Positions 1-64,000 of a stretch of DNA of 64,000 nucleotides are shown piece by piece. The stretch comes from Streptosporangium sp. NBC_01755. Lineage in GTDB: Bacteria; Actinomycetota; Actinomycetes; Streptosporangiales; Streptosporangiaceae. The stretch lies in NCBI RefSeq assembly GCF_035917995.1, contig NZ_CP109131.1:2790001-2854000 (forward strand). Reading direction: 5' to 3'. Both the position numbers and the translations under genes were made by a program. The notes beneath the pieces were generated by a model, which was not told the origin of the DNA, did no database searches, and was given only the letters and a program-made list of their open reading frames with translations. Each line of letters starts with the position of its first letter. Position 1 is the stretch's first letter.

Positions 1-359
1 GTGGTCAGGCCGGTGATGGCCAGGAACAGGGCGACGAAGCCGGTGACCCAGGAGAAGCCGGCCAGCTGGCCGGCGAGCGCTTCGGACTTGCCGGCGCCGC
101 GCTGGGCGCGGATGCTCGCGCTCATGCTCTGGATCACGCCGGTCACGATGCCGGCGCCGAGCAGTGTGATGGGCAGCCAGCCGGGCAGGGAGAGCAGCGG
201 GTCGGCGCCCTTGGAGAGCGCGGCCCCACCGTGTCCGAGCAGGTAGGCCAGCGTGAAGCTGAGGTAGGCGGAGCGGTTGTCGACCTCGCCCGTGGTGGGG
301 GTCGCGGTGGCGGGGGTCGTGGTGGCGGGAGCCGGCGTGATGCGGGTGGTGGCGTTCAT
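1..359 (-). CDS. Partial membrane protein, third gene of a QOR-TetR operon
   Basis: Reading the minus strand from the ATG at 359 gives at least 119 residues with no stop before the window edge, so the C-terminus is missing. The first ~25 residues are Pro/Thr/Ala-rich and probably cytosolic or disordered. Two hydrophobic segments follow: about residues 58-75 (LPITLLGAGIVTGVIQ) and about 100-119 (WVTGFVALFLAITGL). A GGAGG lies 8 bases before the ATG. The gene sits 27 bases after the TetR stop on the same strand, so it is probably co-transcribed and controlled by that regulator. I do not recognise the family; an efflux or stress-related membrane role is only a guess from context. Confidence 0.6.
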   Translation of the reverse strand, partial: MNATTRITPAPATTTPATATPTTGEVDNRSAYLSFTLAYLLGHGGAALSKGADPLLSLPGWLPITLLGAGIVTGVIQSMSASIRAQRGAGKSEALAGQLAGFSWVTGFVALFLAITGLT

Positions 360-386
360 GGTGGAGACCTCCGAGGGATCTAGGAT

Positions 387-959
387 CTACTGGGGTGGGC
401 GGTTCGGGGTGAGGTGTGCCAGCGAGGCCACGACATGCGGCACGAGCTGGGCTGTCCAGGAGAAGGTGCGGGTCACGGTGTGCTGGTGGGCCAGGCCGTG
501 CAGGCCCAGCCACAGCGCGATCGTGTCGGCACCGGGGTCGGTGCTGGTCGAGTGCCCGGCGGCGGCGCAGTCGGTGAGGAGGTCGGCCAAAAGCCGCAGG
601 ATGAGCGCGTCGAGGTCGATCGGAGGGCGGGTCGAGCCGAACATGGCGCGGTAGCGGCGGGGGTGGGCGGCGGCGAAGTCGAGGTAGGCGTGGCCGGCGG
701 CGTACAGGCGCTGTGGGGCGTCATCGTCTGTGATGGCCGCCTCAAGGCGGCGGGCCAGGTCAGCGAAGGCCGCAGCGACCACGGCGAGCAGGAGGGCCGG
801 CTGGTCGGGGAAGTGCGGGTAGATCGAGGAGGTGGCGATCCCGGCCTCGCGGGCCACGGCCCGCAGGGTCACGGCGCGCTCGCCACCCCGGTCGAGCAGG
901 CCGGTGGCCGCGGTCAGGATGTCGGCCCGCAGGCGGGCGCCTTGGCCCCGGCGGTTGCG
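387..959 (-). CDS. TetR/AcrR-family regulator with WHG-type C-terminal domain, start unresolved
   Basis: The reading frame encodes a TetR helix-turn-helix (GARLRADIL, then AVAREAGIATSSIYPHF) and a ligand domain with the WLGLHGLAH motif of the TetR_C_33/WHG group. It is clearly paralogous to the TetR at 2166-2822: both share RNRRG near the N-terminus and SIYPHFPDQPA. The frame is open upstream to a stop near 1130 but has no ATG, GTG or TTG before the DNA-binding domain. The first GTG, at 872, would delete half the HTH. A GTG at 1015-1013 overlaps the stop of the upstream oxidoreductase in the usual coupled arrangement but lies in another frame. A frameshift (real or sequencing) or a CTG start is implied. 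The left limit given is where homology to the paralog begins. Confidence 0.7.
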   Translation of the reverse strand, partial: RNRRGQGARLRADILTAATGLLDRGGERAVTLRAVAREAGIATSSIYPHFPDQPALLLAVVAAAFADLARRLEAAITDDDAPQRLYAAGHAYLDFAAAHPRRYRAMFGSTRPPIDLDALILRLLADLLTDCAAAGHSTSTDPGADTIALWLGLHGLAHQHTVTRTFSWTAQLVPHVVASLAHLTPNRPPQ

Positions 960-1011
960 TGCGCGCTCTGCCCTGCGGGCCGGTGGGGCGGCGACGGCGC
1001 GGCGCGCGGTC

Positions 1012-2055
1012 TCACGGTCCGGGGACGATGACGACCTTGCCCAGGACGGTCCGGGACTCGGCGAGCGCCAGGGCGGCGGCTGCGTCGGCGAGCGGGAGGC
1101 GTGCGGCGATCTGCGGGGTCACGGCGCCGGTGGCCACCAGGTGCAGTACCTGGGTGAGGTCGCTGCTCAGCCGGCGGCGGAAGGCGGCCAGGCGGCGCCG
1201 GCCGGCCCAGAAGTTGTAGAAGTGTGCGCTTTTGCCGTTGGGCAGGTAGTTCCATACCAGCAGTCGTGCGAACAGTTTGAGTACCGGCAGGGCGGCGTTG
1301 CCCTTGTCGTTCTTGCTGGAGGCCGTGCCGTAGTTGACCAGTGTGCCGCCTTTGCACAGCAGCTGCCATGACTGCACCAGCCCGGGTCCGCCGACGTGGT
1401 CGAAGACCGCGTCCACGCCTTCGGGGGCGAGGTTGCGGATCTGTTCGTACATGTTCGGGTGGCGGTAGTCGACGGGGGTGGCGCCCAGTTCGCGCACGCT
1501 CTGGTGGTGGCGTGCCGCGGCCGTGCCGATCACCGTGATCCCGGCGTGGCGGGCCAGTTGGACGAGGATGGAGCCGACACCGCCGTTGGCCCCCAGTACC
1601 ACGATGGTCCCGCCGGAGCGGACCTTGGCCGTGCGGTGCAGCATCTGCCAGGCGGTGACGCCGTTGACGGCCACGGTCTCCGCGGCTGCCGCGTCCACCT
1701 CGTCTGGTACCGGTACCAGGTCTGCGGCTTCGACGAGCAGGTGGCTGGCCCATCCGCCGGTCTTGATGACGGCGGCGAAGCGGTGGCCTGTCAGCGTGGG
1801 GTCCACGCCGGGGCCGGTGGCGGTGACCGTGCCCACCACGTCGTAGCCCGGTACGAACGGGAAGGGCGGCTGGTCGTAGTACTTGCCCAGGCGCATCTGC
1901 TGCTCGGCGAAGGAGACGCCGGTGGCGTCCATGCGCAGGAGGACCTGTCCTTTGGTGGGGGGCGGAAGGTCGCGGGTCCGGGTTTGCAGGCCGTCTGGGT
2001 CGACTATGCCGGGCAGGACGATTTCCGTGGTGTGGGTGGCGACGGTGCTGTTCAT
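1012..2055 (-). CDS. Zinc-independent MDR-family NADPH:quinone oxidoreductase-like enzyme
   Basis: The 347-residue product is a medium-chain dehydrogenase/reductase. It has an N-terminal GroES-like domain and a Rossmann domain with the nucleotide-binding stretch VVLGANGGVGSILVQLA at about residue 150. It lacks the cysteine cluster of zinc alcohol dehydrogenases, so a quinone or enone reductase role is likely. The length is normal for the family. The start at 2055 is preceded by AAAGGGA. A longer in-frame start at 2136 would run through the operator region and is less likely. The gene is divergent from one TetR gene and followed by its paralog. The substrate is unknown; electrophile or antibiotic detoxification is inferred from the regulators. 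Confidence 0.85.
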   Translation of the reverse strand: MNSTVATHTTEIVLPGIVDPDGLQTRTRDLPPPTKGQVLLRMDATGVSFAEQQMRLGKYYDQPPFPFVPGYDVVGTVTATGPGVDPTLTGHRFAAVIKTGGWASHLLVEAADLVPVPDEVDAAAAETVAVNGVTAWQMLHRTAKVRSGGTIVVLGANGGVGSILVQLARHAGITVIGTAAARHHQSVRELGATPVDYRHPNMYEQIRNLAPEGVDAVFDHVGGPGLVQSWQLLCKGGTLVNYGTASSKNDKGNAALPVLKLFARLLVWNYLPNGKSAHFYNFWAGRRRLAAFRRRLSSDLTQVLHLVATGAVTPQIAARLPLADAAAALALAESRTVLGKVVIVPGP

Positions 2056-2085
2056 GGCGTTTCCCTTTGAGGCTTCGCTTGTTTG

Positions 2086-2113
2086 CTTACGGTCGTAACG
2101 TAACAGCCGTAAG
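2086..2113. promoter_or_regulatory. Palindromic operator between the oxidoreductase and divergent tetR
   Basis: The 110-bp divergent spacer contains a perfect 7-bp inverted repeat, CTTACGG at 2086-2092 and CCGTAAG at 2107-2113. Nested inside is a second one, TTACG-GT-CGTAA at 2087-2098. Repeated GTAAC words continue between the arms. Such overlapping palindromes in a tetR/target spacer are typical of TetR autoregulatory sites. Either TetR paralog could bind here. Confidence 0.6.
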
Positions 2114-2165
2114 TCTAGCGGTGCAAGAGACGCCACCCATAAACTTCGCGATGTATGGTTACAGG

Positions 2166-2822
2166 GTGAAGAACATCGAACCGGCGCAGTCGGCCACCCC
2201 GGGACCCACCCGAAGGCGCAACCGCCGCGGCGAGGGGAGCAAGCTCCGCGACGAGATCATCGCCGCCACGGTGGAACTGCTCGACGAGGAAGGCGACGAA
2301 CGCGCCATCACACTGCGCTCGGTCGCCCGCCGGATCGGGATCGCCGCCCCCTCGATCTACCCGCACTTCCCCGACCAGCCGGCCATCATGCTGGCCGTCG
2401 TGCGCCAGGAGTACGACCAGCTCGCCACAGCCCTGCGCGCGGCCGCGACGGGCGGTGGCCCAGACCCCCGGCAACGGCTGCTCGCCGCCTGCCGCGCCTA
2501 CCTCGACCTGGCCCAGACCCATCCCGGGCGCTACCGCATCATGTTCGGCGGCCTGTGGTTGCCGAACCTGAGCGAAGGCTCGGTCACCGAAGAGGACATG
2601 ATCGGGCTGGGTATGGAGGCCCTGCAGGTCTTCATCGACGCCCTCGACGACTGCGTCAGCGCGGGTCAGGCCACCAGCACCGATCTCTTCAGCGACGCGG
2701 TCGCGCTGTGGCTGGGCCTGCACGGCCTGGCCCACCAACGCGCCGTGCTGCGCTCCTTCCCATGGCCGGAGAACATCGCCGAACGCATCATCGGCGCGCT
2801 GGCACACCTCAAGGACACCTGA
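2166..2822 (+). CDS. TetR/AcrR-family regulator, paralog of the gene at 387-959
   Basis: This 218-residue TetR regulator has its HTH at about residues 35-75 (LRSVARRIGIAAPSIYPHF) and a C-terminal domain with WLGLHGLAHQRAVLRSF, the WHG signature. It is divergent from the oxidoreductase, with a palindromic operator in the spacer, so autoregulation plus control of the oxidoreductase operon is the simplest model. The GTG at 2166 is used here; ATG 2151, five codons upstream, is also possible. Strong similarity to the TetR at 387-959 suggests a local duplication around the oxidoreductase gene. Confidence 0.85.
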   Translation: MKNIEPAQSATPGPTRRRNRRGEGSKLRDEIIAATVELLDEEGDERAITLRSVARRIGIAAPSIYPHFPDQPAIMLAVVRQEYDQLATALRAAATGGGPDPRQRLLAACRAYLDLAQTHPGRYRIMFGGLWLPNLSEGSVTEEDMIGLGMEALQVFIDALDDCVSAGQATSTDLFSDAVALWLGLHGLAHQRAVLRSFPWPENIAERIIGALAHLKDT

Positions 2823-3166
2823 ACCACCTCGCGGCGTGCAGGCGCAGGGACAGCACCCCGGCGGCGACCCGGGCCGCCGACCGGGTGCTCGCCGCCGTCG
2901 GCGTCACGGCCGTGCTGCCCACCGTGCTGCCGGCCGCGATGAACACCGCCGACCGCGACCGAACAGCCGGATGCTCTCGCCTCCGTGGCCGATGCCGATG
3001 CCGATGCCGATGCCGCCATTCGACGGTGGTCTCACCGTCGATCGGCAGGTGCACGTCCACGATCCGCACAATCGCAAGATCTTCGTCTCGGACATCGTGA
3101 CCGTGCTCCGTACGGTGCTGCTGCGAGTACGCGCCGCGCTGGGGCGCCTGGAGGGAAGGTGTGTGA
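2823..3166. other. Intergenic stretch with short CCGATG tandem repeat
   Basis: No gene with a convincing start or family match is seen between the tetR and the nuclease gene. The stretch holds a run of about four CCGATG hexamers near 2990-3013. Several long frames are open here, but they look like GC-driven shadows. The translated fragments match nothing I recognise. Confidence 0.5.
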
Positions 3167-3835
3167 TCAGCGTTGGTGTCGCGGAGGCCATAAGCCGCCG
3201 GTCGCGCTCGCCGGCGGAGCAAGGGCAGCGGCTCCGTTCAGCCAGGCGGCGAGTTGCTCTCGGTCGATCAGCAGCAGGTCCGTTCCCACCGCACACTGTT
3301 TGGCCGGAGCGGTGAAGCGCGTCGTGGCGACGAGAACACCTCGGTGCCCGGGATAGGCATGGAGGGCACCGAGGAGGTTTCGGACCTCGGGCGAGCCGAC
3401 GGATTTGGCCCAGCGCTTGCACTGAACGACGAAGAGGTCGCCGGTGGGAGCGGTCCCGATGACGTCGACACCGCCGTCACCGCTGCCGCCGACCCTGCGG
3501 ACCTTGTGGAACCCGTCCCGCCGAAGCAGTGCCTCGACGAGTGACTCGAACTGAACGCCGGTCATCTGGTCGACGCGTTCGAGGTGGGCGTTGTCTCTCA
3601 GCCATTCCCGCTGCCGGGCGTCGATCGTTCGCTGCCGGAGCACGAGCAGGCCGACCAGCCCCGCCACCAGCACGACCGTAAGGCCGATGATCAGTGGCCA
3701 GTTGGCGACGACCAGGTCGATGAGCCAGCCTGCGACCGCCAGGAGGAAGACGACGGCGACCAGCCAGAGCAGCCAGTCCGCGTTGTCCTTGCGGCGGCGG
3801 GGTCTTCGTCTGGCCGGTGTACGTCGTCGGGTCAT
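3167..3835 (-). CDS. Membrane-anchored Mrr-type restriction endonuclease-like protein
   Basis: The 222-residue protein starts with an Arg-rich stretch, then two adjacent membrane helices (about residues 22-44 and 49-70), then a PD-(D/E)XK nuclease domain of the Mrr_cat group. The catalytic signature is visible: FESLVEALLRRDGF, then GSGDGGVDVIG (acid) and VVQCKRW (QxK). The start at 3835 has GGAGG 8 bases upstream. The tail is Ala/Pro-rich. Relatives of this two-TM plus Mrr architecture are common in actinomycetes and often annotated restriction endonuclease, but whether they cleave modified DNA is unproven. No methylase is adjacent. Confidence 0.8.
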   Translation of the reverse strand: MTRRRTPARRRPRRRKDNADWLLWLVAVVFLLAVAGWLIDLVVANWPLIIGLTVVLVAGLVGLLVLRQRTIDARQREWLRDNAHLERVDQMTGVQFESLVEALLRRDGFHKVRRVGGSGDGGVDVIGTAPTGDLFVVQCKRWAKSVGSPEVRNLLGALHAYPGHRGVLVATTRFTAPAKQCAVGTDLLLIDREQLAAWLNGAAALAPPASATGGLWPPRHQR

Positions 3836-4096
3836 CGGCGGCCTCCGGGGGTGAGGTTGGGAGTATCCGTCGATGGTGACGACCAGGACCGACAGTTTTC
3901 GAGAACACCCCGAGGTTCGGCCCTTTTGGCGGAAGCGGCGAAAGCCGGTGGAAGCGACCACGGGCCCGGATAGCGGCCCATCCGGTCGGGGTCGGCGAAC
4001 ACCCGTCCGTCCCGGTTGGCGGCGCTCTGGTTGGCGATGAGCGTCGTGCCCGCCGGCAACCGTGCGTGCCGCCTTCCGTGCGGGAGCGAGGCCGCT

Positions 4097-5425
4097 CTAC
4101 GGACGCTGAGGCCGGCTGCCGAGCTGCCAGACCTCCCATCCGGCGGCGAGCCACGGACCCGACTCGACGGCGTTGCGCACGTCCACCAGCACCCGGCGGC
4201 GTACCAGGTCGGCGGTGTCCGCGGGGAGCTTGGGGTCGGCGGTGAACTCCGGCCACTCGGTGGCGAGCACGACGAGATCGGCGTCCGCGATGGCCTGCTC
4301 GGCGGTGTCGGCGTAGCCGAGTTCGGGGTGCAGCTCGCGGGCGGCGGCGATGGCCTCGGGGTCGTAGACGACCGGTGTCGCGCCGCGTTCGGCCAGTTTC
4401 CCGGCCAGGCGCAGGGCGGGCGAGTCGCGTACGTCGCTGGTGCCGGCTTTGAACGCCGCTCCGAGGAACGCGATGGTACAGCCGTCGATCGGGCCGCCGT
4501 GCGCCTTCTCGATCAGCCTGATCGCCGCCGGGATCCGGTCGGCGTTGATCGATTCGACGGCCATCAGGAGCCCGTACGCGTTCCGCGCGCCCAGCTCGCC
4601 GACCCGGTGCGTGAAGGCCGCCACGTCCTTGGGCAGGCAACCGCCGCCGTAACCGATGCCCGGCCGCATCCCTTCGTGCCCGATCCGCCTGTCGGCGCCG
4701 ATCGCATGGGCGACCGTGTTCACATCCGCCCCGACGAACTCGCACACCTCGGCTATCGCGTTGATGAACGAGATCTTGGTGGTCAGGAACGCGTTCGCGG
4801 CCGACTTGATCACCTCTGCCGTGGGCGGGTCCGTGAGGATCACCGCCACTCCATGGTCGAGGATCGGCGCGTACACCTCCTCGACCGCCTTGCGGGCCTG
4901 CGGGGAGGTCAGGCCGACCACGATCCGGTCGGGGAACAGTGAGTCCTGCACGGCATGGCCCTCGCGCAGGAACTCCGGGTTCCAGACCAACTCCACGCTC
5001 GAGATCCGCGCATCAGTGTCGATGATCTTCTGGAGCCGTTCGACGGTGCCGACCGTCACCGTGCTCTTGCCGACGATCGTGGCCGGCCTGCTCAGCAGCG
5101 GGACCAGCGACCGCATCGCGTCGATCACCTGGGCCATGTCGTAGCCGTGGCCGTCTTCGCGCAGCGGGGTGCCGACCGTGATGAAGTGCAGGTCGGCGAA
5201 GTCCACGGCCTCCCGCAGGTCGGCGGTGAAGCGGAGTCGGCCGGAGGAGGTGTGCCGGATCAGAAGGTCCTCGAAGCCCTCCTCGAAAAAGGGGGCGATG
5301 CCGTTGCCCAGGGCCTCGCACTTGTCCGGGTCCAACTCGACACCGATCACCTCATGGCCGATCTCGGCCATCGCGGTGGCGTGTGGAGCGCCAAGATGGC
5401 CGCACCCGATCACGGAAACTCGCAT
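4097..5425 (-). CDS. ugd: UDP-glucose 6-dehydrogenase family nucleotide-sugar dehydrogenase
   Basis: This 442-residue enzyme has the three domains of the UDP-glucose/GDP-mannose dehydrogenase family. These are an N-terminal Rossmann NAD domain (VSVIGCGHLGAPHA), a central dimerisation domain and a C-terminal UDP-binding domain. The catalytic cysteine lies in GYGGGCLPKD, and WNPEFLREG and the TSDVRDSP loop are also conserved. It oxidises UDP-sugar to the uronate, giving precursors for cell-surface glycans. The start at 5425 has AGGAG 4 bases upstream and gives the canonical N-terminus. No glycosyltransferases are adjacent, so the sugar and polymer remain open. Confidence 0.92.
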   Translation of the reverse strand: MRVSVIGCGHLGAPHATAMAEIGHEVIGVELDPDKCEALGNGIAPFFEEGFEDLLIRHTSSGRLRFTADLREAVDFADLHFITVGTPLREDGHGYDMAQVIDAMRSLVPLLSRPATIVGKSTVTVGTVERLQKIIDTDARISSVELVWNPEFLREGHAVQDSLFPDRIVVGLTSPQARKAVEEVYAPILDHGVAVILTDPPTAEVIKSAANAFLTTKISFINAIAEVCEFVGADVNTVAHAIGADRRIGHEGMRPGIGYGGGCLPKDVAAFTHRVGELGARNAYGLLMAVESINADRIPAAIRLIEKAHGGPIDGCTIAFLGAAFKAGTSDVRDSPALRLAGKLAERGATPVVYDPEAIAAARELHPELGYADTAEQAIADADLVVLATEWPEFTADPKLPADTADLVRRRVLVDVRNAVESGPWLAAGWEVWQLGSRPQRP

Positions 5426-5818
5426 CACGCTCCTGTTCGTTGGACTTCCCGGGGTGCGCATGGGGTGCGCCCCAAGAAGTTATCGCGTATCGGGGTGCTG
5501 ATTCAGCAGGCTTGTGAGATCAAGTCATGTCTAAAGGTTCATACGACTCCCTCACCCAGTCACCCAGCGGGATCTGCGGACGCTCAGCGGCGTGCTGACC
5601 CGGGGCTGCGGCCACATGCGCGCCGCACCGCCACGCTCAGCGGCTCCGCGCACCCGCGGCAAGGGTGACTCCAGCCGGTAACGCCCGCCCACCTCGGCAC
5701 GAAGACACTTTCACGCGACCAAGCAGGCATAACGCCATATATCTACCCATGCAGGGCGACGGCGACGTACCGCGAAACACGAACCGGTAACGACTCGTGC
5801 CCATGCGGTCACCGCCGC
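5426..5818. other. Divergent spacer between ugd and the ABC transporter
   Basis: No gene is supported in this spacer between the ugd start and the transporter promoter. It must carry the ugd promoter on the minus strand, but I cannot pick out clear boxes. I see no riboswitch fold I can name. Confidence 0.5.
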
Positions 5819-5847
5819 TTGACAGGAGGTCCCACTTGCCGTTTTAT
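5819..5847 (+). promoter_or_regulatory. Vegetative-type promoter of the ABC transporter operon
   Basis: TTGACA at 5819-5824 is followed after 17 bases by TTTTAT at 5842-5847, close to the main sigma-factor consensus. It lies 41 bases before the substrate-binding-protein start and gives a short leader. An AGGGAG precedes the ATG at 5889. Confidence 0.6.
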
Positions 5848-5888
5848 GCACTAAACCGACTTGTTAAGTAGGAATTAGGGAGTAATCA

Positions 5889-6944
5889 ATGATGGTTCGC
5901 AGGCTCCGGGGGATGGCAGCGGCACTGGCCGCGGTCGCGGTGACAGCCCTCGCGGCGGCCTGCGGAGGAGGTGGGGGGTCCTCCGGCGGCGACACGGCGA
6001 AGACCGAGGTCCGCCTCGGTTTCTTCCCCAACATCACGCACTCCACGGCTCTGGTCGGGGTACAGAAGGGCTTCTTCGCCAAGGCGCTCGGCAGCGACGT
6101 GACGCTGAAGACCTCGACCTTCAACGCCGGACCGGCCGCGACCGAGGCGATCTTCTCCGACGCCATCGACGCGACCTACATCGGACCGAACCCGGCCATC
6201 AACGCCTGGTCGAAGTCCAAGGGCGAGGCCATCAAGATCGTCGCAGGCGCGGCGTCCGGTGGCGTGTTCCTCGTGGTCAAGCCCGGGATCAACGGCATCG
6301 AGGACCTCAAGGGCAAGAAGATCGCCACGCCTCAGCTCGGCAACACCCAGGACGTCGCGCTGCGCTACTGGCTCAAGGAGAAGGGGATCGAGACCGACAC
6401 CAAGGGCGGCGGCGAGGTCTCGATCCTCCCCCAGGAGAACGCCCAGACCCTGCAGACCTTCGCCACCGGCGACATCGACGGCGCCTGGGTTCCCGAGCCC
6501 TTCGCGAGCCGCCTGGTCCAGGAGAGCAAGGGCAAGATCCTGCTCACCGAGGCCGACCTCTGGCCGAACAAGCAGTTCGTGATCACGCACCTGATCGTGC
6601 GGCAGCAGTTCCTCAAGGAGCACCCCGACCTGGTGAAGAAGCTGATCGAGGCGCACGTCGAGTCCAACGCCTACATCCAGTCGGACCCGGCGGGCGCCAA
6701 GGAGTCGGTCAACGCGGAGCTGAAGGAACTGAGCGGCAAACCGATCGCGCAGGCGGTCCTGGACAGCGCCTTCGGCAACATCACCTTCACCAACGACCCG
6801 ATCGCGTCCTCCCTCGTCGGCAGCGCCGACCACGCCCAGAAGGTCGGCCTGCTCGACCCGGTGGACCTGAACGGCATCTACGACCTCACGATCCTCAACG
6901 AGGTCCTGGCGGCCAAGAGCCAGCCGGCGGTGAGCGACAAGTGA
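5889..6944 (+). CDS. ABC transporter substrate-binding lipoprotein, SsuA/TauA type
   Basis: This is a 351-residue extracytoplasmic binding protein with an Arg-rich N-terminus, a hydrophobic core and a lipobox ending at Cys25 (ALAAAC), so it should be a membrane-anchored lipoprotein. The mature part has the NMT1/SBP_bac_3-like two-lobe fold of the nitrate/sulfonate/taurine group: RLGFFPNITH, YIGPNPAINAW and TGDIDGAWVPEPFA. The ATPase and permease genes follow on the same strand. The likely ligand is an alkanesulfonate, taurine or nitrate. No sulfonate monooxygenase gene is nearby to decide. Confidence 0.85.
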   Translation: MMVRRLRGMAAALAAVAVTALAAACGGGGGSSGGDTAKTEVRLGFFPNITHSTALVGVQKGFFAKALGSDVTLKTSTFNAGPAATEAIFSDAIDATYIGPNPAINAWSKSKGEAIKIVAGAASGGVFLVVKPGINGIEDLKGKKIATPQLGNTQDVALRYWLKEKGIETDTKGGGEVSILPQENAQTLQTFATGDIDGAWVPEPFASRLVQESKGKILLTEADLWPNKQFVITHLIVRQQFLKEHPDLVKKLIEAHVESNAYIQSDPAGAKESVNAELKELSGKPIAQAVLDSAFGNITFTNDPIASSLVGSADHAQKVGLLDPVDLNGIYDLTILNEVLAAKSQPAVSDK

Positions 6945-7011
6945 TCGACCCCAGCGAGCCAAGGCGGCCCTCTCGGTCACGAGCCGGCGAGCCGCTGGTC
7001 AGGGAGGCGAA

Positions 7012-7845
7012 GTGACGGCTCCGATACAGGAGCTGCGCCCCGGCCGGACCGACGGGCACGAGCCCGCGGTCCGGCTGGGCGCGGTTTCCAAGGTGTACGG
7101 CAGGGAGCTCCTGGCCCTTGACCAGGTCACGCTTTCGGTGGACAGAGGCGAGTTCGTCTGCCTGCTGGGAGCGTCCGGCTGCGGCAAGAGCACGCTGCTC
7201 AACCTCGTCGCCGGCCTGGACCGCCCCACGGCCGGAGAGATCGACACCAGGGACGCCCGCATCGCGATGATGTTCCAGGAGCCCGCTCTGTTCCCCTGGC
7301 TCACGGTCTCGGGGAACATCGAGCTGGCGCTCCGGGTGACGAGCTCGGGCAGGAACACCACGAAGAAGGAGCGCCGCGCGCGGGCGGCGGAGCTCCTGGA
7401 GATCGTTCACCTCGCCGACTTCGGCGGCAAGCGCCCGCACGAGCTGTCCGGCGGCATGCGCCAACGGGTCGCGCTCGCCAGGGCCCTCGCCCAGGACGCC
7501 GACGTGCTCCTCATGGACGAGCCCTTCGGCGCCCTCGACGCGATGACCCGTGACCTGCTCCACGACGAGCTGGAGCGGATCTGGCGGGAGCGGGAGCTGT
7601 CCGTCCTGTTCGTCACCCACAATGTGCGCGAGGCCGTACGGCTCGGCGACCGGGTCGTCCTGCTGAGCAGCAGGCCCGGCAAGGTGATCGAGGACTTCCC
7701 GGTGACGCTGCCGCGGCCACGCCGTACCGACTCCGCCGAAGTGGCCGAACCGGCCTCCACCATCACCGACAGGCTGCGCCAGGAGGTGCTGCGCCACGCC
7801 AAGCCGGCGGCGCGGCCGCCCGTCGGCGCCGGGATCGAGAAGTAG
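7012..7845 (+). CDS. ABC transporter ATPase, SsuB/TauB type
   Basis: The 277-residue nucleotide-binding subunit has all canonical motifs: Walker A GASGCGKST at residues 53-61, Q-loop MMFQEPALFPW, signature LSGGMRQR, Walker B VLLMDEPFGALD and the H-loop VTHNVREAV. It starts at GTG 7012 with AGGGAGG upstream. It sits between the binding protein and permease genes and powers import by that system. Confidence 0.9.
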   Translation: MTAPIQELRPGRTDGHEPAVRLGAVSKVYGRELLALDQVTLSVDRGEFVCLLGASGCGKSTLLNLVAGLDRPTAGEIDTRDARIAMMFQEPALFPWLTVSGNIELALRVTSSGRNTTKKERRARAAELLEIVHLADFGGKRPHELSGGMRQRVALARALAQDADVLLMDEPFGALDAMTRDLLHDELERIWRERELSVLFVTHNVREAVRLGDRVVLLSSRPGKVIEDFPVTLPRPRRTDSAEVAEPASTITDRLRQEVLRHAKPAARPPVGAGIEK

Positions 7846-7855
7846 CGGGTGCCCA

Positions 7856-8713
7856 ATGACTGCTGATCTTTCCCAGCACATCGCCGGTCTGGACGCGCTG
7901 GAGCTGTCCAACCGGGAGCGGCAGAGTCTGGCTTCGAGGCTCTGGGCCAGGAGCTGGCCGATGATCTCGGCGATCGTCCTCGTCCTCGCCGTCTGGGAGC
8001 TGGTCGTGCTCAGCGGGTGGCGCCCGGAGTACGTCCTCCCCGGCCCGGTGACCGTCCTGGCGGATCTGTGGAACCGCCTCGGTGAGGCCGAGTTCTACCA
8101 GGCCCTGGGCGTGACGATGCGCCGCGCGATCACCGGGTTCGCGATCGCGGTGCTGGTCGGGCTCGTGGTCGGCGCGGCCGTGTCGCGGGTCCGGCCCCTG
8201 CGGGCGGCGCTCGGCTCCCTGATCACGGGCCTGCAGACCATGCCCTCCATCGCGTGGTTCCCGCTGGCGATCCTGTTCTTCAAACTCAGCGAGAGCGCGA
8301 TCCTGTTCGTGGTCGTCCTGGGGGCCGCGCCGTCGATCGCCAACGGGCTGATCGCCGGCGTGGACTACACCCCTCCGCTCCTGCTCCGTGCCGGGCACAT
8401 CCTCGGCCTGCGGCGCCTGGCGCTCTATCGGCACGTCATCCTGCCCGCGTCGCTGCCGTCGTTCCTGTCGGGGCTCAAGCAGGGCTGGGCGTTCGCGTGG
8501 CGGTCCCTGATGGCGGGCGAGCTCCTCGTGATCATCGCTCACCAGACGTCGATCGGCGAACAGCTCGACAACGCCCGGGAACTCTCCGACGCGCCCGGCC
8601 TCCTCGCGACGATGATCGTGATTTTGGTCATCGGCATCGTCGTGGACATGTGTTTCGGCGCGGCCGACAACGCCCTCCGGCGTCGCTGGGGGCTCGACCA
8701 GCGCGTCGGCTGA
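7856..8713 (+). CDS. ABC transporter permease, SsuC/TauC type
   Basis: This 285-residue membrane protein has about six helices and the binding-protein-dependent transport signature in the C-terminal half (LRRLALYRHVILPASLPSF), which docks on the ATPase. It starts 10 bases after the ATPase stop and completes the three-gene importer. The operon is followed by a strong hairpin at 8845. Confidence 0.9.
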   Translation: MTADLSQHIAGLDALELSNRERQSLASRLWARSWPMISAIVLVLAVWELVVLSGWRPEYVLPGPVTVLADLWNRLGEAEFYQALGVTMRRAITGFAIAVLVGLVVGAAVSRVRPLRAALGSLITGLQTMPSIAWFPLAILFFKLSESAILFVVVLGAAPSIANGLIAGVDYTPPLLLRAGHILGLRRLALYRHVILPASLPSFLSGLKQGWAFAWRSLMAGELLVIIAHQTSIGEQLDNARELSDAPGLLATMIVILVIGIVVDMCFGAADNALRRRWGLDQRVG

Positions 8714-8844
8714 TCCGAACCTGGAACGCGCCGCCGCGCCGCGGGCCCCGTGCCCCGTGCCCCGTGCCCGCGGAGCCGCTCGCACCGAAGGCCGGGCGCG
8801 CCGGTGGTTGAGCAGCTCGCTCAGGCCGTAGAGCCGCGCCGCGC

Positions 8845-8885
8845 GGAGGACTCGCCGTACACCCCGGGAGTACGGCGAGTCCTCC
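8845..8885. terminator. Perfect 15-bp stem terminator between convergent genes
   Basis: The arms at 8845-8859 and 8871-8885 pair perfectly over 15 bp (GGAGGACTCGCCGTA and its complement) around an 11-base loop. It lies 131 bases after the permease stop and just outside the 3' end of the opposing relic gene, so it can serve both directions. There is no T-tract, as usual in actinomycetes. Confidence 0.7.
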
Positions 8886-8890
8886 GGGGG

Positions 8891-9295
8891 TCAGGAGGCG
8901 GGTTTCTCGTCGGTCCAGCCGGCTTCGAGGATGGTCTGGGAGTGCCACACGGTGCCCGGCGCGAATCCGGCCTGCAGGCCGCCCGGCCGTACGACGACGC
9001 TGTCCCTGGCCAGTGCCCGCCCGGTCGCCTCGTCGAAGATCAGGCGGTTCCGCAGGATCCCCTCGCCGCCCTTGGCGTCCGCCTTCGCCCTGACCCGTTC
9101 CTCGATGGCGACGGCACTGCCGGTACGGCCCTCCGCGTCGACGACGTCACGGACGACCTCGATGGTCTCCAGATCGGCGAGCATCCGGAAGGCGGCACCG
9201 CGCACCTGCGGGGTGACCGGCATGTCGGTGATCAGCCCGACCGTGACGGCTCGTCCCCGGTCGTCCCGACGGTGCCGGAGATCCTGGAGCGGCTG
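8891..9295 (-). pseudogene. Relic of a CU044_5270-type membrane-associated protein
   Basis: On the minus strand a C-terminal segment of about 120 residues resembles CU044_5270-family proteins: VTPQVRGAAFRMLADLETIEVVRDVVDAEGRTGSAVA, read as TPQVRGAAFRMLADL then VVRDVVDAEGRTG, then LIFDEATGRALARDSVV. The family's N-terminal half, with an Arg-rich stretch and a membrane helix, is absent. Upstream of 9295 the frame turns into low-complexity Gly/Arg/Pro sequence typical of out-of-frame reading. No sigma factor gene, the usual partner of this family, is adjacent. I call it a 5'-truncated relic; a start inside cannot be excluded. Confidence 0.5.
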
Positions 9296-9505
9296 CGCGA
9301 CGTTCCCGGCGGCGCGGGACTGACCCGGGACGCGCTGACCCGGGCCGCGCTGGGCCGAGACCTCGGGTTGGGGGCCAGGCAGTCGCCGACCCAGGGGCGC
9401 CAGGCCTCGGGCGACGTCCCTGCGGGTCGCCTGGTAGCCCACCGGCGTCCGAGACGCTCCCGGGGCGGCGGGGTCCCAGGCCGCCGCCCCGGGAGCGGGT
9501 GCGGC

Positions 9506-10024
9506 TCAGGCCACGTCCGAGCTCAGATCGCCGTCGAAGACCTTGTCCAGGAAGCCCTCCAGGTTGACGACGGCTCGCATGATCCGTTCCTCGTTGCCGA
9601 GCGTCTCGAACCGCACGCCGAGCTCGGTCTTCTTCTTGTCCCGCACGTAGAGGGAGCAGGCCAGGTCGGCGCACATGTAGGTGCCGACCGTGTTGCCCTG
9701 GCGGCCCGCGGCGCCGACCCTGGGTGCGACGAACAGGGAGATCCCGGTGCCGGCGTGGGGTGTCACGCAGATCGAGCAGACCGTGCTCTTGGCGTAGCTC
9801 CTGCGCACATCCCGGGTGAGGCGCAGGGTGACGCCGACGAGCTCGCCGCGTCGCTCGGTGACCAGGTAGCCGCGGTCGGGCGCGCCGGGGTCGAGCCAGC
9901 CCAGGAAGTCAAGGTCGGCCCAGGGGATCTCCGACAGGCCCCTGGGCAGGTTGATCCTGCGCGCCTCCCCCTTGGAGCAGTTGACGAAGGATCCGCGTAT
10001 CTCCTTCTCACCGACCGGAATCAT
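9506..10024 (-). CDS. FBP domain protein (FusB-like elongation-factor-G-binding)
   Basis: The 172-residue product carries the FBP C-terminal treble-clef zinc-finger fold with two cysteine pairs, VCSICVTPHAG and YMCADLACSLYVR. FusB-type proteins bind elongation factor G and free it from the ribosome; in Staphylococcus they give fusidic acid tolerance. The actinobacterial members are housekeeping or stress proteins of unproven role. The protein starts MIPVGEKEIRG and is normal in length. It is transcribed toward the relic at 8891 and looks monocistronic. Confidence 0.8.
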   Translation of the reverse strand: MIPVGEKEIRGSFVNCSKGEARRINLPRGLSEIPWADLDFLGWLDPGAPDRGYLVTERRGELVGVTLRLTRDVRRSYAKSTVCSICVTPHAGTGISLFVAPRVGAAGRQGNTVGTYMCADLACSLYVRDKKKTELGVRFETLGNEERIMRAVVNLEGFLDKVFDGDLSSDVA

Positions 10025-10464
10025 GACTCACCTACTGTTGATCGACGCGTCTACTGGGCCCTGCCTGCGCGACCTGTGCCTCCGTCGGGGAGGGACAGGG
10101 CTCGGGCGACGCCGGCGAGCAAGCGTCCGGCCCCTGCCGGATCACCGTCTTTCCGGGCATCCAGCGCCGACCACTATCTCAGTGCGACATCAGTGACGTC
10201 GAATGCTTTTTCCCTAGATGCCGGTAGATCTACCAGGAGTTTCAGGACGGCGAGGACGCGGACCTGCCCGCGCCGCCACCACCATGCTCCTGGTCGGCGG
10301 GCACGCCCTGCTGCCCCTGGGCGTCGACCTGCCGTTCCGGGTGGGGCCCACCCCGGGCCTCCGGTCCGATCCTCTCCGAAGGCCCCTGTTCGCCGTACGG
10401 GCACTGCGGGGCGACGGGCGGGGACTTGTCAGCTTTTATCCGCACAGAGCACTACGCTCGGCAT
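10025..10464. other. Divergent spacer between FBP and DUF4262 genes
   Basis: The spacer holds promoters in both directions, but I cannot assign boxes with confidence. The open frames on either strand are low-complexity and lack ribosome sites. No RNA gene or repeat was seen. Confidence 0.45.
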
Positions 10465-11004
10465 ATGTCTGACCAGCCGGTATGCCACTGCCTGCTCTGC
10501 GTCGAGCAGGAGGTGGAGCTCGACGAGGCCGATCTCGCGATGCTGCGAAGCGTCCGGAACCGGGGGTGGGCGGTTGTCATGATCCCGGAGGACGAGGACG
10601 GTCCCGGCTGGGCGTTCACCGTCGGGCTGTGGCACACGCTCCGCTCCCCCGAGGTGGTCATGCTCGGCCTCCGGGTGGACGTGATGGGCAACTGCCTCAA
10701 CACCCTGGCCGACCAGATCGCCGCCGGACACCACCTGGTCGAGGGCCGGGAGCGGGACGACGTGATCAGGAACTATCCGGTCGTCGCGAAGACCGTGGAC
10801 ACCAGCTGGTACCGGTCGCTGTTCGGCACCGCGCTGCACTTCTACCAGCGGCCCCCGCTGCCCTTCATGGAGATCGTCTGGCCCGACGCCGCGGGCCGCT
10901 TCCCCTGGAACGACGGCTGCGCCCCGCGACTCCGGGAGCTCCAGCCCGCGCTCTGGATCCCCAAGGACGACCACGCCCCGGGCCCCTGGACCAAACTTCC
11001 CTGA
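10465..11004 (+). CDS. DUF4262 domain protein
   Basis: The 179-residue protein begins MSDQPVCHCLLC and matches DUF4262, a family of unknown function found mostly in actinobacteria and proteobacteria. The core NRGWAVVMIPEDEDGPGWAFTVGLWHT is seen as the parts GWAVVMIPEDEDGPG and FTVGLWHT. A CxCxxC motif at the N-terminus could bind metal, although it is outside the conserved core. The ATG at 10465 removes a 13-codon extension with no ribosome site. Confidence 0.75.
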   Translation: MSDQPVCHCLLCVEQEVELDEADLAMLRSVRNRGWAVVMIPEDEDGPGWAFTVGLWHTLRSPEVVMLGLRVDVMGNCLNTLADQIAAGHHLVEGRERDDVIRNYPVVAKTVDTSWYRSLFGTALHFYQRPPLPFMEIVWPDAAGRFPWNDGCAPRLRELQPALWIPKDDHAPGPWTKLP

Positions 11005-11054
11005 CGGAACCGCGGAGACGCCCCGAGGCCCCTGGCCCACCGTCGCCCTCCAGG

Positions 11055-11290
11055 GGACGCGCCGGAAATCGTACGACCACGGACCAGGCCGGGCCCTCAC
11101 CCGCATGGGAACCCGGGTGGACGCGCCGGAAATCGTACGACCGCGAACCAGGCCGAGTCGCCCGCGTGGAACCCGGATGGACGCGCCAGAAGCCGTACGG
11201 CCGCGGACCAGGCCGGGCACCTGGCCTCACCCGCGCGGGAAACGCGGGTGAATGCGCTGGAAGTCGTACGGCCGAGGACGGAGATCGCGA
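11055..11290. repeat. Four degenerate 60-70-bp direct repeats upstream of cydA
   Basis: Four copies of a unit beginning GACGCGCCGGAAATCGTACG start at 11055, 11120, 11180 and 11250. The spacings are 65, 60 and 70 bp and the copies differ by substitutions (for example GACGCGCCAGAAGCCGTACG). Each unit also contains ACCAGGCCG and a CGGGTG-like tail. The array fills nearly all of the 348-bp gap between the DUF4262 gene and cydA, so it lies where the cydA promoter should be. Function is unknown. Confidence 0.75.
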
Positions 11291-11352
11291 CTCCTGGAGT
11301 ACAACGGGTACCTCCCGGTGAGGGACGCGCGGGCGGTGATCGCGCCGGAAGC

Positions 11353-12609
11353 ATGAGCGACATGGAGACGCTCGATCTCGCCCGCCTGCAGTTCGCCGTG
11401 ACCTCGGGGGCACACTTCCTGTTCGTGGCCCTCACCCTCGGCCTGGCCACGCTGCTGGCGATCACGCAGACCCGGGCGACGCTGACGCGCTCCGAGGTGC
11501 ACCTGCGGATGACCCGGTTCTGGGGACGGCTGTATGTGATCAACTACGCGATGGGCATCCTCACCGGGCTGGTGATGGAGTTCCAGCTCGGGATGGCCTG
11601 GAGCGGGCTGACGCACTTCGCGGGGAACGTGTTCGGCGCCTCCCTGGCGATGGAGACCCTCGTCGCCTTCTTCATCGAGTCGACGTTCCTGGGCCTGTGG
11701 ATCTTCGGCTGGGACCGGCTGAACCGCTGGGCGCACCTGGCCGTGATCTGGGTGGTCACGCTCACCGCCTACGCCTCGGCGTACTGGGTCCTCGTCGCCA
11801 ACGGCTTTCTACAGAACCCGGTCGGCGCCGAGGTCGTGGACGGGGCGCTGCGGCTCACCGACGCGGCGGCGGTGCTCACCAACCCCGAGGCGCTCCTCGC
11901 GTTCGCCCACATCCTCTCCGGTGCCCTGGTGACCGCCGGGTTCTTCCTCGCCGGGGTGAGCGCCTACCACCTGCGCCGCGGGACGGCCGAGCAGGAGTTC
12001 TTCCGCAGGTCCCTGCGGATCGGCGTGTTCACCACGCTGCCCGCGCTGCTGGCCAACGCCGCGTTCGGCGGCGTGCAGTTCCCTGCCCTCCAGCCGATGA
12101 AGAGAGCCGTCTTCGGCGGGCGGGAGGCGGAGATCGATCGGTTGCAGGCCGAGATGGTCACCGCCTACGGTCCGGGGGACTACATCCCGCCCGTCGCGGC
12201 GACACGGGTCGGCGCCATCGTCATGCTGGCTGTCTTCACGGTGCTGCTGCTCGTGTCGATGCTGAGCGTCCTGCTCGCCTCGTTCCGCCGGATGATCCTG
12301 GGGTCGCGGGCCTGGCACGTGCTGCTGATCGCGATGATCCCGCTGCCGTTCGTCTCCATGATCGCCGGCTGGGTGTTCAGGGAGGTGGGCCGCCAGCCCT
12401 GGATGGTGAACGGCCTGCTGAAAACCGAGGACGCGCTGAGCGACCTGTCCCCGGGCACGATCTGGTTCTCGCTGGTCGCCTTCATCGCGCTCTCCGTCCT
12501 GCTGATGGCCGTCAACACCTGGATCCTGGCGCGCAGCGCCCGCCAGGGCCCCGAGGCGCCCGCCACCGGCACCGCCCCGGCTGAACCGCTCCCGGTCCTG
12601 GCCTTCTGA
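11353..12609 (+). CDS. cydA: Cytochrome bd ubiquinol/menaquinol oxidase subunit I
   Basis: CydA is the haem-bearing quinol-oxidising subunit of the high-affinity bd oxidase. The 418-residue product shows LARLQFAVTSGAHFLFV with the His ligand near residue 19, and LVMEFQLGMAWS, ESTFLGLWIFGWDRL, ILVANG-like WVLVANGFLQNP, AHILSGALV (second His) and GRQPWMVNG near the C-terminus. It is shorter than E. coli CydA because the Q-loop region is compact, as in many Gram-positive enzymes. The start at 11353 matches the family N-terminus although its ribosome site (GGAAG) is weak. Its partner cydB lies 1.47 kb downstream, separated by a TnpB element. Confidence 0.93.
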   Translation: MSDMETLDLARLQFAVTSGAHFLFVALTLGLATLLAITQTRATLTRSEVHLRMTRFWGRLYVINYAMGILTGLVMEFQLGMAWSGLTHFAGNVFGASLAMETLVAFFIESTFLGLWIFGWDRLNRWAHLAVIWVVTLTAYASAYWVLVANGFLQNPVGAEVVDGALRLTDAAAVLTNPEALLAFAHILSGALVTAGFFLAGVSAYHLRRGTAEQEFFRRSLRIGVFTTLPALLANAAFGGVQFPALQPMKRAVFGGREAEIDRLQAEMVTAYGPGDYIPPVAATRVGAIVMLAVFTVLLLVSMLSVLLASFRRMILGSRAWHVLLIAMIPLPFVSMIAGWVFREVGRQPWMVNGLLKTEDALSDLSPGTIWFSLVAFIALSVLLMAVNTWILARSARQGPEAPATGTAPAEPLPVLAF

Positions 12610-12636
12610 CAGATCTCGGTCCTGGCCTTCTAACAG
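12593..12636 (+). repeat. Duplicated 20-bp end of cydA
   Basis: CGGTCCTGGCCTTCTGACAG at 12593-12612 contains the last codons and stop of cydA. It recurs with one change at 12617-12636, a 24-bp period. This short duplication sits at the edge of the inserted TnpB element. Confidence 0.8.
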
Positions 12637-12679
12637 CCCGTTCTCTGGCCCCTCCCGGCCTTCGCAAAGGGACATCGAT

Positions 12680-12900
12680 GTGACTCCTCCGCTCCCTGAA
12701 GGGAGCGGCTTCTCGCTAAGCCGCTCGCGCAGCTTCACGAAGGGCAAGCCCTGCCCTGAGAATATTGATCGCCGCGTTCACATCGGCGTGCGCGCTGTGC
12801 CCGCATGCCGTACAGGCGAACTCGGCCTGGGTACGGCGGTTCTCCTTCGTGCAATGCCCGCACCGCGAGCAGGTGCGGGAGGTGTGGGCGGGATTCACCG
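12680..12900 (-). ncRNA. Putative TnpB guide RNA (omega RNA/reRNA) overlapping the tnpB 3' end
   Basis: In characterised IS200/IS605 TnpB systems the guide RNA scaffold overlaps the 3' end of tnpB and runs to the element's right end, where flanking DNA supplies the guide. Here the equivalent region ends in the 8-bp GC hairpin at 12689-12708. The guide would therefore come from sequence just outside, near the duplicated cydA tail. This is placed by analogy, not by a recognised covariance pattern. Confidence 0.35.
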
Positions 12901-13915
12901 CGATCAGCTCTCGACCGGCGCTTTCAGCCTTGTACGACAGGATCGTCAGGAACACCCCCCACCCCGCGTCCAGGATGCTGCGGTTCAGACCCGACTTCGC
13001 CGCACCGCCGTTGGGCAGATACCCACCCTCGCCATCGGGCCTCGGGGCGGCGCGCCTGGTCATGTTCGTGACACGCAGGTCCTCGTGGGCGATCACGTCA
13101 TAGCCGCCGACCAAGGTCAGTGCGGCTTTGTGCGCCCCGTCCAGACGCCTGCGGCGCACCTGGGCGTGCAGTGCGGCGACGCGGGCCACCTGCTTGCGGC
13201 GTCGCGTCGAGCCGCGCTTCTTACGTGCCAGGTCCCGCTGTGCCCTGGCGAGCCGGTCGGCGGAGACGGCCAGGTGCCGCGGGTTGTCCAAAGGGTCGCC
13301 GTCGCTGGTGGTGACCAGCGACGCCACCCCCAGGTCGATGCCCACCGCCTTCCCGGTCGCGGGCAACGGCTCGGCGGGCACGTCGTCACACGACAGGATC
13401 ACATACCAGCGCGAGCCCTCCCGCTTGACACTGATCGTCTTCACTGTGCCGCGTACTGGCCGGTGCCGGTGCACCCGGACGTGGCCGACACCTTGCAGGC
13501 GGACGTAGGTGGCGCTGGGGTGTTCGGGCTGGGAGTCCCAGCCGCAGCCGTCGCCGTCCCTGGGCCACTCGACGGTGTCGAACCATCCCTTGCCCTTGAA
13601 GCGGGGGAAGCCCGCCTTCCCGCCCGTCTTGAGACGCCGGAAGAAAGCTTGAAACGCCTTGTCCAGGCGGCGCAGGGTGGCCTGCTGAGAGGAGAACGAC
13701 CACCGGCCCTGCCCACCGGTGTCCTCTGCGCGGATGTCCTTCAACTCCGCCGACTGGTCGCCGTACCTCACACTCACCCCCGCCTTGGCGTAGGCGGTGC
13801 GGCGGTGCTCCAGCGCGGCGTTGTACAGGGCGCGGTGGTCGTCCAAACAGGCGGTCAACGCGATCACATGCCCTGCGGTGGGGCGCAACAGGAACTTGTA
13901 GGACCTGCGCATCAC
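12716..13915 (-). CDS. tnpB: TnpB RNA-guided endonuclease/transposon-associated protein
   Basis: The 399-residue protein is a complete TnpB. It has the N-terminal YKFLLRPTAGH region, the first RuvC acid in GIDLGVASLVTT, the Glu in IAHEDLRV, a four-cysteine zinc ribbon (CSRCG and CTACGH) and the last RuvC Asp in HADVNAAINI. All catalytic residues are kept, so it may be active as a guide-directed nuclease, as shown for Deinococcus ISDra2 TnpB. It lies antisense to the cyd genes. No frameshift or stop interrupts it, so the insertion could be recent or selected. Confidence 0.92.
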   Translation of the reverse strand: MMRRSYKFLLRPTAGHVIALTACLDDHRALYNAALEHRRTAYAKAGVSVRYGDQSAELKDIRAEDTGGQGRWSFSSQQATLRRLDKAFQAFFRRLKTGGKAGFPRFKGKGWFDTVEWPRDGDGCGWDSQPEHPSATYVRLQGVGHVRVHRHRPVRGTVKTISVKREGSRWYVILSCDDVPAEPLPATGKAVGIDLGVASLVTTSDGDPLDNPRHLAVSADRLARAQRDLARKKRGSTRRRKQVARVAALHAQVRRRRLDGAHKAALTLVGGYDVIAHEDLRVTNMTRRAAPRPDGEGGYLPNGGAAKSGLNRSILDAGWGVFLTILSYKAESAGRELIAVNPAHTSRTCSRCGHCTKENRRTQAEFACTACGHSAHADVNAAINILRAGLALREAARAA

Positions 13916-14079
13916 ACCACCACCCTCACTGGAACTCCTGTTCCCACCGTATCGAATGTCGAAAAGAGGCGACGCGGAATGCGCAGACCTGACAGGTCAC
14001 CACACGCTCGGGCCTGGGCGGCCCTCCCGCTCCCGATTCCCCCGTCGCCTGAAAGCAACGATCCCCTCGGGAGAGTCTG

Positions 14080-14826
14080 ATGGAAATCGCCCTGCTCGCG
14101 TTCTTCGCGGTCGGCTACTTCGTCCTCGCGGGCGCGGATCTCGGGGTCGGCATGCTCCTGCCGTATCTCGGCCGCACCCCCGAGGAGCGCGGCCGGGTGC
14201 TCGCCTCCATCACCCCGTTCTTCCTGACGAACGAGGTCTGGCTGGTCACGGCGGTGGGCGTAATGGTCGGCGCGTTCCCCGTGCTGGAGGGGGAGATGCT
14301 CAGCGGGCTGTACCTGCCGTTCGCCGCGCTGCTGCTCGGCTGGGTCGCCCGTGACGCGGGGATCTGGCTGCGCGGGCAGGTGGATCGGGTCGCCTGGCGG
14401 GCCTGGTGTGAGGGCGCAGTGGTCGTGGGCAGCTGGGTGGCGGTGCTGAGCTGGGGGTTCATCCTCGTCGGGATGGGCGACGGGTTCACCGTCGGTCTCG
14501 GTGCGCTGGTCGCCGCTCCGCTGGGTGCCGTCCTGTTCGCCGCCCACGGGCTGGCGCTGGCCGGGCTCCGGCTCGAAGGCGCCCCTCGGCAGAGGGCACG
14601 GCGGTTCGCCGGACCCTCTGGTGGGCGTACGGTCTACGCTCTGACGTCGGTCGGGATGGCTCTGGCCTGTCTGCTGGCCGGAGCCCGCCTGCCACTGGCG
14701 GAGAACCTGGCGGATCCGGCGACGCTCGCCCTGCTCACTCCCTCGATGCTGCTGCTCACTCCCCTGCTGGTGGCGTCACAGGTGTGGCTGTGGTGGCTCT
14801 TCGGCCGCGTCCAGGTCAGGCAGTGA
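14080..14826 (+). CDS. cydB: Cytochrome bd oxidase subunit II, short form
   Basis: The 248-residue membrane protein begins MEIALLAFFAVGYFVLAGADLGVGML, the CydB N-terminal pattern (GYFVLAGADLGVG), with further matches FFLTNEVWLV and LGWVARDAGIWLRG. Typical CydB is about 330-380 residues, so about one quarter of the C-terminal half is missing or condensed. No trailing CydB-like sequence is seen in other frames, so this looks like a natural short variant. GGGAG precedes the ATG by 6 bases. Because TnpB separates it from cydA, it needs read-through of about 1.4 kb or its own promoter. Confidence 0.85.
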   Translation: MEIALLAFFAVGYFVLAGADLGVGMLLPYLGRTPEERGRVLASITPFFLTNEVWLVTAVGVMVGAFPVLEGEMLSGLYLPFAALLLGWVARDAGIWLRGQVDRVAWRAWCEGAVVVGSWVAVLSWGFILVGMGDGFTVGLGALVAAPLGAVLFAAHGLALAGLRLEGAPRQRARRFAGPSGGRTVYALTSVGMALACLLAGARLPLAENLADPATLALLTPSMLLLTPLLVASQVWLWWLFGRVQVRQ

Positions 14827-14926
14827 TCATGAAAGCCAGCCCGAGCAGCACTACTACGGGGATGACCCAGACCACGGCCTCGATTGCGAACTCCTTGTAC
14901 ACGGCGAGCTTCTCCCTTTGATGCAT
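14816..14926 (-). CDS. Possible single-helix micro-membrane protein antisense to the cydB end
   Basis: A 36-codon frame on the minus strand encodes a short charged N-terminus (MHQREKLAVYKEF) and one strongly hydrophobic helix (VVWVIPVVVLLGLAFMI). It overlaps the last 11 bases of cydB. An internal GTG, nine bases after an AAAGGGAG, may be the true start and would give a 28-residue peptide. Its helix and ribosome site argue for a real small protein. CydX-like oxidase peptides are similar in size, but this one is on the opposite strand. No homology is recognised. Confidence 0.35.
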   Translation of the reverse strand: MHQREKLAVYKEFAIEAVVWVIPVVVLLGLAFMITA

Positions 14927-14991
14927 GAAAGCGGTGATGCGCAGCATATGCGCACCTGGAGGCATCCACACACCCGGGTTGGCGGCCTGCC

Positions 14992-15308
14992 TCAGGCGGG
15001 CGAGGAGGCCAGGTAGTGGAAGCTCGGTTTCGGATGCATCAGGAAGTCATGGTGAGAGATGTTCCAGGCGTAGGCGCCCGCCATGGTGAACTCCACCCGG
15101 TCACCGGGCCTCAGTGCGACCGGGCGTGGGCGTCGAGCTCGGCCAGGTCGTAGACATAGGCGGGCAGCCGCCCGGCGAGGACCGGCACCGAGGGCCGCGT
15201 CGCGGCTGTGGCCGTGGCTGTCACTGCGGCTGCGGCTGCGGCTGCGGCTGCGGCTGCGGCTGTCACTGCGGCCGTGGCTGTGGCTGTCACTGCGGCTGCG
15301 ATTGTCAC
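14992..15308 (-). pseudogene. Collapsed type III PLP-dependent decarboxylase with Ala-repeat insertion
   Basis: Only the two ends of an ornithine/diaminopimelate-decarboxylase-fold enzyme remain. The N-terminal frame gives RLPAYVYDLAELDAHARS, the family's first strand, and then stops. Shifted by one base, the next frame gives LRPGDRVEFTMAGAYAWNIS and HHDFLMHPKPSFHYL, the family's C-terminus. About 300 or more internal codons, including the PLP lysine, are missing at the junction near 15111. The 5' end keeps a GTG start with GGAGAG 6 bases upstream, followed by an alanine/threonine run from GCN repeats. I infer deletion and decay. Confidence 0.6.
15197..15308. repeat. GGCTGC/TGTCAC microsatellite-like repeat
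   Basis: The plus strand shows a run of GGCTGC hexamers interspersed with TGTCACTGC. On the minus strand it codes mainly for alanine, with Val-Thr-Ala interruptions. It lies in the N-terminal extension of the decarboxylase relic. Confidence 0.75.
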
Positions 15309-15374
15309 TGCGTTCTCTCCGATCTCGACGTGAGCGTGACGGTTGTGACCGGCCCGAGCCCGAGGGCGGGTCGC

Positions 15375-16181
15375 TTAGAACTCGTCGTACCCGGAGACCT
15401 GGCCGATCGAGAAGACGTGCCTGTTCGCGGCGCAGATCGTCTCCAGGACGTGGACGGGCGTGTCCTCGCTGGAGTAACCGGCTCGAAGGACCTGCACGAC
15501 CCACTCCCCCGGTTCGAGTTCCAGGGTCTCGTACTCGAAGGATGTCGGCGGGCGAGCCGTCAGATCCTCCTCCGCATGACCGAAGGCGTGACCGAGGGCG
15601 ACCAGTGCCGACTGGAGCGACGGCTTGACGAACTCGGGTTCGGCGATGCGCGTCCTCCCGAACAGGTCCACCCGGAAGTAGCTGGTGGCGATCCGCACCG
15701 GAACCTCGTTGGCCGTCATCATCTTCCGGCGGGCGATCACCTCGGCGCCGGGTTCGACGCGCAGGCAGGCCGCCACGTGATCACTCGCCGGCTCCGGGCC
15801 GACATAGAGCATTCTGCGGTCCGGCCTGATCCCCTGCCGCTCCGCCTCGACGAGAAAGAGGGACGCGGAGGCGCGCACGGCGGGGTCGGTCGGCAGCGCC
15901 CGCCGCACCAGAACCTTTGGCGCGCGGGCCGCCGCCCCCTCGGGGGTGCGGGCCGTCGGCCCCTTCCTCATCTGGGATATACGACCGGGAGAGACGCCCA
16001 GGCGTGCCCCGATCTCCTCCAGGCCCATGCCGGAATCACGAGCCTCGGCGATCGCCTGGCGACGCATCTTTGCCGCTTCCTCGACAAGCTCCTGCTCCTC
16101 GGTCATGAGACGACCCAGAAGCCGTGCACGCTCAATGGGGTCACTCAGCCCGGAAACATCACGCAGCGTCTTCAGATCCAT
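15375..16181 (-). CDS. HTH-UTRA transcriptional regulator with non-classical N-terminal HTH
   Basis: The 268-residue protein has an N-terminal helical region with an HTH, LEEIGARLGVSPGRISQMRKG at about residues 53-73 (seen as EEIGARLGVSPGRISQM). It is followed from about residue 110 by a UTRA ligand-sensing domain (VRIATSYFRVDLFG, EYETLELEPGEWVVQVLR). Classical GntR/HutC regulators have a winged helix in front of UTRA; here the HTH looks more like a sigma-region-4 or XRE type. The start at 16181 has AGGAGG 9 bases upstream. The ligand is unknown. It lies upstream of, and on the same strand as, the decarboxylase relic, a possible former target. Confidence 0.8.
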   Translation of the reverse strand: MDLKTLRDVSGLSDPIERARLLGRLMTEEQELVEEAAKMRRQAIAEARDSGMGLEEIGARLGVSPGRISQMRKGPTARTPEGAAARAPKVLVRRALPTDPAVRASASLFLVEAERQGIRPDRRMLYVGPEPASDHVAACLRVEPGAEVIARRKMMTANEVPVRIATSYFRVDLFGRTRIAEPEFVKPSLQSALVALGHAFGHAEEDLTARPPTSFEYETLELEPGEWVVQVLRAGYSSEDTPVHVLETICAANRHVFSIGQVSGYDEF

Positions 16182-16381
16182 CGGGGACCGCCTCCTCTCG
16201 CTCGACACCGAGTGGAATTTTAGCCCCCCTACAGCAAGAGGATCCGCAGTCGAACCTCTCGCCGGGGCGGGCCGGATTCCAGCGCCCGGCAGCACGGGCG
16301 GGAATTCGGGTCGACCTCCCCCAAAATGGCGATGATAACCGAATGTAATATTGCGACTACATCCAAAGGAGGCTGTTGACG

Positions 16382-16738
16382 ATGACAGATGCGAGTGGCG
16401 AGGAGCAAGATGTCGTCGCCGAGCGGCTCAGGTTCGGGACGGGCCTCGCCGAGAGCGAGCGTCAGGAGATCATCGAGCGATTGGCCGGGCTGGGGAAGCG
16501 ACTGCTCTCCTATCCCGGTGACGCGGTGGAACTGCGGCTGAGCGTCAAGGACCGCGACACGCCCCAGCAGCGGGTGACGCTCGAATGCGTGCTCCCGGGG
16601 ACGGAGCCGCTGGTGGCCGGCTCCGACGAGCAGGATCTGTCCACCGCGCTCGCGGAGGTCCGCGACGAGCTGATCCGCCAGTTGGGCAGGCTCAAGACCA
16701 GACGGGACCCGCGCCGCGATCATCCGCACCGGCCCTGA
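16382..16738 (+). CDS. HPF/RaiA-like ribosome-associated small protein
   Basis: The 118-residue product has the beta-alpha-beta pattern of the HPF/RaiA sigma-54 modulation fold: VELRLSVKDRDTPQQRVTLECVL then LSTALAEVRDELIRQLGRL, seen as VELRLSVKDRD and ALAEVRDELIRQL. This family binds the 30S subunit during hibernation, but this member lacks the long C-terminal dimerisation tail of actinobacterial HPF. ATG 16382 sits 9 bases from AGGAGG and is preferred to TTG 16376. It is divergent from the UTRA regulator. Confidence 0.55.
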   Translation: MTDASGEEQDVVAERLRFGTGLAESERQEIIERLAGLGKRLLSYPGDAVELRLSVKDRDTPQQRVTLECVLPGTEPLVAGSDEQDLSTALAEVRDELIRQLGRLKTRRDPRRDHPHRP

Positions 16739-16876
16739 GCCGTGGGTGAGTCGCATGCGCCCGCATTACCCTCTCTTGAAGCATTTATGGGGTAATGCTG
16801 ACCCGGAGTCGGCTTCCGGGGATCGCAAAGGCTCCGAAGGGCTACGGTGGACAGCGATGACGGCCAGGAGGAGATC

Positions 16877-17260
16877 ATGCGACAGCTGAGGCGCGGCGCG
16901 CCCTTCGGCTGGCTGCTGACCCTGCTGCTGCCGCTGCTGGTCTCCGGGGGACTGGGCGGGAGCACCTCCGCCCTCGTACGGGACACCGCGGTCGTCCAGG
17001 CCGTCGGCGAGCATCAGCCGCTGTCGCGCCCGCTCCTCGACAGCGTGCAGCGGCATTCCCTCGCCTCCGGCTTCGCCGGCACCGGGACCGGTCTGGGCGG
17101 CGGGGGCGGCCACCCGCTCGCGACCCCGCCCGCCGACCTCCGGCACCTGTTCCTCGCCACCGGCCCGCTCACCCGCCCGGCGGGTGACGAGGACACCCAC
17201 CCGCTCGCGGCCCTGCTCGTCAGGCCGGGGCGCGCACCACCCGCCTCCACAGCCGACTGA
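16877..17260 (+). CDS. Small secreted or membrane-anchored protein of unknown function
   Basis: The 127-residue product begins MRQLRRGAPFGW and then a hydrophobic segment (LLTLLLPLLVSGGLGG) that could be a signal peptide or membrane anchor. The rest is Gly/Pro/Leu-rich with several His residues and no domain I recognise. AGGAGG lies 8 bases before the ATG. It is 231 bases upstream of the SecDF fusion on the same strand. Confidence 0.55.
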   Translation: MRQLRRGAPFGWLLTLLLPLLVSGGLGGSTSALVRDTAVVQAVGEHQPLSRPLLDSVQRHSLASGFAGTGTGLGGGGGHPLATPPADLRHLFLATGPLTRPAGDEDTHPLAALLVRPGRAPPASTAD

Positions 17261-17286
17261 AACACCCCGGAACCGCTCCGGGTCTC

Positions 17287-17422
17287 TTCGCCGTACGCGA
17301 AAACGTCTCCGCCACGAGCGGAAGACGTCTTTCCCAGGAAGACATCTTTCCCAGGAAGACATCTTTCCCATGAGCGGAAAACGCCTTCGCCACAGCCGAA
17401 AGGCGTTTTCGCCGTACGCGAA
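17287..17422. repeat. Nested repeats and hairpin upstream of secDF
   Basis: The 15-mer TTCGCCGTACGCGAA, itself an interrupted palindrome, occurs at 17287-17301 and 17408-17422. Between them are three near-identical 17-bp units of the type GAAGACATCTTTCCCAG (17321-17371). A stem also forms between AAAACGCCTT and AAGGCGTTTT around 17378-17410. The hairpin may end the upstream gene; the rest is unexplained. Confidence 0.7.
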
Positions 17423-17491
17423 GCGTGCCGCCGTACCTGAACGCTCCTTCGGCCTGACCGAGGACAACTCCCCCAGCCTGTGGAGGCTTCC

Positions 17492-19768
17492 ATGTCGCGT
17501 GCCTCGCTGGTACGCGCGATAGCGGCGTTCGCCGTCATCGCCACCTCGCTGTACATAGCCCTGACAATGTCGCCGCGCCTCGGTCTCGACCTGCGCGGCG
17601 GCACCCAACTCGTCCTGGAGACCCAGGACTCACCGACGGTCAAGGCCGACGCCGCGGCCACCGACCGCACCCTTGAGGTGCTCCGCCGCCGGGCCGACAG
17701 CCTGGGCGTGGCGGACGCGCCGCTGGCCCGCTCCGGCGAGCGGCGCATCATCGTGGAACTGCCGGGTGTGCAGGACCCGACCAAGGCCGCCGAGGTCATC
17801 GGCAAGACCGCGCAGCTCACCTTCCACCCCGTTCTAGGCGCCCCCGACCCGGGAGCGAAGACCAAGCCTGGCAAGGGAGAGCAGATCCTGCCCGACGATC
17901 GCGGCGCCCCGCTGCACATCGGACCGGCCGCCCTCACCGGCGACGGCGTCGGCGGTGCCGAGGCCGGGATCGACGCCCAGCAGGGCGGTGGCTGGTTCGT
18001 CACCGTCGACTTCCGCGATCAGGGACGTGCGGCGTGGGCCAAGCTGACCGGCGAGGCGGCCTGTAACCAGCCGGGCGACCCCAAGCGCAGGATCGCCATC
18101 GTGCTCGACTCCAAGGTGATCGTCTCGCCCCAGGTGAACGAGGACGTGGGCTGCAAGGTCGGCCTGCCGGGTAACACCACCCAGATCACCGGTGCCTTCA
18201 CCTCCGAGGAGGCCTCGGACCTGGCCCTGCTGATCAAGGGCGGCTCGCTGCCGGTGCCCGTCGAGATCGTCGAGCAGCGGACCGTCGGCCCGACGCTCGG
18301 CGCCGCCGCGATCAAGGCCAGCGCCTGGGCCGCGGTCATCGGCATCGCGCTCACCGCGCTTTTCATCATCGTGATCTACCGGCTGGTGGGCCTTCTCGCC
18401 GCCATCGCGCTGGCCTGCTACGCCCTCATCGCGTACGCGGCGCTGGTGGGGCTCGGTGCCACGCTCACCCTGCCGGGTCTGGCGGGCTTCGTGCTGGCCA
18501 TCGGCATGGCCGTCGACGCCAACGTGCTGGTCTTCGAACGGGCACGTGAGGAGTACGCCGAGACGCCCAACCTCGGCGGCTCGCTGGAGAAGGGCTTCCG
18601 TAACGCGTGGAGCGCGGTGGCCGACTCCAACGTCACCACCCTGCTCGCCGCCGGGCTGCTGTTCTTCCTGGCGTCCGGTCCCGTGCGCGGCTTCGGCGTC
18701 ACGCTGAGCATCGGCGTGATCGCCTCGCTGATCACCGCGATGGTCATCACGCGCGTCCTGGCCCAGTGGGCGGTGAGGTTCAAGGTGGTGTCCGCACGGC
18801 CGAAGATGACCGGCCTGGCCGACATCGGGCGCGTCCGCAGCTGGCTGAACACCCGCAAGCCGGACCTGATGAGCCGCCGCGGGCTGTACTTCGCGATCAC
18901 CGGCCTGCTGGTGGCCGTGTCCATGGCCGGGGTGGCGGTGCGGGGGCTCGACTTCGGCGTGGAGTTCACCGGGGGCAGGCTCGTGGAGTACTCCACGACC
19001 ACCCCGATGAGCGCCGACACCGCCCGCGAGCTCGTCAGCAAGGCCGGGTACCCCAACGCGGTGGTGCAGGCCTCCGATGACGACATCTCCGTACGGACGG
19101 GTCAGATCACTCCCGCCGAGGTGGTGAAGATCGAGAAGGCGCTGGAGAGTGAGGGCGGCCAGGTCACCAAGGAGCGCGACGAGCTCATCGGGCCGAGCCT
19201 CGGGGACGAGTTGCGCCGCAACGCGCTGATCGCGCTGGGCGTCGCGCTCGCCGCGCAGCTCGCCTACCTCGCCTTCCGGTTCCGCTGGACGTTCGGCCTG
19301 GCGACGGTGGTGGCCCTGGTCGCCGACGCGACGATCGTGATCGGCGCGTTCGCGTGGCTGGGCAAGCCGGTGGACGGGGTGTTCCTGGCCTCGATGCTCA
19401 CCGTGATCGGCTACTCGGTCAACGACAAGGTCGTGGTCTTCGACCGGGTCCGCGAGATATGGGGTGCGCGGCCGAAGAGCTCGTTCGCCGAGGTGGTCAA
19501 CACCTCGATCCTGCAGACCGTGCCCCGTACCGTCAACACCGGCCTGGGTGCGCTGTTCATCCTGGCCGCGCTGGCGGTGCTCGGCGGCGACTCGCTGACC
19601 GACTTCGCGGTGGCGCTGCTGATCGGGATCATCGTCGGCACGCTCTCCTCCGCGCTGGTCGCGGGGCCGGCGGCGATCGAGCTGGAGAAGCGCAAGCCCG
19701 GCGCGCCGCCGCGGCCCAAGCGGAAGGGCCCGGCTCCCGCCCGCCAGGGTTCGGGCGCCGTACTCTGA
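17492..19768 (+). CDS. secDF: SecD-SecF fusion protein translocase subunit
   Basis: The 758-residue membrane protein fuses SecD (first half) to SecF (second half). SecD features are the N-terminal helix, LGLDLRGGTQLVLE, the P1 periplasmic domain (GVADAPLARSGERRIIVELPG in part) and the six-helix block with AIGMAVDANVLVFERAREE. SecF begins about residue 450 with GLDFGVEFTGGRLVEY and contains TVIGYSVNDKVVVFDRVRE. SecDF uses the proton gradient to help complete export through SecYEG. Actinomycetes normally encode separate secD and secF beside yajC; none of those neighbours is here, so this may be an extra copy (inference). The start at 17492 has GGAGG 5 bases upstream. Confidence 0.92.
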   Translation: MSRASLVRAIAAFAVIATSLYIALTMSPRLGLDLRGGTQLVLETQDSPTVKADAAATDRTLEVLRRRADSLGVADAPLARSGERRIIVELPGVQDPTKAAEVIGKTAQLTFHPVLGAPDPGAKTKPGKGEQILPDDRGAPLHIGPAALTGDGVGGAEAGIDAQQGGGWFVTVDFRDQGRAAWAKLTGEAACNQPGDPKRRIAIVLDSKVIVSPQVNEDVGCKVGLPGNTTQITGAFTSEEASDLALLIKGGSLPVPVEIVEQRTVGPTLGAAAIKASAWAAVIGIALTALFIIVIYRLVGLLAAIALACYALIAYAALVGLGATLTLPGLAGFVLAIGMAVDANVLVFERAREEYAETPNLGGSLEKGFRNAWSAVADSNVTTLLAAGLLFFLASGPVRGFGVTLSIGVIASLITAMVITRVLAQWAVRFKVVSARPKMTGLADIGRVRSWLNTRKPDLMSRRGLYFAITGLLVAVSMAGVAVRGLDFGVEFTGGRLVEYSTTTPMSADTARELVSKAGYPNAVVQASDDDISVRTGQITPAEVVKIEKALESEGGQVTKERDELIGPSLGDELRRNALIALGVALAAQLAYLAFRFRWTFGLATVVALVADATIVIGAFAWLGKPVDGVFLASMLTVIGYSVNDKVVVFDRVREIWGARPKSSFAEVVNTSILQTVPRTVNTGLGALFILAALAVLGGDSLTDFAVALLIGIIVGTLSSALVAGPAAIELEKRKPGAPPRPKRKGPAPARQGSGAVL

Positions 19769-19819
19769 CCCTCACGCTCTGGCCAGGCGGGCACGGCCGG
19801 TCTGCTCTGGTCTGAGCGG

Positions 19820-19887
19820 CAGGGGCAGGGGCAGGGGCAGGGGCAGGGGCAGGGGCAGGGGCAGGGGCAGGGGCAGGGGCAGGGGCG
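19820..19887. repeat. (GGGGCA)n microsatellite
   Basis: About eleven uninterrupted GGGGCA hexamers lie just after secDF. On the minus strand they read Leu-Pro or Ala-Pro runs that make false open frames. Hexamer runs such as this are prone to slippage. Confidence 0.9.
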
Positions 19888-19912
19888 CGTATCGCGTTCC
19901 GGCCCGGGTCCG

Positions 19913-19952
19913 ATGGGCGGCTCCTCGCGGGATCCCGCGAGGAGCCGCCCAT
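19913..19952. terminator. 40-bp perfect palindrome, probable bidirectional terminator
   Basis: The sequence from 19913 to 19952 equals its own reverse complement, with centre GGGATCCC at about 19929-19936. RNA from either strand could form an 18-20-bp stem. It lies 145 bases after secDF and is followed by ATTTCC on the plus strand. The remaining bases up to 20127 are AT-richer and probably hold the promoter of the copper protein gene. Confidence 0.7.
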
Positions 19953-20127
19953 TTCCGTAGCTTCCCCACTAACCCTACAGAAGATAGGCGCATTTATGCA
20001 TAAAACTATTTCGATGGGCGATTAAAACCGTAAATTCCCGGAAGGCCGAAGCACCCGGCAGGGCACAACCACTGATGCGAGAGCTTCGAACGTTGAAGCG
20101 GAACGGTCACGAACACGGGGAGCAAGT

Positions 20128-20484
20128 ATGAGCCATGCGGTGAAGATGAACCCTCAGGTACAGAAGAGCATCGACATGTGCCTGGAGAGCCACAGCCGTT
20201 GCGAGCAGACCATGACCTACTGCCTCACACAGGGGGGTCGGTACGCCGACATGGCACTGATAGGCCCGCTCATGGACTGTGCCGACATGACCCGCCTCTG
20301 CGCGGACATGATGATGCGCCAGTCACCGATGGCGAAGGACATGGCCACGATGTGCGCGAAGGCGGCGAACAAATGCGCCGACGCGTGCATGTCCATGGAG
20401 AGTGACCCGATGATGAAGGAGTGCGCCGACGCGTGCCGGGCATGGGCCAAGGCGTGCCAGACGATGGCGAACGCGCGAGCCTGA
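20128..20484 (+). CDS. Four-helix-bundle copper-binding protein (Csp/DUF326 type)
   Basis: The 118-residue product is rich in Cys, Met and His spread along helices in the Csp pattern: DMCLESHSRCEQTMTYC, DCADMTRLCADMMM, MCAKAANKCADACM and ECADACRAWAKACQTM. Csp proteins store many Cu(I) ions inside a four-helix bundle. No signal peptide is present, so it is a cytosolic Csp3-like form. GGGGAG lies before the ATG. No CsoR or copper ATPase gene is adjacent. A long stem follows at 20557. Confidence 0.9.
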   Translation: MSHAVKMNPQVQKSIDMCLESHSRCEQTMTYCLTQGGRYADMALIGPLMDCADMTRLCADMMMRQSPMAKDMATMCAKAANKCADACMSMESDPMMKECADACRAWAKACQTMANARA

Positions 20485-20556
20485 GCCGTCGGCCGGTCCC
20501 GAACACCCCTCGCAGAACCACAGGGTCCTCCGAGGGTAGCGACAAAACAAACGAAA

Positions 20557-20587
20557 GGGGCGTCGCCGATCGCATCGGCGGCGCCCC
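20557..20587 (+). terminator. Hairpin terminator after the copper protein gene
   Basis: A 14-bp stem with one mismatch and a CGC loop (GGGGCGTCGCCGAT paired with ATCGGCGGCGCCCC) lies 73 bases after the stop codon. It resembles actinomycete intrinsic terminators without a T-tract. Confidence 0.65.
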
Positions 20588-20606
20588 TGCCCGTGTAGCA
20601 CCCCCG

Positions 20607-20686
20607 AGCAGGCTGCCCGTACAACGTCCTGGGCAGGCTGTCCATGCAGTCCCAAGCAGGCTGCCCGTACAACGCCCTGGGCAGGC
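20607..20686. repeat. About 24-bp tandem repeats, 3.5 copies
   Basis: Units related to GCAGGCTGCCCGTACAACG follow each other with a 24-bp half period. The full 32-base unit at 20607-20638 returns at 20655-20686 with one change. The array fills most of the gap between the copper protein and EF-hand genes. It is too short and gapless to be CRISPR. Confidence 0.75.
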
Positions 20687-20813
20687 ACGACCCTCCCGGC
20701 TCAGCCGACACCTGGAACAGGCGCAATCCCCCGGACTCAGCCGGGAAGGGCGCCCCGAATGCCGCTAGTGTGCTTGCCGTCTGATTTCCCTGCTGCCAAA
20801 GGCGGATGCGATC

Positions 20814-21026
20814 GTGGCGGACGACTACGCGACAACTTTCAAGATCGTCGATGTTGACGGTGACGGCCTCATCTCGGTCTCCGAGCTGACAAGGCTCATG
20901 GAGGTGCTCGGTCAGCCGATCACCCCCGAGGGGGCCGCGGCGGCCGTCGCCGGCATCGACGAGGATGGCGACGGCCTCATCTCCCTGGACGAGTTCGCCG
21001 GCTATCTCGCCCAGACCCGGGGCTGA
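20814..21026 (+). CDS. Two-EF-hand calcium-binding miniprotein
   Basis: The 70-residue protein is essentially one EF-hand pair. The loops are DVDGDGLISVSE (about residues 13-24) and DEDGDGLISLDE (about 49-60), each with all Ca-coordinating positions filled. It resembles the small calmodulin-like Cab proteins of Streptomyces, which buffer or sense calcium. The start is GTG 20814, and there is no signal peptide. A terminator follows at 21039. Confidence 0.88.
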   Translation: MADDYATTFKIVDVDGDGLISVSELTRLMEVLGQPITPEGAAAAVAGIDEDGDGLISLDEFAGYLAQTRG

Positions 21027-21038
21027 CCGACCTGACCC

Positions 21039-21080
21039 GATCGGGGTGCCCGTCCAGGGCCTGAACGAGGCACCCCGATC
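21039..21080 (+). terminator. 12-bp stem terminator after the EF-hand gene
   Basis: GATCGGGGTGCC at 21039-21050 pairs perfectly with GGCACCCCGATC at 21069-21080 across an 18-base loop, 13 bases after the stop codon. Confidence 0.7.
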
Positions 21081-21602
21081 AGATCCGGCCCCACCACCGC
21101 CGACGCCCACCCGCAGACGCCCGACCGGCGCCAGATCTCACCAACGGCCGACCCCGACGGCCGATCCCGGTCGCCGGCCCTGGCCGGACCATCCGTCACC
21201 GACGACTTCACCCGGCGGAGTTCAGCGGGCGGAGTTCAGCGGGCTCCCGGGGAATCCGCCCTCCGGAGTAGCGGACGCGCGCCGATGATCTACCCCTGAC
21301 GGGGCGGCCGCCTTCTCGACGCCCATCGTCGGCCCCGCGGCGTGTTGACTCGCCGTTGACCAGACAATAACTTTGAGTAGTTATTCCAATATCTAGCGTG
21401 ACGGATATTCGAGGTCGCGCGTGAACCCCGACATTTCGGAACGGACGTCGGACGCGGATCCCCCTCCCGAGTGCGACCTCCGATCTCACGCGCGAAGTCG
21501 TCCGGCGTGCCGTCGCATCCCCGCGAAGGGTGACCCGCGGCTCTCGGCTGACCGTCTCGGGGGAAGCGCGGGAAGCGCGCTCACACAGGAAGAGGCAGCG
21601 CA
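21081..21602. other. Long leader region of the PheS-PheT fusion gene
   Basis: No gene is supported here. A GCGGAGTTCAGCGG repeat occurs twice near 21214-21241. A promoter-like TTGACC followed by TAGTTA lies near 21357-21384, overlapped by the inverted repeat AATAACT-N6-AGTTATT (21366-21385). A second inverted repeat, AATATC/GATATT, spans 21388-21409. The leader from there to the TTG start is about 200 bases and could hold an attenuator or T-box, but I saw no clear T-box motif. Confidence 0.45.
21366..21385. promoter_or_regulatory. Inverted repeat over a candidate promoter of the synthetase-like gene
   Basis: AATAACT and AGTTATT are separated by 6 bases and overlap the putative -10 (TAGTTA) of a promoter whose -35 is TTGACC. 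The AT-rich island is exceptional in this GC-rich window and would suit repressor or activator binding. Confidence 0.4.
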
Positions 21603-23252
21603 TTGAGTAGCGCATCCAGCGGACATGCGGGGAGCGCACCGCACGACTCGCGCGGGGCCCGGCATCCGGCGACCGTCATGGCCGAGCAGATGGCCGACGT
21701 CTTTCTCGACCTTGGCTACCGCGTCGTCGAGGGGCCCGAGGTCGAGGCCGAGTGGCTCACCCTTGACGCGCTCAACATGGACGACGGCCACCCCGACCGC
21801 GCCTTTCACATCGAAGACCCCGCGGAGCCCGGCGAAAGGTCGGGCCTCGTGCTGCGCACGCGCACCTCACCGGCGCAGGTACGGGCGACGCTCGGCACGG
21901 CACCTCCGTTCCGCCTGGTCTGCGCGGGCCGCGCCTTCCGTCCCGGCCCGGCCGACGCCATCCACAGCCCGGTGTTCAACCAGGTCGAGGGCCTCGCCGT
22001 CGACCTGGGGCTCACCATGGTCGACCTGAAGAAGACCCTCGACCACTTCGCCGCCTCCGTGTTCGGCAGGGGCACGGTGACCCGGCTCCGCACCCACCGG
22101 TCCGCCTACACCGACCCGTCGGCGAAGGTGTACGTGGAGTGCGCGGTCTGCCGAGGCGTCCGCCCAGACGTCTCCGGAGATGCCTCCGCGAGCCCGTGCG
22201 GGACGTGCGGGACGTGCGGCGGCGAAGGATGGGTCAAGTGGGGCTGGTGCGGCACGGTCCGCCCACGGGTGTTGACCACCTGCGGCGTCGACCCGCACAG
22301 GTACGGCGCGTTCGCCTTCGGCATGGGCGTCGAGCGCACCCTGATGCTCCGGCACGGTCTGAAGGACATCCGCGACATCATCGACGGCGACATCCGCTTC
22401 CCCCTCGGGATGGACGAGTTCGCCCCCGGCGGCAGGCCCCGGCCCAGTCCACGCCCCCGGAGCACGCCCCCCACGCGGGCCGTACCGGCCGCGCGGGCCG
22501 TACCCGATCTGGAGACCATCCCGCTGACGCGAGGCGGTCACGGCAGGAGAGGATCACCGGGACGGGAGGCCGGCGGGGGGCTCAGCCGGTCGCAGAGCCT
22601 GCGACGGCGGATCGGGCACGCGCTGGCAGGGGCGGGATACGTCGAGACACCGCGTTTCCCCTTCGTCTGCGCCGCCGCGTGGGACGCCTTCGGCCTGGCG
22701 CCCGGCGACCCGCGCCGCACCACGCTGACGCTCACGAACCCGATCAGCCCGCGCGAGCCGTCGCTGCGCACCACGCTCCTCCCCGGGCTGCTGGCCGCGC
22801 TGGGCCTCAACCTCGCCCTGGGAAATCACCACCCGGCGCTCTTCGAGCAGGGAGTGGTCTTCGCACCCCTCACGGGCGCCGGCCCCGCGCCCTTCCCCCC
22901 GTCGGATCGCCGCCCCGCCGAAGGCCGGCTCGACGCGCTGAACGCCGCTGTCCCCGCCCAGCCCAACCATCTCGCCGCCGCCCTGACCGGCGAGTCGTCG
23001 TGGGCCCGTGCCGTCGACGCCGCGCGAACGGCCGCGCACGTCATGGGGGCCGGTCTGGTCACGCGCCCCACCGAGTACGCGCCCTGGCTGCCGGGACGCT
23101 GCCTGGAGCTGCTCGTCGGCGAGTCGGTGCTCGGCCACGCGGGTGAGCTGCGCACCGCTACGGTTCAGGCCCTGGGACTGCCACCGGGGACGAGCGTCAT
23201 GGAGATCGACCTCACCGCGATGGAACACCTCACCGATCACGAAGGCAGGTGA
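21603..23252 (+). CDS. Single-chain PheS-PheT fusion, phenylalanyl-tRNA-synthetase-like protein
   Basis: Residues ~20-275 match the PheS catalytic core: VFLDLGYRVVEGPEVEAEW, motif 2 (GRAFRPGPADAIHSPVFNQVEG), a Cys-rich stretch (CAVCRG, CGTCGTCGGEGW) and motif 3 (FAFGMGVERTLM). Residues ~325-545 match the C-terminal synthetase-like part of PheT: RRRIGHALAGAGYVETPRFPF, NPISPREPSLRTTLLPGLLA, and LPGRCLELLVGESVLGHAGEL. They are joined by a Pro/Arg-rich linker. The PheS tRNA-binding coiled coil and PheT's B1, EMAP-like, editing (B3/B4), B5 and FDX-ACB domains are absent. The Phe-pocket residues FAFG and QVEG appear kept, so Phe activation is plausible. Charging of tRNA is doubtful, so the role is unknown. 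The start is TTG 21603 behind AGGAAGAGG. Confidence 0.85.
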   Translation: MSSASSGHAGSAPHDSRGARHPATVMAEQMADVFLDLGYRVVEGPEVEAEWLTLDALNMDDGHPDRAFHIEDPAEPGERSGLVLRTRTSPAQVRATLGTAPPFRLVCAGRAFRPGPADAIHSPVFNQVEGLAVDLGLTMVDLKKTLDHFAASVFGRGTVTRLRTHRSAYTDPSAKVYVECAVCRGVRPDVSGDASASPCGTCGTCGGEGWVKWGWCGTVRPRVLTTCGVDPHRYGAFAFGMGVERTLMLRHGLKDIRDIIDGDIRFPLGMDEFAPGGRPRPSPRPRSTPPTRAVPAARAVPDLETIPLTRGGHGRRGSPGREAGGGLSRSQSLRRRIGHALAGAGYVETPRFPFVCAAAWDAFGLAPGDPRRTTLTLTNPISPREPSLRTTLLPGLLAALGLNLALGNHHPALFEQGVVFAPLTGAGPAPFPPSDRRPAEGRLDALNAAVPAQPNHLAAALTGESSWARAVDAARTAAHVMGAGLVTRPTEYAPWLPGRCLELLVGESVLGHAGELRTATVQALGLPPGTSVMEIDLTAMEHLTDHEGR

Positions 23253-23310
23253 CGTCCTCCCCGCCGGGTCGGGCGGCGATCGGCCCGAGAAGGATCAGGA
23301 GGCGGGGATT
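23253..23310. repeat. Possible solo IS605-type right-end hairpin
   Basis: TCCTCCCCGCC near 23255 is matched by GGCGGGGATT near 23300 with AAGGATCAGGA between. It resembles the hairpin ends of IS200/IS605-tnpB elements seen elsewhere in actinomycetes (compare 12689, 35371 and 40838). No tnpB is adjacent. It might simply terminate the synthetase-like gene. Confidence 0.35.
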
Positions 23311-23441
23311 CCACCGCTCACCCCGCCGGCCAGGTCTGCCGGTTCACGGGCCTGGAGCCTGGGGACGACACCCCCTCATCTCATGACAGGGTCCCGGCGA
23401 AGCCGGCCGGAGCCGTTTCACCGGGACATCTCGGGAGTGCG

Positions 23442-24758
23442 TCAGGCTGTCGTGAGATAGATCTGGCCGAAGGCCTCGGAGAGCTTCTTGAGGTCGGCGG
23501 CCACGTCCACCTCGGGGTTGGCCGGGTCGTAGACGGCGGCCAGGCGGCGCTGGATCGGGGTGAGCTTCTTCAGCTGGTCCCAGGCGGTCAGCCGATTCTC
23601 GGCACCCTGGGCGTTCTGGACGCGGGTCCAGACGTTCACCTGCTGGGCGGCTCCGTCCTTGACGGGCACCGACAGCCGGGAGGCGATCTGCTCGTCGGTC
23701 ACCTGGCCGACGAGACCGGTCTCCTCCGCGGCGATCTGGGTCAGGACGTCCCACGATCGGGCGCGGACCTGGATCCACTGGTTGCGGTGGGCCTGCTCGG
23801 CGTCGATCTTCCAGGTGTCGTAGCCGCCGTACAGCAGGCCGGTGTCCAGGGAGAGCTGGTCGACGCGGCCCGCGATCAGCGGAGACTCGATCTTCTCGGG
23901 GGCGAGCAGCGGGTACCGCTTGCGCATCTCCGCCTTGCAGGTGTCGTCCGCGCCGCAGGCGAGCTCGGGAACCACCGTGTGGACACCCAGCCGCTTGCCG
24001 GGCGCGACCTGGCGGAGGGCGTCGGAGGCCGCGGTGACGAACGCGGTGATCTCCGCATCCGTCTTGAACGTGGTGTTGTAGCCCAGCTGGGAGGTGAAGC
24101 GGATGCCCGCGACCTCCGGGCGCGCGGCCAGCGCGCCGATGCGCTTGACCGCGGCGGTGAAGGTCTCGCTGCCCGCCTTCCAGTCGTCGGCCAGCTCGGT
24201 GTCGACCCAGACCCTCAGCTGCAGGGCCTTCGCCGCGGTGATCGCCTGACCTGCCGGAGTCTGCGCGGCCGCCGCGACGGCGGCATCCTGGGTACTCGTG
24301 GCGGTCGGCTTGGCGGCACCGGTCAGTTCGGGTCCGGGGACGGTGCCGTCGCCACCCTCGCCGTGCCCGTTGATCGAGCACTGCCGGCCCGCCTCACACT
24401 CGGGCGTGCCGTCCTCTCCCGCGCCCTCGGGGAGGGGGGAGTTCTCGCCGCCCTCGGCGCCGCCGTCGAGCGGCTCCGGGCAGAAGGATCCGGCGGCCGA
24501 GCAGTCGATGAACTTGCCGTTGGACGGGGTGGCCTCTCTGAGGTTGGCGGCGTCGTCGCTGCCCCAGAAGAGCGCGACGCCGAGGGCCTCCTCCGGCTTG
24601 GCCAGCCAGTGACACACGATGTAGGCCGGGGCGTCGGCCCCCAGCAGATCGTTGCAGCTGCGGGGATCGTCCTGCGAGTACGCGGCCCCGGGCGTCATGA
24701 TCCCGACGAGCGCGAGCGCGGCGCCGACGGCGAGGGCCCGGCGCAGAGTAAGTCGCAT
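23442..24758 (-). CDS. Secreted protein of unknown function with signal peptide
   Basis: The 438-residue product starts MRLTLRRALAVGAALALVGI and has a signal peptide with likely cleavage after AAYS. An acidic Gly/Glu/Pro-rich spacer with several Cys residues (about 60-130) precedes a C-terminal domain of about 280 residues. That domain contains LQLRVWVDTELADDW, IRFTSQLGYNTTF and LGVHTVVPELACG, an alternating strand/helix pattern suggestive of a TIM-barrel-like fold. I do not recognise the family. GGGGAG lies 8 bases before the ATG at 24758. It is transcribed toward the synthetase-like gene. Confidence 0.7.
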   Translation of the reverse strand: MRLTLRRALAVGAALALVGIMTPGAAYSQDDPRSCNDLLGADAPAYIVCHWLAKPEEALGVALFWGSDDAANLREATPSNGKFIDCSAAGSFCPEPLDGGAEGGENSPLPEGAGEDGTPECEAGRQCSINGHGEGGDGTVPGPELTGAAKPTATSTQDAAVAAAAQTPAGQAITAAKALQLRVWVDTELADDWKAGSETFTAAVKRIGALAARPEVAGIRFTSQLGYNTTFKTDAEITAFVTAASDALRQVAPGKRLGVHTVVPELACGADDTCKAEMRKRYPLLAPEKIESPLIAGRVDQLSLDTGLLYGGYDTWKIDAEQAHRNQWIQVRARSWDVLTQIAAEETGLVGQVTDEQIASRLSVPVKDGAAQQVNVWTRVQNAQGAENRLTAWDQLKKLTPIQRRLAAVYDPANPEVDVAADLKKLSEAFGQIYLTTA

Positions 24759-25118
24759 GTCCTGAACTCCCCGGATAAAGCCAGCCAAAACGATCGACCC
24801 ACACTTTACCCAGATCGCAATGGGCTCAACAGACCCGGTCAAGGACCCACAGGACTTCGATGCCTTCCGGCTGATCCGGCGTCCCACGCGGGCAGGAGCC
24901 CGGGGCATTGCAGGTAGCCGGAATGCCGAGCTCCTACTGGTGTGAAGCGGCAAACGGATGCTGCCAGCGCAGACGGCGGGCGACAAAGACAACATCATGG
25001 TGGTGCGGGCAACCGCCCGGGGCAGCGGAGAACCTCGGCCGCGGCGTCAAGCCGATGATGAGACTCCGCTCCCCTCCTTGAAAGCACGCCGATTGGTGCA
25101 GACCGAAACAGGACCTTC
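24759..25118. other. Spacer between secreted protein and truncated kinase
   Basis: No complete gene is seen. The stretch probably holds the promoter of the secreted protein and remnants of the missing 5' part of the histidine kinase, but the translations show no membrane segment that would belong to it. Confidence 0.4.
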
Positions 25119-25961
25119 ATGTCATCGTACGCCAACGATCTGAGCAGCCGGTTCCACGGGCTTCCAGGGTCGGATCAGATCATTTGTCTCGTCCTGGCGA
25201 CCGGCGACCTGCTGAAGCGGATGGAGAGCGCCAGGAACCGGATCGACCGGTCGCTGGTCCAGCAGCGGCGATTCGTGTCGGACGCCTCGCACGAGCTGTT
25301 CACCCCGCTCGCCGGGCTCAGGGCTCTCCTGGAAGAGGCCCGGCTGCACCCCGAGGAGACGGACCTGAGCGAGCTGCTGGGAAACGCGCTGAGAGACGTC
25401 GACCGGCTTCAGAAGATCGTTAGCGACCTGCTGATGCTGGCGAAGGTCGGTACGAACCCACCGGACGCGTTCGTCAGCACGGACCTGGGTGAGCTGGCCC
25501 GCGCCACGGTCTCGCGGCGCGGGGACGACATCCCCGTACGACTTCGGCTCGCCCCCGCTGTCAGGGCGAACGTCGTCGACGCGGAGATCGACCGGCTCCT
25601 CTCCAACCTCCTGGACAACGCGCAGCGCCATGCCAGGCGCACGGTGCTGGTCGAGGTGCGCAGGGACGGTGAGTACGGCGAGCTGGTCGTCACCGACGAC
25701 GGGGACGGCATCGCCGACGCCGACAGGGAACGGGTCTTCGAGCGGTTCACCCGGCTGGACACGGCCCGCTGCCGCAACCGGGGAGGCATCGGGCTCGGCC
25801 TCACGATCGCCCGCGACATCGCCGAAGCCCACCTGGGGACCATCGAGGTGGACGGCTCCCCCCTGGGCGGCGCACGGTTCGTCCTCCGCCTTCCGCTCGC
25901 CACCGCCGCACGGTTGGACGACCATGGAGAGACCGCTTCCTGCGGGCCCCCCACCCCCTGA
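25119..25961 (+). pseudogene. N-terminally truncated sensor histidine kinase
   Basis: The 280-residue frame contains a HAMP-end/HisKA segment (QQRRFVSDASHELFTPLAGL with the phospho-His) and a HATPase domain (SNLLDNAQRHA N-box, DDGDGIADADRERVFERF G1/F-box, GIGLGLTIARDIAEAHLG). The usual upstream sensor domain and two membrane helices are missing. The first 35 residues look unrelated to a HAMP. The H-box has Phe where Arg is usual (ELFTPL). No response regulator is adjacent. It is probably a decaying orphan, although a soluble kinase is possible. Confidence 0.6.
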
Positions 25962-26132
25962 CCCCCACCCCCTGACCCCTGACCGGACGGCCGCCCGTCC
26001 AAGCTCCCCCGGACCGGCGACCGAGTTCCCTCTCCGGCCCGCTCGCCCGGGGCCTCCCGGGCGAGCCTGCCCCATCGGCCGCCGACCGGTGGGGCAGGTC
26101 CCCCGCTCACCCCGGCGAGCCGGCCGCGGCCG

Positions 26133-27980
26133 TCAGTTCTCGATCGGCACCATCACCAGAAGCGACGTGCCCTCCTCCGCGGAACTCGTGATCGTCAGCC
26201 TTCCGCCGAGCGTCTCGACGCGGTCCCTGAGCCCGATGAGCCCCGACCCCCCGCCGTACTCGGCTCCCCCGGTCCCGTCGTCGCTGACCGAGAGCCGGGC
26301 CGTCGCCCCGGTCACGCCGAAGGTGACGCACACCACGGAGGCGTGCGCGTGTTTCACCACGTTGGTCAACGCCTCCGCCGCCGTGTAGTAGAGAGCCACC
26401 TCGACGCGTTCCGGCAGGCGCGGGACGGAGCCCAGCTGGAGTTCGACCGGAACGGCGGAGCGGCGTGCGAGCGTCTTCAGCGCGGGTGCGAGACCGCCCT
26501 TCGAGAGAATCGCCGGGTGGATGCCCCTGGAGAGCTCCTGCAGATCCTCCACGACCCCGGTCAGGCCCTGGACCGTGTGAGACAGCTGCTCCCTGAGCTC
26601 GGTCATCCCCGGCGGCACTCCGGCCTCCACCGCGCGCAGTTCGAGCCCGAGCGAGACCAGTCGCTGCTGGGCACCGTCGTGCAGGTCACGCTCGATGCGC
26701 CGGCGGATCTCGTCGGACGCCGCGACGAGGCGCGTCCGGGAGGCGGCGAGATCGGCACGGGCCTGCGCGTTCGAGATGGCGGTCGCGATCAGCTCGGTGA
26801 AGTCCGTCATCCGCTCCTCGGCGCCTTCAAGCCTCGGCTCCCAGCGGCTGTAGAAGGCGAGCACCACACCCCACAATGAGCCGTCGACGATCACGGGAGA
26901 GCCGAGCGCGGAGGTGACGCCCATGTCACGGGCCAACTTCATGATCATTCCCGAGGTCTCCGCATAGTTCGTTATCCGGGCCGGCCTTCCCGTCCTCAGC
27001 ACCATGCCGGAGATGACCGTCTCGTTGATCGGCCACTGCGAGCCGAGAGGCATCACCTCGTTTATGTCCTCCCGGAGGCTCCACGAGCCCACCACCGTCG
27101 TGTGGCCGGGATCGTAGCGGCTGACCGACACGTGGTCCGCCTGCATGAGGGAGCCCATTTCGCAGGCGACCGCGTTGAACAGCTCCGTCGAGGAGATGCC
27201 CCGCGCCACGAGGGTCGCGACACGCCGCAACGTCGCCTGCTCCTGCGCGATCCTGCGGAGCTCGTCACGACTGGACGCCAGCACGGCCCCGACGCTCTCG
27301 CGATCGCGGGCCGCCCGCAACAGTGCTTCCAAAGAGGGCAGCATCCGGTCGCGCAGGCGTATCCGCACGTCTTCCGGCACACCGGCGGGAAGGACGAGCG
27401 TGCCGATCCGGCCGCCGTTCTCCATGAGCGGCAGAACCTCGCCGTGCTCGCCGGCGGGGACCTCCTCAAGCCGGATCTCCAGGCCCGGCACCTCCAGAGC
27501 CCACGCCAGAAGGTGCGAGGCCGGCGGCAGCGCCGCGCTCAGGTTCTCCGTACGCAGCAGGATGTGGGCCAGTTGCACGGTGAGGTCCGCCTCGCAGCGA
27601 CGTTGGCTCGTCTGGACGCCCAGTGAGCGCACCCGTGCCGCGATCAAACAGGTCGCCAGCCCGACGAGAAAGAAGATCGAAATCGGGGTCCAGAGCCAGT
27701 CCTCCTTGGGGATGAAGCTCCCCACTGGGGGAAGGGTGAAGTAGTTGAAGGCGGCGGCACTGGCCAGCAGGGTCACCAGCCCCGGCCACAGGCCCCAGAC
27801 GACCGAGACCAGCAGAACGCCGAGCAGGTAGATCTCCCCCGAGGAACCGCCCGGTGTCAAGCGGCCCAGAAAAAGGGACAGCAAAACTTCCACCGCGATG
27901 CACACGGCGCCGCCTATGATCCCCAGCACGAAGGATTGACGCTTTGTGTGCGTCAATGACGACAGCAGCCGCTCGCGCAT
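26133..27980 (-). CDS. Membrane GAF-domain sensor histidine kinase (NarX/DesK class)
   Basis: The 615-residue kinase has a DUF4118-like block of about four N-terminal helices (VLGIIGGAVCIAVEVLLSLF, LLGVLLVSVVWGLWPGLVTL). A GAF domain follows (residues ~240-400; AITNYAETSG-like RITNYAETSG, SALGSPVIVDGSLWGVV). Next are a HisKA_3 dimerisation/phosphoacceptor domain (RIERDLHDGAQQRLVSLGLE) and a HATPase domain (ALTNVVKHAHAS, SGLIGLRDRVETLGG). It should phosphorylate the NarL-type regulator encoded divergently at 28147. Start 27980 gives a normal family N-terminus; 28025 is an alternative. Confidence 0.88.
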   Translation of the reverse strand: MRERLLSSLTHTKRQSFVLGIIGGAVCIAVEVLLSLFLGRLTPGGSSGEIYLLGVLLVSVVWGLWPGLVTLLASAAAFNYFTLPPVGSFIPKEDWLWTPISIFFLVGLATCLIAARVRSLGVQTSQRRCEADLTVQLAHILLRTENLSAALPPASHLLAWALEVPGLEIRLEEVPAGEHGEVLPLMENGGRIGTLVLPAGVPEDVRIRLRDRMLPSLEALLRAARDRESVGAVLASSRDELRRIAQEQATLRRVATLVARGISSTELFNAVACEMGSLMQADHVSVSRYDPGHTTVVGSWSLREDINEVMPLGSQWPINETVISGMVLRTGRPARITNYAETSGMIMKLARDMGVTSALGSPVIVDGSLWGVVLAFYSRWEPRLEGAEERMTDFTELIATAISNAQARADLAASRTRLVAASDEIRRRIERDLHDGAQQRLVSLGLELRAVEAGVPPGMTELREQLSHTVQGLTGVVEDLQELSRGIHPAILSKGGLAPALKTLARRSAVPVELQLGSVPRLPERVEVALYYTAAEALTNVVKHAHASVVCVTFGVTGATARLSVSDDGTGGAEYGGGSGLIGLRDRVETLGGRLTITSSAEEGTSLLVMVPIEN

Positions 27981-28146
27981 GGATACTAAGATACTCGCAT
28001 GTAAACGAGATATTTCACACTTCATTCCGGACCGTACCCCGCTCGTGGACTTACGGCCCACTGTCCAGAGTATTGAGAATTCCTTAACCCTGAAGTGGCC
28101 ATTCTTTTAATGATGGGTCCGGCGGGAAAAACACCGCGAAAGGGCG

Positions 28147-28812
28147 ATGATCGTGCACGAGAACCGGATACGGGTAGCAGTGGCGGACGACGACGTGCTT
28201 TTCCGCGAGGGGGTGTCGAGCCTGCTGGCACGATCGGGCTTCGAAGTCGTCGGCCAGGCCGGAGACGCGGTGGAGATCCTCTCCCTGGTCCGTGAGTACC
28301 GGCCGGATCTCGTCATCCTCGACATCCGGATGCCCCCGACCCACACGAACGAGGGCCTTGACGCGGCACAGGTGATCCGCGAGGAGTTTCCGGAGATGGG
28401 GATCCTCCTGCTGTCGGCGCACATCGAGGTGGAGGAGGCGATGGAGCTGCTCGCCACCGGGCACCGGGTCGGCTACCTGCTCAAGAGCCGGGTGACCGGG
28501 GTCAGCGACTTCATGGAGACGCTTGAGCGCGTCGCCCAGGGCGGCTCGGTCGTCGATCCGAGCCTGGTGCGGGAGCTCATCAAGACCCGCCACAGGGACG
28601 ATCCGCTGGGGCTTCTCACCACGCGCGAGCAGGAGGTCCTCGCCCTGATGGCCGAGGGACGCTCAAATGCCGGCATAGCGAGCAAACTCTGGATCACCGA
28701 GGGCACGGTCGAGAAGCACGTGCACAGCATCCTGTCCAGGATGCGGATACCGGGATCGGGAGACGACCACCGCCGTGTCCTCGCCGTACTGGCCTTCCTC
28801 GAAGCCCGCTGA
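28147..28812 (+). CDS. NarL/FixJ-family response regulator
   Basis: The 221-residue regulator has a receiver domain (acid triad in VAVADDDVLF, phospho-Asp in DLVILDIRMPP, Lys in GYLLKSRV) and a C-terminal LuxR HTH (LTTREQEVLALMAEGRSNAGIAS and TEGTVEKHVHSIL, each in part). It is divergent from the GAF kinase across a 166-bp spacer and is its likely partner. The receiver resembles the NarL subgroup whose kinases are HisKA_3 type, which fits. The HTH would act on promoters not evident here. Confidence 0.9.
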   Translation: MIVHENRIRVAVADDDVLFREGVSSLLARSGFEVVGQAGDAVEILSLVREYRPDLVILDIRMPPTHTNEGLDAAQVIREEFPEMGILLLSAHIEVEEAMELLATGHRVGYLLKSRVTGVSDFMETLERVAQGGSVVDPSLVRELIKTRHRDDPLGLLTTREQEVLALMAEGRSNAGIASKLWITEGTVEKHVHSILSRMRIPGSGDDHRRVLAVLAFLEAR

Positions 28813-28871
28813 CCCGGATCGCCGGCGTGGCCTGAAGGACCGATCGGGAAATCCACGGAACACGCCCCGGA

Positions 28872-29264
28872 TCAGCTGGAGCCCAGATCCCCTTCGTCGC
28901 AGGTTTCCCGGAGAATGTCGCGGATCGCCGCCCCGGAAAGGGCTGACTTCGCCAGGAACGCGATGGCGGGACTGGCCCTGATCATGTCCACGAAGTCCTT
29001 CTCGGCGTGGGTCGAGATCATGATGACGTGCGGACGGCCCTCGGGTGGCACCCGCGCGAGCCGCTGCGCGACGTCGAAACCGTTCTCCTCACCGAGATCG
29101 ATGTCGACGAGCGCGACGTCCGGCCGGGAATCGCCGATCTGCCGAAGGGCCTCGTCGCCCGCGGAGGCCATGCCGACCACGACGATCCCCTCCCGCTCGA
29201 GCAGCGCACGGGCGGCACGACGGAAGTGATCGCTGTCATCGACGATGAGACATCGTACGGCCAC
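28872..29264 (-). CDS. Single-domain response regulator receiver
   Basis: The 130-residue protein is only a receiver domain: acids in CLIVDDSDHFRR, phospho-Asp in DVALVDIDLGEENG, Thr/Ser in VIMISTHAE and Lys in AFLAKSALSG. It has no output domain. Such proteins act as phosphate sinks or by protein contact. It is convergent with the NarL-type regulator, 59 bases away, and could interact with the same kinase (inference). Confidence 0.85.
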   Translation of the reverse strand: MAVRCLIVDDSDHFRRAARALLEREGIVVVGMASAGDEALRQIGDSRPDVALVDIDLGEENGFDVAQRLARVPPEGRPHVIMISTHAEKDFVDMIRASPAIAFLAKSALSGAAIRDILRETCDEGDLGSS

Positions 29265-29424
29265 ATATCGAGGATCTCAGGGAAGCGGCGTCGGCACATT
29301 GCAGCTAGCGGGAAAATCGGTCGGAGTCCGAGCGCCTCACACGCGCGTCCACCTCGGCGAGCGGTTCCACTGCCCGGGCGGCGCGATAATCGGGGACATG
29401 GTTCCAGCCCAGTGGGTGTCCTAG

Positions 29425-30057
29425 ATGCCGGCCGAATCCTCGCAGACCCTGGAGCGCGGCCTGCGGCTGCTCCGCCTGCTCGCCGACGGGCGCCGGGGCC
29501 GCACGCCCACGGAGCTGGCGGCCGAGCTGGAGCTGAGCCGCCCGGCGGTGTACCGCCTGCTCACCACCCTGCAGAGCGAGGGTTTCGTCCGCCGGGACGG
29601 CGGCGGGCGGGTCCATCTGGGCTTCGGGGTTCTCGTCCTGGCCCGTGCCGTGCAGCCGCTGCTCCGGGAGGGCGCCCTGCCCACCCTGCGCGGGCTGGCC
29701 GAGGAGGTGGGCGCGACCGCGCACCTGACGGTGGCCGAGGGCGATGAGGGCCTGGCGGTGGCTGTGGTCGAACCCTCCTGGACGAACATGCACGTCGCCT
29801 ACCGCGAGGGGTCCCGCCACCCGCTGACCCGGGGTGCCGCCGGGCTGGCCATCCTCGCCCTGCGCGAGGGCCGCACCGGCTACCAGGTCTCCGAGGGCCA
29901 GCTCCAGGAGGGTGCCAGGGGCATCGCCGCCCCCGTACCCGGCCTGCCCTGGCTGGAGGCGTCGGTGGGCGTGGTCGCCTTCACCCCCCTCGACCAGGAC
30001 TCCGTCGGCCCCCGGGTGGCCGCCGCCGCCGCCGAACTGTCCGGCTCGCTCACTTGA
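29425..30057 (+). CDS. IclR-family transcriptional regulator
   Basis: The 210-residue protein has an N-terminal winged HTH (TPTELAAELELSRPAVYRLL) and a shortened IclR effector domain (EEVGATAHLTVAEGDEG, HPLTRGAAGLAIL). It is about 40 residues shorter than typical IclR proteins, mainly in the effector part. It is transcribed with the methyltransferase downstream but has a separate spacer. No target operon is obvious. Confidence 0.8.
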   Translation: MPAESSQTLERGLRLLRLLADGRRGRTPTELAAELELSRPAVYRLLTTLQSEGFVRRDGGGRVHLGFGVLVLARAVQPLLREGALPTLRGLAEEVGATAHLTVAEGDEGLAVAVVEPSWTNMHVAYREGSRHPLTRGAAGLAILALREGRTGYQVSEGQLQEGARGIAAPVPGLPWLEASVGVVAFTPLDQDSVGPRVAAAAAELSGSLT

Positions 30058-30235
30058 GCATGGCCCCTCCCCCGCACCCCGAGCTCCATCGCTCCCCGGG
30101 TGGCCGGCCCCATCCGCCGGACGGTTCCGCATATTAAATACGGTGATAAACGACAAGCAGCGACGAGAACGGCACAGGACTGGCAAGATGGCAAAGTAGA
30201 GATCTTCCCTCTCACGCACCAGAGAAAGAGCCCCC

Positions 30236-31063
30236 GTGCCTGACGAGACCCTCCCTCACACCTCCGGCCGGCAGTCGGTGAACCCGATCGACTCCAGCGT
30301 GGCCCACTCCGCCCGGATCTGGAACTACTGGCTCGGCGGCAAGGACAACTACGCCATCGACCGCGAGATCGGCGACCAGTTCGTCGGGATATTTCCCGAG
30401 ATTGTGGATATTGCCCGTTCCTCCAGGGCCTTCCTCTCCCGCGCCGTCGAGTACATGGCCGACGAGGGCGGGATCCGCCAGTTCCTCGACATCGGCACCG
30501 GGCTGCCCACCGTCGACAACACCCACCAGGTCGCCCAGCGGGTGGCCCCGGACGCGCGCATCGTCTACGTCGACAACGACCCCATGGTGCTGACGCACGC
30601 CCGCGCCCTGCTGACCGGCACCGCCGAGGGCACGACCGAGTACATCGACTCCAACGTGCGCGACCCCGACAGGATCCTGGAGGCCGCCCAGGCCACCCTG
30701 GACTTCGACAGGCCCATCGGGCTCATGCTGATGAACATCCTGGGTCACATCACCGACATCGATGAGGGGCGGTCGATCGCACGTCGCCTGCTGGAGGCCC
30801 TGCCCTCCGGCAGCTACCTGGCGGTCGCCGACGGCACCAACGTCATCAAGGGCGGGAAGTTCGAGAAGGCCATCGCCATCTGGAACGAGGCAGGCTCGGT
30901 TCCGTACACCCTGCGCAGCCCCGAGCAGATCGCGAGCTACTTCGAGGGCCTGGAACTGGTGGAGCCCGGCGTGGTCTCGTGCCCGCTCTGGCGTCCCGGC
31001 CCTTCGATCGTCGGCGGCCTCCGCGAGGTGGACGAGTTCTGCGCCGTCGGCCGCAAGCCCTGA
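30236..31063 (+). CDS. SAM-dependent methyltransferase, PF04672 (DUF574) family
   Basis: The 275-residue protein belongs to a family greatly expanded in actinomycetes: PIDSSVAHSARIWNYWLGGKDNY at the N-terminus (seen as ARIWNYWLGGKDNYAID), SAM motif FLDIGTGLPT, YVDNDPMVLTHARAL and MLMNILGHI. Substrates of the family are unknown. The start GTG 30236 follows AGAAAGAG. Two consecutive hairpins end the transcript. Confidence 0.88.
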   Translation: MPDETLPHTSGRQSVNPIDSSVAHSARIWNYWLGGKDNYAIDREIGDQFVGIFPEIVDIARSSRAFLSRAVEYMADEGGIRQFLDIGTGLPTVDNTHQVAQRVAPDARIVYVDNDPMVLTHARALLTGTAEGTTEYIDSNVRDPDRILEAAQATLDFDRPIGLMLMNILGHITDIDEGRSIARRLLEALPSGSYLAVADGTNVIKGGKFEKAIAIWNEAGSVPYTLRSPEQIASYFEGLELVEPGVVSCPLWRPGPSIVGGLREVDEFCAVGRKP

Positions 31064-31094
31064 TGCACTAAGCACTTTCTGTCACGGAGCAGCC

Positions 31095-31181
31095 GGGCCC
31101 GCCTCCCCAGCGGGCCCTTGGCACCCGGATCAACCTCACCCGGGTGAAACGAGCAACCGGGCCCGCCTCCCCAGCGGGCCC
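31095..31181 (+). terminator. Tandem duplicate terminators after the methyltransferase
   Basis: The stem GGGCCCGC-CTCCCCA-GCGGGCCC occurs at 31095-31117 and again at 31159-31181, with matching flanks. The second is followed by TTCTTTC. The pair looks like a 64-bp duplication of one terminator. Confidence 0.75.
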
Positions 31182-31200
31182 TTCTTTCATTCAGGGGCGG

Positions 31201-31385
31201 CTCTCCGCCTTCTTCTTGAGGTTGTCTCTCCGCCTTCTTCTTGAGGTTGTGGAGCCAGTCGGCCAGCGAGGCGTCCAGTGCCGCCTGCAGCGCGGGGACG
31301 TTCGCCGACACCGGCGCAGCGACCGACCCGCACGACACCGGCGCAGCGACCAACCCACACGACACCGGCGGCCGCGACCGACCCG
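31201..31385. repeat. Two short tandem repeats in a gene-free stretch
   Basis: A 25-bp unit (CTCTCCGCCTTCTTCTTGAG plus GTTGT) is repeated exactly at 31201-31225 and 31226-31250. Another, 27 bp long and starting GACACCGGCGCAGCGACC, occurs about 2.7 times from 31307 to 31385. On the minus strand the region reads as a short amphipathic helix (ASLADWLHNLKKKAERQ) that ends in the repeat, perhaps the remnant of a small gene. No functional gene is supported between 31064 and 31525. Confidence 0.7.
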
Positions 31386-31476
31386 ACCGAGTCCCCGGAG
31401 GGATCCGCGAGAACGGGCCGGCCGACAGCCGGGCGGGTGCCGCTTGACATCCCTCCCACCCTGGCGGATGGTTGTT

Positions 31477-31509
31477 CATATAAAGGACATATGCGTCCGA
31501 TAAGCGGAC
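31477..31509. promoter_or_regulatory. Inverted repeats upstream of hmgA
   Basis: CATAT-N7-ATATG (31477-31493) is followed by GTCCG-ATAAG-CGGAC (31495-31509), ending 16 bases before the hmgA ATG. Their position at the likely transcription start suggests repressor control of the tyrosine/homogentisate operon, perhaps by the nearby IclR protein (inference). Confidence 0.5.
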
Positions 31510-31525
31510 AAGGTGGGGGAAGTGG

Positions 31526-32695
31526 ATGCCGTACTACCGGGTCGTGGGGGAGATACCTCGCAAGCGGCATGTGCAGTTCCGGCGGCCCGACGGCGGGCTG
31601 TACGCCGAGGAGCTGATGGGTGAGGAGGGGTTCTCCAGCGACTCGTCGCTGCTCTACCACCGCCATCTCCCCACGGCGATCATCAAGGCCGAGGCCGTCG
31701 AACCCACCGAGGCCGGCCGGCTCGCCCCCAACCTGCCCCTCTCCCCCCGCCACCTGCGCACCCAGGACCTACCGGTCGGGGGCGACCTGGTCACCGGGCG
31801 CGGGCTGCTCGCCGGCAATGCCGACGTCCGCATGTCGTACACCGCGAGCGAGGCGCCCAGCGAGCTCTACCGCAACTCCATGGGCGACGAGTGCGTCTAC
31901 ATCGCGAGCGGGCGGGTCAGGTTCGAGTCGACGTACGGGGTGATCGAGGCAGGTGAGGGCGACTACGTCGTCATCCCCACCGGAACAATCCACCGCTGGG
32001 TGCCGCAGGGCCGCGTCACGGCGTTCACCATCGAGGCCGCGGGACACATCCGGCCCCCCAAGCGCTACCTGTCCACCCACGGCCAGTTCCTGGAGCACGC
32101 CCCCTACTGCGAGCGCGACCTGCGCTCTCCTGACGAGCCGCTCATCGTCGAGGGCGAGGAGGTGCCGGTGCTGGTCCGCACGCGCGGCGGGCTGACCCGG
32201 CTGGTCTACCGCAACCACCCGTTCGACGTGGTCGGCTGGGACGGCTGCCTCTACCCGTACGCGTTCAACATCAACGACTTCGAGCCCGTCGTGAAGCGCA
32301 CCCACGCCCCGCCGCCGGTGCACCAGACCTTCGAGGGCCCGAACTTCGTGATCTGCTCGTTCTGCCCCCGACCGCTCGACTTCCACCCCGACGCGGTCCC
32401 GATCCCGTACAACCACCACAACGTCGACTCCGACGAGCTGATGTTCTACGCGGGCGGCGACTACACGGCCCGCAGGGGCTCGGGCATCGACGTCGGCTCG
32501 GTCTCGCTGCACCCGGCCGGGTTCACGCACGGCCCGCAGCCCGGCGCCGTCGAGGCGGTCATCGAGGCGGTCCGGCAGGGCCACACCCAGACGAGCGAGC
32601 TGGCCGTGATGGTCGACACCTTCCGCCCCCTCGACCTCGGCCCCGCCGGCCTGTCGGTGGAGGACCCCGGCTACGCGTGGACGTGGGCCCGTTGA
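31526..32695 (+). CDS. hmgA: Homogentisate 1,2-dioxygenase
   Basis: The 389-residue enzyme opens the aromatic ring of homogentisate to maleylacetoacetate in tyrosine/phenylalanine breakdown. The cupin-like fold keeps the metal-ligand segments YNHHNVDSDELMFYAGGDY and SLHPAGFTHGPQPG, which contain the Fe-binding His and Glu residues. N-terminal IPRKRHVQFR is also typical. It heads an operon with a conserved unknown and fumarylacetoacetase. No maleylacetoacetate isomerase gene is seen. Confidence 0.92.
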   Translation: MPYYRVVGEIPRKRHVQFRRPDGGLYAEELMGEEGFSSDSSLLYHRHLPTAIIKAEAVEPTEAGRLAPNLPLSPRHLRTQDLPVGGDLVTGRGLLAGNADVRMSYTASEAPSELYRNSMGDECVYIASGRVRFESTYGVIEAGEGDYVVIPTGTIHRWVPQGRVTAFTIEAAGHIRPPKRYLSTHGQFLEHAPYCERDLRSPDEPLIVEGEEVPVLVRTRGGLTRLVYRNHPFDVVGWDGCLYPYAFNINDFEPVVKRTHAPPPVHQTFEGPNFVICSFCPRPLDFHPDAVPIPYNHHNVDSDELMFYAGGDYTARRGSGIDVGSVSLHPAGFTHGPQPGAVEAVIEAVRQGHTQTSELAVMVDTFRPLDLGPAGLSVEDPGYAWTWAR

Positions 32696-32825
32696 CGGGC
32701 GGGTGCCCGGCGGCGGGTTCGGCTCCCACGGCCGGCCCAAGCACAGACCCCGCTTCCTCGGCCACCCCGAGTACAGGTGCGGGGCGGACCCGGTCACGGG
32801 ATCGCCACTGGGTATGGGCAGGGCC

Positions 32826-33677
32826 ATGGGTACAGACATGAACACGAACCTGGGAATGGGAACGGCGACGCTCTTCCGGGGGCTCGTCGACGACGCCGGG
32901 CTCTTCCCGCCGACCGGGCTGCCGATGGCCGAAGCCCTGGAACGGCACAGGAACGACCTGGCAGGCAACGACCCGGTGCTCACCCACCGGTTCCTCTGCA
33001 CGGCCGGCCGCCTGGCGGAGCTCCGCGACCACCTGACCTTCCCGATCCGGCTCGGCCTGATCCTGGACACCCCCGACCTCCCGCCACTCGATGACCTCAC
33101 CGTCGAGTTGGTCGAGGTGCGGCAGGCACCGGACGAGACACCTCAGGCCGTGTCGGAGCGGCTGGCCGACCGGCTGCCCGCCGGGGCCGGGCTGTTCGTC
33201 GAGGTGCCTCTCGACGACCGTGGGTCCCTGCCGCACGGCGGCTCGGGACCCGGACTGAAGTTCCGCTGCGGCGGGCTGACCGCCGATGCCTTTCCCAGCG
33301 CCGTCGACCTGGGCGCCGTCATCGCGCACTGCGCGGAGCACGGTGTGCCGTTCAAGGCGACCGCGGGCCTGCACAACGCGGTCCGCCACTTCGACTCCGC
33401 GCTGGGGGTGGACCGGCATGGCTTCCTCAACCTGGTCCTCGCGGTCTGCGCGGCCACGGAGGGCCGCGATCCGGTACCGGCACTGAAGCTGACGGACGTC
33501 GGCGAGCTGGTACGGCTCGCGCGGGCCGTACCCCAGGAAATCGCGACGCGGGCCAGGGAGCTGCTGGTGTCGTACGGATCATGCAGCACGAGCACCCCGA
33601 TCGAGGACCTCACGGCCCTGGGTCTCATCGCCCGGCGCCCGGCCGCGGCCGTACACACAACGAAGGAGAGCAAGTGA
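32826..33677 (+). CDS. Conserved unknown protein of homogentisate operons
   Basis: The ~283-residue protein contains TLFRGLVDDAGLFPPTGLPMAEAL, here split as LFRGLVDDAGLFPPTG, a pattern I associate with hypothetical proteins beside hmgA/fahA in actinomycetes. Later motifs are LKFRCGGLTADAFPS, VPFKATAGLHNAVRH and GFLNLVLAV. A half-barrel or enolase-like fold is suggested by the final motifs, but no enzyme family is certain. Its stop overlaps the fahA start (TGATG), so translation is coupled. Starts at 32814, 32826 and 32838 are all possible; an ATGGG-rich repeat here obscures the choice. It might replace the missing isomerase (speculative). Confidence 0.65.
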   Translation: MGTDMNTNLGMGTATLFRGLVDDAGLFPPTGLPMAEALERHRNDLAGNDPVLTHRFLCTAGRLAELRDHLTFPIRLGLILDTPDLPPLDDLTVELVEVRQAPDETPQAVSERLADRLPAGAGLFVEVPLDDRGSLPHGGSGPGLKFRCGGLTADAFPSAVDLGAVIAHCAEHGVPFKATAGLHNAVRHFDSALGVDRHGFLNLVLAVCAATEGRDPVPALKLTDVGELVRLARAVPQEIATRARELLVSYGSCSTSTPIEDLTALGLIARRPAAAVHTTKESK

Positions 33678-34813
33678 TGGCTTGGGGCCTGGAGAACCTG
33701 CCCTACGGGGTCTTCTCACGCCGCGAGGGGGAGATCCCCCGCGTCGGCGTCCGGTACGGCGATCATGTCGTCGACCTCGCCGGAGCCCTGCACGACGAGG
33801 TGTTCGCCACCGGCTCGCTCAACGCCTTCTTGGCCAGGGGTCCGGTCGCGTGGCGGGACACCCGCACCCTGATCCAGAACAAGCTGAGCACCGACCTGTC
33901 GGTGGTCGAGCCGCACCTCGTCCCGCTGGAGCGGGTGACGCTGCACCTGCCGATCGAGGTGGCCGACTACGTCGACTTCTACTGCTCGCTGGAGCACGCC
34001 TCCAACCTGGGCCGGATGTTCCGCCCCGACGAGGAGCCGCTCAAGCCGAACTGGCGGCACCTGCCGGTCGGCTACCACGGCAGGGCCGGGACCGTCGTCG
34101 CCTCCGGCACCCCGATCACCCGGCCGTCCGGGCAGCGCGGCGCGGGGGTCTTCGGCCCGTCCGTCAAGCTGGACATCGAGGCGGAGCTGGGGTTCGTCGT
34201 CGGCGCGCCGACGGCCCTCGGTGACCGGGCCGGACGGTTCGCAGACCACGTGTTCGGCGTGACCCTGGTGAACGACTGGAGCGCCCGCGACATCCAGGCC
34301 TGGGAGTACGTCCCGCTTGGCCCGTTCCTCGGCAAGTCCTTCGCCACCTCGATCTCGCCGTGGGTCACCCCGCTCGCCGCCCTGTCCGAGGCGCGCGTCG
34401 AGGGCAGGGCACAGGATCCCGAGCCGCTCGGCTACCTGCGCCGTTCGGAACCGTGGGGGCTCGACCTGCGGCTGGAGGTCGCGGTGAACGGCGAGGTCGT
34501 CTCCCGCCCCCCGTACCGGGACATGTACTGGACACCCGACCAGATGCTCGCCCACATGACCGTCAACGGCGCCGCACTGCGCACCGGCGATCTCTACGCC
34601 AGCGGCACGATCTCCGGCACCGGGCCGGGCGAGCGCGGCTCGCTGATCGAGCTGACCTGGAACGGGACCGAGCCGCTCAAGCTGCCCGACGGCTCGGTCA
34701 GGGCCTTTCTGGAGGACGGGGACACCGTCACGATCACCGCGACGGCCCCGGGACCCGGCGGAACCGTGATCACCCTGGGCGAGGTGTCGGGAAAGATCGA
34801 GCCCGCGAGGTAG
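33677..34813 (+). CDS. fahA: Fumarylacetoacetase
   Basis: The 378-residue hydrolase splits fumarylacetoacetate into fumarate and acetoacetate, the last step of tyrosine breakdown. It has the N-terminal SH3-like domain (LENLPYGVFS) and the FAH catalytic domain with YCSLEHASNLGRMFR, LPVGYHGRAGTVV, metal ligands in LDIEAELGFVVG and LVNDWSARDIQAWE, and GTISGTG. AAGGAGAG precedes the ATG, which overlaps the upstream stop. Confidence 0.93.
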   Translation: MAWGLENLPYGVFSRREGEIPRVGVRYGDHVVDLAGALHDEVFATGSLNAFLARGPVAWRDTRTLIQNKLSTDLSVVEPHLVPLERVTLHLPIEVADYVDFYCSLEHASNLGRMFRPDEEPLKPNWRHLPVGYHGRAGTVVASGTPITRPSGQRGAGVFGPSVKLDIEAELGFVVGAPTALGDRAGRFADHVFGVTLVNDWSARDIQAWEYVPLGPFLGKSFATSISPWVTPLAALSEARVEGRAQDPEPLGYLRRSEPWGLDLRLEVAVNGEVVSRPPYRDMYWTPDQMLAHMTVNGAALRTGDLYASGTISGTGPGERGSLIELTWNGTEPLKLPDGSVRAFLEDGDTVTITATAPGPGGTVITLGEVSGKIEPAR

Positions 34814-34915
34814 GCGGGGCACGAGCGCTCCTGACAGGCGTCCGGCGGAAGACATACGGTAGGGAAAGGAACCTCCAGGACGCCTGATCCGTTGACTAAG
34901 GAGGAGGGCCGGAGC

Positions 34916-35353
34916 ATGGATTACTGGGTCATTTGGCTGATTCTGGCGCTCGTGCTGGGAATCGCCGAGATCTTCACCCTGACCACTGCTCTCGGCCTGC
35001 TCGGGGGTGCCGCCCTCGTCGCCTCCGTCGTCGCCGGCCTCGGGCTGCCGATTCCGCTCCAGCTTCTGGCCTTCGTCGCCTCCCTGGGCGCGGGGGTGGT
35101 CGTGGTCCGGCCCATCGCCAAGCGCCACCTCAGCGCGCTGCAACCCCGGAGCCAGCGGTTCGGGATCCAGGCGATCGTCGGCAAATCCGCGTACGTGCTG
35201 CGCGAGGTGACCGGCCAGGACGGCCGGGTGCGGATCGGCGGCGAGGAGTGGTCCGCCAGAGCCTACGACGAGACCCTGGTGATACCCGCCGGGGCGACCG
35301 TCGACGTCATCGAGATCGAGGGCGCGACCGCTCTCGTGTATCCCCGGGATTGA
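34916..35353 (+). CDS. NfeD-family membrane protein
   Basis: The 145-residue protein has two to three N-terminal helices (VIWLILALVLGIAEIFTL, LLGGAALVASVVAGLG) and a C-terminal OB-fold NfeD domain (IVGKSAYVLREVTGQDGRVRIGGEEWSARA, seen as GRVRIGGEEWSARA). NfeD proteins pair with SPFH proteins in membrane microdomains; the SPFH gene follows 68 bases downstream. GGAGGAGGG lies before the ATG. Confidence 0.88.
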   Translation: MDYWVIWLILALVLGIAEIFTLTTALGLLGGAALVASVVAGLGLPIPLQLLAFVASLGAGVVVVRPIAKRHLSALQPRSQRFGIQAIVGKSAYVLREVTGQDGRVRIGGEEWSARAYDETLVIPAGATVDVIEIEGATALVYPRD

Positions 35354-35364
35354 ACGATGAAGGA

Positions 35365-35395
35365 CTTCCTCCCCGCCCTGAAGGACAGGGCATCC
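35365..35395. repeat. Possible solo IS605-type right-end hairpin between nfeD and SPFH genes
   Basis: The sequence CTTCCTCCCCGCCCTGAAGG at 35366-35385, followed by ACAGGGCATCC, forms CCCTG-AAGGA-CAGGG. This is very like the 3' ends of tnpB elements in actinomycetes, but no tnpB is present. It may be a relic or a mobile palindrome. Confidence 0.4.
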
Positions 35396-35421
35396 GCTCT
35401 AGATATCAGGTTGGTGACTTC

Positions 35422-36498
35422 ATGGACGCTGTGCTCATAGCCGGGCTTCTCATCGTCCTGCTGGCGGTGTTCACCGTGGTTCGCTCGGTGCGCATCGTCC
35501 CGCAGGCGCGGGCCCGCAACGTGGAGCGGCTCGGCCGCTACCACAGCACGCTCAAGCCCGGCCTCAACTTCGTGATCCCGTACATCGACCGGGTCTATCC
35601 GATGATCGACCTGCGCGAGCAGGTCGTCTCCTTCCAGCCCCAGCCGGTGATCACCGAAGACAACCTCGTTGTCGAAATCGACACGGTTTTGTACTTCCAG
35701 GTCACCGACCCCCGGGCGGCGGCGTACGAGATCGCCAACTACATCCAGGCCGTCGAGCAGCTCACGGTCACCACGCTGCGCAACGTCGTCGGCTCGCTGG
35801 ACCTGGAGATGACGCTGACCTCGCGCGACACGATCAACAGCCAGCTCCGTGGCGTGCTCGACGAAGCGACCGGCAAGTGGGGCATCCGGGTCAACCGGGT
35901 GGAGATCAAGGCCATCGACCCGCCGAAGAGCATCAAGGAGGCGATGGAGAAGCAGATGCGCGCCGAGCGGGACAAGCGCGCGGCGATCCTCAACGCCGAG
36001 GGTCAGCGGCAGTCGCAGATCCTCACCGCCGAGGGTGACAAGCAGAGCGCGATCCTGCGGGCCGAGGGTGACCGGAGCGCCGCGATCCTCAAGGCCGAGG
36101 GCCAGTCGCAGGCCATCGACGAGGTCTTCCAGGCCGTGCACCGCAACGACCCCGACCCCAAGCTGCTGGCGTACCAGTATCTCCAGGTGCTGCCCGAGCT
36201 GGCCAAGGGCCCGAACAACACGTTCTGGGTGATCCCCAGCGAGGTCACCTCGGCCATCCAGGGTGTCTCCAGGGCGTTCACCGAGGCGCTGCCGCAGTCG
36301 GCGGCCACCCGCGAGGCCCCCAGGGTCAACGAGGCCGCCGAACAGGAGCGCAAGCAGGCCGAGCAGGCCGCCGCCGAGGCGGTCGCCGAGGCCGCCGAGG
36401 CCGATCTGGGCCCCCGCCAGCTCAACGCGGCCCCGGCCCCCCTGCCCGCCGACGGCCTCTCGGTCCCGCAGGAGGAGCACCACCGCACCACCCCCTGA
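35422..36498 (+). CDS. SPFH/Band 7 (stomatin-like, paraslipin type) membrane protein
   Basis: The 358-residue protein has one N-terminal helix (VLIAGLLIVLLAVFTVV), the SPFH domain (VERLGRYHSTLKPGLNFVIPY, in part, and DLREQVVSFQPQPVITEDN) and a long coiled coil. That coil has repeated AEG units (AEGQRQSQILTAEGDKQSAI). The C-terminus is Ala/Glu/Pro-rich. Together with NfeD it should form membrane microdomain assemblies. A strong terminator follows. Confidence 0.92.
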   Translation: MDAVLIAGLLIVLLAVFTVVRSVRIVPQARARNVERLGRYHSTLKPGLNFVIPYIDRVYPMIDLREQVVSFQPQPVITEDNLVVEIDTVLYFQVTDPRAAAYEIANYIQAVEQLTVTTLRNVVGSLDLEMTLTSRDTINSQLRGVLDEATGKWGIRVNRVEIKAIDPPKSIKEAMEKQMRAERDKRAAILNAEGQRQSQILTAEGDKQSAILRAEGDRSAAILKAEGQSQAIDEVFQAVHRNDPDPKLLAYQYLQVLPELAKGPNNTFWVIPSEVTSAIQGVSRAFTEALPQSAATREAPRVNEAAEQERKQAEQAAAEAVAEAAEADLGPRQLNAAPAPLPADGLSVPQEEHHRTTP

Positions 36499-36520
36499 CC
36501 CCGCACGCTCCCTGCTCCGA

Positions 36521-36557
36521 GGCCCCTGTCACGACGATCATCGTCGCGACAGGGGCC
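36521..36557 (+). terminator. Terminator after the SPFH gene
   Basis: GGCCCCTGTC (36521-36530) pairs with GACAGGGGCC (36548-36557). The loop is itself the palindrome GACGATCATCGTC, so the stem can extend further. Confidence 0.8.
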
Positions 36558-36804
36558 GTCCCCGTTGGGGCCGGTTCCGCTGGGACAGCCGGTTCCGTCG
36601 AGGGGATCGATCTCGGTGAGAAGACTGGTCCCGTTACGGGAACCGCCCATCTGGCCGATTTGCGATCAAATGTCCGGGTATGCCGCTAGAAGCGAGGACC
36701 GGGCGTGAAGCAACGCTGTGGGCAGGGTTAAGAAAACCGCGATGGACACCCCCGAAGGCGGCCGGGCACAGTGCATAGGGTTCGGAGTTGAGGGGGGATC
36801 CGTG
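36558..36804. promoter_or_regulatory. Upstream region of tdh
   Basis: No gene is supported. Three GGTTCCG-type words recur near 36569-36600. The tdh promoter must lie here, but no confident boxes were found. GAGGGGGG precedes the tdh ATG. Confidence 0.35.
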
Positions 36805-37833
36805 ATGAAAGCGCTGGTCAAGGAGAGGGCCGAACCCGGCCTGTGGCTGACCGACGTACCGGAACCGTCGGTCGGCGCCGGGGAGGTGCTGATCAAGGTT
36901 CTGCGGACCGGGATCTGCGGGACGGACCTGCACATCCGGAGTTTCGACGCGTGGGCCCGGCAGACCCTGCGGATCCCGCTCGTCATCGGGCACGAGTTCT
37001 GCGGCGAGGTCGTCGAGGTGGCGCCGGGCGTGGAGGACATCGCGATCGGCGACCTGGTCAGCGGCGAGGGGCACCTGGTCTGCGGCAAGTGCCGCAACTG
37101 CATGGCCGGACGACGGCACCTGTGCCGCAGCACGATCGGGCTGGGGGTCAACCGGGACGGCGCCTTCGCCGAGTACCTGACGCTCCCGGCCTCCAACGTC
37201 TGGGTGCACCGGGTGCCGGTGGACCTGGACGTGGCGGCGATCTTCGACCCGTTCGGCAACGCGGTGCACACCGCGCTGACGTTCCCGATGGTCGGCGAGG
37301 ACGTGCTGATCACCGGGGCCGGGCCGATCGGGCTGATGGCCGCCGCGGTGGCCACCCACGTGGGCGCCCGCAACGTGGTCATCACCGACGTCAGCCACGA
37401 ACGGCTGGCCATCGCGAACAAGCTGGGCGTCACCCTGGCGCTGAACGTCGCCGAGAAGTCCGTCACCGACGGCCTGCGCGAACTCGGCATGCGGGAGGGC
37501 TTCGACGTGGGACTGGAGATGTCCGGGAACCCGCAGGCGCTCCGCGACATGATCGCCAACATGTCGCACGGCGGGAAGATCGCCATGCTCGGGCTGCCCG
37601 CCGAGGAGTTCGCCGTCGACTTCGCGACCGTGGTGACCTCGATGATCACCATCAAGGGCATCTACGGCCGGGAGATGTACGAGACGTGGTACGCCATGTC
37701 CGTGCTCCTGGAGAAGGGCCTCGACCTGTCCCCCGTGATCACCGACCGCTTCTCCTACCGCGACTTCGACGCGGCCTTCGACACCGCCGCCGGCGGCAGG
37801 ACCGGCAAGATCATCCTGGACTGGACCGCCTGA
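36805..37833 (+). CDS. tdh: L-threonine 3-dehydrogenase
   Basis: The 342-residue zinc MDR enzyme oxidises L-threonine to 2-amino-3-ketobutyrate with NAD. Catalytic zinc ligands are in [10 protein letters not shown] (Cys) and IGHEFCGEV (His-Glu). The structural zinc site is [15 protein letters not shown] and the NAD site [10 protein letters not shown]. It directly precedes kbl, whose product uses the intermediate. Its stop codon overlaps the ATG of a 25-codon micro-ORF (TGATG). The C-terminal coding sequence ([18 protein letters not shown]) is the source of the downstream repeats. Confidence 0.93.
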
Positions 37834-37986
37834 TGTCCGGCGTCCGGCGCGACTTCGACACCGCCGCCGGCGGCAAAACCGGCAGGATCATCCTGGACTG
37901 GACCGCCTGATGTCCGGCGTCCGGCGCGACTTCGACACCGCCGCCGGCGGCAAAACCGGCAAGATCACCTTGGATTGGACCGCCTG
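37777..37986 (+). repeat. 77-bp tandem duplication of the tdh 3' end
   Basis: The last ~55 bases of tdh plus TGATGTCCGGCGTCCGGCGC recur with an exact 77-bp period. The TGATG junctions are at 37831, 37908 and 37985. The copies differ by few bases (AGGATCATC versus AAGATCACC). The period is one base short of 26 codons, which, with the one-base stop/start overlap, keeps each copy as an intact micro-ORF. Confidence 0.95.
37833..37910 (+). CDS. Micro-ORF 1: 25-residue copy of the Tdh C-terminus
   Basis: The frame encodes [19 protein letters not shown] then ILDWTA and a stop. From Phe8 on it copies the Tdh C-terminus ([17 protein letters not shown]...). Its ATG shares a base with the tdh stop, and its own stop shares a base with the next micro-ORF, so ribosomes could pass along by re-initiation. 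Whether the peptide is stable or useful is unknown; it may simply keep translational coupling to kbl. Confidence 0.6.
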
Positions 37987-37987
37987 A
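37910..37987 (+). CDS. Micro-ORF 2: second 25-residue copy of the Tdh C-terminus
   Basis: This frame encodes [19 protein letters not shown] then TLDWTA, a near copy of micro-ORF 1 (Arg to Lys and Ile to Thr changes). Its TGA overlaps the kbl ATG at 37987. The third base-overlap junction suggests coupled translation from tdh through both micro-ORFs into kbl. Confidence 0.6.
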
Positions 37988-39159
37988 TGTTCGACAACGT
38001 CCGCGACGACTTCCGTACCACCCTGAACGAGATCGCATCCGCCGGGCTGCTCAAGCCGGAGCGGGTCATCACCACCCCTCAGCGCGCCGACATCGCCGTG
38101 ACCGGCGGCGGTGAGGTGCTGAACTTCTGCGCCAACAACTACCTGGGCCTGGCCGACCACCCCGAGGTGATCGCCGCCGCCAAGGAGGCCCTCGACCGCT
38201 GGGGTTTCGGCATGGCCTCGGTCCGTTTCATCTGCGGCACCCAGGAGGTGCACAAGGAGCTGGAGACGCGGCTGTCCGCCTTCCTCGGCCAGGAGGACAC
38301 CGTCCTCTACAGCTCGTGCTTCGACGCCAACGGCGGCATCTTCGAGACCCTGCTCGACGACCGGGACGCGGTGATCTCCGACGCGCTCAACCACGCGAGC
38401 GTCATCGACGGCATCCGCCTGTCCAAGGCCCGGCGCCTGCGCTACGCCAACCGCGACCTGGCCGAGCTGGAGGCACGGCTCAAGGAGTCCGCCGACGCCC
38501 GGCGCAGGCTGATCGTCACCGACGGCGTCTTCTCCATGGACGGCTACCTCGCGCCGCTGGCGGAGATCTGCGACCTGGCGGAGCGGTACGGGGCCATGGT
38601 GATGGTCGACGACTCGCACGCCGTCGGCTTCGTCGGCGAGCACGGCGGGGGCACCCCCGAGCTGCACGGTGTGCGGGACCGGGTCGACATCCTCACCGGC
38701 ACGCTCGGCAAGGCGCTCGGCGGGGCCAGCGGCGGCTACGTCGCGGCCCGCGAGGAGATCTGCGAACTGCTCCGCCAGCGCTCGCGCCCCTACCTGTTCT
38801 CCAACTCCCTGGCCCCGGTGATCGCCGCCGCGTCGCTGCGCGTCCTCGACCTGATCAGCGGCTCGGACGAGGCCCGCCGGCGGCTGCGCGCCAACACCGA
38901 GCGGTTCCGCGCCGGGATGATCGCAGCCGGGTTCGACATCCTGCCCGGCGACCACCCCATCGTCCCGGTGATGATCGGCGACGCCGCCAAGGCCGCCGCG
39001 ATGGCCGAACGCCTGCTGGAGCTGGGCGTCTACGTGATCGGCTTCTCCTATCCCGTCGTCCCGCACGGCCAGGCCCGGATCCGGGTCCAGCTCTCCGCGG
39101 CCCACTCCACCGAGGACGTCGACCGAGCCCTGGAGGCGTTCGCCACGGCCCGCGGCTGA
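37987..39159 (+). CDS. kbl: 2-amino-3-ketobutyrate CoA ligase (glycine C-acetyltransferase)
   Basis: The 390-residue PLP enzyme of the alpha-oxoamine synthase family cleaves 2-amino-3-ketobutyrate with CoA to glycine and acetyl-CoA. The PLP lysine is Lys242 in [14 protein letters not shown]. Other family motifs are [27 protein letters not shown] and [15 protein letters not shown]. With Tdh it completes the threonine-to-glycine route. It has no separate ribosome site of note, in keeping with coupling to the preceding TGATG. Confidence 0.94.
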
Positions 39160-39172
39160 TCGTCCGCCACGA

Positions 39173-39193
39173 CGCGCGGGACTGACCCGCGCG
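39173..39193. terminator. Hairpin between convergent kbl and VOC genes
   Basis: CGCGCGGG-ACTGA-CCCGCGCG forms a perfect 8-bp stem 13 bases after kbl and just beyond the end of the opposing gene. Confidence 0.65.
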
Positions 39194-39207
39194 CCGTTCA
39201 CCCCCGG

Positions 39208-39603
39208 TCAGCTCTCCGTGCTCGGAGCGAACAGGTCGACGCCGTTGCCGTCCGGGTCGTGGATCACCGCGTACCGCTGCCCCCAGAACGCGTCCCACGG
39301 CTCCTTGTCCCCTTCGTATCCGAGAAGGACCAGTTGCCGGTACGCCTCGTCCACCTCGGCCGGGGTGTCGAACCGGAACGCCAGCGAGATCCCCTGCCCG
39401 TTCCCGGGCCGCCAGTCGGGGTGGAACGAGCGGATCGTCTCGACCGTGTCCCAGGCGAGGCGCAGACCGCCGGGCAGGACCGCCTCGACGTGCGGCTGCC
39501 CGTTGGCCTCCGGCGGCACCTCCAGGCCGAGCAGCCGGTAGAAGGCCAGCGAGCGGCCCATGTCCTCGACGACCATGCCGATGACGTCCAGTTGGGCTTT
39601 CAT
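39208..39603 (-). CDS. VOC-superfamily (glyoxalase/bleomycin-resistance-like) protein
   Basis: The 131-residue protein has paired beta-alpha-beta-beta-beta modules: VIGMVVEDMGRSLAFYRLLGL at the start and YAVIHDPDGNGVDLFAP at the end. Candidate metal ligands include His38 or nearby and Glu/Asp in the last strand, but the set is incomplete by eye. Function within the superfamily (resistance, dioxygenase or isomerase) cannot be assigned. Confidence 0.8.
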   Translation of the reverse strand: MKAQLDVIGMVVEDMGRSLAFYRLLGLEVPPEANGQPHVEAVLPGGLRLAWDTVETIRSFHPDWRPGNGQGISLAFRFDTPAEVDEAYRQLVLLGYEGDKEPWDAFWGQRYAVIHDPDGNGVDLFAPSTES

Positions 39604-39764
39604 ATCGAATGTCTCCGATCGTGGGTTCGCGGTGGGATGTAGATCGCGGGCCGCCCTCGGCCCGCCGAGACCCGCGTAACCGGCCGGAACACCGGACCGT
39701 GGATCCCCCTGGTACGGCTCAACCTAACCCCGCCTCCCCGCTGCGGTCTTGTAGGAAACGGACG

Positions 39765-39875
39765 CGGTCAGCAGGACGGCGAGTCCATGGGACGGCGGGT
39801 CCGCGGGAAGCTCGCATCAGACGGTTCGGCCGGGGTCATGCCAATGGGAGCGGTGTCCCCAAAGGCATTCACCGG
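39765..39875 (-). pseudogene. Fragment of an anti-sigma-type ATPase gene
   Basis: The minus strand reads WGHRSHWHDPGRTV, a stop, then CELPADPPSHG. This is the same as the C-terminal part of the ATPase at 56387-56968 (WGYRSHGRNPGRTVWCELPA) but with a nonsense codon where Trp stands. Only about 37 codons remain. It lies in the 314-bp gap between the VOC and LysR genes, which otherwise holds no gene. Confidence 0.6.
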
Positions 39876-39917
39876 CCCGCCGCTGAGCGTACGAGCGACC
39901 TCGGCGACAATACGGAG

Positions 39918-40832
39918 GTGATAGAGACACGGCGGCTCAGGACCCTGCGCGCGGTGGCCGACCACCGCACGGTCACCGCGGCCGCCGCCGCGCTGCACCT
40001 GACCCCCTCGGCGGTCTCCCAGCAGCTCGCCGCCCTGGAGCACGAGGTGGGCCACCGGCTGCTCGACCGCGACGGCCGGGGCGTACGGCTGACCGCCGTC
40101 GGCCGCATCCTCCTCGGCCACACCAACGAGATCCTCGCCCAGCTGGAGCGTGCCGAGGCCGACATCGCCGCCTACACCGCCGGTACGGCGGGCGAGGTGA
40201 AGGTGGCCTCCTTCGCCACCGCGATCGGGCTCCTGCTGGCCCCGGCGATCGGCGTCCTCCACGACAAGGAACCCGGCATCCGGGTGCGGGTCCTGGACGC
40301 CGAGGGCGACCAGAGCCTCACCATGGTCCTGGACGGCGCGGTGGACGCGGCCGTGGCCGTGGAGTATCGCGGAGCCCCCGCCGAGGACGACCGGCGCCTG
40401 TCGCGCATCCCGCTCTACTCCGAACCGTTCGACGTGGTGCTCCCCCGGGACCATGCCCTCTCAGAGCGCGAGGTGACGGTCGCGGACCTGGCCGGGGAGA
40501 CCTGGATCGGCCCCTACCCGGGCAACCCCTGCCACGACGTGATCGCGCTGGCCTGCGAGCACGCGGGCTTCACCCCCGAGTTCGCGCACTCCTCGGACGA
40601 CTTCAGCGCGGTGGTCGCGCTGGCCGCCGCCGGGGCCGGGGTGGCGATGGTGCCACGCCTGGCCCTGCGCGGCACCGACCTGTCCGGGGTGGTGATCCGC
40701 CGGGTCGCGGGCCCGGAACGCCGGGTCTTCACCGCCGTACGCCGGGGTGCGGAACGGCACCCCCTGCTCATCCCCCTGCTGGGCGCCCTACGGCACACCG
40801 CGACGGCCCTGGACCGGACCCCGTCACCTTGA
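39918..40832 (+). CDS. LysR-family transcriptional regulator
   Basis: The 304-residue regulator has an N-terminal winged HTH (RRLRTLRAVADHRTVTAAAA; LHLTPSAVSQQLAALEHEVG) and a LysR substrate-binding domain (VKVASFATAIGLLLAPAI and DGAVDAAVAVEY). The start is GTG 39918; upstream in-frame ATGs would add nearly 100 residues that belong to the ATPase-fragment region. The target is unknown. Confidence 0.85.
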   Translation: MIETRRLRTLRAVADHRTVTAAAAALHLTPSAVSQQLAALEHEVGHRLLDRDGRGVRLTAVGRILLGHTNEILAQLERAEADIAAYTAGTAGEVKVASFATAIGLLLAPAIGVLHDKEPGIRVRVLDAEGDQSLTMVLDGAVDAAVAVEYRGAPAEDDRRLSRIPLYSEPFDVVLPRDHALSEREVTVADLAGETWIGPYPGNPCHDVIALACEHAGFTPEFAHSSDDFSAVVALAAAGAGVAMVPRLALRGTDLSGVVIRRVAGPERRVFTAVRRGAERHPLLIPLLGALRHTATALDRTPSP

Positions 40833-40837
40833 CGCGC

Positions 40838-40858
40838 TCCCCGGCCTGAGTCCGGGGA
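40838..40858. repeat. Possible solo IS605-type right-end hairpin after lysR
   Basis: CTCCCCGGCCTGAGTCCGGG at 40838-40857 forms CCCCGG-N7-CCGGGG and is followed by GATTC, the pattern of tnpB-element ends. It lies 6 bases after the lysR stop and may also act as its terminator. Confidence 0.4.
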
Positions 40859-40939
40859 TTCAGCCCGTGGGGGCGGCCGACGCGCACCCGGCGGCATCCC
40901 GGGGCCGCCTTCCGGCATTGAAACCCCGGGTCCTCGGGC

Positions 40940-41101
40940 TCAAGGAGATCGGACCGAGCGCCTTCGACGGCATCGGAGCCGGGCCCTTCCCAGCCGAGAC
41001 CGACGGCGTCGCCGACAATGCCAGTAACGGCCACCGACCGTCGCCACCAGGGCGACCGCGGCGGCTATCCCTATGATCACCGCGTGAAGCACAAGATCCA
41101 T
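40940..41101 (-). CDS. Possible small basic single-helix membrane protein
   Basis: A 53-codon minus-strand frame encodes MDLVLHAVIIGIAAAVALVA, one hydrophobic helix, followed by a very Arg-rich tail (HCRRRRRSRLGRARLRCRRR). A GGTGGCAGG precedes the ATG. The composition could be a GC artefact, but the helix and start are reasonable. The rest of the 40859-41425 gap holds no other gene; it contains the upstream region of the MNT gene. Confidence 0.35.
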   Translation of the reverse strand: MDLVLHAVIIGIAAAVALVATVGGRYWHCRRRRRSRLGRARLRCRRRRSVRSP

Positions 41102-41396
41102 ACCTGCCACCTGCCCGAAAAGTCCCATTTGGCGACTTCTTCGACAAGCGAAGGGCCGCCGGACGCGTGAGCGGGCGTTTTGCCGAGAAAGCTTTACCCA
41201 ACCGGCTCCGGCCACTGAAGCGGGAAGCCTCGACGATCTCCCCTACGGCGAGACATCCGTTTGGAGGCGTAGAGCTCCGAGAGACCCACACCGGTCGGCC
41301 ACATCGGGTTCCGTCCGAGCCCGCTCTCCACGGGGAGGCCTGCCCAGCCCACCCGGAGAACGACACGACCCCGGCCCCGTCCTCGCTGGATTGGCA

Positions 41397-41411
41397 TTCG
41401 GTATAACCGAA
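41397..41411. promoter_or_regulatory. Palindrome at the MNT/HEPN promoter
   Basis: TTCGGTATAACCGAA is a perfect 6-3-6 palindrome that contains a TATAAC -10-like box, 15 bases before the MNT start. A half site, ATTCGGTC, follows at 41415. The winged HTH fused to the MNT protein is a natural candidate to bind it. The same motif recurs at 43054-43068. Confidence 0.6.
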
Positions 41412-41425
41412 GATACATTCGGTCT

Positions 41426-42013
41426 ATGCGAAGCGTTGCGGCGCCCATCGTTCCCATCTTCAAAACCCGAACGCAGGCGGAGATCCTGGCCGCCGTCTAT
41501 CTGCGGCCTCGGCAGAACTGGACCCTTGCCTCTCTCGCCCGAGAGTTGGGCATGGCACCTTCCACCCTGCATGCCGAGGTACATCGCCTCATCGACGCAC
41601 AGCTGATCACTACGGTCGAGATCGGACGCTCCCAGGTCCTGCATGCCAATCCCGACCATCCGCTGTTCCGACCCGTGACCGAGATCCTGAACTACATGTA
41701 CGGCCCTCACACGATCATCAGCGAGGAGTTCGCCGGCGTCCCCGGCACCGAGCGCCTGCTCATCTTCGGCTCGTGGGCCGCCCGTCATGCCGGAAATCCA
41801 GGACCTGTTCCCCACGACATTGACATACTCGTCGTCGGTGAGGTCGATCGGACCGCCCTCTATGCCGCCGCCGACCGTGCTCAGGAACGCATCGGCATGC
41901 CGGTCAATCCCGTCCTCGCCTCCACCCACCGCTGGAACGCGGAGGCCGACGCCCTCATCAGACAGATCAAGTCAGCCCCCGTGATCGACCTGACCGCCGA
42001 AATCCACGCCTGA
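41426..42013 (+). CDS. Winged-HTH-fused MNT-type nucleotidyltransferase (candidate antitoxin)
   Basis: The 195-residue protein has an N-terminal winged HTH (LRPRQNWTLASLARELGMAP, STLHAEVHRLI). It is followed by a minimal nucleotidyltransferase domain with the GSW motif at residues 115-117 (LLIFGSWAARHAG) and the metal acids Asp131 and Asp133 in HDIDILVVG. MNT proteins partnered with HEPN toxins neutralise them by transferring AMP to a tyrosine (type VII toxin-antitoxin, HepT/MntA). The fused HTH would allow autoregulation. The HEPN gene starts 17 bases downstream. Confidence 0.82.
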   Translation: MRSVAAPIVPIFKTRTQAEILAAVYLRPRQNWTLASLARELGMAPSTLHAEVHRLIDAQLITTVEIGRSQVLHANPDHPLFRPVTEILNYMYGPHTIISEEFAGVPGTERLLIFGSWAARHAGNPGPVPHDIDILVVGEVDRTALYAAADRAQERIGMPVNPVLASTHRWNAEADALIRQIKSAPVIDLTAEIHA

Positions 42014-42030
42014 TCGGAGAAACCCGCCCC

Positions 42031-42486
42031 ATGACACGGTGGACACGTGGCGAGGCCGACGTCGAGCGGATGTTGACCTCCGGCGAACTCCAGCGCGTCC
42101 GAGGCGAGGCCGCCGACGGCAGTGGATGGCTGGAGAAGGCAACCACCACCCTCGCCAGCGCCGAAGGGCTCAGAACAACCGATCCTAACTCCGCCTACAC
42201 ACTCGCCTACGACGCGGCGCGCTTCGCCTGTGCCGGTCTACTGGCGCAACAAGGGTTACGAGCCACAACCTCCGGCGGCCACTATGCCGTCCAGCAAACC
42301 GTGATCCGGCAGTTCGGCCCCACGTTCGAGCCGTACGGCACCATGCGCCGCAGGCGCAACGAGCTCGAATATCCGGAGTTCCCCGACGAGGTAGTGGAAA
42401 CAACGGAAGCAGATCGCGCGATAGCGGCCGCACGCGCACTGCTCGACGCCACCGGCAAGCTCCTCGACCACCTTGGCCTGTTCTGA
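42031..42486 (+). CDS. HEPN-domain protein, candidate toxin of the MNT pair
   Basis: The 151-residue helical protein matches HEPN: WLEKATTTLASAEGLRTTDP, SAYTLAYDAARFACAGLLAQQGLR (in part) and a basic motif RRRRNELEYPEF at about residues 106-117. Toxic HEPN RNases carry Rx4-6H. Here the histidine is replaced, giving R-N-E-L-E-Y, although the tyrosine targeted by MntA-like enzymes may be present. It may thus be a non-RNase or altered HEPN. Its placement behind the MNT gene supports a two-gene operon. Confidence 0.8.
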   Translation: MTRWTRGEADVERMLTSGELQRVRGEAADGSGWLEKATTTLASAEGLRTTDPNSAYTLAYDAARFACAGLLAQQGLRATTSGGHYAVQQTVIRQFGPTFEPYGTMRRRRNELEYPEFPDEVVETTEADRAIAAARALLDATGKLLDHLGLF

Positions 42487-42598
42487 AAGCGCCAAGACCC
42501 GAAGGCATCAGCAGTCAAATGAAGTCGGCAACGGTGACTTCCATGATCTGGGTGACTTCACATCTTCGTGACGCGGATCCGCTGGCTAGTATCGCGAC

Positions 42599-42973
42599 GT
42601 GACGGATGACGCCCTTCATGATCACGCCATTGACGCCTTCATCGCGGCGACCAATGCCGATGATCCGGCGCGGCGGGCCACGCTGCTGAGCCGCGCCCTT
42701 ACCGGCGACGTCGTCTTCTGGGGTCCGCTGGGCCGAGGGATCGGGCGCAAGGCGGTCGAGGACTTCATCACCGAGGTGGTGCGGGGGCACCCGTCGGGTC
42801 CCTGCCGGATGGTCCGTACGACCCGGGTGGACGCACCGGGAGAGTGGGCCCGTTTCGGGTGGCGCTACGAGGACGCCTCAGGCCGGAGCCTGCTGACCGG
42901 GATGGACGTGGTGCACGTCACCGTCGAGGGCGACATCGACGAGATAGTCATCTTCGCCGACTCTCAGGAGTGA
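42599..42973 (+). CDS. SnoaL/NTF2-like small protein
   Basis: The 124-residue product has the NTF2-like cone fold pattern: AIDAFIAATNADDPARRATLL, LTGDVVFWGPLGRGIGRKAVEDFI (in part) and DVVHVTVEGDIDEIVIF. The family includes polyketide cyclases, isomerases and many binding proteins. No catalytic Asp/His pair can be assigned by eye. It starts at GTG 42599 after repeated GTGACTTC words. Confidence 0.75.
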   Translation: MTDDALHDHAIDAFIAATNADDPARRATLLSRALTGDVVFWGPLGRGIGRKAVEDFITEVVRGHPSGPCRMVRTTRVDAPGEWARFGWRYEDASGRSLLTGMDVVHVTVEGDIDEIVIFADSQE

Positions 42974-43047
42974 TTTCCGATTCACCCGAGTGCTGGACGC
43001 GCTCCGGCACACCGCGATGACGCCGCGCCGGCCCCGTCTCCGCAGGG

Positions 43048-43094
43048 TTGATATTCGGTATGACCGAAGATGTATTCGGCCTACGCGAAGCGTC
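43048..43094 (+). repeat. Duplicated promoter and start of the MNT gene
   Basis: From TTGATATTCGG at 43048 to GCGAAGCGTCG at 43094 the sequence mirrors 41391-41440, including the palindrome (TTCGGTATGACCGAA) and the first codons. Then it passes into repeat A instead of the MNT gene. It is a promoter fragment left after duplication or recombination. Confidence 0.8.
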
Positions 43095-43305
43095 GTGGCG
43101 CCCATCGCTCCCACGTGGCGGCGCCCGTGAGCCAGGTTCCGGCACTGGGATGAGCCCCCCGGCGGGGTGCTCCAACGGGGGAAGCGGAGCTGGAACGGCA
43201 CATGCCGCAGGTCCTTCGTGGGGGACGACCCGCATGCCGCTCTACCCGCCTGGGGTGGTTCGGGGCTCCCAGCGGGTGCCGGGAGCGGCGCGTCACCTCG
43301 GCTGA
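43095..43305 (+). repeat. Long direct repeat A, left border of the catabolic island
   Basis: The 211 bp from GTGGCGCCCATCGCTCCCAC to CGTCACCTCGGCTGA are over 90% identical, same orientation, to 56191-56399. The two copies enclose the whole 43.5-56.1 kb catabolic gene set. The remainder of the gap, 43306-43426, contains the palindrome CATGAA-GT-TTCATG (43406-43419) and no gene. Confidence 0.9.
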
Positions 43306-43426
43306 GCGGGTCTGCCGATCCAGGAGTATGCGCAGGTCACCAGAGATCACCACTTTCCGCCAGCCTACGGGTTTCGGACGGGTTGCCGAGGCGCGACCGG
43401 TGACACATGAAGTTTCATGCGAACCA

Positions 43427-43490
43427 TTGACGGCGGATGAACGCCGCACCTACATTGAACCATCGGATCGCTGAGTGATCCGATGGTTCA
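43427..43490 (+). promoter_or_regulatory. Promoter with 14-bp palindromic operator of the island
   Basis: TTGACG (43427-43432) and TACATT (43451-43456) with an 18-base spacer form a plausible promoter. It is immediately followed by a perfect inverted repeat, TGAACCATCGGATC at 43456-43469 and GATCCGATGGTTCA at 43477-43490. An operator at the transcription start suits a repressor such as the island's IclR protein. The TGAACCAT word returns at 50730. Confidence 0.65.
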
Positions 43491-43553
43491 CCGCAAGCGA
43501 TGAACGCCTGCACCGTGACATGTCTCTCCCCACGACCCGGAGAGTGAACCGGC

Positions 43554-44492
43554 ATGACGGCCATGAAGAGCCCCCCCATAGCATCCATCACCCCGGACCC
43601 CCCTCCAAAGCGGGAGGCCGCGATCACGGACACAGCCACAGCGGCCTTGAGATCCCGACTCACAAGCGGGGTGGTCGGCCTTGCCGTTGTGGCCTTCCTG
43701 GCCGCGCTCTGGGAGGGCTACAAGGCGCTGGGCCAGGCGACAGGCGATCGACTGCTCGGAATACCATTCCCAGTCGCGACCGACGATCTGTCCATGCCAC
43801 ACGTCGGCACGATCCTAGGCGCGCTGGTGGAACCCGCCCGGCGCGGGAACCCGACCAGCCTGGGCGTGTACCTGCTCGGGGAAGCCTCCGTGACGCTGCG
43901 TGAAGCCGCCTACGGCCTGGTGGCCGGATCGCTCCTCGGGCTGGCGCTCGCCATCGTCTTCCTCCACATCCCGCCGGTCTCGCGTGGCCTCATGCCGTGG
44001 CTGATCGCCTCGCAGACCATTCCGCTGGTCGCCATCGCCCCGATGATCGTCATCTGGGGCGGCAAGGCGGGACTGCCACCGTGGGTCGCGGTCACCGGCA
44101 TCGCGGCGTACCTGGCGTTCTTTCCCGTGACGATCAACGCGTTGCGAGGACTCAAGTCACCGCCGAAGGTGCAGACGGAGTTCATGCGCAGCGTGGGCGC
44201 CGGGAGGCTCCAGTTCCTGTTCTGGCTCCGCCTGCCCGCGGCGCTGCCGTACGTCTTCGCGGGGCTACGACTCGCCGCCACGGCCAGTGTCGTCGGCGCC
44301 ATCGTGGGCGAGTTGTCGGCCGGCACGGGACGAGGAATCGGCCGAGCCATCCTCACCTTCGCCTACTACTACTCGAACGGCCCCGAGAAGCTGTACGCCG
44401 CCGTCCTTGTCGCGGCCGTCGCGGGGATCGTGTTCGTCCAGTTCCTCAGCTGGATCGAGCGATTCGCCCTCCGCAACCGGCACACCCGATGA
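43554..44492 (+). CDS. ABC transporter permease 1 of the island importer
   Basis: The 312-residue membrane protein of the NitT/TauT permease group has a hydrophilic N-terminus, about six helices and the ATPase-docking loop (RSVGAGRLQFLFWLRLPAAL). It shares the fold of the second permease at 45319, so the pore is probably a heterodimer, unlike the single permease of SsuC systems. It is the first gene behind the operator-bearing promoter. Confidence 0.85.
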   Translation: MTAMKSPPIASITPDPPPKREAAITDTATAALRSRLTSGVVGLAVVAFLAALWEGYKALGQATGDRLLGIPFPVATDDLSMPHVGTILGALVEPARRGNPTSLGVYLLGEASVTLREAAYGLVAGSLLGLALAIVFLHIPPVSRGLMPWLIASQTIPLVAIAPMIVIWGGKAGLPPWVAVTGIAAYLAFFPVTINALRGLKSPPKVQTEFMRSVGAGRLQFLFWLRLPAALPYVFAGLRLAATASVVGAIVGELSAGTGRGIGRAILTFAYYYSNGPEKLYAAVLVAAVAGIVFVQFLSWIERFALRNRHTR

Positions 44493-44527
44493 CCGCCATC
44501 TCTCTTCCGATCCCTGGAGAGCCCACG

Positions 44528-45322
44528 ATGCCTGAATCCGCAATCATCAGTGTCAGCGGCGTCACGAAGCAGTTCAACAGCGGGACAGACCGTTCTGTAA
44601 CGGCGCTGACGGACATTGACCTGTCCATCGCCGAAGGCGAGTTCGTGTCACTGCTGGGTCCGAGCGGCTGCGGGAAGAGCACGCTCCTGCGGATCTTGGC
44701 GGACCTCACCCAACCCACCAGCGGTTCCGTGAGTTTGAACGGCAAAACACCCGACACCGCACGGCGAGACCGTGACTACGGGATGGTCTTCCAGCAGGCC
44801 GGCCTGTTCGACTGGCGAAACGTCCAGCGCAACGTGGAGTTGCCGCTTCAGGTCGCCGGCGTGGCCAAGCGGACTCGGCGGGCCAAGGCCACGTCCATGC
44901 TCGAACTCGTCCGCCTGTCCGAGTTCGCTCACCACTTCCCGTGGCAGCTTTCCGGCGGCATGCAGCAGCGAGTGGCGATCGCCCGGGCACTGTCCGCGGA
45001 TCCGAAGATCCTTTTCATGGACGAACCACTTGGCGCACTTGACGAGATGAACCGGGAACGCCTTCAGGGGGAGCTCCTCCGGATCTGGTCCGACACGAGG
45101 ACGACCGTCGTCTTCGTGACGCACAGCATCTCAGAGGCCGTGTTCCTGTCGTCGCGGATCATGGTGATGTCCCCTCGTCCTGGGCGGATCGCCGCCAGCA
45201 TCGACGTCGATCTGCCGTACCCGCGTTCCGCCGCCACACGCACGACACCCGAGTACTTCAAAAAGATCACTGAGGTCAGGTCCGCTCTGCATGGCATGTC
45301 AGTCGCCCAGGACGCGCCATGA
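44528..45322 (+). CDS. ABC transporter ATPase of the island importer
   Basis: The 264-residue ATPase has Walker A LLGPSGCGKSTLLR, Q-loop MVFQQAGLFDW, signature LSGGMQQRVAIARAL, Walker B ILFMDEPLGALDE and H-loop VTHSISEAV. The ATG at 44528 has GGAGAG upstream; an earlier ATG at 44489 overlaps the permease stop (ATGA) and is an alternative. Its stop overlaps the next permease start. Confidence 0.9.
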   Translation: MPESAIISVSGVTKQFNSGTDRSVTALTDIDLSIAEGEFVSLLGPSGCGKSTLLRILADLTQPTSGSVSLNGKTPDTARRDRDYGMVFQQAGLFDWRNVQRNVELPLQVAGVAKRTRRAKATSMLELVRLSEFAHHFPWQLSGGMQQRVAIARALSADPKILFMDEPLGALDEMNRERLQGELLRIWSDTRTTVVFVTHSISEAVFLSSRIMVMSPRPGRIAASIDVDLPYPRSAATRTTPEYFKKITEVRSALHGMSVAQDAP

Positions 45323-46146
45323 GCGTCCGTACGGGAAGCAGGCGTTCGATGCCGATCACCGCTGGGCGGGCCGGGGCGACCATCAGGCGAGGACTGCCGG
45401 TCCTGGTCACCGCGGTCGTCATCCTGGGCGCCTGGCAGCTTGTGGTGCGGCTGTTCCAGGTCCCGTCGTTCATCCTGCCCGCGCCGAGTGAAATCGCCTC
45501 AGCGCTGTCATCGCAGCTCCCGACGATCCTCTCGGCCTCGAATATCACCGTTAAGGCGGTCCTACTCGGCCTCGTTCTCGGGTCCGTCGCCGGCGTCCTC
45601 GTCGCGCTGGTGGTCAGCCGCTTTCACAAGGTGTCGGGCCCGGTTCTGGCGATGGCCGTGATCGTCAACTGCGCTCCCATCGTCGCGCTGGCGCCGATCT
45701 TCAACAACTGGTTCGGCGTGACCAATATCGCCTCCAAGGCCGGCGTCGCATCGGTCATGGTGTTCTTTCCCGTCCTGGTCAACACGGCCAGGGGTCTGCT
45801 CCAGGTCTCACCGCTGCACCTGGAGCTCATGGAGTCGCTGGCGGCACAACCGCGGCAGATCTCCCTGATGTTGCGACTCCCCAACGCGTTGCCCTATCTC
45901 TTCAACGCGCTCAAGCTCGGGTCCACCCTGGCCGTCATCGGCGTCATCGTGACCGAGTACTTCGGGGGGCCAAGCAATGCGCTCGGGGTGTACATCGCCT
46001 ATCAGGCGGCCTTGCCGCGCTTCGCCGAAGCATGGGCAGGGATCTTCGTAGCCAGCCTGCTCGGGCTCGCGATGTTCGGACTGATGTCGCTGCTCGAACG
46101 TCTTTTGATGCCCTGGCACGAGTCGATTCACAGCGACGAGGCGTGA
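45319..46146 (+). CDS. ABC transporter permease 2 of the island importer
   Basis: The 275-residue permease overlaps the ATPase gene by ATGA. It has about six helices and the docking motif MESLAAQPRQISLMLRLPNAL, seen as PRQISLMLRLPNALPYLF. It should pair with permease 1. Confidence 0.88.
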   Translation: MSVRTGSRRSMPITAGRAGATIRRGLPVLVTAVVILGAWQLVVRLFQVPSFILPAPSEIASALSSQLPTILSASNITVKAVLLGLVLGSVAGVLVALVVSRFHKVSGPVLAMAVIVNCAPIVALAPIFNNWFGVTNIASKAGVASVMVFFPVLVNTARGLLQVSPLHLELMESLAAQPRQISLMLRLPNALPYLFNALKLGSTLAVIGVIVTEYFGGPSNALGVYIAYQAALPRFAEAWAGIFVASLLGLAMFGLMSLLERLLMPWHESIHSDEA

Positions 46147-46191
46147 TCTCCCGTCGTTCCCCCCACGATTTACCTTCTTGAAGGAGTCACA

Positions 46192-47361
46192 ATGCCCCGC
46201 TCCCTTCGGCGCCTCGCGCGCCCACGAGTCAATCGCCGCGTCGTCGGCGCCTTGGTGGTCGCCGCCACGCTCTCCCTGTCCGCCTGTGGCATGTCGGAGG
46301 AGGCCCCGGTGTCCGGATCCGGCGCGGAGAACACCGCGTCGTGCCAGACGCGAACCCCGGTCAGGCTCGTCCTCCAGTGGGTGGCGCAGTCGCAGTTCGC
46401 CGGCTACTACGCCGCCAAGGACAAGGGCTACTACGCCGACGAGTGTCTCGATGTGACCATCCAGGAGGGTGGCGTCAACATCGTGCCGCAGCAGGTGTTG
46501 TCGGCGGGCAACGCGGAGTTCGCGGTCAGCCACGTCACCAAGACGATGGTCACCCGGGAGCAGGGAGCCGACCTCGTCAACATCGGCCAGGTGTTCCAGC
46601 GCGGTGCTTACCTGCAGGTCGCCTGGGCGGACTCGGGCATCAAGCAGCTCGCGGACCTCAAGGGCAAGAAGGTGGGCAGCTGGGGGTTCGGCAACGAGCT
46701 GGTGTTGTTCGCGGCGATGAGGGGCTCCGGCGTCGACCCGGACAAGGACGTCACCGTCGTGCAGCAGCCGTTCGACATGTCGCTGCTGCTGAAGCGGGAG
46801 GTCGACGCGGCCCAGGCCAAGATCTACAACGAGTACGCCCAGCTTCTGGAGACCATCAACCCCAAGACCGGTGCGCTGTACAAGCCGGAGGACTTCTCGG
46901 CCATCAGCCTTCAGGACGCGGGATACACGAGCCTTGAGGACGGTATCTACGCGCGTGGCGACTGGCTGGCCCAGGATGCCAACAAGGACATCGCCGTGAA
47001 GTTCCTCAAGGCGACGTACAAGGGCTGGGGCTTCTGCCGGGACGACCTGGCCGGCTGTGTCGAGGTCGTCCTCAACAACGGCAGCGCGCTCGGCAAGGGC
47101 CACCAGACGTGGATGCTGAACGAGGTCAACAAGCTCGTGTGGCCTTCACCTGCCGGTATCGGGACCATCGACCAGAAGGCATGGGACCAGACCATCAAGA
47201 TCGCAGTCGACGCCAAGGTGCTCAAGGCCGACCCCGGTGAGGGCGCCTTCCGCGGGGACCTCACCGAGAAGGCGGACCAGGAACTGAAGGCGGAGGGATT
47301 CGACGTCACCGGCGATGGCTACAAGCCGGAGACCGTAGAGCTAACCGCCGGAGGCAAGTAG
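46192..47361 (+). CDS. NMT1/THI5-like substrate-binding lipoprotein of the island importer
   Basis: The 389-residue protein has a signal peptide with lipobox LSAC and a mature NMT1/THI5-like fold: VRLVLQWVAQSQFAGYYAAK, GYYADECLDVTIQEGG, VGSWGFGNELVLFA and DDLAGCVEVVLNNGS. Members of this group bind thiamine-pyrimidine precursors, riboflavin-related or other N-heterocyclic ligands. That fits the ring-opening enzymes encoded downstream. Two extra Cys pairs may form disulfides. Confidence 0.87.
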   Translation: MPRSLRRLARPRVNRRVVGALVVAATLSLSACGMSEEAPVSGSGAENTASCQTRTPVRLVLQWVAQSQFAGYYAAKDKGYYADECLDVTIQEGGVNIVPQQVLSAGNAEFAVSHVTKTMVTREQGADLVNIGQVFQRGAYLQVAWADSGIKQLADLKGKKVGSWGFGNELVLFAAMRGSGVDPDKDVTVVQQPFDMSLLLKREVDAAQAKIYNEYAQLLETINPKTGALYKPEDFSAISLQDAGYTSLEDGIYARGDWLAQDANKDIAVKFLKATYKGWGFCRDDLAGCVEVVLNNGSALGKGHQTWMLNEVNKLVWPSPAGIGTIDQKAWDQTIKIAVDAKVLKADPGEGAFRGDLTEKADQELKAEGFDVTGDGYKPETVELTAGGK

Positions 47362-47371
47362 CAGACGATAT

Positions 47372-47408
47372 CCGTGCGTTACGCGGCATAAGTCCGCGTA
47401 AGGCACGG
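47372..47408. promoter_or_regulatory. 15-bp inverted repeat between importer and iclR
   Basis: CCGTGCGTTACGCGG (47372-47386) and CCGCGTAAGGCACGG (47394-47408) pair with one mismatch across a 7-base loop. It lies 11 bases after the importer stop and about 70 before the iclR start. It may be a terminator or an autoregulatory operator. Confidence 0.55.
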
Positions 47409-47477
47409 ACAACAGCCAGCGAGCCTGCCACGATGATGGCCGCAACCGTCGATCACATCACCTCAACGGAGGAGACA

Positions 47478-48269
47478 ATGGCACCAAGTGAAGCGGGACT
47501 TGTCCGCCGGACTATCTGGCTGCTTCGTGCCGTGGCCGCCCACCCGGAGGGCGTCGGGCTCAGCGAGGTCGCCAGGGAGGCCGGCATCCCCAAGGCGACG
47601 TGCTACCGCGTGCTCACCGTCCTCGAACGGGAGAGCTGGCTGACACTTGATCCGGACACTCGGCGTTATCGGGTCTCACTCGGCCTTCTCTCGATCGTCG
47701 GGGGACTGCTGGACAGCGACGGCGCCTACGGTCACATGCGCGGCGTCCTGCGGCAGCTCGCCGAGGAGACCAAGGAGACCTCCGGGTTCGACGTGCTCCT
47801 GGCGCCCAACGTCATGGTCGTCGCACAGGTTTCGGGGCCCTCGCTGATCGGGCAGACGCTCAAGCCCGTCCCGCGGACCCAGCCTGTGTGGGCGACCTCG
47901 ACCGGCAAGGTTCTGCTCGCCGCCCTCGATCCGGAGGCGGTGCGGACGGATTTCGCAGCCGAGTTCTCGGAGAAGGCGCCCGAGGAGCTGGGAGGTCTGG
48001 ACGCGTTCATCGAGTCGCTGGGCTCGGTGCGCCGCAACGGCTACGCCCTCGCCTACGACGAGCTCGAAGTCGGCGCGGCATCCGTGGCCGCGCCAGTACG
48101 GGTCCGGGACTCGACGCCCTACGCGGTGTGGATCGGCGGCCCCACCTATCGCATCACGCGTGACCGTATCGATTCGGTGGCGGAGTCAGTGATCAAGGCC
48201 GCTCGAGGGCTGAGTGAACTGCTGAGCGTCACAGACATCATCCTGCCGAGTGCCCTGACCGGGCGCTAG
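47478..48269 (+). CDS. IclR-family regulator of the catabolic island
   Basis: The 263-residue protein has the winged HTH (VGLSEVAREAGIPKATCYRV) and a full IclR effector domain (SGFDVLLAPNVMVVAQVSG, PVWATSTGKVLLAAL, NGYALAYDELEVGAASVAAP). Start 47478 has GGAGGAG just upstream. Its position between importer and enzyme genes makes it the probable regulator of both. The 15-bp palindrome TGAACCAATGGTTCA at 50730 has the symmetry expected of IclR operators (inference). Confidence 0.85.
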   Translation: MAPSEAGLVRRTIWLLRAVAAHPEGVGLSEVAREAGIPKATCYRVLTVLERESWLTLDPDTRRYRVSLGLLSIVGGLLDSDGAYGHMRGVLRQLAEETKETSGFDVLLAPNVMVVAQVSGPSLIGQTLKPVPRTQPVWATSTGKVLLAALDPEAVRTDFAAEFSEKAPEELGGLDAFIESLGSVRRNGYALAYDELEVGAASVAAPVRVRDSTPYAVWIGGPTYRITRDRIDSVAESVIKAARGLSELLSVTDIILPSALTGR

Positions 48270-48315
48270 GCCACCAGCTGATCGGCGCCAAGGGGCGCGA
48301 CAAAGGAGTTCGCCC

Positions 48316-49800
48316 ATGACATCTCTTACCGACACGATCGCCGCGGCCGAAAGCATTGCCGACAGTGTGCCGAAAGGCGTGTTCGTCGGCGGCGAGTGGC
48401 GTGGGTCCGACTCCGGCGCCGTGCTTGCCGTCGACGACCCCGGCACCGGCCGGACGATCGCCGAGGTCGCCGACGCCGGGGTCGAGGACGGTCTGGCGGC
48501 TCTCTCGGCCGCTGCCGACGCGCAGGCGTCCTGGGCCGCCACGCCACCTCGTGAACGAGGGGAGATCCTGCGACGGGCGTTCGAGCAGATCCTCGTCCGC
48601 GGGGACGATCTCGCGCGGCTCATGACGCTGGAGATGGGTAAGCCGCTGGCCGAATCGCAAGCCGAGGTCGCGTACGCGGCCGAGTTCTTCCGGTGGTTCT
48701 CGGAGGAGGCCGTCCGCATCGACGGCGGCTACCTGGTCGCCCCCGGCGGCGGGTCGCGCGTGGTCGTGACCCGGCAGCCGGTCGGCCCCAGCCTGCTGGT
48801 GACCCCGTGGAACTTTCCCATGGCGATGGGCACTCGCAAGATCGGGCCCGCGCTCGCGGCCGGTTGCACGGTGGTGGTCAAGCCGGCACGACAGACACCG
48901 CTGTCGATGCTCGCGCTGGTGGGGATCCTCCAGGATGCCGGCCTGCCGTCCGGGGTGGTCAACGTCTTCACCACATCGAGGTCGGGAGAGGTGACGTCGG
49001 CGCTGCTGCGCGATTCGCGACTGCGCAAGCTTTCGTTCACCGGTTCAACGGAGGTCGGCCGCACTCTGCTCGCGCAGTGCTCGGACAAGGTGCTGCGCAC
49101 GTCAATGGAGCTCGGTGGGAACGCGCCGTTCATCGTCTTCGACGACGCCGACCTCGATCTGGCGGTCGAGGGCGCGGTTCAGGCCAAGATGCGCAACATC
49201 GGTGAGGCATGCACGGCCGCGAACAGGTTCTACGTCCAGAGGGGAGTCGCCCGGGACTTCAGCGAGGCGCTCGCCAAACGGCTGGGCTCGTTGACCGTGG
49301 GCCATGGTCTCGACCCGTCGACGCAGGTGGGCCCCCTGATCGACCGGGGCGCCCTCGCCGGCGTGGCCGGGCTGGTCGACGAGGCACGAGCCGCCGGAGC
49401 CGAAGTGCTGACCGGCGGTGAGGCGCTGGCCGGCGACGGCAACTTCTACCGGCCGACCGTCCTCGCCGGGGTGCCCCACGGCGTCCGGACCGTTCGCGAG
49501 GAGATCTTCGGCCCGGTCGCGCCGATCATCACCTTCGACGAGGAGGACGACGCGGTCGCCATGGCCAACGACACGGAGTACGGCCTCGCGGCGTACGTCT
49601 TCACGGAACGCCTCGACCGGGGGCTGCGCGTCTGCGAGCGCCTTGAGAGCGGCATGGTCGGCCTCAACCAGGGCGTGATCTCCAACCCGGCGGCTCCCTT
49701 CGGCGGGGTCAAGCAATCCGGTCTGGGGCGTGAGGGCGGCCGGGTCGGGATAGACGAGTACCTCGAGGTCAAGTACATGTCCATCAGGGCGCCGTGGTGA
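48316..49800 (+). CDS. NAD(P)-dependent aldehyde dehydrogenase (semialdehyde dehydrogenase type)
   Basis: The 494-residue ALDH has VTPWNFPMAMGTRKIGPALA, the catalytic Glu265 in MELGGNAPF and Cys299 in GEACTAANRF. The sequence pattern is closest to succinate-semialdehyde dehydrogenases. In this island it could oxidise malonate or methylmalonate semialdehyde, or succinate semialdehyde, produced by the aminotransferase. Its stop overlaps the next gene. Confidence 0.88.
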   Translation: MTSLTDTIAAAESIADSVPKGVFVGGEWRGSDSGAVLAVDDPGTGRTIAEVADAGVEDGLAALSAAADAQASWAATPPRERGEILRRAFEQILVRGDDLARLMTLEMGKPLAESQAEVAYAAEFFRWFSEEAVRIDGGYLVAPGGGSRVVVTRQPVGPSLLVTPWNFPMAMGTRKIGPALAAGCTVVVKPARQTPLSMLALVGILQDAGLPSGVVNVFTTSRSGEVTSALLRDSRLRKLSFTGSTEVGRTLLAQCSDKVLRTSMELGGNAPFIVFDDADLDLAVEGAVQAKMRNIGEACTAANRFYVQRGVARDFSEALAKRLGSLTVGHGLDPSTQVGPLIDRGALAGVAGLVDEARAAGAEVLTGGEALAGDGNFYRPTVLAGVPHGVRTVREEIFGPVAPIITFDEEDDAVAMANDTEYGLAAYVFTERLDRGLRVCERLESGMVGLNQGVISNPAAPFGGVKQSGLGREGGRVGIDEYLEVKYMSIRAPW

Positions 49801-50660
49801 CCGAGTTCATCCTCGCGGGCGTGCAGTTGCGCCCGCGCTTCGGTGACGTCGCCGGCAACATCGAGCGATCGTCGGAGTGGATCACCAAAGCAGCCGAGGC
49901 CGGTGCGCGGCTCGTCGTCCTTCCCGAGGCGTCCTCCGCCGGGTACGTCTTCGCGGACCGTGCCGAGGCCCTTCGGTACGCCGAGGACGTACCCGGCGGA
50001 CCGGCCTGCTCAGCCTGGGCCGCACTCGCCCGGAGGCACCATCTCTGGATCGTCGCCGGTGTCACCGAACGGGAAGGCGGCCGGCCGTACAACTCGGCCG
50101 TGCTGATAGGCCCGGACGGGCACGTCGGGACGTTCCGCAAGGCCCATCTCTGGAACGACGAGAAGGTCGTCTACGGCCGCAACGAGGCGGGGTTTCCGGT
50201 TTTCGACACGCCGCTGGGACGGATCGGGGTGGGGATCTGCTACGACGCGTGGTTCCCCGAGACCTTCCGCAGCGCGGCTCTCCAAGGCGCCGACCTGATC
50301 GTTCTTCCCTCGAACTGGGTCCCCGTGCCGGGCCAGCCGGCCGATGTGCCGGCCATGGCCACCCTCATGTGCATGACCGGTGCGCACAGCAACCAGTCCT
50401 ATGTCGCGGGCGTGAGCCGGGTGGGTGTCGAGCGTGGCCAGGAGTTCGTCGGGAGATCGGTGATCGTCGGCCCTGACGGCTGGATCCTCGCGGGTCCCGC
50501 GAGCAACGACGGCGAAGAGATGTTGCTCGCCGAGATCGACCTCATCGGGTCGCGAGAAGCCCGGCACGGCAACCCGTTCAACCAGCCGCTGGCGGACCGC
50601 CGCCCTGATCTCTACGTGACCCGCGACGCGCGGTGTGCCCAGGACGGTCGACGGGACTGA
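49797..50660 (+). CDS. Nitrilase-superfamily amidase 1
   Basis: The 287-residue carbon-nitrogen hydrolase has the catalytic triad Glu44 (VVLPEAS), Lys115 (TFRKAHL) and Cys148 (GICYDAWFPE). Superfamily members include beta-ureidopropionase, N-carbamoyl amino acid amidohydrolase and omega-amidase. The start GTG 49797 overlaps the ALDH stop (GTGA). It is distinct from the second amidase at 55323, so two amide bonds may be cut in the pathway. Confidence 0.88.
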   Translation: MTEFILAGVQLRPRFGDVAGNIERSSEWITKAAEAGARLVVLPEASSAGYVFADRAEALRYAEDVPGGPACSAWAALARRHHLWIVAGVTEREGGRPYNSAVLIGPDGHVGTFRKAHLWNDEKVVYGRNEAGFPVFDTPLGRIGVGICYDAWFPETFRSAALQGADLIVLPSNWVPVPGQPADVPAMATLMCMTGAHSNQSYVAGVSRVGVERGQEFVGRSVIVGPDGWILAGPASNDGEEMLLAEIDLIGSREARHGNPFNQPLADRRPDLYVTRDARCAQDGRRD

Positions 50661-50699
50661 TCCCGCCACCGCGGGATTGCTTTCCATCCTCGAAGTCCC

Positions 50700-50744
50700 T
50701 TGACACAATCCCCGCCCGTCAGCAAAATTTGAACCAATGGTTCA
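50700..50744 (+). promoter_or_regulatory. Strong promoter with IclR-like operator inside the island
   Basis: TTGACA (50700-50705) is followed after 17 bases by CAAAAT (50723-50728). The perfect palindrome TGAACCA-A-TGGTTCA lies at 50730-50744, over the expected transcription start. A further TGAACCATCCG follows at 50750. The shared TGAACCAT core with 43456-43490 indicates one regulator for both promoters. Confidence 0.7.
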
Positions 50745-50770
50745 CCAGATGAACCATCCGAGGAGGCAAA

Positions 50771-51334
50771 GTGAGCATCCAGGTCCGCAAGATCATCAAG
50801 CATCTCGAAGAGACCATGCTTGAGAACGGGCGCCCGGTCGAACGCCCGCATCGGGTCGCATTCGTCGGTGCGGTGATCGCCAACCCATACCCGAGCGAGT
50901 ACGTCGAGGACCTGGTGACGCTCGCTGACGAGCTGGGCGAGGAGATCGGGCAACTTGTCGGCCCGGCCTGCGTGGACCTGCTCGGTGACGAGGTGGAGGC
51001 GTTCGGCAAGGCGGCGCTCGTCGGCATCGACGGTGAGGTCGAGCACGGCTCGGCCCTGATCCACAACCTCCGGTTCGGCAACGTCTTCCGCAAGGCGGCC
51101 GGCGGCACCGAACTTCTGCCCGCCGCCGAGAAGGTCGGTCTCCCAGGCAGCCCCATCGACATCCCGCTCAAGCACAAGCTCGACTCGAAGACCCGATCGC
51201 ACCATCAGACGGTGACCTTCCAGGTGTCCGACGTCCCTCGCCCCCGCGAGATCCTCGTGATCTGCGCGGCCGCCAACGCCGGTCGTCCCCTGGCCCGCCT
51301 GGCCGTGTTCGGCGCCGAGACGAAGACCCAGTGA
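50771..51334 (+). CDS. PF06684 'amino acid synthesis' family protein
   Basis: The 187-residue protein begins MSIQVRKIIKHLEETMLENG and continues AFVGAVIANPYPSEYVEDLV, GPACVDLLGDEVEAFGKAALVG and GSALIHNLRFGNVFR. These features match the AA_synth (DUF1185) family, named without firm biochemical proof. Its enzymatic role is not established to my knowledge. In this island a ring amidase or isomerase role is possible. It is the first gene after the internal promoter. Confidence 0.75.
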   Translation: MSIQVRKIIKHLEETMLENGRPVERPHRVAFVGAVIANPYPSEYVEDLVTLADELGEEIGQLVGPACVDLLGDEVEAFGKAALVGIDGEVEHGSALIHNLRFGNVFRKAAGGTELLPAAEKVGLPGSPIDIPLKHKLDSKTRSHHQTVTFQVSDVPRPREILVICAAANAGRPLARLAVFGAETKTQ

Positions 51335-51362
51335 CACCTACGGGATGAGAGAAGGCGATCCG

Positions 51363-52718
51363 ATGACCGTCATCGACGCGCAGACGTGGACCGGCCGGCG
51401 TGTGAAGGAGGCCGACAAGGAGTACGTCATTCACTCCTGGTCGGTCCAGGGCGCGCTCGACCCCATTCCGGTTGCCGGAGGCTCGGGCTCCTGGTTCTGG
51501 GACTACGAAGGCCGCAAGTACCTCGACTTCCAATCGCAACTGGTCAATCTCAACCTCGGACACCAGCACCCGAGGCTGGTCGAGGCCATTCGCAGCCAGG
51601 CTGAACAGCTGTGCTACATCGGCCCCGGTTTCGCCGAGCGGTCCCGGGCGGAGCTGGCCGAGATGCTGGCCGGGCTGACGCCCGGTGACCTGAAGATGAG
51701 CTTCTTCACCACCGGTGGTGCGGCAGCCAACGAGAACGCCGTGCGCCTCGCCCGGCACGTGACCGGCCGCCAGAAGATCGTGGCTCGCTACCGCTCCTAT
51801 CACGGGGCGACCGCGGGGGCCATCGCGCTGACCGGGGACCCGCGTCGCTGGGCGGCGGAGCCGGGCATGACCGGCGTGGTGCGGATGCTCGATCCGTACA
51901 CGTACCGCTGTCCCGCGGGCCACCCCGACCCGTGCCCTGTCTGCTCGGGGGGACCGCACCTGGAGGAGATCCTCCAGTACGAGAACCCCAACACCGTGGC
52001 CGCCGTGATCGTCGAGCCGGTGACCGGAACGAACGGACTTCTGTACCCGCCTGACGGATACCTCCGCTCCCTTCGGGAGGTCTGCGACCGGTACGGCATC
52101 CTGCTCATCTTCGACGAGGTCATGTCGGGATTCGGCCGGACGGGCGAATGGTTCGCCTGCGACCACTGGGCCGTCGCCCCGGACATCCTCACCACCGCGA
52201 AGGGGCTCAACTCCGGTTACATCCCGCTGGGTGCGATGACCGTGTCAGAGAAGATCTCCGACTGGTTGCGTGACAACATGTTCTGGGGCGGTCTCACCTA
52301 CGCGGGACACCCGCTCGCCTGTGCCTCCGGTGTCGCCTCTCTGCGCATCATGCAGGACGAGGGTGTCGTCGAGAACGCCCGGCTCATGGGCCGGCGGCTT
52401 GGCGAAGGGCTGGCGTCCCTGGCGGACAGGCATCCGAGCATCGGTGACATTCGTGGCCGTGGCCTCTTCTACGGAGTCGAGCTCGTCAAGGACCGGGCGA
52501 CGCGCGAACCGCTCGTGCCGTTCAACGCCAAGGGCCCCGCGGCCGCACCGGTGAGTCGCATGCTCAAGGCGGCGATGGAGCGTGGCCTGTACCTCACGGC
52601 GAACTTCAACGTGCTGCGCCTGACCCCGCCCCTGATCATCCGCGAGTCGGAGATCGACCTGGCTCTCGACGTGCTGGACGAGGTGCTCACGCTGGCCGAC
52701 GAGCACTACACCGGCTGA
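51363..52718 (+). CDS. Class III PLP-dependent omega-aminotransferase
   Basis: The 451-residue aminotransferase has YLDFQSQLVNLNLGHQHPR, FTTGGAAANENAVRLAR, RSYHGATAGA, LIFDEVMSGFGRTG and PLP Lys280 in TTAKGLNSGY. The subgroup includes beta-alanine/taurine:pyruvate transaminases. In the island it would convert beta-alanine or 3-aminoisobutyrate-like products to the semialdehyde for the ALDH. GAAGG lies before ATG 51363. A CPAGHPDPCPVCSGG stretch near residues 182-196 suggests an inserted Cys-rich loop. Confidence 0.88.
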   Translation: MTVIDAQTWTGRRVKEADKEYVIHSWSVQGALDPIPVAGGSGSWFWDYEGRKYLDFQSQLVNLNLGHQHPRLVEAIRSQAEQLCYIGPGFAERSRAELAEMLAGLTPGDLKMSFFTTGGAAANENAVRLARHVTGRQKIVARYRSYHGATAGAIALTGDPRRWAAEPGMTGVVRMLDPYTYRCPAGHPDPCPVCSGGPHLEEILQYENPNTVAAVIVEPVTGTNGLLYPPDGYLRSLREVCDRYGILLIFDEVMSGFGRTGEWFACDHWAVAPDILTTAKGLNSGYIPLGAMTVSEKISDWLRDNMFWGGLTYAGHPLACASGVASLRIMQDEGVVENARLMGRRLGEGLASLADRHPSIGDIRGRGLFYGVELVKDRATREPLVPFNAKGPAAAPVSRMLKAAMERGLYLTANFNVLRLTPPLIIRESEIDLALDVLDEVLTLADEHYTG

Positions 52719-52767
52719 TCAGACTGACCACCTAGCTGGTGTGACCGGCCGTTCAAGAAGGAGAACG

Positions 52768-54183
52768 ATGGGATCGACGCTCATCAAAGGCGGTACCGTC
52801 GTCAACGCCGACGCCGCCGTCCGGGCCGATGTTCTGGTGCGCGACGGTCTCGTTGTCGCGCTCGGGTTCGGCGACGGCTGGTCGGCCGACGAGGTCATCG
52901 ACGCGACCGGGAAACTCATCCTCCCCGGCGGGATCGATGTGCACACGCATCTGGAATACCCGATCGACGGCTTCACGACCCGAACGGCGGACGACTTCCA
53001 CAGCGGCACGATCGCGGCCGCACACGGCGGGACGACGACGGTCATCGATTTCGTGAAGAAGGAGCCCGACAAGTCCCTCCTCGACTCATATATGCGTCGC
53101 CGGGACGTGGCCGCTGAGAAGGCCGTCGTCGACTTCGGGTTGCACGCCATAGTGCCGCCACGTGACCAGCAGGAGAACGTGCTGGACGACTTGCGCCGCC
53201 TGGCAGGAGAGGGCGCGTCGAGCTGGAAGTTCTTCATGGCCTACCCCGGCACGCAGATGGTCGACGACGGCCAACTGCTCGAAGGCTTCGAACTCGCGGT
53301 CGAGTACGGCGTGCTGCCGATGGTGCATGCCGAGAACGGCCACATGGTGGCCCGAGAGACCCGCCTGCTGATCGAGAGCGGACGTACCGCGGAGAATTAC
53401 CACGCCACGGCGCACGGCCACGACTCCGAAGCCGAAGCGGTGCATCGGGCGATCGTCCTGGCGGACTCCGTCGGCAGTCCCCTCTACGTGGTGCATGTCT
53501 CCAGCGCGACGGCCGCGGCGGAGATCGGCCAGGCGAGGGGGCGGGGCTCACTGGTGTGGGGGGAGACGTGCCCGCAGTATCTCGCGGTCGCGTACGAGGA
53601 CTACGCCGAGCTTGGCGAGAAAGCCGCCGCTTACCTCTGCTCGCCGCCGATCCGGGAGCGCGGCAACCAGGAGGGCCTGTGGCAGGCGCTCACCGTGGGG
53701 GCGCTGTCGACGGTGGCCACCGACCACGCGGGTTTCTGCCTGGAGCAACCCGACGATCTCCCCCCGCAGAAACTGCGAAGCCCCGGGTACTTCCCGAAGG
53801 TTCCCAACGGGGTTCCGGGAGTCGAGGACCGGCTCATGGTTCTCTGGGAGACAGGAGTCAAGACGGGCCGGATTGACATGTGCAGGTTCGTCGACCTTGT
53901 GGCGACGCGTCCGGCCAAGTTGTTCGGACTCTTCCCACACAAGGGTCTGGTAGCCGTGGGTGCGGACGCCGACCTCCTCGTGTGGGATCCCGCGGCGGAC
54001 CACGTCATCACCACGGCGGGTTCGCACATGCGCACGGACTACAACCTCTATGACGGCATGCGGGTGACCGGACGACCGGTCCACGTGTTCTCCCGCGGCC
54101 ATCACCTCGTCAACGACGGAGCCTTCGACGGGAAGCCCGGTCGCGGATCCTTCCTTACCCGGGGCAAGCCCCACCTCTTCTGA
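52768..54183 (+). CDS. Dihydropyrimidinase/hydantoinase
   Basis: The 471-residue cyclic amidohydrolase carries the full binuclear metal site: His59/His61 in DVHTHLE, carboxylated Lys154 in ASSWKFFMAY, His187 in MVHAENG, His243 in VVHVSS and Asp319 in ATDHAGF. The family opens dihydrouracil, dihydrothymine, hydantoins or cyclic imides to N-carbamoyl or half-amide products. Start 52768 has AAGGAGAACG upstream. With the amidases and aminotransferase it outlines a reductive-pyrimidine-like route. Confidence 0.92.
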   Translation: MGSTLIKGGTVVNADAAVRADVLVRDGLVVALGFGDGWSADEVIDATGKLILPGGIDVHTHLEYPIDGFTTRTADDFHSGTIAAAHGGTTTVIDFVKKEPDKSLLDSYMRRRDVAAEKAVVDFGLHAIVPPRDQQENVLDDLRRLAGEGASSWKFFMAYPGTQMVDDGQLLEGFELAVEYGVLPMVHAENGHMVARETRLLIESGRTAENYHATAHGHDSEAEAVHRAIVLADSVGSPLYVVHVSSATAAAEIGQARGRGSLVWGETCPQYLAVAYEDYAELGEKAAAYLCSPPIRERGNQEGLWQALTVGALSTVATDHAGFCLEQPDDLPPQKLRSPGYFPKVPNGVPGVEDRLMVLWETGVKTGRIDMCRFVDLVATRPAKLFGLFPHKGLVAVGADADLLVWDPAADHVITTAGSHMRTDYNLYDGMRVTGRPVHVFSRGHHLVNDGAFDGKPGRGSFLTRGKPHLF

Positions 54184-54210
54184 CCCCCGACTGATCGGAG
54201 TTCTCCGGCT

Positions 54211-55218
54211 ATGAAACTTCCCCTCGGCATCCACGTTGGCGAGAGGCTGAGCCTTGAGCAGACCTACTGGCAGGCAGAGTTCGCGGATCGGAACGGATTC
54301 GAGTCGGTCTGGGTGGCCGAGGGTCGCTTGGCCAGGGACGGAATCGTGCCCGCGGCCATCATCGCGAGCAAGACCTCCAACCTGAAGATCGGCACGGGCG
54401 TCGTCAACAACAAGAGCCGCAACGCGGCACTGATGGCGGTGACCTTCAAGACCCTGGACGAGGTGGCTCCGGGTCGCGCGATCCTCGGCATCGGCGCCTG
54501 GTGGGAGCCGCTCGCCACGAAGGTCGGTCAGCCGCTCGTGAAGCCGATCGCCTCGATGCGCGAGTACATCACCGTCTGCCAAGCGTTCTTCCGCAATGAA
54601 CTCGTCTCCTTCGAAGGGGAGTTCGTGCAGATGCGCGACGTGCGATTCGACAGCATGTACCGCGAGAACAAGCCGGTCGACATCCCGATCTACATAGGGG
54701 CGGTCGGGCCGAAGATGCTTGAGCTCGCCGGAGAGATCAGCGATGGCGTCCACATGGACTTCCTCCTGCCGCCGTCCTATCTGACCGGCGCCAAAGAGGC
54801 GATCGGCCGGGGCGTTGCCAAGCGCACCGACGGTCGCACTGGGATCGACCTGACCCAGATCGTGGCATGCAGCGTCAACGACGACGACCCGCAGGAGGCC
54901 ATCGACGCGTGCAAGGCGTTCCTGACCCTCTACCTCATGCAGCAGCCGCACATCGCCGAGCACTGTGGCGTGGATCGCGAACTGGTCGACCGGCTGCAGG
55001 AGGTGGCGGGATGGCCCGCGACTCCCGAGGACATCAAGCGTGCGATGCCTCTCGTTCCGAACTCGCTGGTGCAGAACGTCACCGCGTGTGGGTCCACATC
55101 ACAGGCCTTCGACAAGCTCATGGCCTACCACGAGGCCGGTGTCAGATGCCCGATCATCTCCACGCTCGGTGACAAGGAGCAGACGCTCACCCGCCTTGCC
55201 CTGGCCGGGAAGGACTGA
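54211..55218 (+). CDS. Luciferase-like (LLM) flavin or F420-dependent oxidoreductase
   Basis: The 335-residue TIM-barrel enzyme resembles the F420-dependent methylene-H4MPT-reductase-like branch of the LLM family: ADRNGFESVWVAEGRLARDG, LKIGTGVVNNKSRNAALMA, TLDEVAPGRAILGIGAWW and IPIYIGAVGPKMLELAGEI. No dihydropyrimidine dehydrogenase is seen in the island, so this enzyme may reduce the substrate ring with F420H2, or oxygenate it with FMN as RutA does. It lies between the dihydropyrimidinase and amidase 2. Confidence 0.85.
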   Translation: MKLPLGIHVGERLSLEQTYWQAEFADRNGFESVWVAEGRLARDGIVPAAIIASKTSNLKIGTGVVNNKSRNAALMAVTFKTLDEVAPGRAILGIGAWWEPLATKVGQPLVKPIASMREYITVCQAFFRNELVSFEGEFVQMRDVRFDSMYRENKPVDIPIYIGAVGPKMLELAGEISDGVHMDFLLPPSYLTGAKEAIGRGVAKRTDGRTGIDLTQIVACSVNDDDPQEAIDACKAFLTLYLMQQPHIAEHCGVDRELVDRLQEVAGWPATPEDIKRAMPLVPNSLVQNVTACGSTSQAFDKLMAYHEAGVRCPIISTLGDKEQTLTRLALAGKD

Positions 55219-55322
55219 ACGATGGATCACCACTTTCCCCGAACGACCATCGCCATCGTGCGTCCGCGGTCTGGCGTCGCGCTGACCGGAATGCCGCAGC
55301 CTACTCCCGAAAAGGTGATCGC

Positions 55323-56141
55323 ATGAAGCTCGCCGCAGTTCAGCTCCGTGCCACGGACGACCGGACCGAAACCATCGGCAGGGCCGGCGATCTCGTGGAT
55401 GCCGCCGCCGGCCAGGGCGCCGGCATCGTTCTTCTTCCTGAGCTGTTCGCTGTCCCGTTCGTGCAGCCCGACCCGGATCCGGATTACTTCGAGCTGGCGG
55501 AGCGTCTCGACGGCCCGTCGAACACGATGGCGGCTGACCGATCCCGTCGGCACGGGATCACGGTGGTCTCTTCGGTATTCGAAGCCGGTGACGTGCCCGG
55601 CGTGTATTTCAACACCGCCTGCACGTACGTCGCGGGCGAGCTGAAGTCGGTCTATCGAAAGTCCCACCTGCCGTTCTCCAATGGATTCCCGGAGAAGTTC
55701 TATTTCCGGCCGGGGGGCACCGAGCCTGAAGTCGTGCACACGGGTGAGACCGGGGTTGGCACGATCATCTGTTACGAGAGGCACTTCCCGGAGTTGAGCA
55801 GGATCGTCGCTCTTCGGGGCGGTTCGGTGCTATGCGTGCCGGTCGCGTCCGCGAGCGCGCCCATGCGTGAGGTCTTCCAGCTCGAACTGAAGGCACACGC
55901 CGTGTTCAACGGGCTCTTCGTGATCTGTGCTAACCGGGTGGGCAGGGAAGGCGTCAAGGACTACTTCGGGATGAGCGCCGTCTACGGCCCCAACGGCGAC
56001 GTCCTCGCTCAGGCGAATGACAACACCGACGACGTCGCGGTTGCCGAAGTCGACCTCAACCTGATCGCGACCTCGCGCCGGCGCCGCCCGTTCCTCCGTG
56101 ACCGGCGCCCGGAACTGTACGACCGGTTGACGGCGATGTGA
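55323..56141 (+). CDS. Nitrilase-superfamily amidase 2 (beta-ureidopropionase-like)
   Basis: The 272-residue hydrolase has Glu40 (LLPELFA), Lys113 (YRKSHLPF) and Cys150 (IICYERHFPE). The ICYERHFPE sequence is close to N-carbamoyl-D-amino-acid hydrolase and beta-ureidopropionase branches, which release CO2 and ammonia from carbamoyl products of dihydropyrimidinase. It is the last gene of the island, followed by repeat B. Confidence 0.9.
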   Translation: MKLAAVQLRATDDRTETIGRAGDLVDAAAGQGAGIVLLPELFAVPFVQPDPDPDYFELAERLDGPSNTMAADRSRRHGITVVSSVFEAGDVPGVYFNTACTYVAGELKSVYRKSHLPFSNGFPEKFYFRPGGTEPEVVHTGETGVGTIICYERHFPELSRIVALRGGSVLCVPVASASAPMREVFQLELKAHAVFNGLFVICANRVGREGVKDYFGMSAVYGPNGDVLAQANDNTDDVAVAEVDLNLIATSRRRRPFLRDRRPELYDRLTAM

Positions 56142-56190
56142 CAGCGACGACGGGCTCGATCCGACTCAGGCAAGTACAGACCCGAGCGCA

Positions 56191-56399
56191 GTGGTGCCCA
56201 TCGCTCCCACGTGGCGGCGCCCGTGAGCCAGGTTCCGGCATTGGGATGAGGCCCCCGGCGGGGTGCTCCAACGGGGGAAGCGGAGCTGGAACGGCACATG
56301 ACGCAGGTTCTTCATGGGGGACGACCCGCGTGCCGCTACCCGCCGGGGGTGGTTCGGAGCTCCCAACGGGTGCCGGGAGCGGCGCGTCACCTCGGCTGA
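56191..56399 (+). repeat. Long direct repeat B, right border of the catabolic island
   Basis: The 209 bp match repeat A (43095-43305) in the same direction with scattered substitutions and one small indel. Its right end overlaps the last codons of the ATPase gene on the minus strand (CCTCGGCTGA). The matching right end of repeat A also carries that stop-codon context, so the repeat probably began as the downstream region of such an ATPase gene. Confidence 0.9.
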
Positions 56400-56968
56400 A
56401 CGAAGGCCGGCGTTCCGGGGAGGAGATCATCCGGAGGCGGCGGGGCTGACGTCTCGGTGAGACCCTCGTCAGCGGACGGCTCTGCGGGAAGCTCGCACCA
56501 GACGGTCCGGCCGGGGTTTCGGCCGTGGGAGCGGTAACCCCAGTTTCCGCCGGAGAGCATGCCGACGATGGCCAGTCCTCGGCCGTTCTCTATCAGGAGG
56601 CATGCCGGGTCCGCCCGAGCGTGCGGTTCCTCGGTGCTCAGGCCCGTGTCCGCGACCTCGACGCGCAGCAGCCCGCCGTACGCCAGCAGCCGCAGGACCA
56701 GCGGATCGTTGTCGGCGGCCCCGCTGTTGGCGGCTCTGACATTGGAAGCTCTGACATTGGAAGCCCCGGCACCGGAGATCTCGGCCTGCCCGGCGATCCC
56801 GTGCCGGGCATGCTGGACCGCGTTGGTCACCAACTCGGACACGGCCAGTCGCGCGTTCTCATAGGCCGGATGACTCTCCCCCAGCCATTTACGGACCTCC
56901 TCCCGCGCCCGCGAAGCGGCTTCGACATTACTGGACAGAAGTATTTCGCTAAACGTCTCCGGTTCCAT
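56387..56968 (-). CDS. Anti-sigma-factor-type ATP-binding protein (HATPase, RsbW-like)
   Basis: The 193-residue protein has a HATPase_c fold: NARLAVSELVTNAVQHA (N-box), LLRVEVADTG (G1) and GRGLAIVGMLSGGNWGYRS (G2/G3). Between the N-box and G1 is a 5-residue repeat (ASNVRASNVR) from 15-bp tandem DNA. Actinomycetes have many such proteins beside XRE/DUF397 pairs (WhiJ-like loci), where they may act as anti-sigma or signalling ATPases. The XRE gene is divergent, starting 254 bases away. The end overlaps repeat B. Confidence 0.82.
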   Translation of the reverse strand: MEPETFSEILLSSNVEAASRAREEVRKWLGESHPAYENARLAVSELVTNAVQHARHGIAGQAEISGAGASNVRASNVRAANSGAADNDPLVLRLLAYGGLLRVEVADTGLSTEEPHARADPACLLIENGRGLAIVGMLSGGNWGYRSHGRNPGRTVWCELPAEPSADEGLTETSAPPPPDDLLPGTPAFVQPR

Positions 56969-57222
56969 GGAATTGCCCCTTCCGACCGAATTAAGCCGAC
57001 CTGCTTTCACCGGAGCCATTGACTGACATCCCGTGACAGCTATAGCTCGACAGGCACACGGTCCCAAACACCGAGGCACAGCGGAAGCCGAACCGCGATT
57101 ACCAGGGGTTCACAGTTCGCGAAGTAAGTTCACAACACTGTGAACCCATGAAAATTTCGTATCCATTCCCTCGGCAATGAAAATGAAGGAGAATCCCAAA
57201 GAGACAGCGAGAGGAGACCAAA

Positions 57223-58143
57223 ATGCGCATCATCCCGGAGCCGGATCCAGAGCCGGAGGCAGATCCAGGGCCGGAGACAGGGCCGGAGACAGAGCCGGAG
57301 ACAGAGTCAGAGCCGGAGTTCGATACGGATTCACATGAATCCACGCGCGTTCAATTCGGCAGAGAGCTACGGAAATACCGGATTTTGTCCGGATTTACCC
57401 AGAGACGGCTCTGCATCGCGGTCCCCCTCGCCGTGAGCCATCTGAGCATGCTGGAGAACGGTCACCGGGCGCCCACCAGGAAACTGGCCCACCAGTTGGA
57501 CGAGGCACTCGACCTGGGCACAACGCTCGTCGACCTGCTGGACCGCCTGGACCGCATGGCCACACAGGTCCCCCGCTGGTTCCGCTCCTGGCTGGAGTTC
57601 GAGCCCGGAGCAGAGGCGCTTCACATGTGGGAACTATCGATGATTCCCGGGCTCATGCAGGTGGAGGGATACGCGCGAGCCCTGATCGGCAACGAACCAG
57701 ACATCACGCCAGAACAGACGGACAAACGTGTAGCGGCTCGTCTGGAGCGACAGGAAATCCTTAGGCGGCCCAAGCCTCCTAAGATCTGGGCGGTCTTGGA
57801 CGAAAGTATCCTGCACAGACCCGTAGGCAGTCCGGAAGTGATGAAGTGCCAGCTTCAGCATCTCCTGGAACTCGGGGAAAGTTCTCATACCTCACTTCAC
57901 CTGCTTCCTTACACGGCTTACAGCACCGTGGGCCTACTTGGAAGCTTCGTCATCGCGGACATGCCCGAAGGGCAGCCTTCCGTTGCCTACATCGATTCCC
58001 AGAGCATGGGAGATCGAGTAACCGAGCGGGCCGCAGAGGTGAAAGAGCTAGCATTCAGGCACAACGAGATCCGAGCCGACGCCCTGTCCCGGCGCGAATC
58101 ACTCAAAATGATCAAGGAGGCGATCCCGAGATGGACGACCTGA
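57223..58143 (+). CDS. XRE-family regulator with DUF5753 domain (WhiJ-like)
   Basis: The 306-residue protein has an unusual acidic Pro-Glu repeat at residues 5-33 (PEPDPEPEADPGPETGPETE). An XRE HTH (LRKYRILSGFTQRRLCIAVP; SHLSMLENGHRAP) and a C-terminal DUF5753 domain (MWELSMIPGLMQVEGYARAL, LDESILHRPVGSPEVMKCQL) follow. It overlaps the DUF397 gene. Such pairs regulate development or antibiotic production in Streptomyces. The PE stretch is coded by a hexamer-like DNA repeat. Confidence 0.9.
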   Translation: MRIIPEPDPEPEADPGPETGPETEPETESEPEFDTDSHESTRVQFGRELRKYRILSGFTQRRLCIAVPLAVSHLSMLENGHRAPTRKLAHQLDEALDLGTTLVDLLDRLDRMATQVPRWFRSWLEFEPGAEALHMWELSMIPGLMQVEGYARALIGNEPDITPEQTDKRVAARLERQEILRRPKPPKIWAVLDESILHRPVGSPEVMKCQLQHLLELGESSHTSLHLLPYTAYSTVGLLGSFVIADMPEGQPSVAYIDSQSMGDRVTERAAEVKELAFRHNEIRADALSRRESLKMIKEAIPRWTT

Positions 58144-58343
58144 TCCAGGAACTCCACAGCGCCCACTGGCGTAAATCCACTCTCTCAGGTGGAGACGGAA
58201 GCAACTGCGTCGAAATCGCCAACCTCTCCACCAACCACCGAGCCATCCGCGACAGCAAAAACCCCACCGCCCCCGCCCTCATCCTCACCCCCTACCAGTG
58301 GACCACCTTCATCACTACCATCAAGAACGGCGACTGCGACTGA
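58131..58343 (+). CDS. DUF397 protein, partner of the XRE regulator
   Basis: The 70-residue protein has the DUF397 pattern: WRKSTLSGGDGSNCVEIAN, AIRDSKNP and LTPYQWTTFI. DUF397 partners are toxin-like or antagonise their XRE proteins in Streptomyces studies. The ATG at 58131 lies inside the XRE gene end and behind AAGGAGG. Confidence 0.9.
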   Translation: MDDLIQELHSAHWRKSTLSGGDGSNCVEIANLSTNHRAIRDSKNPTAPALILTPYQWTTFITTIKNGDCD

Positions 58344-58363
58344 TTTCACATGCACCTTCACCA

Positions 58364-58397
58364 AGAAACCCCCCGGTCACATCCTCGGGGGGTTTCT
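58364..58397 (+). terminator. Terminator after the DUF397 gene
   Basis: AGAAACCCCCCG (58364-58375) pairs perfectly with CGGGGGGTTTCT (58386-58397) across a 10-base loop, ending in TCTCTG. It is the most classical intrinsic terminator in the window. Confidence 0.9.
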
Positions 58398-58455
58398 CTG
58401 TGTAGCGGAAGAACTCAGTCACTATGACCGATTGGATCGTCGGCGCCCGTCACAG

Positions 58456-58941
58456 TCAGCTCCAGTTCTCGGGCGGACCGTCCTGTAGGTCTTCGACGCT
58501 CACTCCCGGCAGGTCGTTGAGCAACCGCCCCCATACCTGCTTTCCTGCGAGCGTCAGCACAGTGCGGTCAGTCCGGTTGCCCCAGTAGGCGGCCTCTGCC
58601 ACGTCGATCGGCACCGTATCGACCCCAAGGTCCGCCCAGGTGCCGGAGATCCCTCGCTGGGCATCCCCGTCAAGATCGATTTTAACAGGGTCGTATCCAA
58701 CGCCGAGTTTCACGACAACCTCATCGAGGGCCGGTCGGGGATTACGCGCCAGGAGTTCCGCGTCCAGATATTCTCGCTGGTCCACGGTGAGGTGTGCTCG
58801 TGCGGTGATCACCGATATGGCAGGCAGGAGAAGGCCGTCAGGGACACGACGTTTGATCCCATGGACCACGCCGACTGCCTGGTCGTGCCCTTGGGCGTAA
58901 GCGGTGATGAGCGAGGTGTCGAGGATGAACTTGGCACTCAC
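58456..58941 (-). CDS. PIN-like domain protein (VapC-type, possibly degenerate)
   Basis: The 161-residue protein starts MSAKFILDTSLITAYAQG with the first PIN Asp. Around ISVITARAHL the expected Glu of VapC (usually in SxxTxxEL) is missing. The later acids are uncertain (VPIDVAEAAYWG). It overlaps the upstream 84-residue protein gene by ATGA, the standard antitoxin-toxin layout. It may be an inactive or divergent VapC. Confidence 0.7.
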   Translation of the reverse strand: MSAKFILDTSLITAYAQGHDQAVGVVHGIKRRVPDGLLLPAISVITARAHLTVDQREYLDAELLARNPRPALDEVVVKLGVGYDPVKIDLDGDAQRGISGTWADLGVDTVPIDVAEAAYWGNRTDRTVLTLAGKQVWGRLLNDLPGVSVEDLQDGPPENWS

Positions 58942-59192
58942 GCCGTGGCCCGGCCGGCGTACTTGGCGATCAGTTCCTCGGCTCGACGCTCACCGGCGGC
59001 GAACCCCTCGGGGTTGGAGGTACGGATCGCCTCGATGCGACGCGCCTCTCGCTCCTTGGCAGCCCGGTAATCCCGCTGCATCTGCCGGTGAACAGCCTGA
59101 GCGATGTACTCGGCAGGCGTGATGTCCTGACCGGTCTCGGCAATCCACTGCCTGGCCTCGGCGAGCAGATCAGCGGGAAGTTCGTTGCTCAT
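58938..59192 (-). CDS. Small antitoxin-like protein upstream of the PIN gene
   Basis: The 84-residue, highly charged helical protein (LPADLLAEARQWIAETGQDI; QMQRDYRAAKEREARRIEAI) ends four bases into the PIN gene. Its size, charge and coupling fit an antitoxin, although no ribbon-helix-helix is obvious by eye. Confidence 0.7.
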   Translation of the reverse strand: MSNELPADLLAEARQWIAETGQDITPAEYIAQAVHRQMQRDYRAAKEREARRIEAIRTSNPEGFAAGERRAEELIAKYAGRATA

Positions 59193-59269
59193 GTCCCGAG
59201 CGTAGTGCAGGCGCCTTGCACAGGCAGGGAATCAATTGAGAGCTTCACAGTACAGAACATCGGCAACAC

Positions 59270-59345
59270 CCTTCGTATTCGGAGAAGCCGATCGACACGA
59301 TCAAGAAGGCGATCCAGCGATGGACGACCTGACCCGGGAACTCCA
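59270..59345 (+). pseudogene. Relic of a second XRE/DUF397 gene pair
   Basis: One frame reads EKPIDTIKKAIQRWTT and a stop, matching the end of the XRE protein at 57223 (MIKEAIPRWTT). The overlapping frame reads MDDLTREL, matching the DUF397 start (MDDLIQEL). The rest of both genes is gone; the sequence continues into the Abi-like relic. Confidence 0.6.
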
Positions 59346-59516
59346 AGGAACTGCAGCGCCCCCGCGAAGGCACAGCTCGCCTCCAGGCTCCACGCGTAGA
59401 GCCGGAGCACGACCTCCAGATCCCCGCCTGAAGCGGCGAGATAAGGCGCCAGGCGCGCCGGGGAAACCAGGTCCGCGATCCGCTTGGTCTCATCACGATT
59501 AATCGTGTACCTCCCG
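59340..59516 (-). pseudogene. Relic of an Abi-like gene (N-terminal part)
   Basis: The minus strand reads INRDETKRIADLVSPARLAPYLAA followed by LRLYAWSLEASCAFAGALQFL, seen as SPARLAPYLAASGGDLEVVL. This is the start of Abi-like proteins of actinobacteria (ARLAPYL...LYxWN...). A GGGAGG precedes it, but the start codon is now ATT. It stops where the DUF397 relic begins. The rest of the 59193-59841 gap, including a frame reading VKWIVFDNWTEATDTLV near 59690, holds no identifiable gene. Confidence 0.5.
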
Positions 59517-59841
59517 CTGTGACCGGGAGTGAGTTACGCTGGCTCACGTACGCCCCGGGTATCGCCACTGCTCTGCATGCGACCCGGGGCAAGCTTTTTT
59601 CCAGCGAGGGCTCGCGTACCACCCCGCTCCCGGTCTCGCGGGTAGTTCTCGACCGCTGACGAGGGTGTCAGTGGCCTCGGTCCAGTTGTCGAACACGATC
59701 CACTTCACCGGCCCGCTGTAGGGCGAGGTTGTCAGCGAGCCGGTATACCGAGCTCATCATCGCGCAGGGCCGGCGGCCGGTCCGGCGCGGTGATGTCACT
59801 CCACCGGCACGTTCCCGGCCGCGATGCCGCGCCGGCTGAGT

Positions 59842-60249
59842 TCAGAGCCGGGCAAACCAGTCAAGCGGGAACGGCGGCCGGGCCAGGGGCGCCACCGCGA
59901 TCCGCATGAGAGCGAGCGGGTTGTCGTCACCCGCGATGCGGTTGGTGTCGAGTACTCCGCAGCCCGCGCAGTGGTGGACGAGGGCCCACTCGCCCTGGTG
60001 GCGGACGTGGACGGCTATCGGGGCCATCGACGACCCGCAGTCCGCCGCCCTGTCACCTGGAGTGTTGTCCAGGTGCCTGCTCCACAGGCAGGTCGGGCAG
60101 TGGTTACGGTGCGCCGTACCAGGTGCGTCAGCGGGGACATCGAGGCCGCAGTGGACGCAGCGGAAGGAACGGATGCGAGCGCGGTCACGATCGCGGTCAC
60201 GGCAGCGGTCACGGCAGCGGTCACGGTCGCGGGATGAGTTGCGGGACAA
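59842..60249 (-). CDS. RNHCP-domain protein
   Basis: The 135-residue protein has an Arg/Asp-rich repeat near the N-terminus (RDRDRCRDRCRDRDRDR). The RNHCP motif follows, with zinc-binding cysteines: FRCVHCGLDVP, TAHRNHCPTCLWSRH and HCAGCG. The family is widespread in actinomycetes and its function is unknown; the zinc-ribbon fold suggests nucleic-acid or ribosome association. TTG 60249 behind AGGAAG is preferred to GTG 60279 because the family starts near SRNSS. The repeat arises from CGGTCACGGCAG-like DNA units. Confidence 0.82.
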   Translation of the reverse strand: MSRNSSRDRDRCRDRCRDRDRDRARIRSFRCVHCGLDVPADAPGTAHRNHCPTCLWSRHLDNTPGDRAADCGSSMAPIAVHVRHQGEWALVHHCAGCGVLDTNRIAGDDNPLALMRIAVAPLARPPFPLDWFARL

Positions 60250-60602
60250 GGAGACTTCCTCAGGGATGATGATGGGCACAGGTCACCGGCGCCCTCGTCA
60301 CGCCACATCGTGGGCGTGCGACGGCTGCTTCGGTGCCCGCAGGCATCAAAATCCCCCTTCAACAACTTGTCTCGATGATGCGAGTGAATCGGAAGATGGG
60401 GGAGATATCAACAGGTTTTCCACCTACCTCGAATCGCCCCGAAGCCGCGTTCTGCCCCGAAACCACGCTCGCTAGGAGTGCCTCCCTCCCGTTCCGGCCG
60501 CGGCCGTCCTGGCCCCGTTGACTCGGAACAGGCGGGGCCGCCTCCAGGGCGGGCACTCCTCGGACGGACAGTTCGGCCGCCTCGGATGTCCCGAACCTAG
60601 CG
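60250..60602. other. Gap between RNHCP gene and IS3 element
   Basis: It contains the RNHCP upstream region on the minus strand. No further gene with a ribosome site or family match is seen. Confidence 0.4.
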
Positions 60603-60671
60603 TGAGCTTCCCCCCGTAGCACGGCCACCTCACCTGAGTTGACCCTGTGTCGGCTGGGAAGGAAGTGCTTC

Positions 60672-60959
60672 GTGCCTGCACCTCACCCGATCGAGTTCCG
60701 TCAGCGTGCCGTCGAGCTTGCCCGTAAGGGTGATAAACCGGTCTCTGTCCTTGCTAAAGACCTGGGTATCAGCGATTCCTGTCTGCGGAGTTGGATGCGC
60801 CAGGCCGACACCGATGACAACGGCGGCGCGAAGCTGACCAGCGCGGAGAAGAAGGAACTCTCCGATCTGCGGCGTCGAACCCGGCAGCTTGAGCTGGAGA
60901 ATGAGATCCTCAAGCGGGCTGCTGCGTATTTCGCCCGGGAGAACGTGCTCCCAAAATAG
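60672..60959 (+). CDS. IS3-family transposase OrfA
   Basis: The 95-residue protein has the HTH of IS3 OrfA (FRQRAVELARKGDKPVSVLA; LGISDSCLRSWMRQA) and a leucine-zipper-like coiled coil (LRRRTRQLELENEILKRAAA). It starts at GTG 60672. It ends TAG directly after the slippery heptamer. Confidence 0.9.
   Translation: MPAPHPIEFRQRAVELARKGDKPVSVLAKDLGISDSCLRSWMRQADTDDNGGAKLTSAEKKELSDLRRRTRQLELENEILKRAAAYFARENVLPK
60950..60956 (+). promoter_or_regulatory. Programmed -1 frameshift heptamer C-CCA-AAA
   Basis: The heptamer CCCAAAA has the X-XXY-YYZ form with zero-frame codons CCA AAA just before the orfA TAG. Slippage by -1 gives CCC AAA ATA GGG and continues into OrfB (KIGYALVRELADDDF). This is the usual IS3 mechanism for making the OrfAB fusion transposase. 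Confidence 0.8.
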
Positions 60960-61831
60960 GGTACGCGCTGGTCCGTGAACTCGCCGATGATGACTTTCCT
61001 GTCGCGGTGGCCTGCCGGGTGTTGAACATTTCCAGATCGGGTTACAAAGACTGGGTTGGCCGGCCGCAGTCTCCACGCGACCAAAGAAACACCGAACTAT
61101 TGAAGCTGATCCGTGACATCCATAAGACGTCACGTTACAGCTACGGCTCACCGCGGGTCCACGCGGAGCTGACGCTCGGCCTGGACCTGGAGATCAACCG
61201 CAAGCACGTCGAACGGCTCATGCGCGAGGCCGGCATCCAGGGCATCTACCGGCGCAAGGGCCGCCGCAACCTCGTCAACGCCGCCACCGAGGAGGATCTG
61301 GTCCGCCGGGCCTTCACCGTGGAAGCGCCGGACCGGCTGTGGGTCAGCGACATCACCGAGCACCCCACTGACGAAGGGAAACTGTATTGCGCCGCTGTCA
61401 TGGACGCCTATTCTCGTCGCATCATCGGCCATTCTATCGACATAAGCCAGACTAGCGCTCTGGTCGTCGACGCGATGGTCATGGCCGTCGCCCGCCGTAA
61501 CCCGCCCAGCAAGAAGACGGTCCTGCATTCTGACCACGGAACACAGTACACATCGTTCTCGTATGGGAAACGGCTCCGCGATGCTGAACTCCTCGGCTCG
61601 ATGGGAACCGTCGGAGATTGCTACGACAATGCCATGATGGAATCGTTCTGGGGAACGATGCAGCTCGAACTGCTCGACGTTAATAAATGGTCAACAAGAG
61701 CCGAGTTGGCCAGCGCGATGTTTGAATGGATCGAGTGCTGGTATAACCCGTATAGGCGTCATTCCAGCATCGACATGAACAGTCCAATCGCGTTCGAAGA
61801 GCTCTACAAGCCCTCAGACGCAACCTCGTGA
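60957..61831 (+). CDS. IS3-family transposase OrfB (rve/DDE integrase domain)
   Basis: The frame continues from the frameshift site and also contains an ATG at 61007. The product has the HTH_21 region (VACRVLNISRSGYKDW; YSYGSPRVHAEL) and the DDE core with Asp in WVSDITEHP, Asp in LHSDHGTQYTS and Glu in YDNAMMESFWGTMQ. All three catalytic acids are present, and IAFEELY is typical of the C-terminus. Confidence 0.9.
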
Positions 61832-61973
61832 TCCCACACCATCGGTGGCTGTCGTACGGGGGGAACCTCAGCGCGGACGGGGAATGGGGCGGGGCCGCCT
61901 CAACGCAGGCATCAGCCGAACCCCTCACAGCGGTGGCATGGTCAGGCCACGGCGAGGCCGACATAATCGCGAG

Positions 61974-62732
61974 GTGGACGAATCCTTCACCATCGGCGGC
62001 CTGACCCTGCGGACCGATGCGCGCCCCGCCGACTGGGCGGTGGAAGCGGCGCGAAACTTCAACGACAACGTCGTGGGATGCCTGGTCCCACCGGTCTTCG
62101 CGGCCTACGCGCGGGTGTTCCATCCGGCGCGCCGGGAGAACGGCGAGCAGGCCAAGGAGGTGTCGTGGGCGGAGGTGGCCGAGGCCAACGGGCGCCTGGC
62201 ACATCCGGCGATGCAGTGGCCCTCCATCACCGGCTCATGGCGGTTCGTCTCCTCCGATGACCAGCCGGGACTCTGGGACAATCCTCCACAGGAGGGATCT
62301 CTCCCGGTACGGCAGGCGGCACGACTGGCCCGGATCCTCACCGCGTACACCGCTACCCCCGAGCAGTGCTGGTTCGCCGTCTGGGAGGGCTTCGGTGGCC
62401 TCGGCCTTCCCGTGGAGGATGAGGAGATCCCGAGGGTGGAGATGCCCGCCCGGCCGATGCTGCTGCTGTCGGGACCGCTGTCCGCCGCGACCACCTCGTT
62501 CAGCGCGACATCGTGGCTCGACCAGCGGGCCGGCCTGTGGTGGCCGCAGGACCGCACGTGGTGTGTCGCCACCGACGTCGATCTGATGACCACCTATGTC
62601 GGCGGCACCGACGAGTGCGTCGCAACACTGGTCGCCGACGAGGAACTGGAGGCCATGAAGGTCGGCGCCGACCACCGGCTCGCCTGGGACGGCGACTCCC
62701 TCAACCCGCCTCCTGCCGACCAGAGACAGTAG
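61974..62732 (+). CDS. Conserved hypothetical protein of unknown function
   Basis: The 252-residue protein, starting at GTG 61974 (VDESFTIGGLTLRTDARPAD), has FNDNVVGCLVPPVFAAYARVFHPA, VSWAEVAEANGRLAHPAMQW, LTAYTATPEQCWFAVWEGFG and ATDVDLMTTYVGGTDECV, each seen in part. I associate this pattern with a family common in actinomycetes but without known function. The region just upstream is the right end of the IS3 element, so its native promoter may be displaced. Confidence 0.7.
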   Translation: MDESFTIGGLTLRTDARPADWAVEAARNFNDNVVGCLVPPVFAAYARVFHPARRENGEQAKEVSWAEVAEANGRLAHPAMQWPSITGSWRFVSSDDQPGLWDNPPQEGSLPVRQAARLARILTAYTATPEQCWFAVWEGFGGLGLPVEDEEIPRVEMPARPMLLLSGPLSAATTSFSATSWLDQRAGLWWPQDRTWCVATDVDLMTTYVGGTDECVATLVADEELEAMKVGADHRLAWDGDSLNPPPADQRQ

Positions 62733-62818
62733 GAGGCACCGCGCCGGCATTCATCCCCGCACGCTCCGAGTTCACCAGGGGGAAAGCAGCGGACATGCCT
62801 GCCAGGTCGTGAAGTAGA

Positions 62819-63544
62819 TCAAGGCCAGAAGTGCAGTGCTGGGTCGGCGAGCGCGGTTACGACATCCGGGCCTCTCAAAACGTGCTCGGCGCCGGGAAGG
62901 TCGCGATAGCGGAGCATGGCGTAGAGGACGTCGGCGAAGGGCTGGTCGAGGAGTGACAGGGCGACTTCGGTGGCCTCTGCCTCGGCGTCGTCGAATCGCC
63001 GCAGACAGGCGTGGTCTCGGAGCATTGATACCGTCCGGATGAAAGCGGCGGCCCTGCCACGCTCCAGATCGCCCCGGTTCAGACCGAAGACCTTGATCGT
63101 GGCGTCCCCTCGGGCGGTCAGCGCCTCATAGGTTCCCGTACTCAGAACGAGTTCGAGATGCTCGTAAGGATCCTCCGCCGACGGATCGACAAGCAGGGGC
63201 CTGCCGTCCCCGTCCCGTGGAAAGAGCTCCCGTTTCTGGTGGCTGTTGCAGTACGAGCAAGCCAGGAGGTGATTCGGCCAGTCGAAGGCGCGCAGCGGCG
63301 CCTCCGCCAGAGGTTCGAAGTGGTCGATATCGGTGCCGAGGCCGTCTCCGCAGTACATGCAACGGCGGATTCCGGTGGCCATCGTGGTCAGTTGCTCGGT
63401 CAGCCGCGTTCGGGTGGTGGCTGCGGACTTCCACGCGGCACGGGCCGCCGGGCAATCGGCCTGGCTCTCACGCAGCTTGCCGGCTCGATCGCGGAGTTGG
63501 TCGGCCAGGTGGGAGGGGAGCACCACACGGTGAATACGGATCAT
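62819..63544 (-). CDS. HNH endonuclease, candidate PtuB of a Septu-like system
   Basis: The 241-residue protein has an HNH motif with zinc cysteines: RRCMYCGDGLGTDIDHFEPL, then WPNHLLACSYCNSHQKRELFP. The Asp-His and Asn-His residues are in place. The remainder is helical. It begins 5 bases after the stop of the AAA ATPase gene. The ATPase-HNH pair is the layout of Septu (PtuA/PtuB) defence systems, in which the HNH enzyme degrades nucleic acid when the ATPase senses infection. Confidence 0.82.
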   Translation of the reverse strand: MIRIHRVVLPSHLADQLRDRAGKLRESQADCPAARAAWKSAATTRTRLTEQLTTMATGIRRCMYCGDGLGTDIDHFEPLAEAPLRAFDWPNHLLACSYCNSHQKRELFPRDGDGRPLLVDPSAEDPYEHLELVLSTGTYEALTARGDATIKVFGLNRGDLERGRAAAFIRTVSMLRDHACLRRFDDAEAEATEVALSLLDQPFADVLYAMLRYRDLPGAEHVLRGPDVVTALADPALHFWP

Positions 63545-63548
63545 GGAG

Positions 63549-64000
63549 TCAGGCGATCCTCGCGGAGACCTCGTCCACACGGGCTGTCAGGGAGCTGGTG
63601 AGCGTCTCCCGAAGCTGCTCGTACTCGCGCGTTTCCTCGGGAGTCGCCTTCCCACGAAGAACCGCACGCTCCAGCACGGTGAGCCTGCGCCGCAGGTCTT
63701 CGGCGTGGCTGGAGTAAGGGGAGTCCATCCCGAAGAGGTCGGTAAGGAGGGCGTCGTCGCCGCTACCGTAGACGATGCGCTCGTACAGCTCCTCGTCGAC
63801 AACACGTGGTGGAACGTCCTCGTCGACGCCGGGGAGCCGGATCAACCCTCCCGGATCGGCGCTCTGACAGATGTACGGGCTGTGTGAGGTCACGATGAAC
63901 TGGGTGGCGGGGAAGTGGCGCTTTAGCCACTCACCGATCTTCTTCTGCCAGCTCACATGGAGATGAACGTCGATCTCGTCGATCAGCACGACACCCGGAA
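63549..64000 (-). CDS. C-terminal part of an AAA/ABC-type ATPase, candidate PtuA (runs off window)
   Basis: About 150 residues are visible. They start in the Walker B (GVVLIDEIDVHLHVSWQKKI) and continue through the conserved His switch (FIVTSHSPYICQSA) and a C-terminal helical region (HAEDLRRRLTVLERAVLRG). The N-terminal Walker A and coiled coil lie beyond the edge. The fold is the OLD/RecF-like AAA_21 type found in Septu and Gabija-like defence. Confidence 0.8.
   Translation of the reverse strand, partial: PGVVLIDEIDVHLHVSWQKKIGEWLKRHFPATQFIVTSHSPYICQSADPGGLIRLPGVDEDVPPRVVDEELYERIVYGSGDDALLTDLFGMDSPYSSHAEDLRRRLTVLERAVLRGKATPEETREYEQLRETLTSSLTARVDEVSARIA

Follow-up and report, generated by a model that had tools for sequence, protein, structure and literature searches.

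A conserved gene island in Streptosporangium with a predicted F420H2-dependent, luciferase-like pyrimidine reductase

Twelve genes of the soil actinomycete Streptosporangium sp. NBC_01755 probably make up a single conserved island for catabolism. Its luciferase-like (LLM) enzyme LLM1 would use F420H2, the reduced form of the rare cofactor F420, to reduce a uracil- or thymine-type ring, replacing PydA/PreA, and the neighbouring enzymes would break the product down as far as ammonia, CO2 and an acid that the cell can use. The island lies in a window of 64,000 nucleotides (contig NZ_CP109131.1, positions 2,790,001 to 2,854,000), the whole stretch of DNA that was analysed. We base this proposal on the observed gene content and its conservation, the lack of a PreA above cut-off, and the F420 genes found both in homologous islands and, as CofG, CofD and Fno, in the genome itself. 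The substrate would be imported by an NMT1-type ABC transporter. Fno would use NADPH to form F420H2, from which LLM1 would transfer a hydride to a ring carbon. The reduced ring would be opened by dihydropyrimidinase and decarbamoylated by NitB, after which the beta-amino acid would be transaminated by the class III aminotransferase and the remaining semialdehyde oxidised by the aldehyde dehydrogenase (ALDH). The PF06684 protein perhaps acts on a beta-aldehydo acid, because the CoA-acylating dehydrogenase that occurs in modules of a second LLM family (LLM2) is absent here.

The twelve genes are all on the forward strand (positions 43,554 to 56,141), with −7 to 110 bp between neighbours (Table 1). 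A profile search of the island proteins confirmed every gene named in the initial annotation (two permeases, NMT1, IclR, ALDH, two amidases, PF06684, aminotransferase, dihydropyrimidinase and LLM), each well above its Pfam cut-off; the importer ATPase had been omitted from that list.

Table 1. Genes of the island, with positions in the window and profile scores.
Feature	Position	Strand	Profile match
ABC importer permease 1 (BPD_transp_1)	43554..44492	+	PF00528 70.9 bits
ABC importer ATPase	44486..45322	+	PF00005 118.9 bits
ABC importer permease 2 (BPD_transp_1)	45319..46146	+	PF00528 62.2 bits
NMT1/THI5-type substrate-binding lipoprotein	46192..47361	+	PF09084 132.6 bits
IclR-family regulator	47433..48269	+	PF01614 + PF09339
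Aldehyde dehydrogenase, succinate-semialdehyde-dehydrogenase-like	48316..49800	+	PF00171 (Aldedh) 529 bits
NitA, nitrilase-fold amidase	49794..50660	+	PF00795 (CN_hydrolase) 188 bits
PF06684 protein (TgnF/HcdD family)	50771..51334	+	PF06684 184 bits
Class III aminotransferase, predicted beta-amino-acid transaminase	51345..52718	+	PF00202 (Aminotran_3) 324 bits
Dihydropyrimidinase	52741..54183	+	TIGR02033 510 bits (cut-off 393)
LLM1, Mer-like luciferase-like hydride transferase, predicted F420H2-dependent pyrimidine reductase	54211..55218	+	Bac_luciferase 197 bits
NitB, nitrilase-fold, predicted N-carbamoyl-beta-amino-acid amidohydrolase	55323..56141	+	PF00795 (CN_hydrolase) 170 bits

The dihydropyrimidinase, the counterpart of PydB in the reductive pyrimidine pathway, scored above the TIGR02033 cut-off. 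Its metal site had been described as complete, and the motifs are indeed intact (HTH 68-70, K163, H196, H252 and D328, assigned by motif and aligned with solved hydantoinases). The Glu-Lys-Cys triads reported for the two nitrilase-fold proteins were likewise intact by motif. NitB reached the cut-off of none of the ten NCBIfam models listed, with 184 bits for TIGR03381 where 410 are required. The aminotransferase scored 579 bits for NF004718 (cut-off 472), and its best solved relative was the taurine:2-oxoglutarate aminotransferase 6jix (372 bits). A taurine route, suggested by this relative and by a TPP enzyme in four Nocardioides islands, was rejected, as the one TPP enzyme scanned scored 178 bits, compared with 676 for sulfoacetaldehyde acetyltransferase. 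The ALDH scored 568 bits for the succinate-semialdehyde dehydrogenase (SSADH) model TIGR01780, below the cut-off of 646. TIGR01722 (cut-off 448.5) was not in its best 25 of 44 models, the 25th of which had 272 bits, and no CoA-acylating (methyl)malonate-semialdehyde dehydrogenase was found in the window's island. PF06684 had a single match in the window genome, inside the island, with 2qtp and 3byq as best solved relatives. According to excerpts of the PF06684 structure paper, gene neighbours suggest a function in amino-acid metabolism (PMC2954203). We would guess at a helper or decarboxylase for the beta-aldehydo acid.

We confirmed 124 relatives of the LLM enzyme and kept 80. The conserved synteny that the initial annotation had proposed looking for was found in 34 homologous loci, where the LLM gene retains its neighbours; hence, the grouping is not due to chance. 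The aminotransferase gene was kept in 33 of these 34 islands, and NitB likewise in 33. Dihydropyrimidinase, PF06684 and the IclR gene were each kept in 29, and NitA in 20. Three of the 34 islands contained an NCS1 nucleobase symporter. Five carried another ALDH and an alcohol dehydrogenase whose closest match is the NDMA-dependent family; in locus L021 it reached 425 of 440 bits. Among the 46 more distant loci (40-48% identity), BLAST found a dihydropyrimidinase-like neighbour in only one (L051), so that the linkage of LLM1 to dihydropyrimidinase looks derived. No match to LLM1 was found on plasmids at E 1e-80.

The top solved structure for LLM1 was Mer, the F420-dependent methylene-tetrahydromethanopterin reductase, with a structural Z of 36.8, yet the two share 28% identity and LLM1 scored only 153 bits for the Mer equivalog TIGR03555 (F420_mer; cut-off 348.7). 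The best 15 of the 50 structural matches, ranked by Z, were all F420 enzymes, as were the best 20 Foldseek matches listed. RutA, an LLM-fold enzyme that acts on uracil as is proposed for LLM1, ranked lower (Z only 25.8). These comparisons, made with sequences and models, support a predicted F420 hydride-transferase type for LLM1. The F420-enzyme-like fold, the F420 genes of homologous islands and the missing PreA/PydA all agree with the F420 dependence put forward in the initial annotation.

PreA (NF006183) had no match in the window genome at E 1e-60, and no canonical pydA was found elsewhere in it; its two genes of the DHODH family (PF01180) are both PyrD. None of the 393 sampled Actinomycetes genomes (the window genome and 392 others) had PreA above cut-off. 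Since the whole class sample is without PreA, its absence from the island genomes is no additional evidence, and we dropped it as a separate argument for replacement. Dihydropyrimidinase was present in 130 of the 393 genomes, one third, and PreA above cut-off in none, which leaves the first step of reductive breakdown in these dihydropyrimidinase-bearing Actinomycetes without an enzyme known to us.

LLM2 (TIGR03842, F420_CPS_4043) of Actinomycetes is likewise a Mer-like LLM, encoded close to genes for a dihydropyrimidinase, an amidase and an aminotransferase, and without PreA. The name of the family refers to a protein of Colwellia, which is not known as a maker of F420; this speaks against the F420 proposal. 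The NCBIfam description of TIGR03842 does not name a substrate. LLM2 and dihydropyrimidinase occurred together in 121 genomes, and in 119 of these they lay no more than 5 kb apart. Nine genomes had dihydropyrimidinase without LLM2, two of which carry a window-type LLM. G314 ends in a partial LLM2 (L108); G140 has a different hydantoinase cluster; and in G027, G058, G276 and G388 the dihydropyrimidinase scored only 399-415 bits. The second TIGR02033 protein of the window genome adjoins an allophanate-hydrolase C-terminal domain. LLM2 modules are commoner than LLM1 islands and very similar in gene content. Many have an NMT1-type importer, as in the window, and homologues of the window's lipoprotein also occur within LLM2/dihydropyrimidinase modules. 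Several include methylmalonate-semialdehyde dehydrogenase (MMSDH). In sequence, LLM1 and LLM2 share about 23-27% identity, form separate, fully supported clades, and LLM1 scored 70.4 bits for TIGR03842 (cut-off 295.45).

A less probable reading is that LLM1 reduces another cyclic ureide or pyrimidine-related N-heterocycle (e.g. a substituted pyrimidine or hydantoin) with F420H2 and that uracil and thymine are left to LLM2. Two Acidimicrobiia loci (L028 and L061) carry an LLM1 island and an LLM2 module side by side. In L061 the LLM2 module comes with a separate set of dihydropyrimidinase, amidase and MMSDH, the last with 701 bits for TIGR01722. Hence, one of the two modules may not serve uracil. 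The distinct clades and the frequent PF06684 and NitA of LLM1 islands also favour different substrates; none of the LLM2 modules examined showed a PF06684 protein, and L028, which has both kinds of module, carries a 39% PF06684 homologue some kb away. In contrast, the f31 modules share the ABC importer with NMT1, dihydropyrimidinase, nitrilase-fold amidase and a class III aminotransferase of 45-48% identity, and NCS1 symporters accompany both kinds of module. Moreover, the window genome had no LLM2 at E 1e-80, which leaves LLM1 as its only candidate found. The NCS1 symporters and the similarity to LLM2 modules, several with MMSDH, point to ordinary pyrimidines. The initial annotation had favoured an unusual N-heterocycle rather than uracil; the double modules lend this some weight, whereas the symporters and the LLM2-like gene content argue against it.

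CofG (493 bits), CofD (391 bits) and Fno (242 bits), the three searched for by profile, were all above cut-off in the window genome. The island described here contains no F420 gene. Fno, FbiC, CofC, CofE and CofD were located in homologous islands. Seventeen of the 34 islands were not scored as carrying an F420 gene, including L034, which missed the coverage limit though FbiC is in the locus. Of the genomes tested, 5 of 33 with an LLM1 island and 14 of 46 with LLM2 had no FO synthase CofG; CofD was also absent from 3 of these 19, including one LLM1 island genome (L033). These absences weigh against the F420 proposal. F420 capacity is common anyway, beyond genomes with the pathway; among 80 genomes lacking LLM2 and dihydropyrimidinase, 55 had CofD above cut-off. 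In a reading that we hold tentatively, at somewhat under an even chance as a whole, some lineages without FO synthase have retained the last part of F420 synthesis (CofD, CofC, CofE) at the locus, along with a FecCD-type importer, and would run pyrimidine breakdown on scavenged FO. Two of the 11 loci with CofD near the module (L139 and L144) had no FecCD importer beside it, and L148, from a genome without CofG and CofD, had the importer without CofD; both findings argue against a tidy FO-salvage unit.

LLM1 might instead be an F420-reducing dehydrogenase of a pathway alcohol, hemiaminal or semialdehyde, as the F420-LLM enzymes of solved structure include several dehydrogenases (Fgd, Adf) and five islands contain the additional alcohol dehydrogenase and ALDH. 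Fno, which is also encoded in the picrate degradation gene cluster, is able to work in reverse, forming NADPH from F420H2, and thus does not fix the direction. We consider this improbable, because no other ring reductase was found, PreA is absent and LLM2 is so consistently close to dihydropyrimidinase.

FMN-dependent monooxygenases such as RutA (uracil), PyrA (pyridine) and TgnB (trigonelline) open heterocycles oxidatively; in the Rut pathway the ring is cleaved with FMN and O2, without dihydropyrimidinase. That LLM1 is such an enzyme seems the least probable reading, even though PF06684 and an SSADH-like ALDH, at 568 of 646 bits below the SSADH cut-off, would fit a trigonelline-like (Tgn) route, and the PF06684 homologue TgnF is said to stimulate its SSADH step (PMC7913881). 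The oxygenation that the initial annotation offered as an alternative is disfavoured: a Pfam search found no flavin reductase among the island's twelve genes, Mer is preferred to RutA by sequence and model, and homologous islands carry F420 genes. Furthermore, dihydropyrimidinase requires a reduced ring.

Pyrimidine reduction by LLM1 would combine features of several known systems. With the Pyd pathway (PydA, PydB, PydC, PydD and MSDH, as outlined in parts of PMC7332683) the island has in common a dihydropyrimidinase, a ureidopropionase candidate, a class III aminotransferase and an aldehyde dehydrogenase. It differs in having a Mer-like LLM where PydA/PreA was not found, an SSADH-like ALDH rather than a CoA-acylating MMSDH, and NitA and PF06684 in addition. 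Chloroflexota uric-acid clusters, in extracts of a 2025 paper, have an LLM-family, predicted F420-dependent yanthine reductase as substitute for a PydA-like reductase, with HyuA opening the reduced ring (PMC12507026). That enzyme belongs to a purine route with other partners and is a prediction in those extracts, which do not mention linkage to F420 biosynthesis. Fht of picrate degradation (LLHT family) is described in part of a review as an actinomycete enzyme that transfers a hydride from F420H2 to an electron-poor aromatic ring (PMC8498797), as we propose for LLM1, but its substrate is nitroaromatic and there is no dihydropyrimidinase pathway. NpsU/SSGG-03002 of the napsamycin and mureidomycin clusters, similar to LLM1 by description, is a putative F420/FMN oxidoreductase for which genetics showed reduction of the uracil C5=C6 bond; according to the same excerpts it is biosynthetic, acts on a nucleoside peptide, and its in-vitro assay failed (PMC10714638).

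If true, an F420H2-dependent LLM enzyme would fill the first-step gap in reductive pyrimidine breakdown of Actinomycetes, and a small one-cofactor protein would replace an iron-sulfur flavoprotein. If the arrangement of CofD and importer is right, FO salvage would be tied to one pathway. F420 would gain a role in the ordinary catabolism of these bacteria; its roles in other Actinobacteria, and in the primary metabolism of streptomycetes, were described as little known in sections of the 2021 review (PMC8498797).

The catabolic island of the window consists of twelve consecutive genes with intergenic gaps of -7 to 110 bp, in the order permease, ATPase, permease, NMT1-type binding protein, IclR regulator, aldehyde dehydrogenase (ALDH), nitrilase-fold amidase NitA, PF06684 protein, class III aminotransferase, dihydropyrimidinase, the Mer-like luciferase-like enzyme LLM1 and a second nitrilase-fold amidase, NitB. 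Motif inspection found intact catalytic motifs in the dihydropyrimidinase and both nitrilase-fold amidases. The initial annotation was accurate for every gene it named, and left the ABC ATPase off its list. Coordinates are collected in the table.

The usual iron-sulfur enzyme for the first step of reductive pyrimidine (Pyd) breakdown, PreA (NF006183), was found in none of the 393 Actinomycetes genomes of our class sample, which includes the window genome (8.15 Mb, one contig), and dihydropyrimidinase (TIGR02033) scored above cut-off in 130 of them. Positive controls were E. coli and Deinobacterium. Likewise, PreA did not exceed its cut-off in any of 33 genomes with a homologous island (the L014 genome was left out), where the best score was 145 against a cut-off of 335 bits.

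A scan of genome contigs confirmed 124 LLM relatives, of which 80 were kept for comparison. LLM proteins assigned to Streptosporangium reach 97-99% identity to that of the window. The 34 loci with at least 62% LLM identity to the window's (L004-L036 and L061) form the island set; according to BLAST, the other 46 (40-48% identity) do not share the island. Gene retention was scored by identity thresholds of our own choice, and some contigs were short. The aminotransferase and NitB were each kept in 33 of the 34 islands, the dihydropyrimidinase, PF06684 protein and IclR regulator each in 29, the NMT1 protein, ATPase and second permease each in 22, NitA in 20, and the window-type ALDH in seven. 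Five islands lack a dihydropyrimidinase orthologue. One of them, L014, is a short contig, and the others come from Nocardioides; three of these four have a dihydropyrimidinase-like gene (31%) nearby on the opposite strand, and the fourth has one at the edge of the locus. An NCS1 nucleobase symporter occurs in three islands (TIGR00800 above cut-off in the one scanned, L021).

Several islands also carry F420 genes. NADPH:F420 reductase (Fno) is present in 17 of the 34, exactly between LLM and NitB in 16 (in L016 it reads as two pieces), and all seven scanned copies exceeded the NCBIfam cut-off; six of these belong to islands, and the seventh adjoins a less closely related LLM (L056). FbiC was found in six Streptomyces islands (1462 bits with the CofGH model in L008); in addition, L034 contains a match, and L021 is cut off within an FbiC fragment at its edge. 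CofG is present in two copies in five of the Streptomyces genomes with an island. CofC occurs in 11 islands (of three scanned, two were just under and one just above cut-off), and both Leucobacter islands contain CofE and CofD. The window's own island has no Fno, FbiC, CofC, CofE, CofD or NCS1 symporter; CofG, CofD and Fno are present elsewhere in its genome.

A second LLM protein, LLM2 (TIGR03842, 569-577 bits), for which Mer is again the closest solved structure, was found beside two LLM1 islands, within a module in L061 and with only part of a dehydrogenase visible in L028. LLM2 lies within the 4.4-kb stretches around 27 of the 30 best class dihydropyrimidinases. In the class sample, 121 genomes had both LLM2 and dihydropyrimidinase, nine dihydropyrimidinase alone, two LLM2 alone and 261 neither (123 with LLM2 in total; Fisher P = 1.5e-87, uncorrected for kinship). 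The two genes were at most 5 kb apart in 119 of the 121 pairs and at most 500 bp apart in 91. The window-type LLM occurred in two of the 393 genomes, both among the nine with dihydropyrimidinase but without LLM2 (P = 5e-4). In one group of LLM2 modules (f31; L137, L148) the order is amidase, dihydropyrimidinase, LLM2, importer with NMT1 protein, aminotransferase and CoA-acylating methylmalonate-semialdehyde dehydrogenase (MMSDH); a Streptomyces module (L118) has an additional NCS1-type permease (PF02133). In a tree of 26 proteins, LLM1 and LLM2 formed separate supported clades, with LLM1 beside relatives mostly without dihydropyrimidinase linkage; hence, LLM proteins seem to have become paired with dihydropyrimidinase on two occasions.

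Coordinates of the island and of related loci
Locus	Coordinates	Strand	Feature
Window	43554-56141	+	LLM1 island
Window genome (L120)	C1:5800870-5802210		Second TIGR02033 protein (408 bits) adjoining allophanate-hydrolase C-terminal domain; Opp-type permease some kb away
L017 (Nocardioides)	8122-9858		TPP-dependent enzyme between aminotransferase and LLM, the dihydropyrimidinase's place in other islands; also in L018, L019, L036
L024	9146-16597		Another dihydropyrimidinase/amidase/NMT1 set, M81 metallopeptidase and further LLM (47% to window LLM, sister of LLM1 in tree)
L061	14742-20818	-	LLM2, MMSDH (701 bits, cut-off 449), dihydropyrimidinase, aminotransferase, amidase
L136	4202-9729		CofD and FecCD/Peripla_BP_2/ABC importer beside pyrimidine module
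L141	10096-16588		As L136
L025	2479-6297 and 14872-16662		As L136
L119 (G140)	7959-17348		Different hydantoinase cluster, lacking LLM2: dihydropyrimidinase-family gene surrounded by further amidohydrolases, upstream M20 peptidase, two NMT1 proteins
L056 (Proteobacteria MAG)	9920-12739		Another F420-LLM pair: mid-clade LLM with Fno and a DAO-family oxidoreductase directly after it

The FO synthase CofG was missing from five of the 33 island genomes and from 14 of 46 LLM2 genomes (a chosen part of the 123), and its absence from these 19 genomes speaks against F420 use. CofD was present in 16 of the 19, at 2.6-10.4 kb from the dihydropyrimidinase in nine f31 genomes, at ~5 kb in both Leucobacter and on another contig in the remaining five. 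In nine of the 11 loci with CofD near the module (L025, L026, L136-L138, L140-L143; Pfam-scanned in three), CofD adjoins a three-gene ABC importer (ATPase, FecCD permease, Peripla_BP_2 protein), in some with CofC/CofE alongside. The importer was not found beside CofD in L139 and L144, nor anywhere in the 19-kb sequences of two f31 loci from CofG-bearing genomes (L149, L150); L148, from a genome without CofG and CofD, has the importer but no CofD beside it. We infer that it is a candidate uptake system for FO or a relative. In random samples, CofD exceeded its cut-off in 76 of 80 LLM2 genomes versus 55 of 80 genomes without LLM2 and dihydropyrimidinase (P = 2e-5, uncorrected for kinship). Therefore, F420 capacity is common, yet associated with LLM2.

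For uric-acid clusters of Chloroflexota, PMC12507026 has already predicted an F420-dependent LLM as the substitute for a PydA-like reductase. PMC10714638 shows genetically that the uracil of a Streptomyces antibiotic is reduced by a putative F420/FMN oxidoreductase, with a failed in-vitro assay. An F420 review (PMC8498797) has no match for uracil or salvage terms, and no paper on the actinobacterial arrangement was found in the open-licence PMC literature.

From the observed genes, their order, conservation and co-occurrence, we infer all enzymatic and import steps of the following pathway. The ABC importer would take up a pyrimidine base, Fno would generate F420H2, and the LLM enzyme would pass hydride to ring C6. 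Dihydropyrimidinase would then open the reduced ring, NitB would strip the carbamoyl group, the aminotransferase would yield a semialdehyde and ALDH would oxidise it. LLM1 islands have no MMSDH of their own, and in trigonelline breakdown a succinate-semialdehyde dehydrogenase step is reported to be stimulated by TgnF (PMC7913881); on this basis, our guess is that PF06684 may act on the beta-aldehydo acid. The island route would work like the Pyd pathway, but the defining first enzyme of that pathway was searched for and not found. We predict a Pyd-like pathway that starts with a different enzyme.
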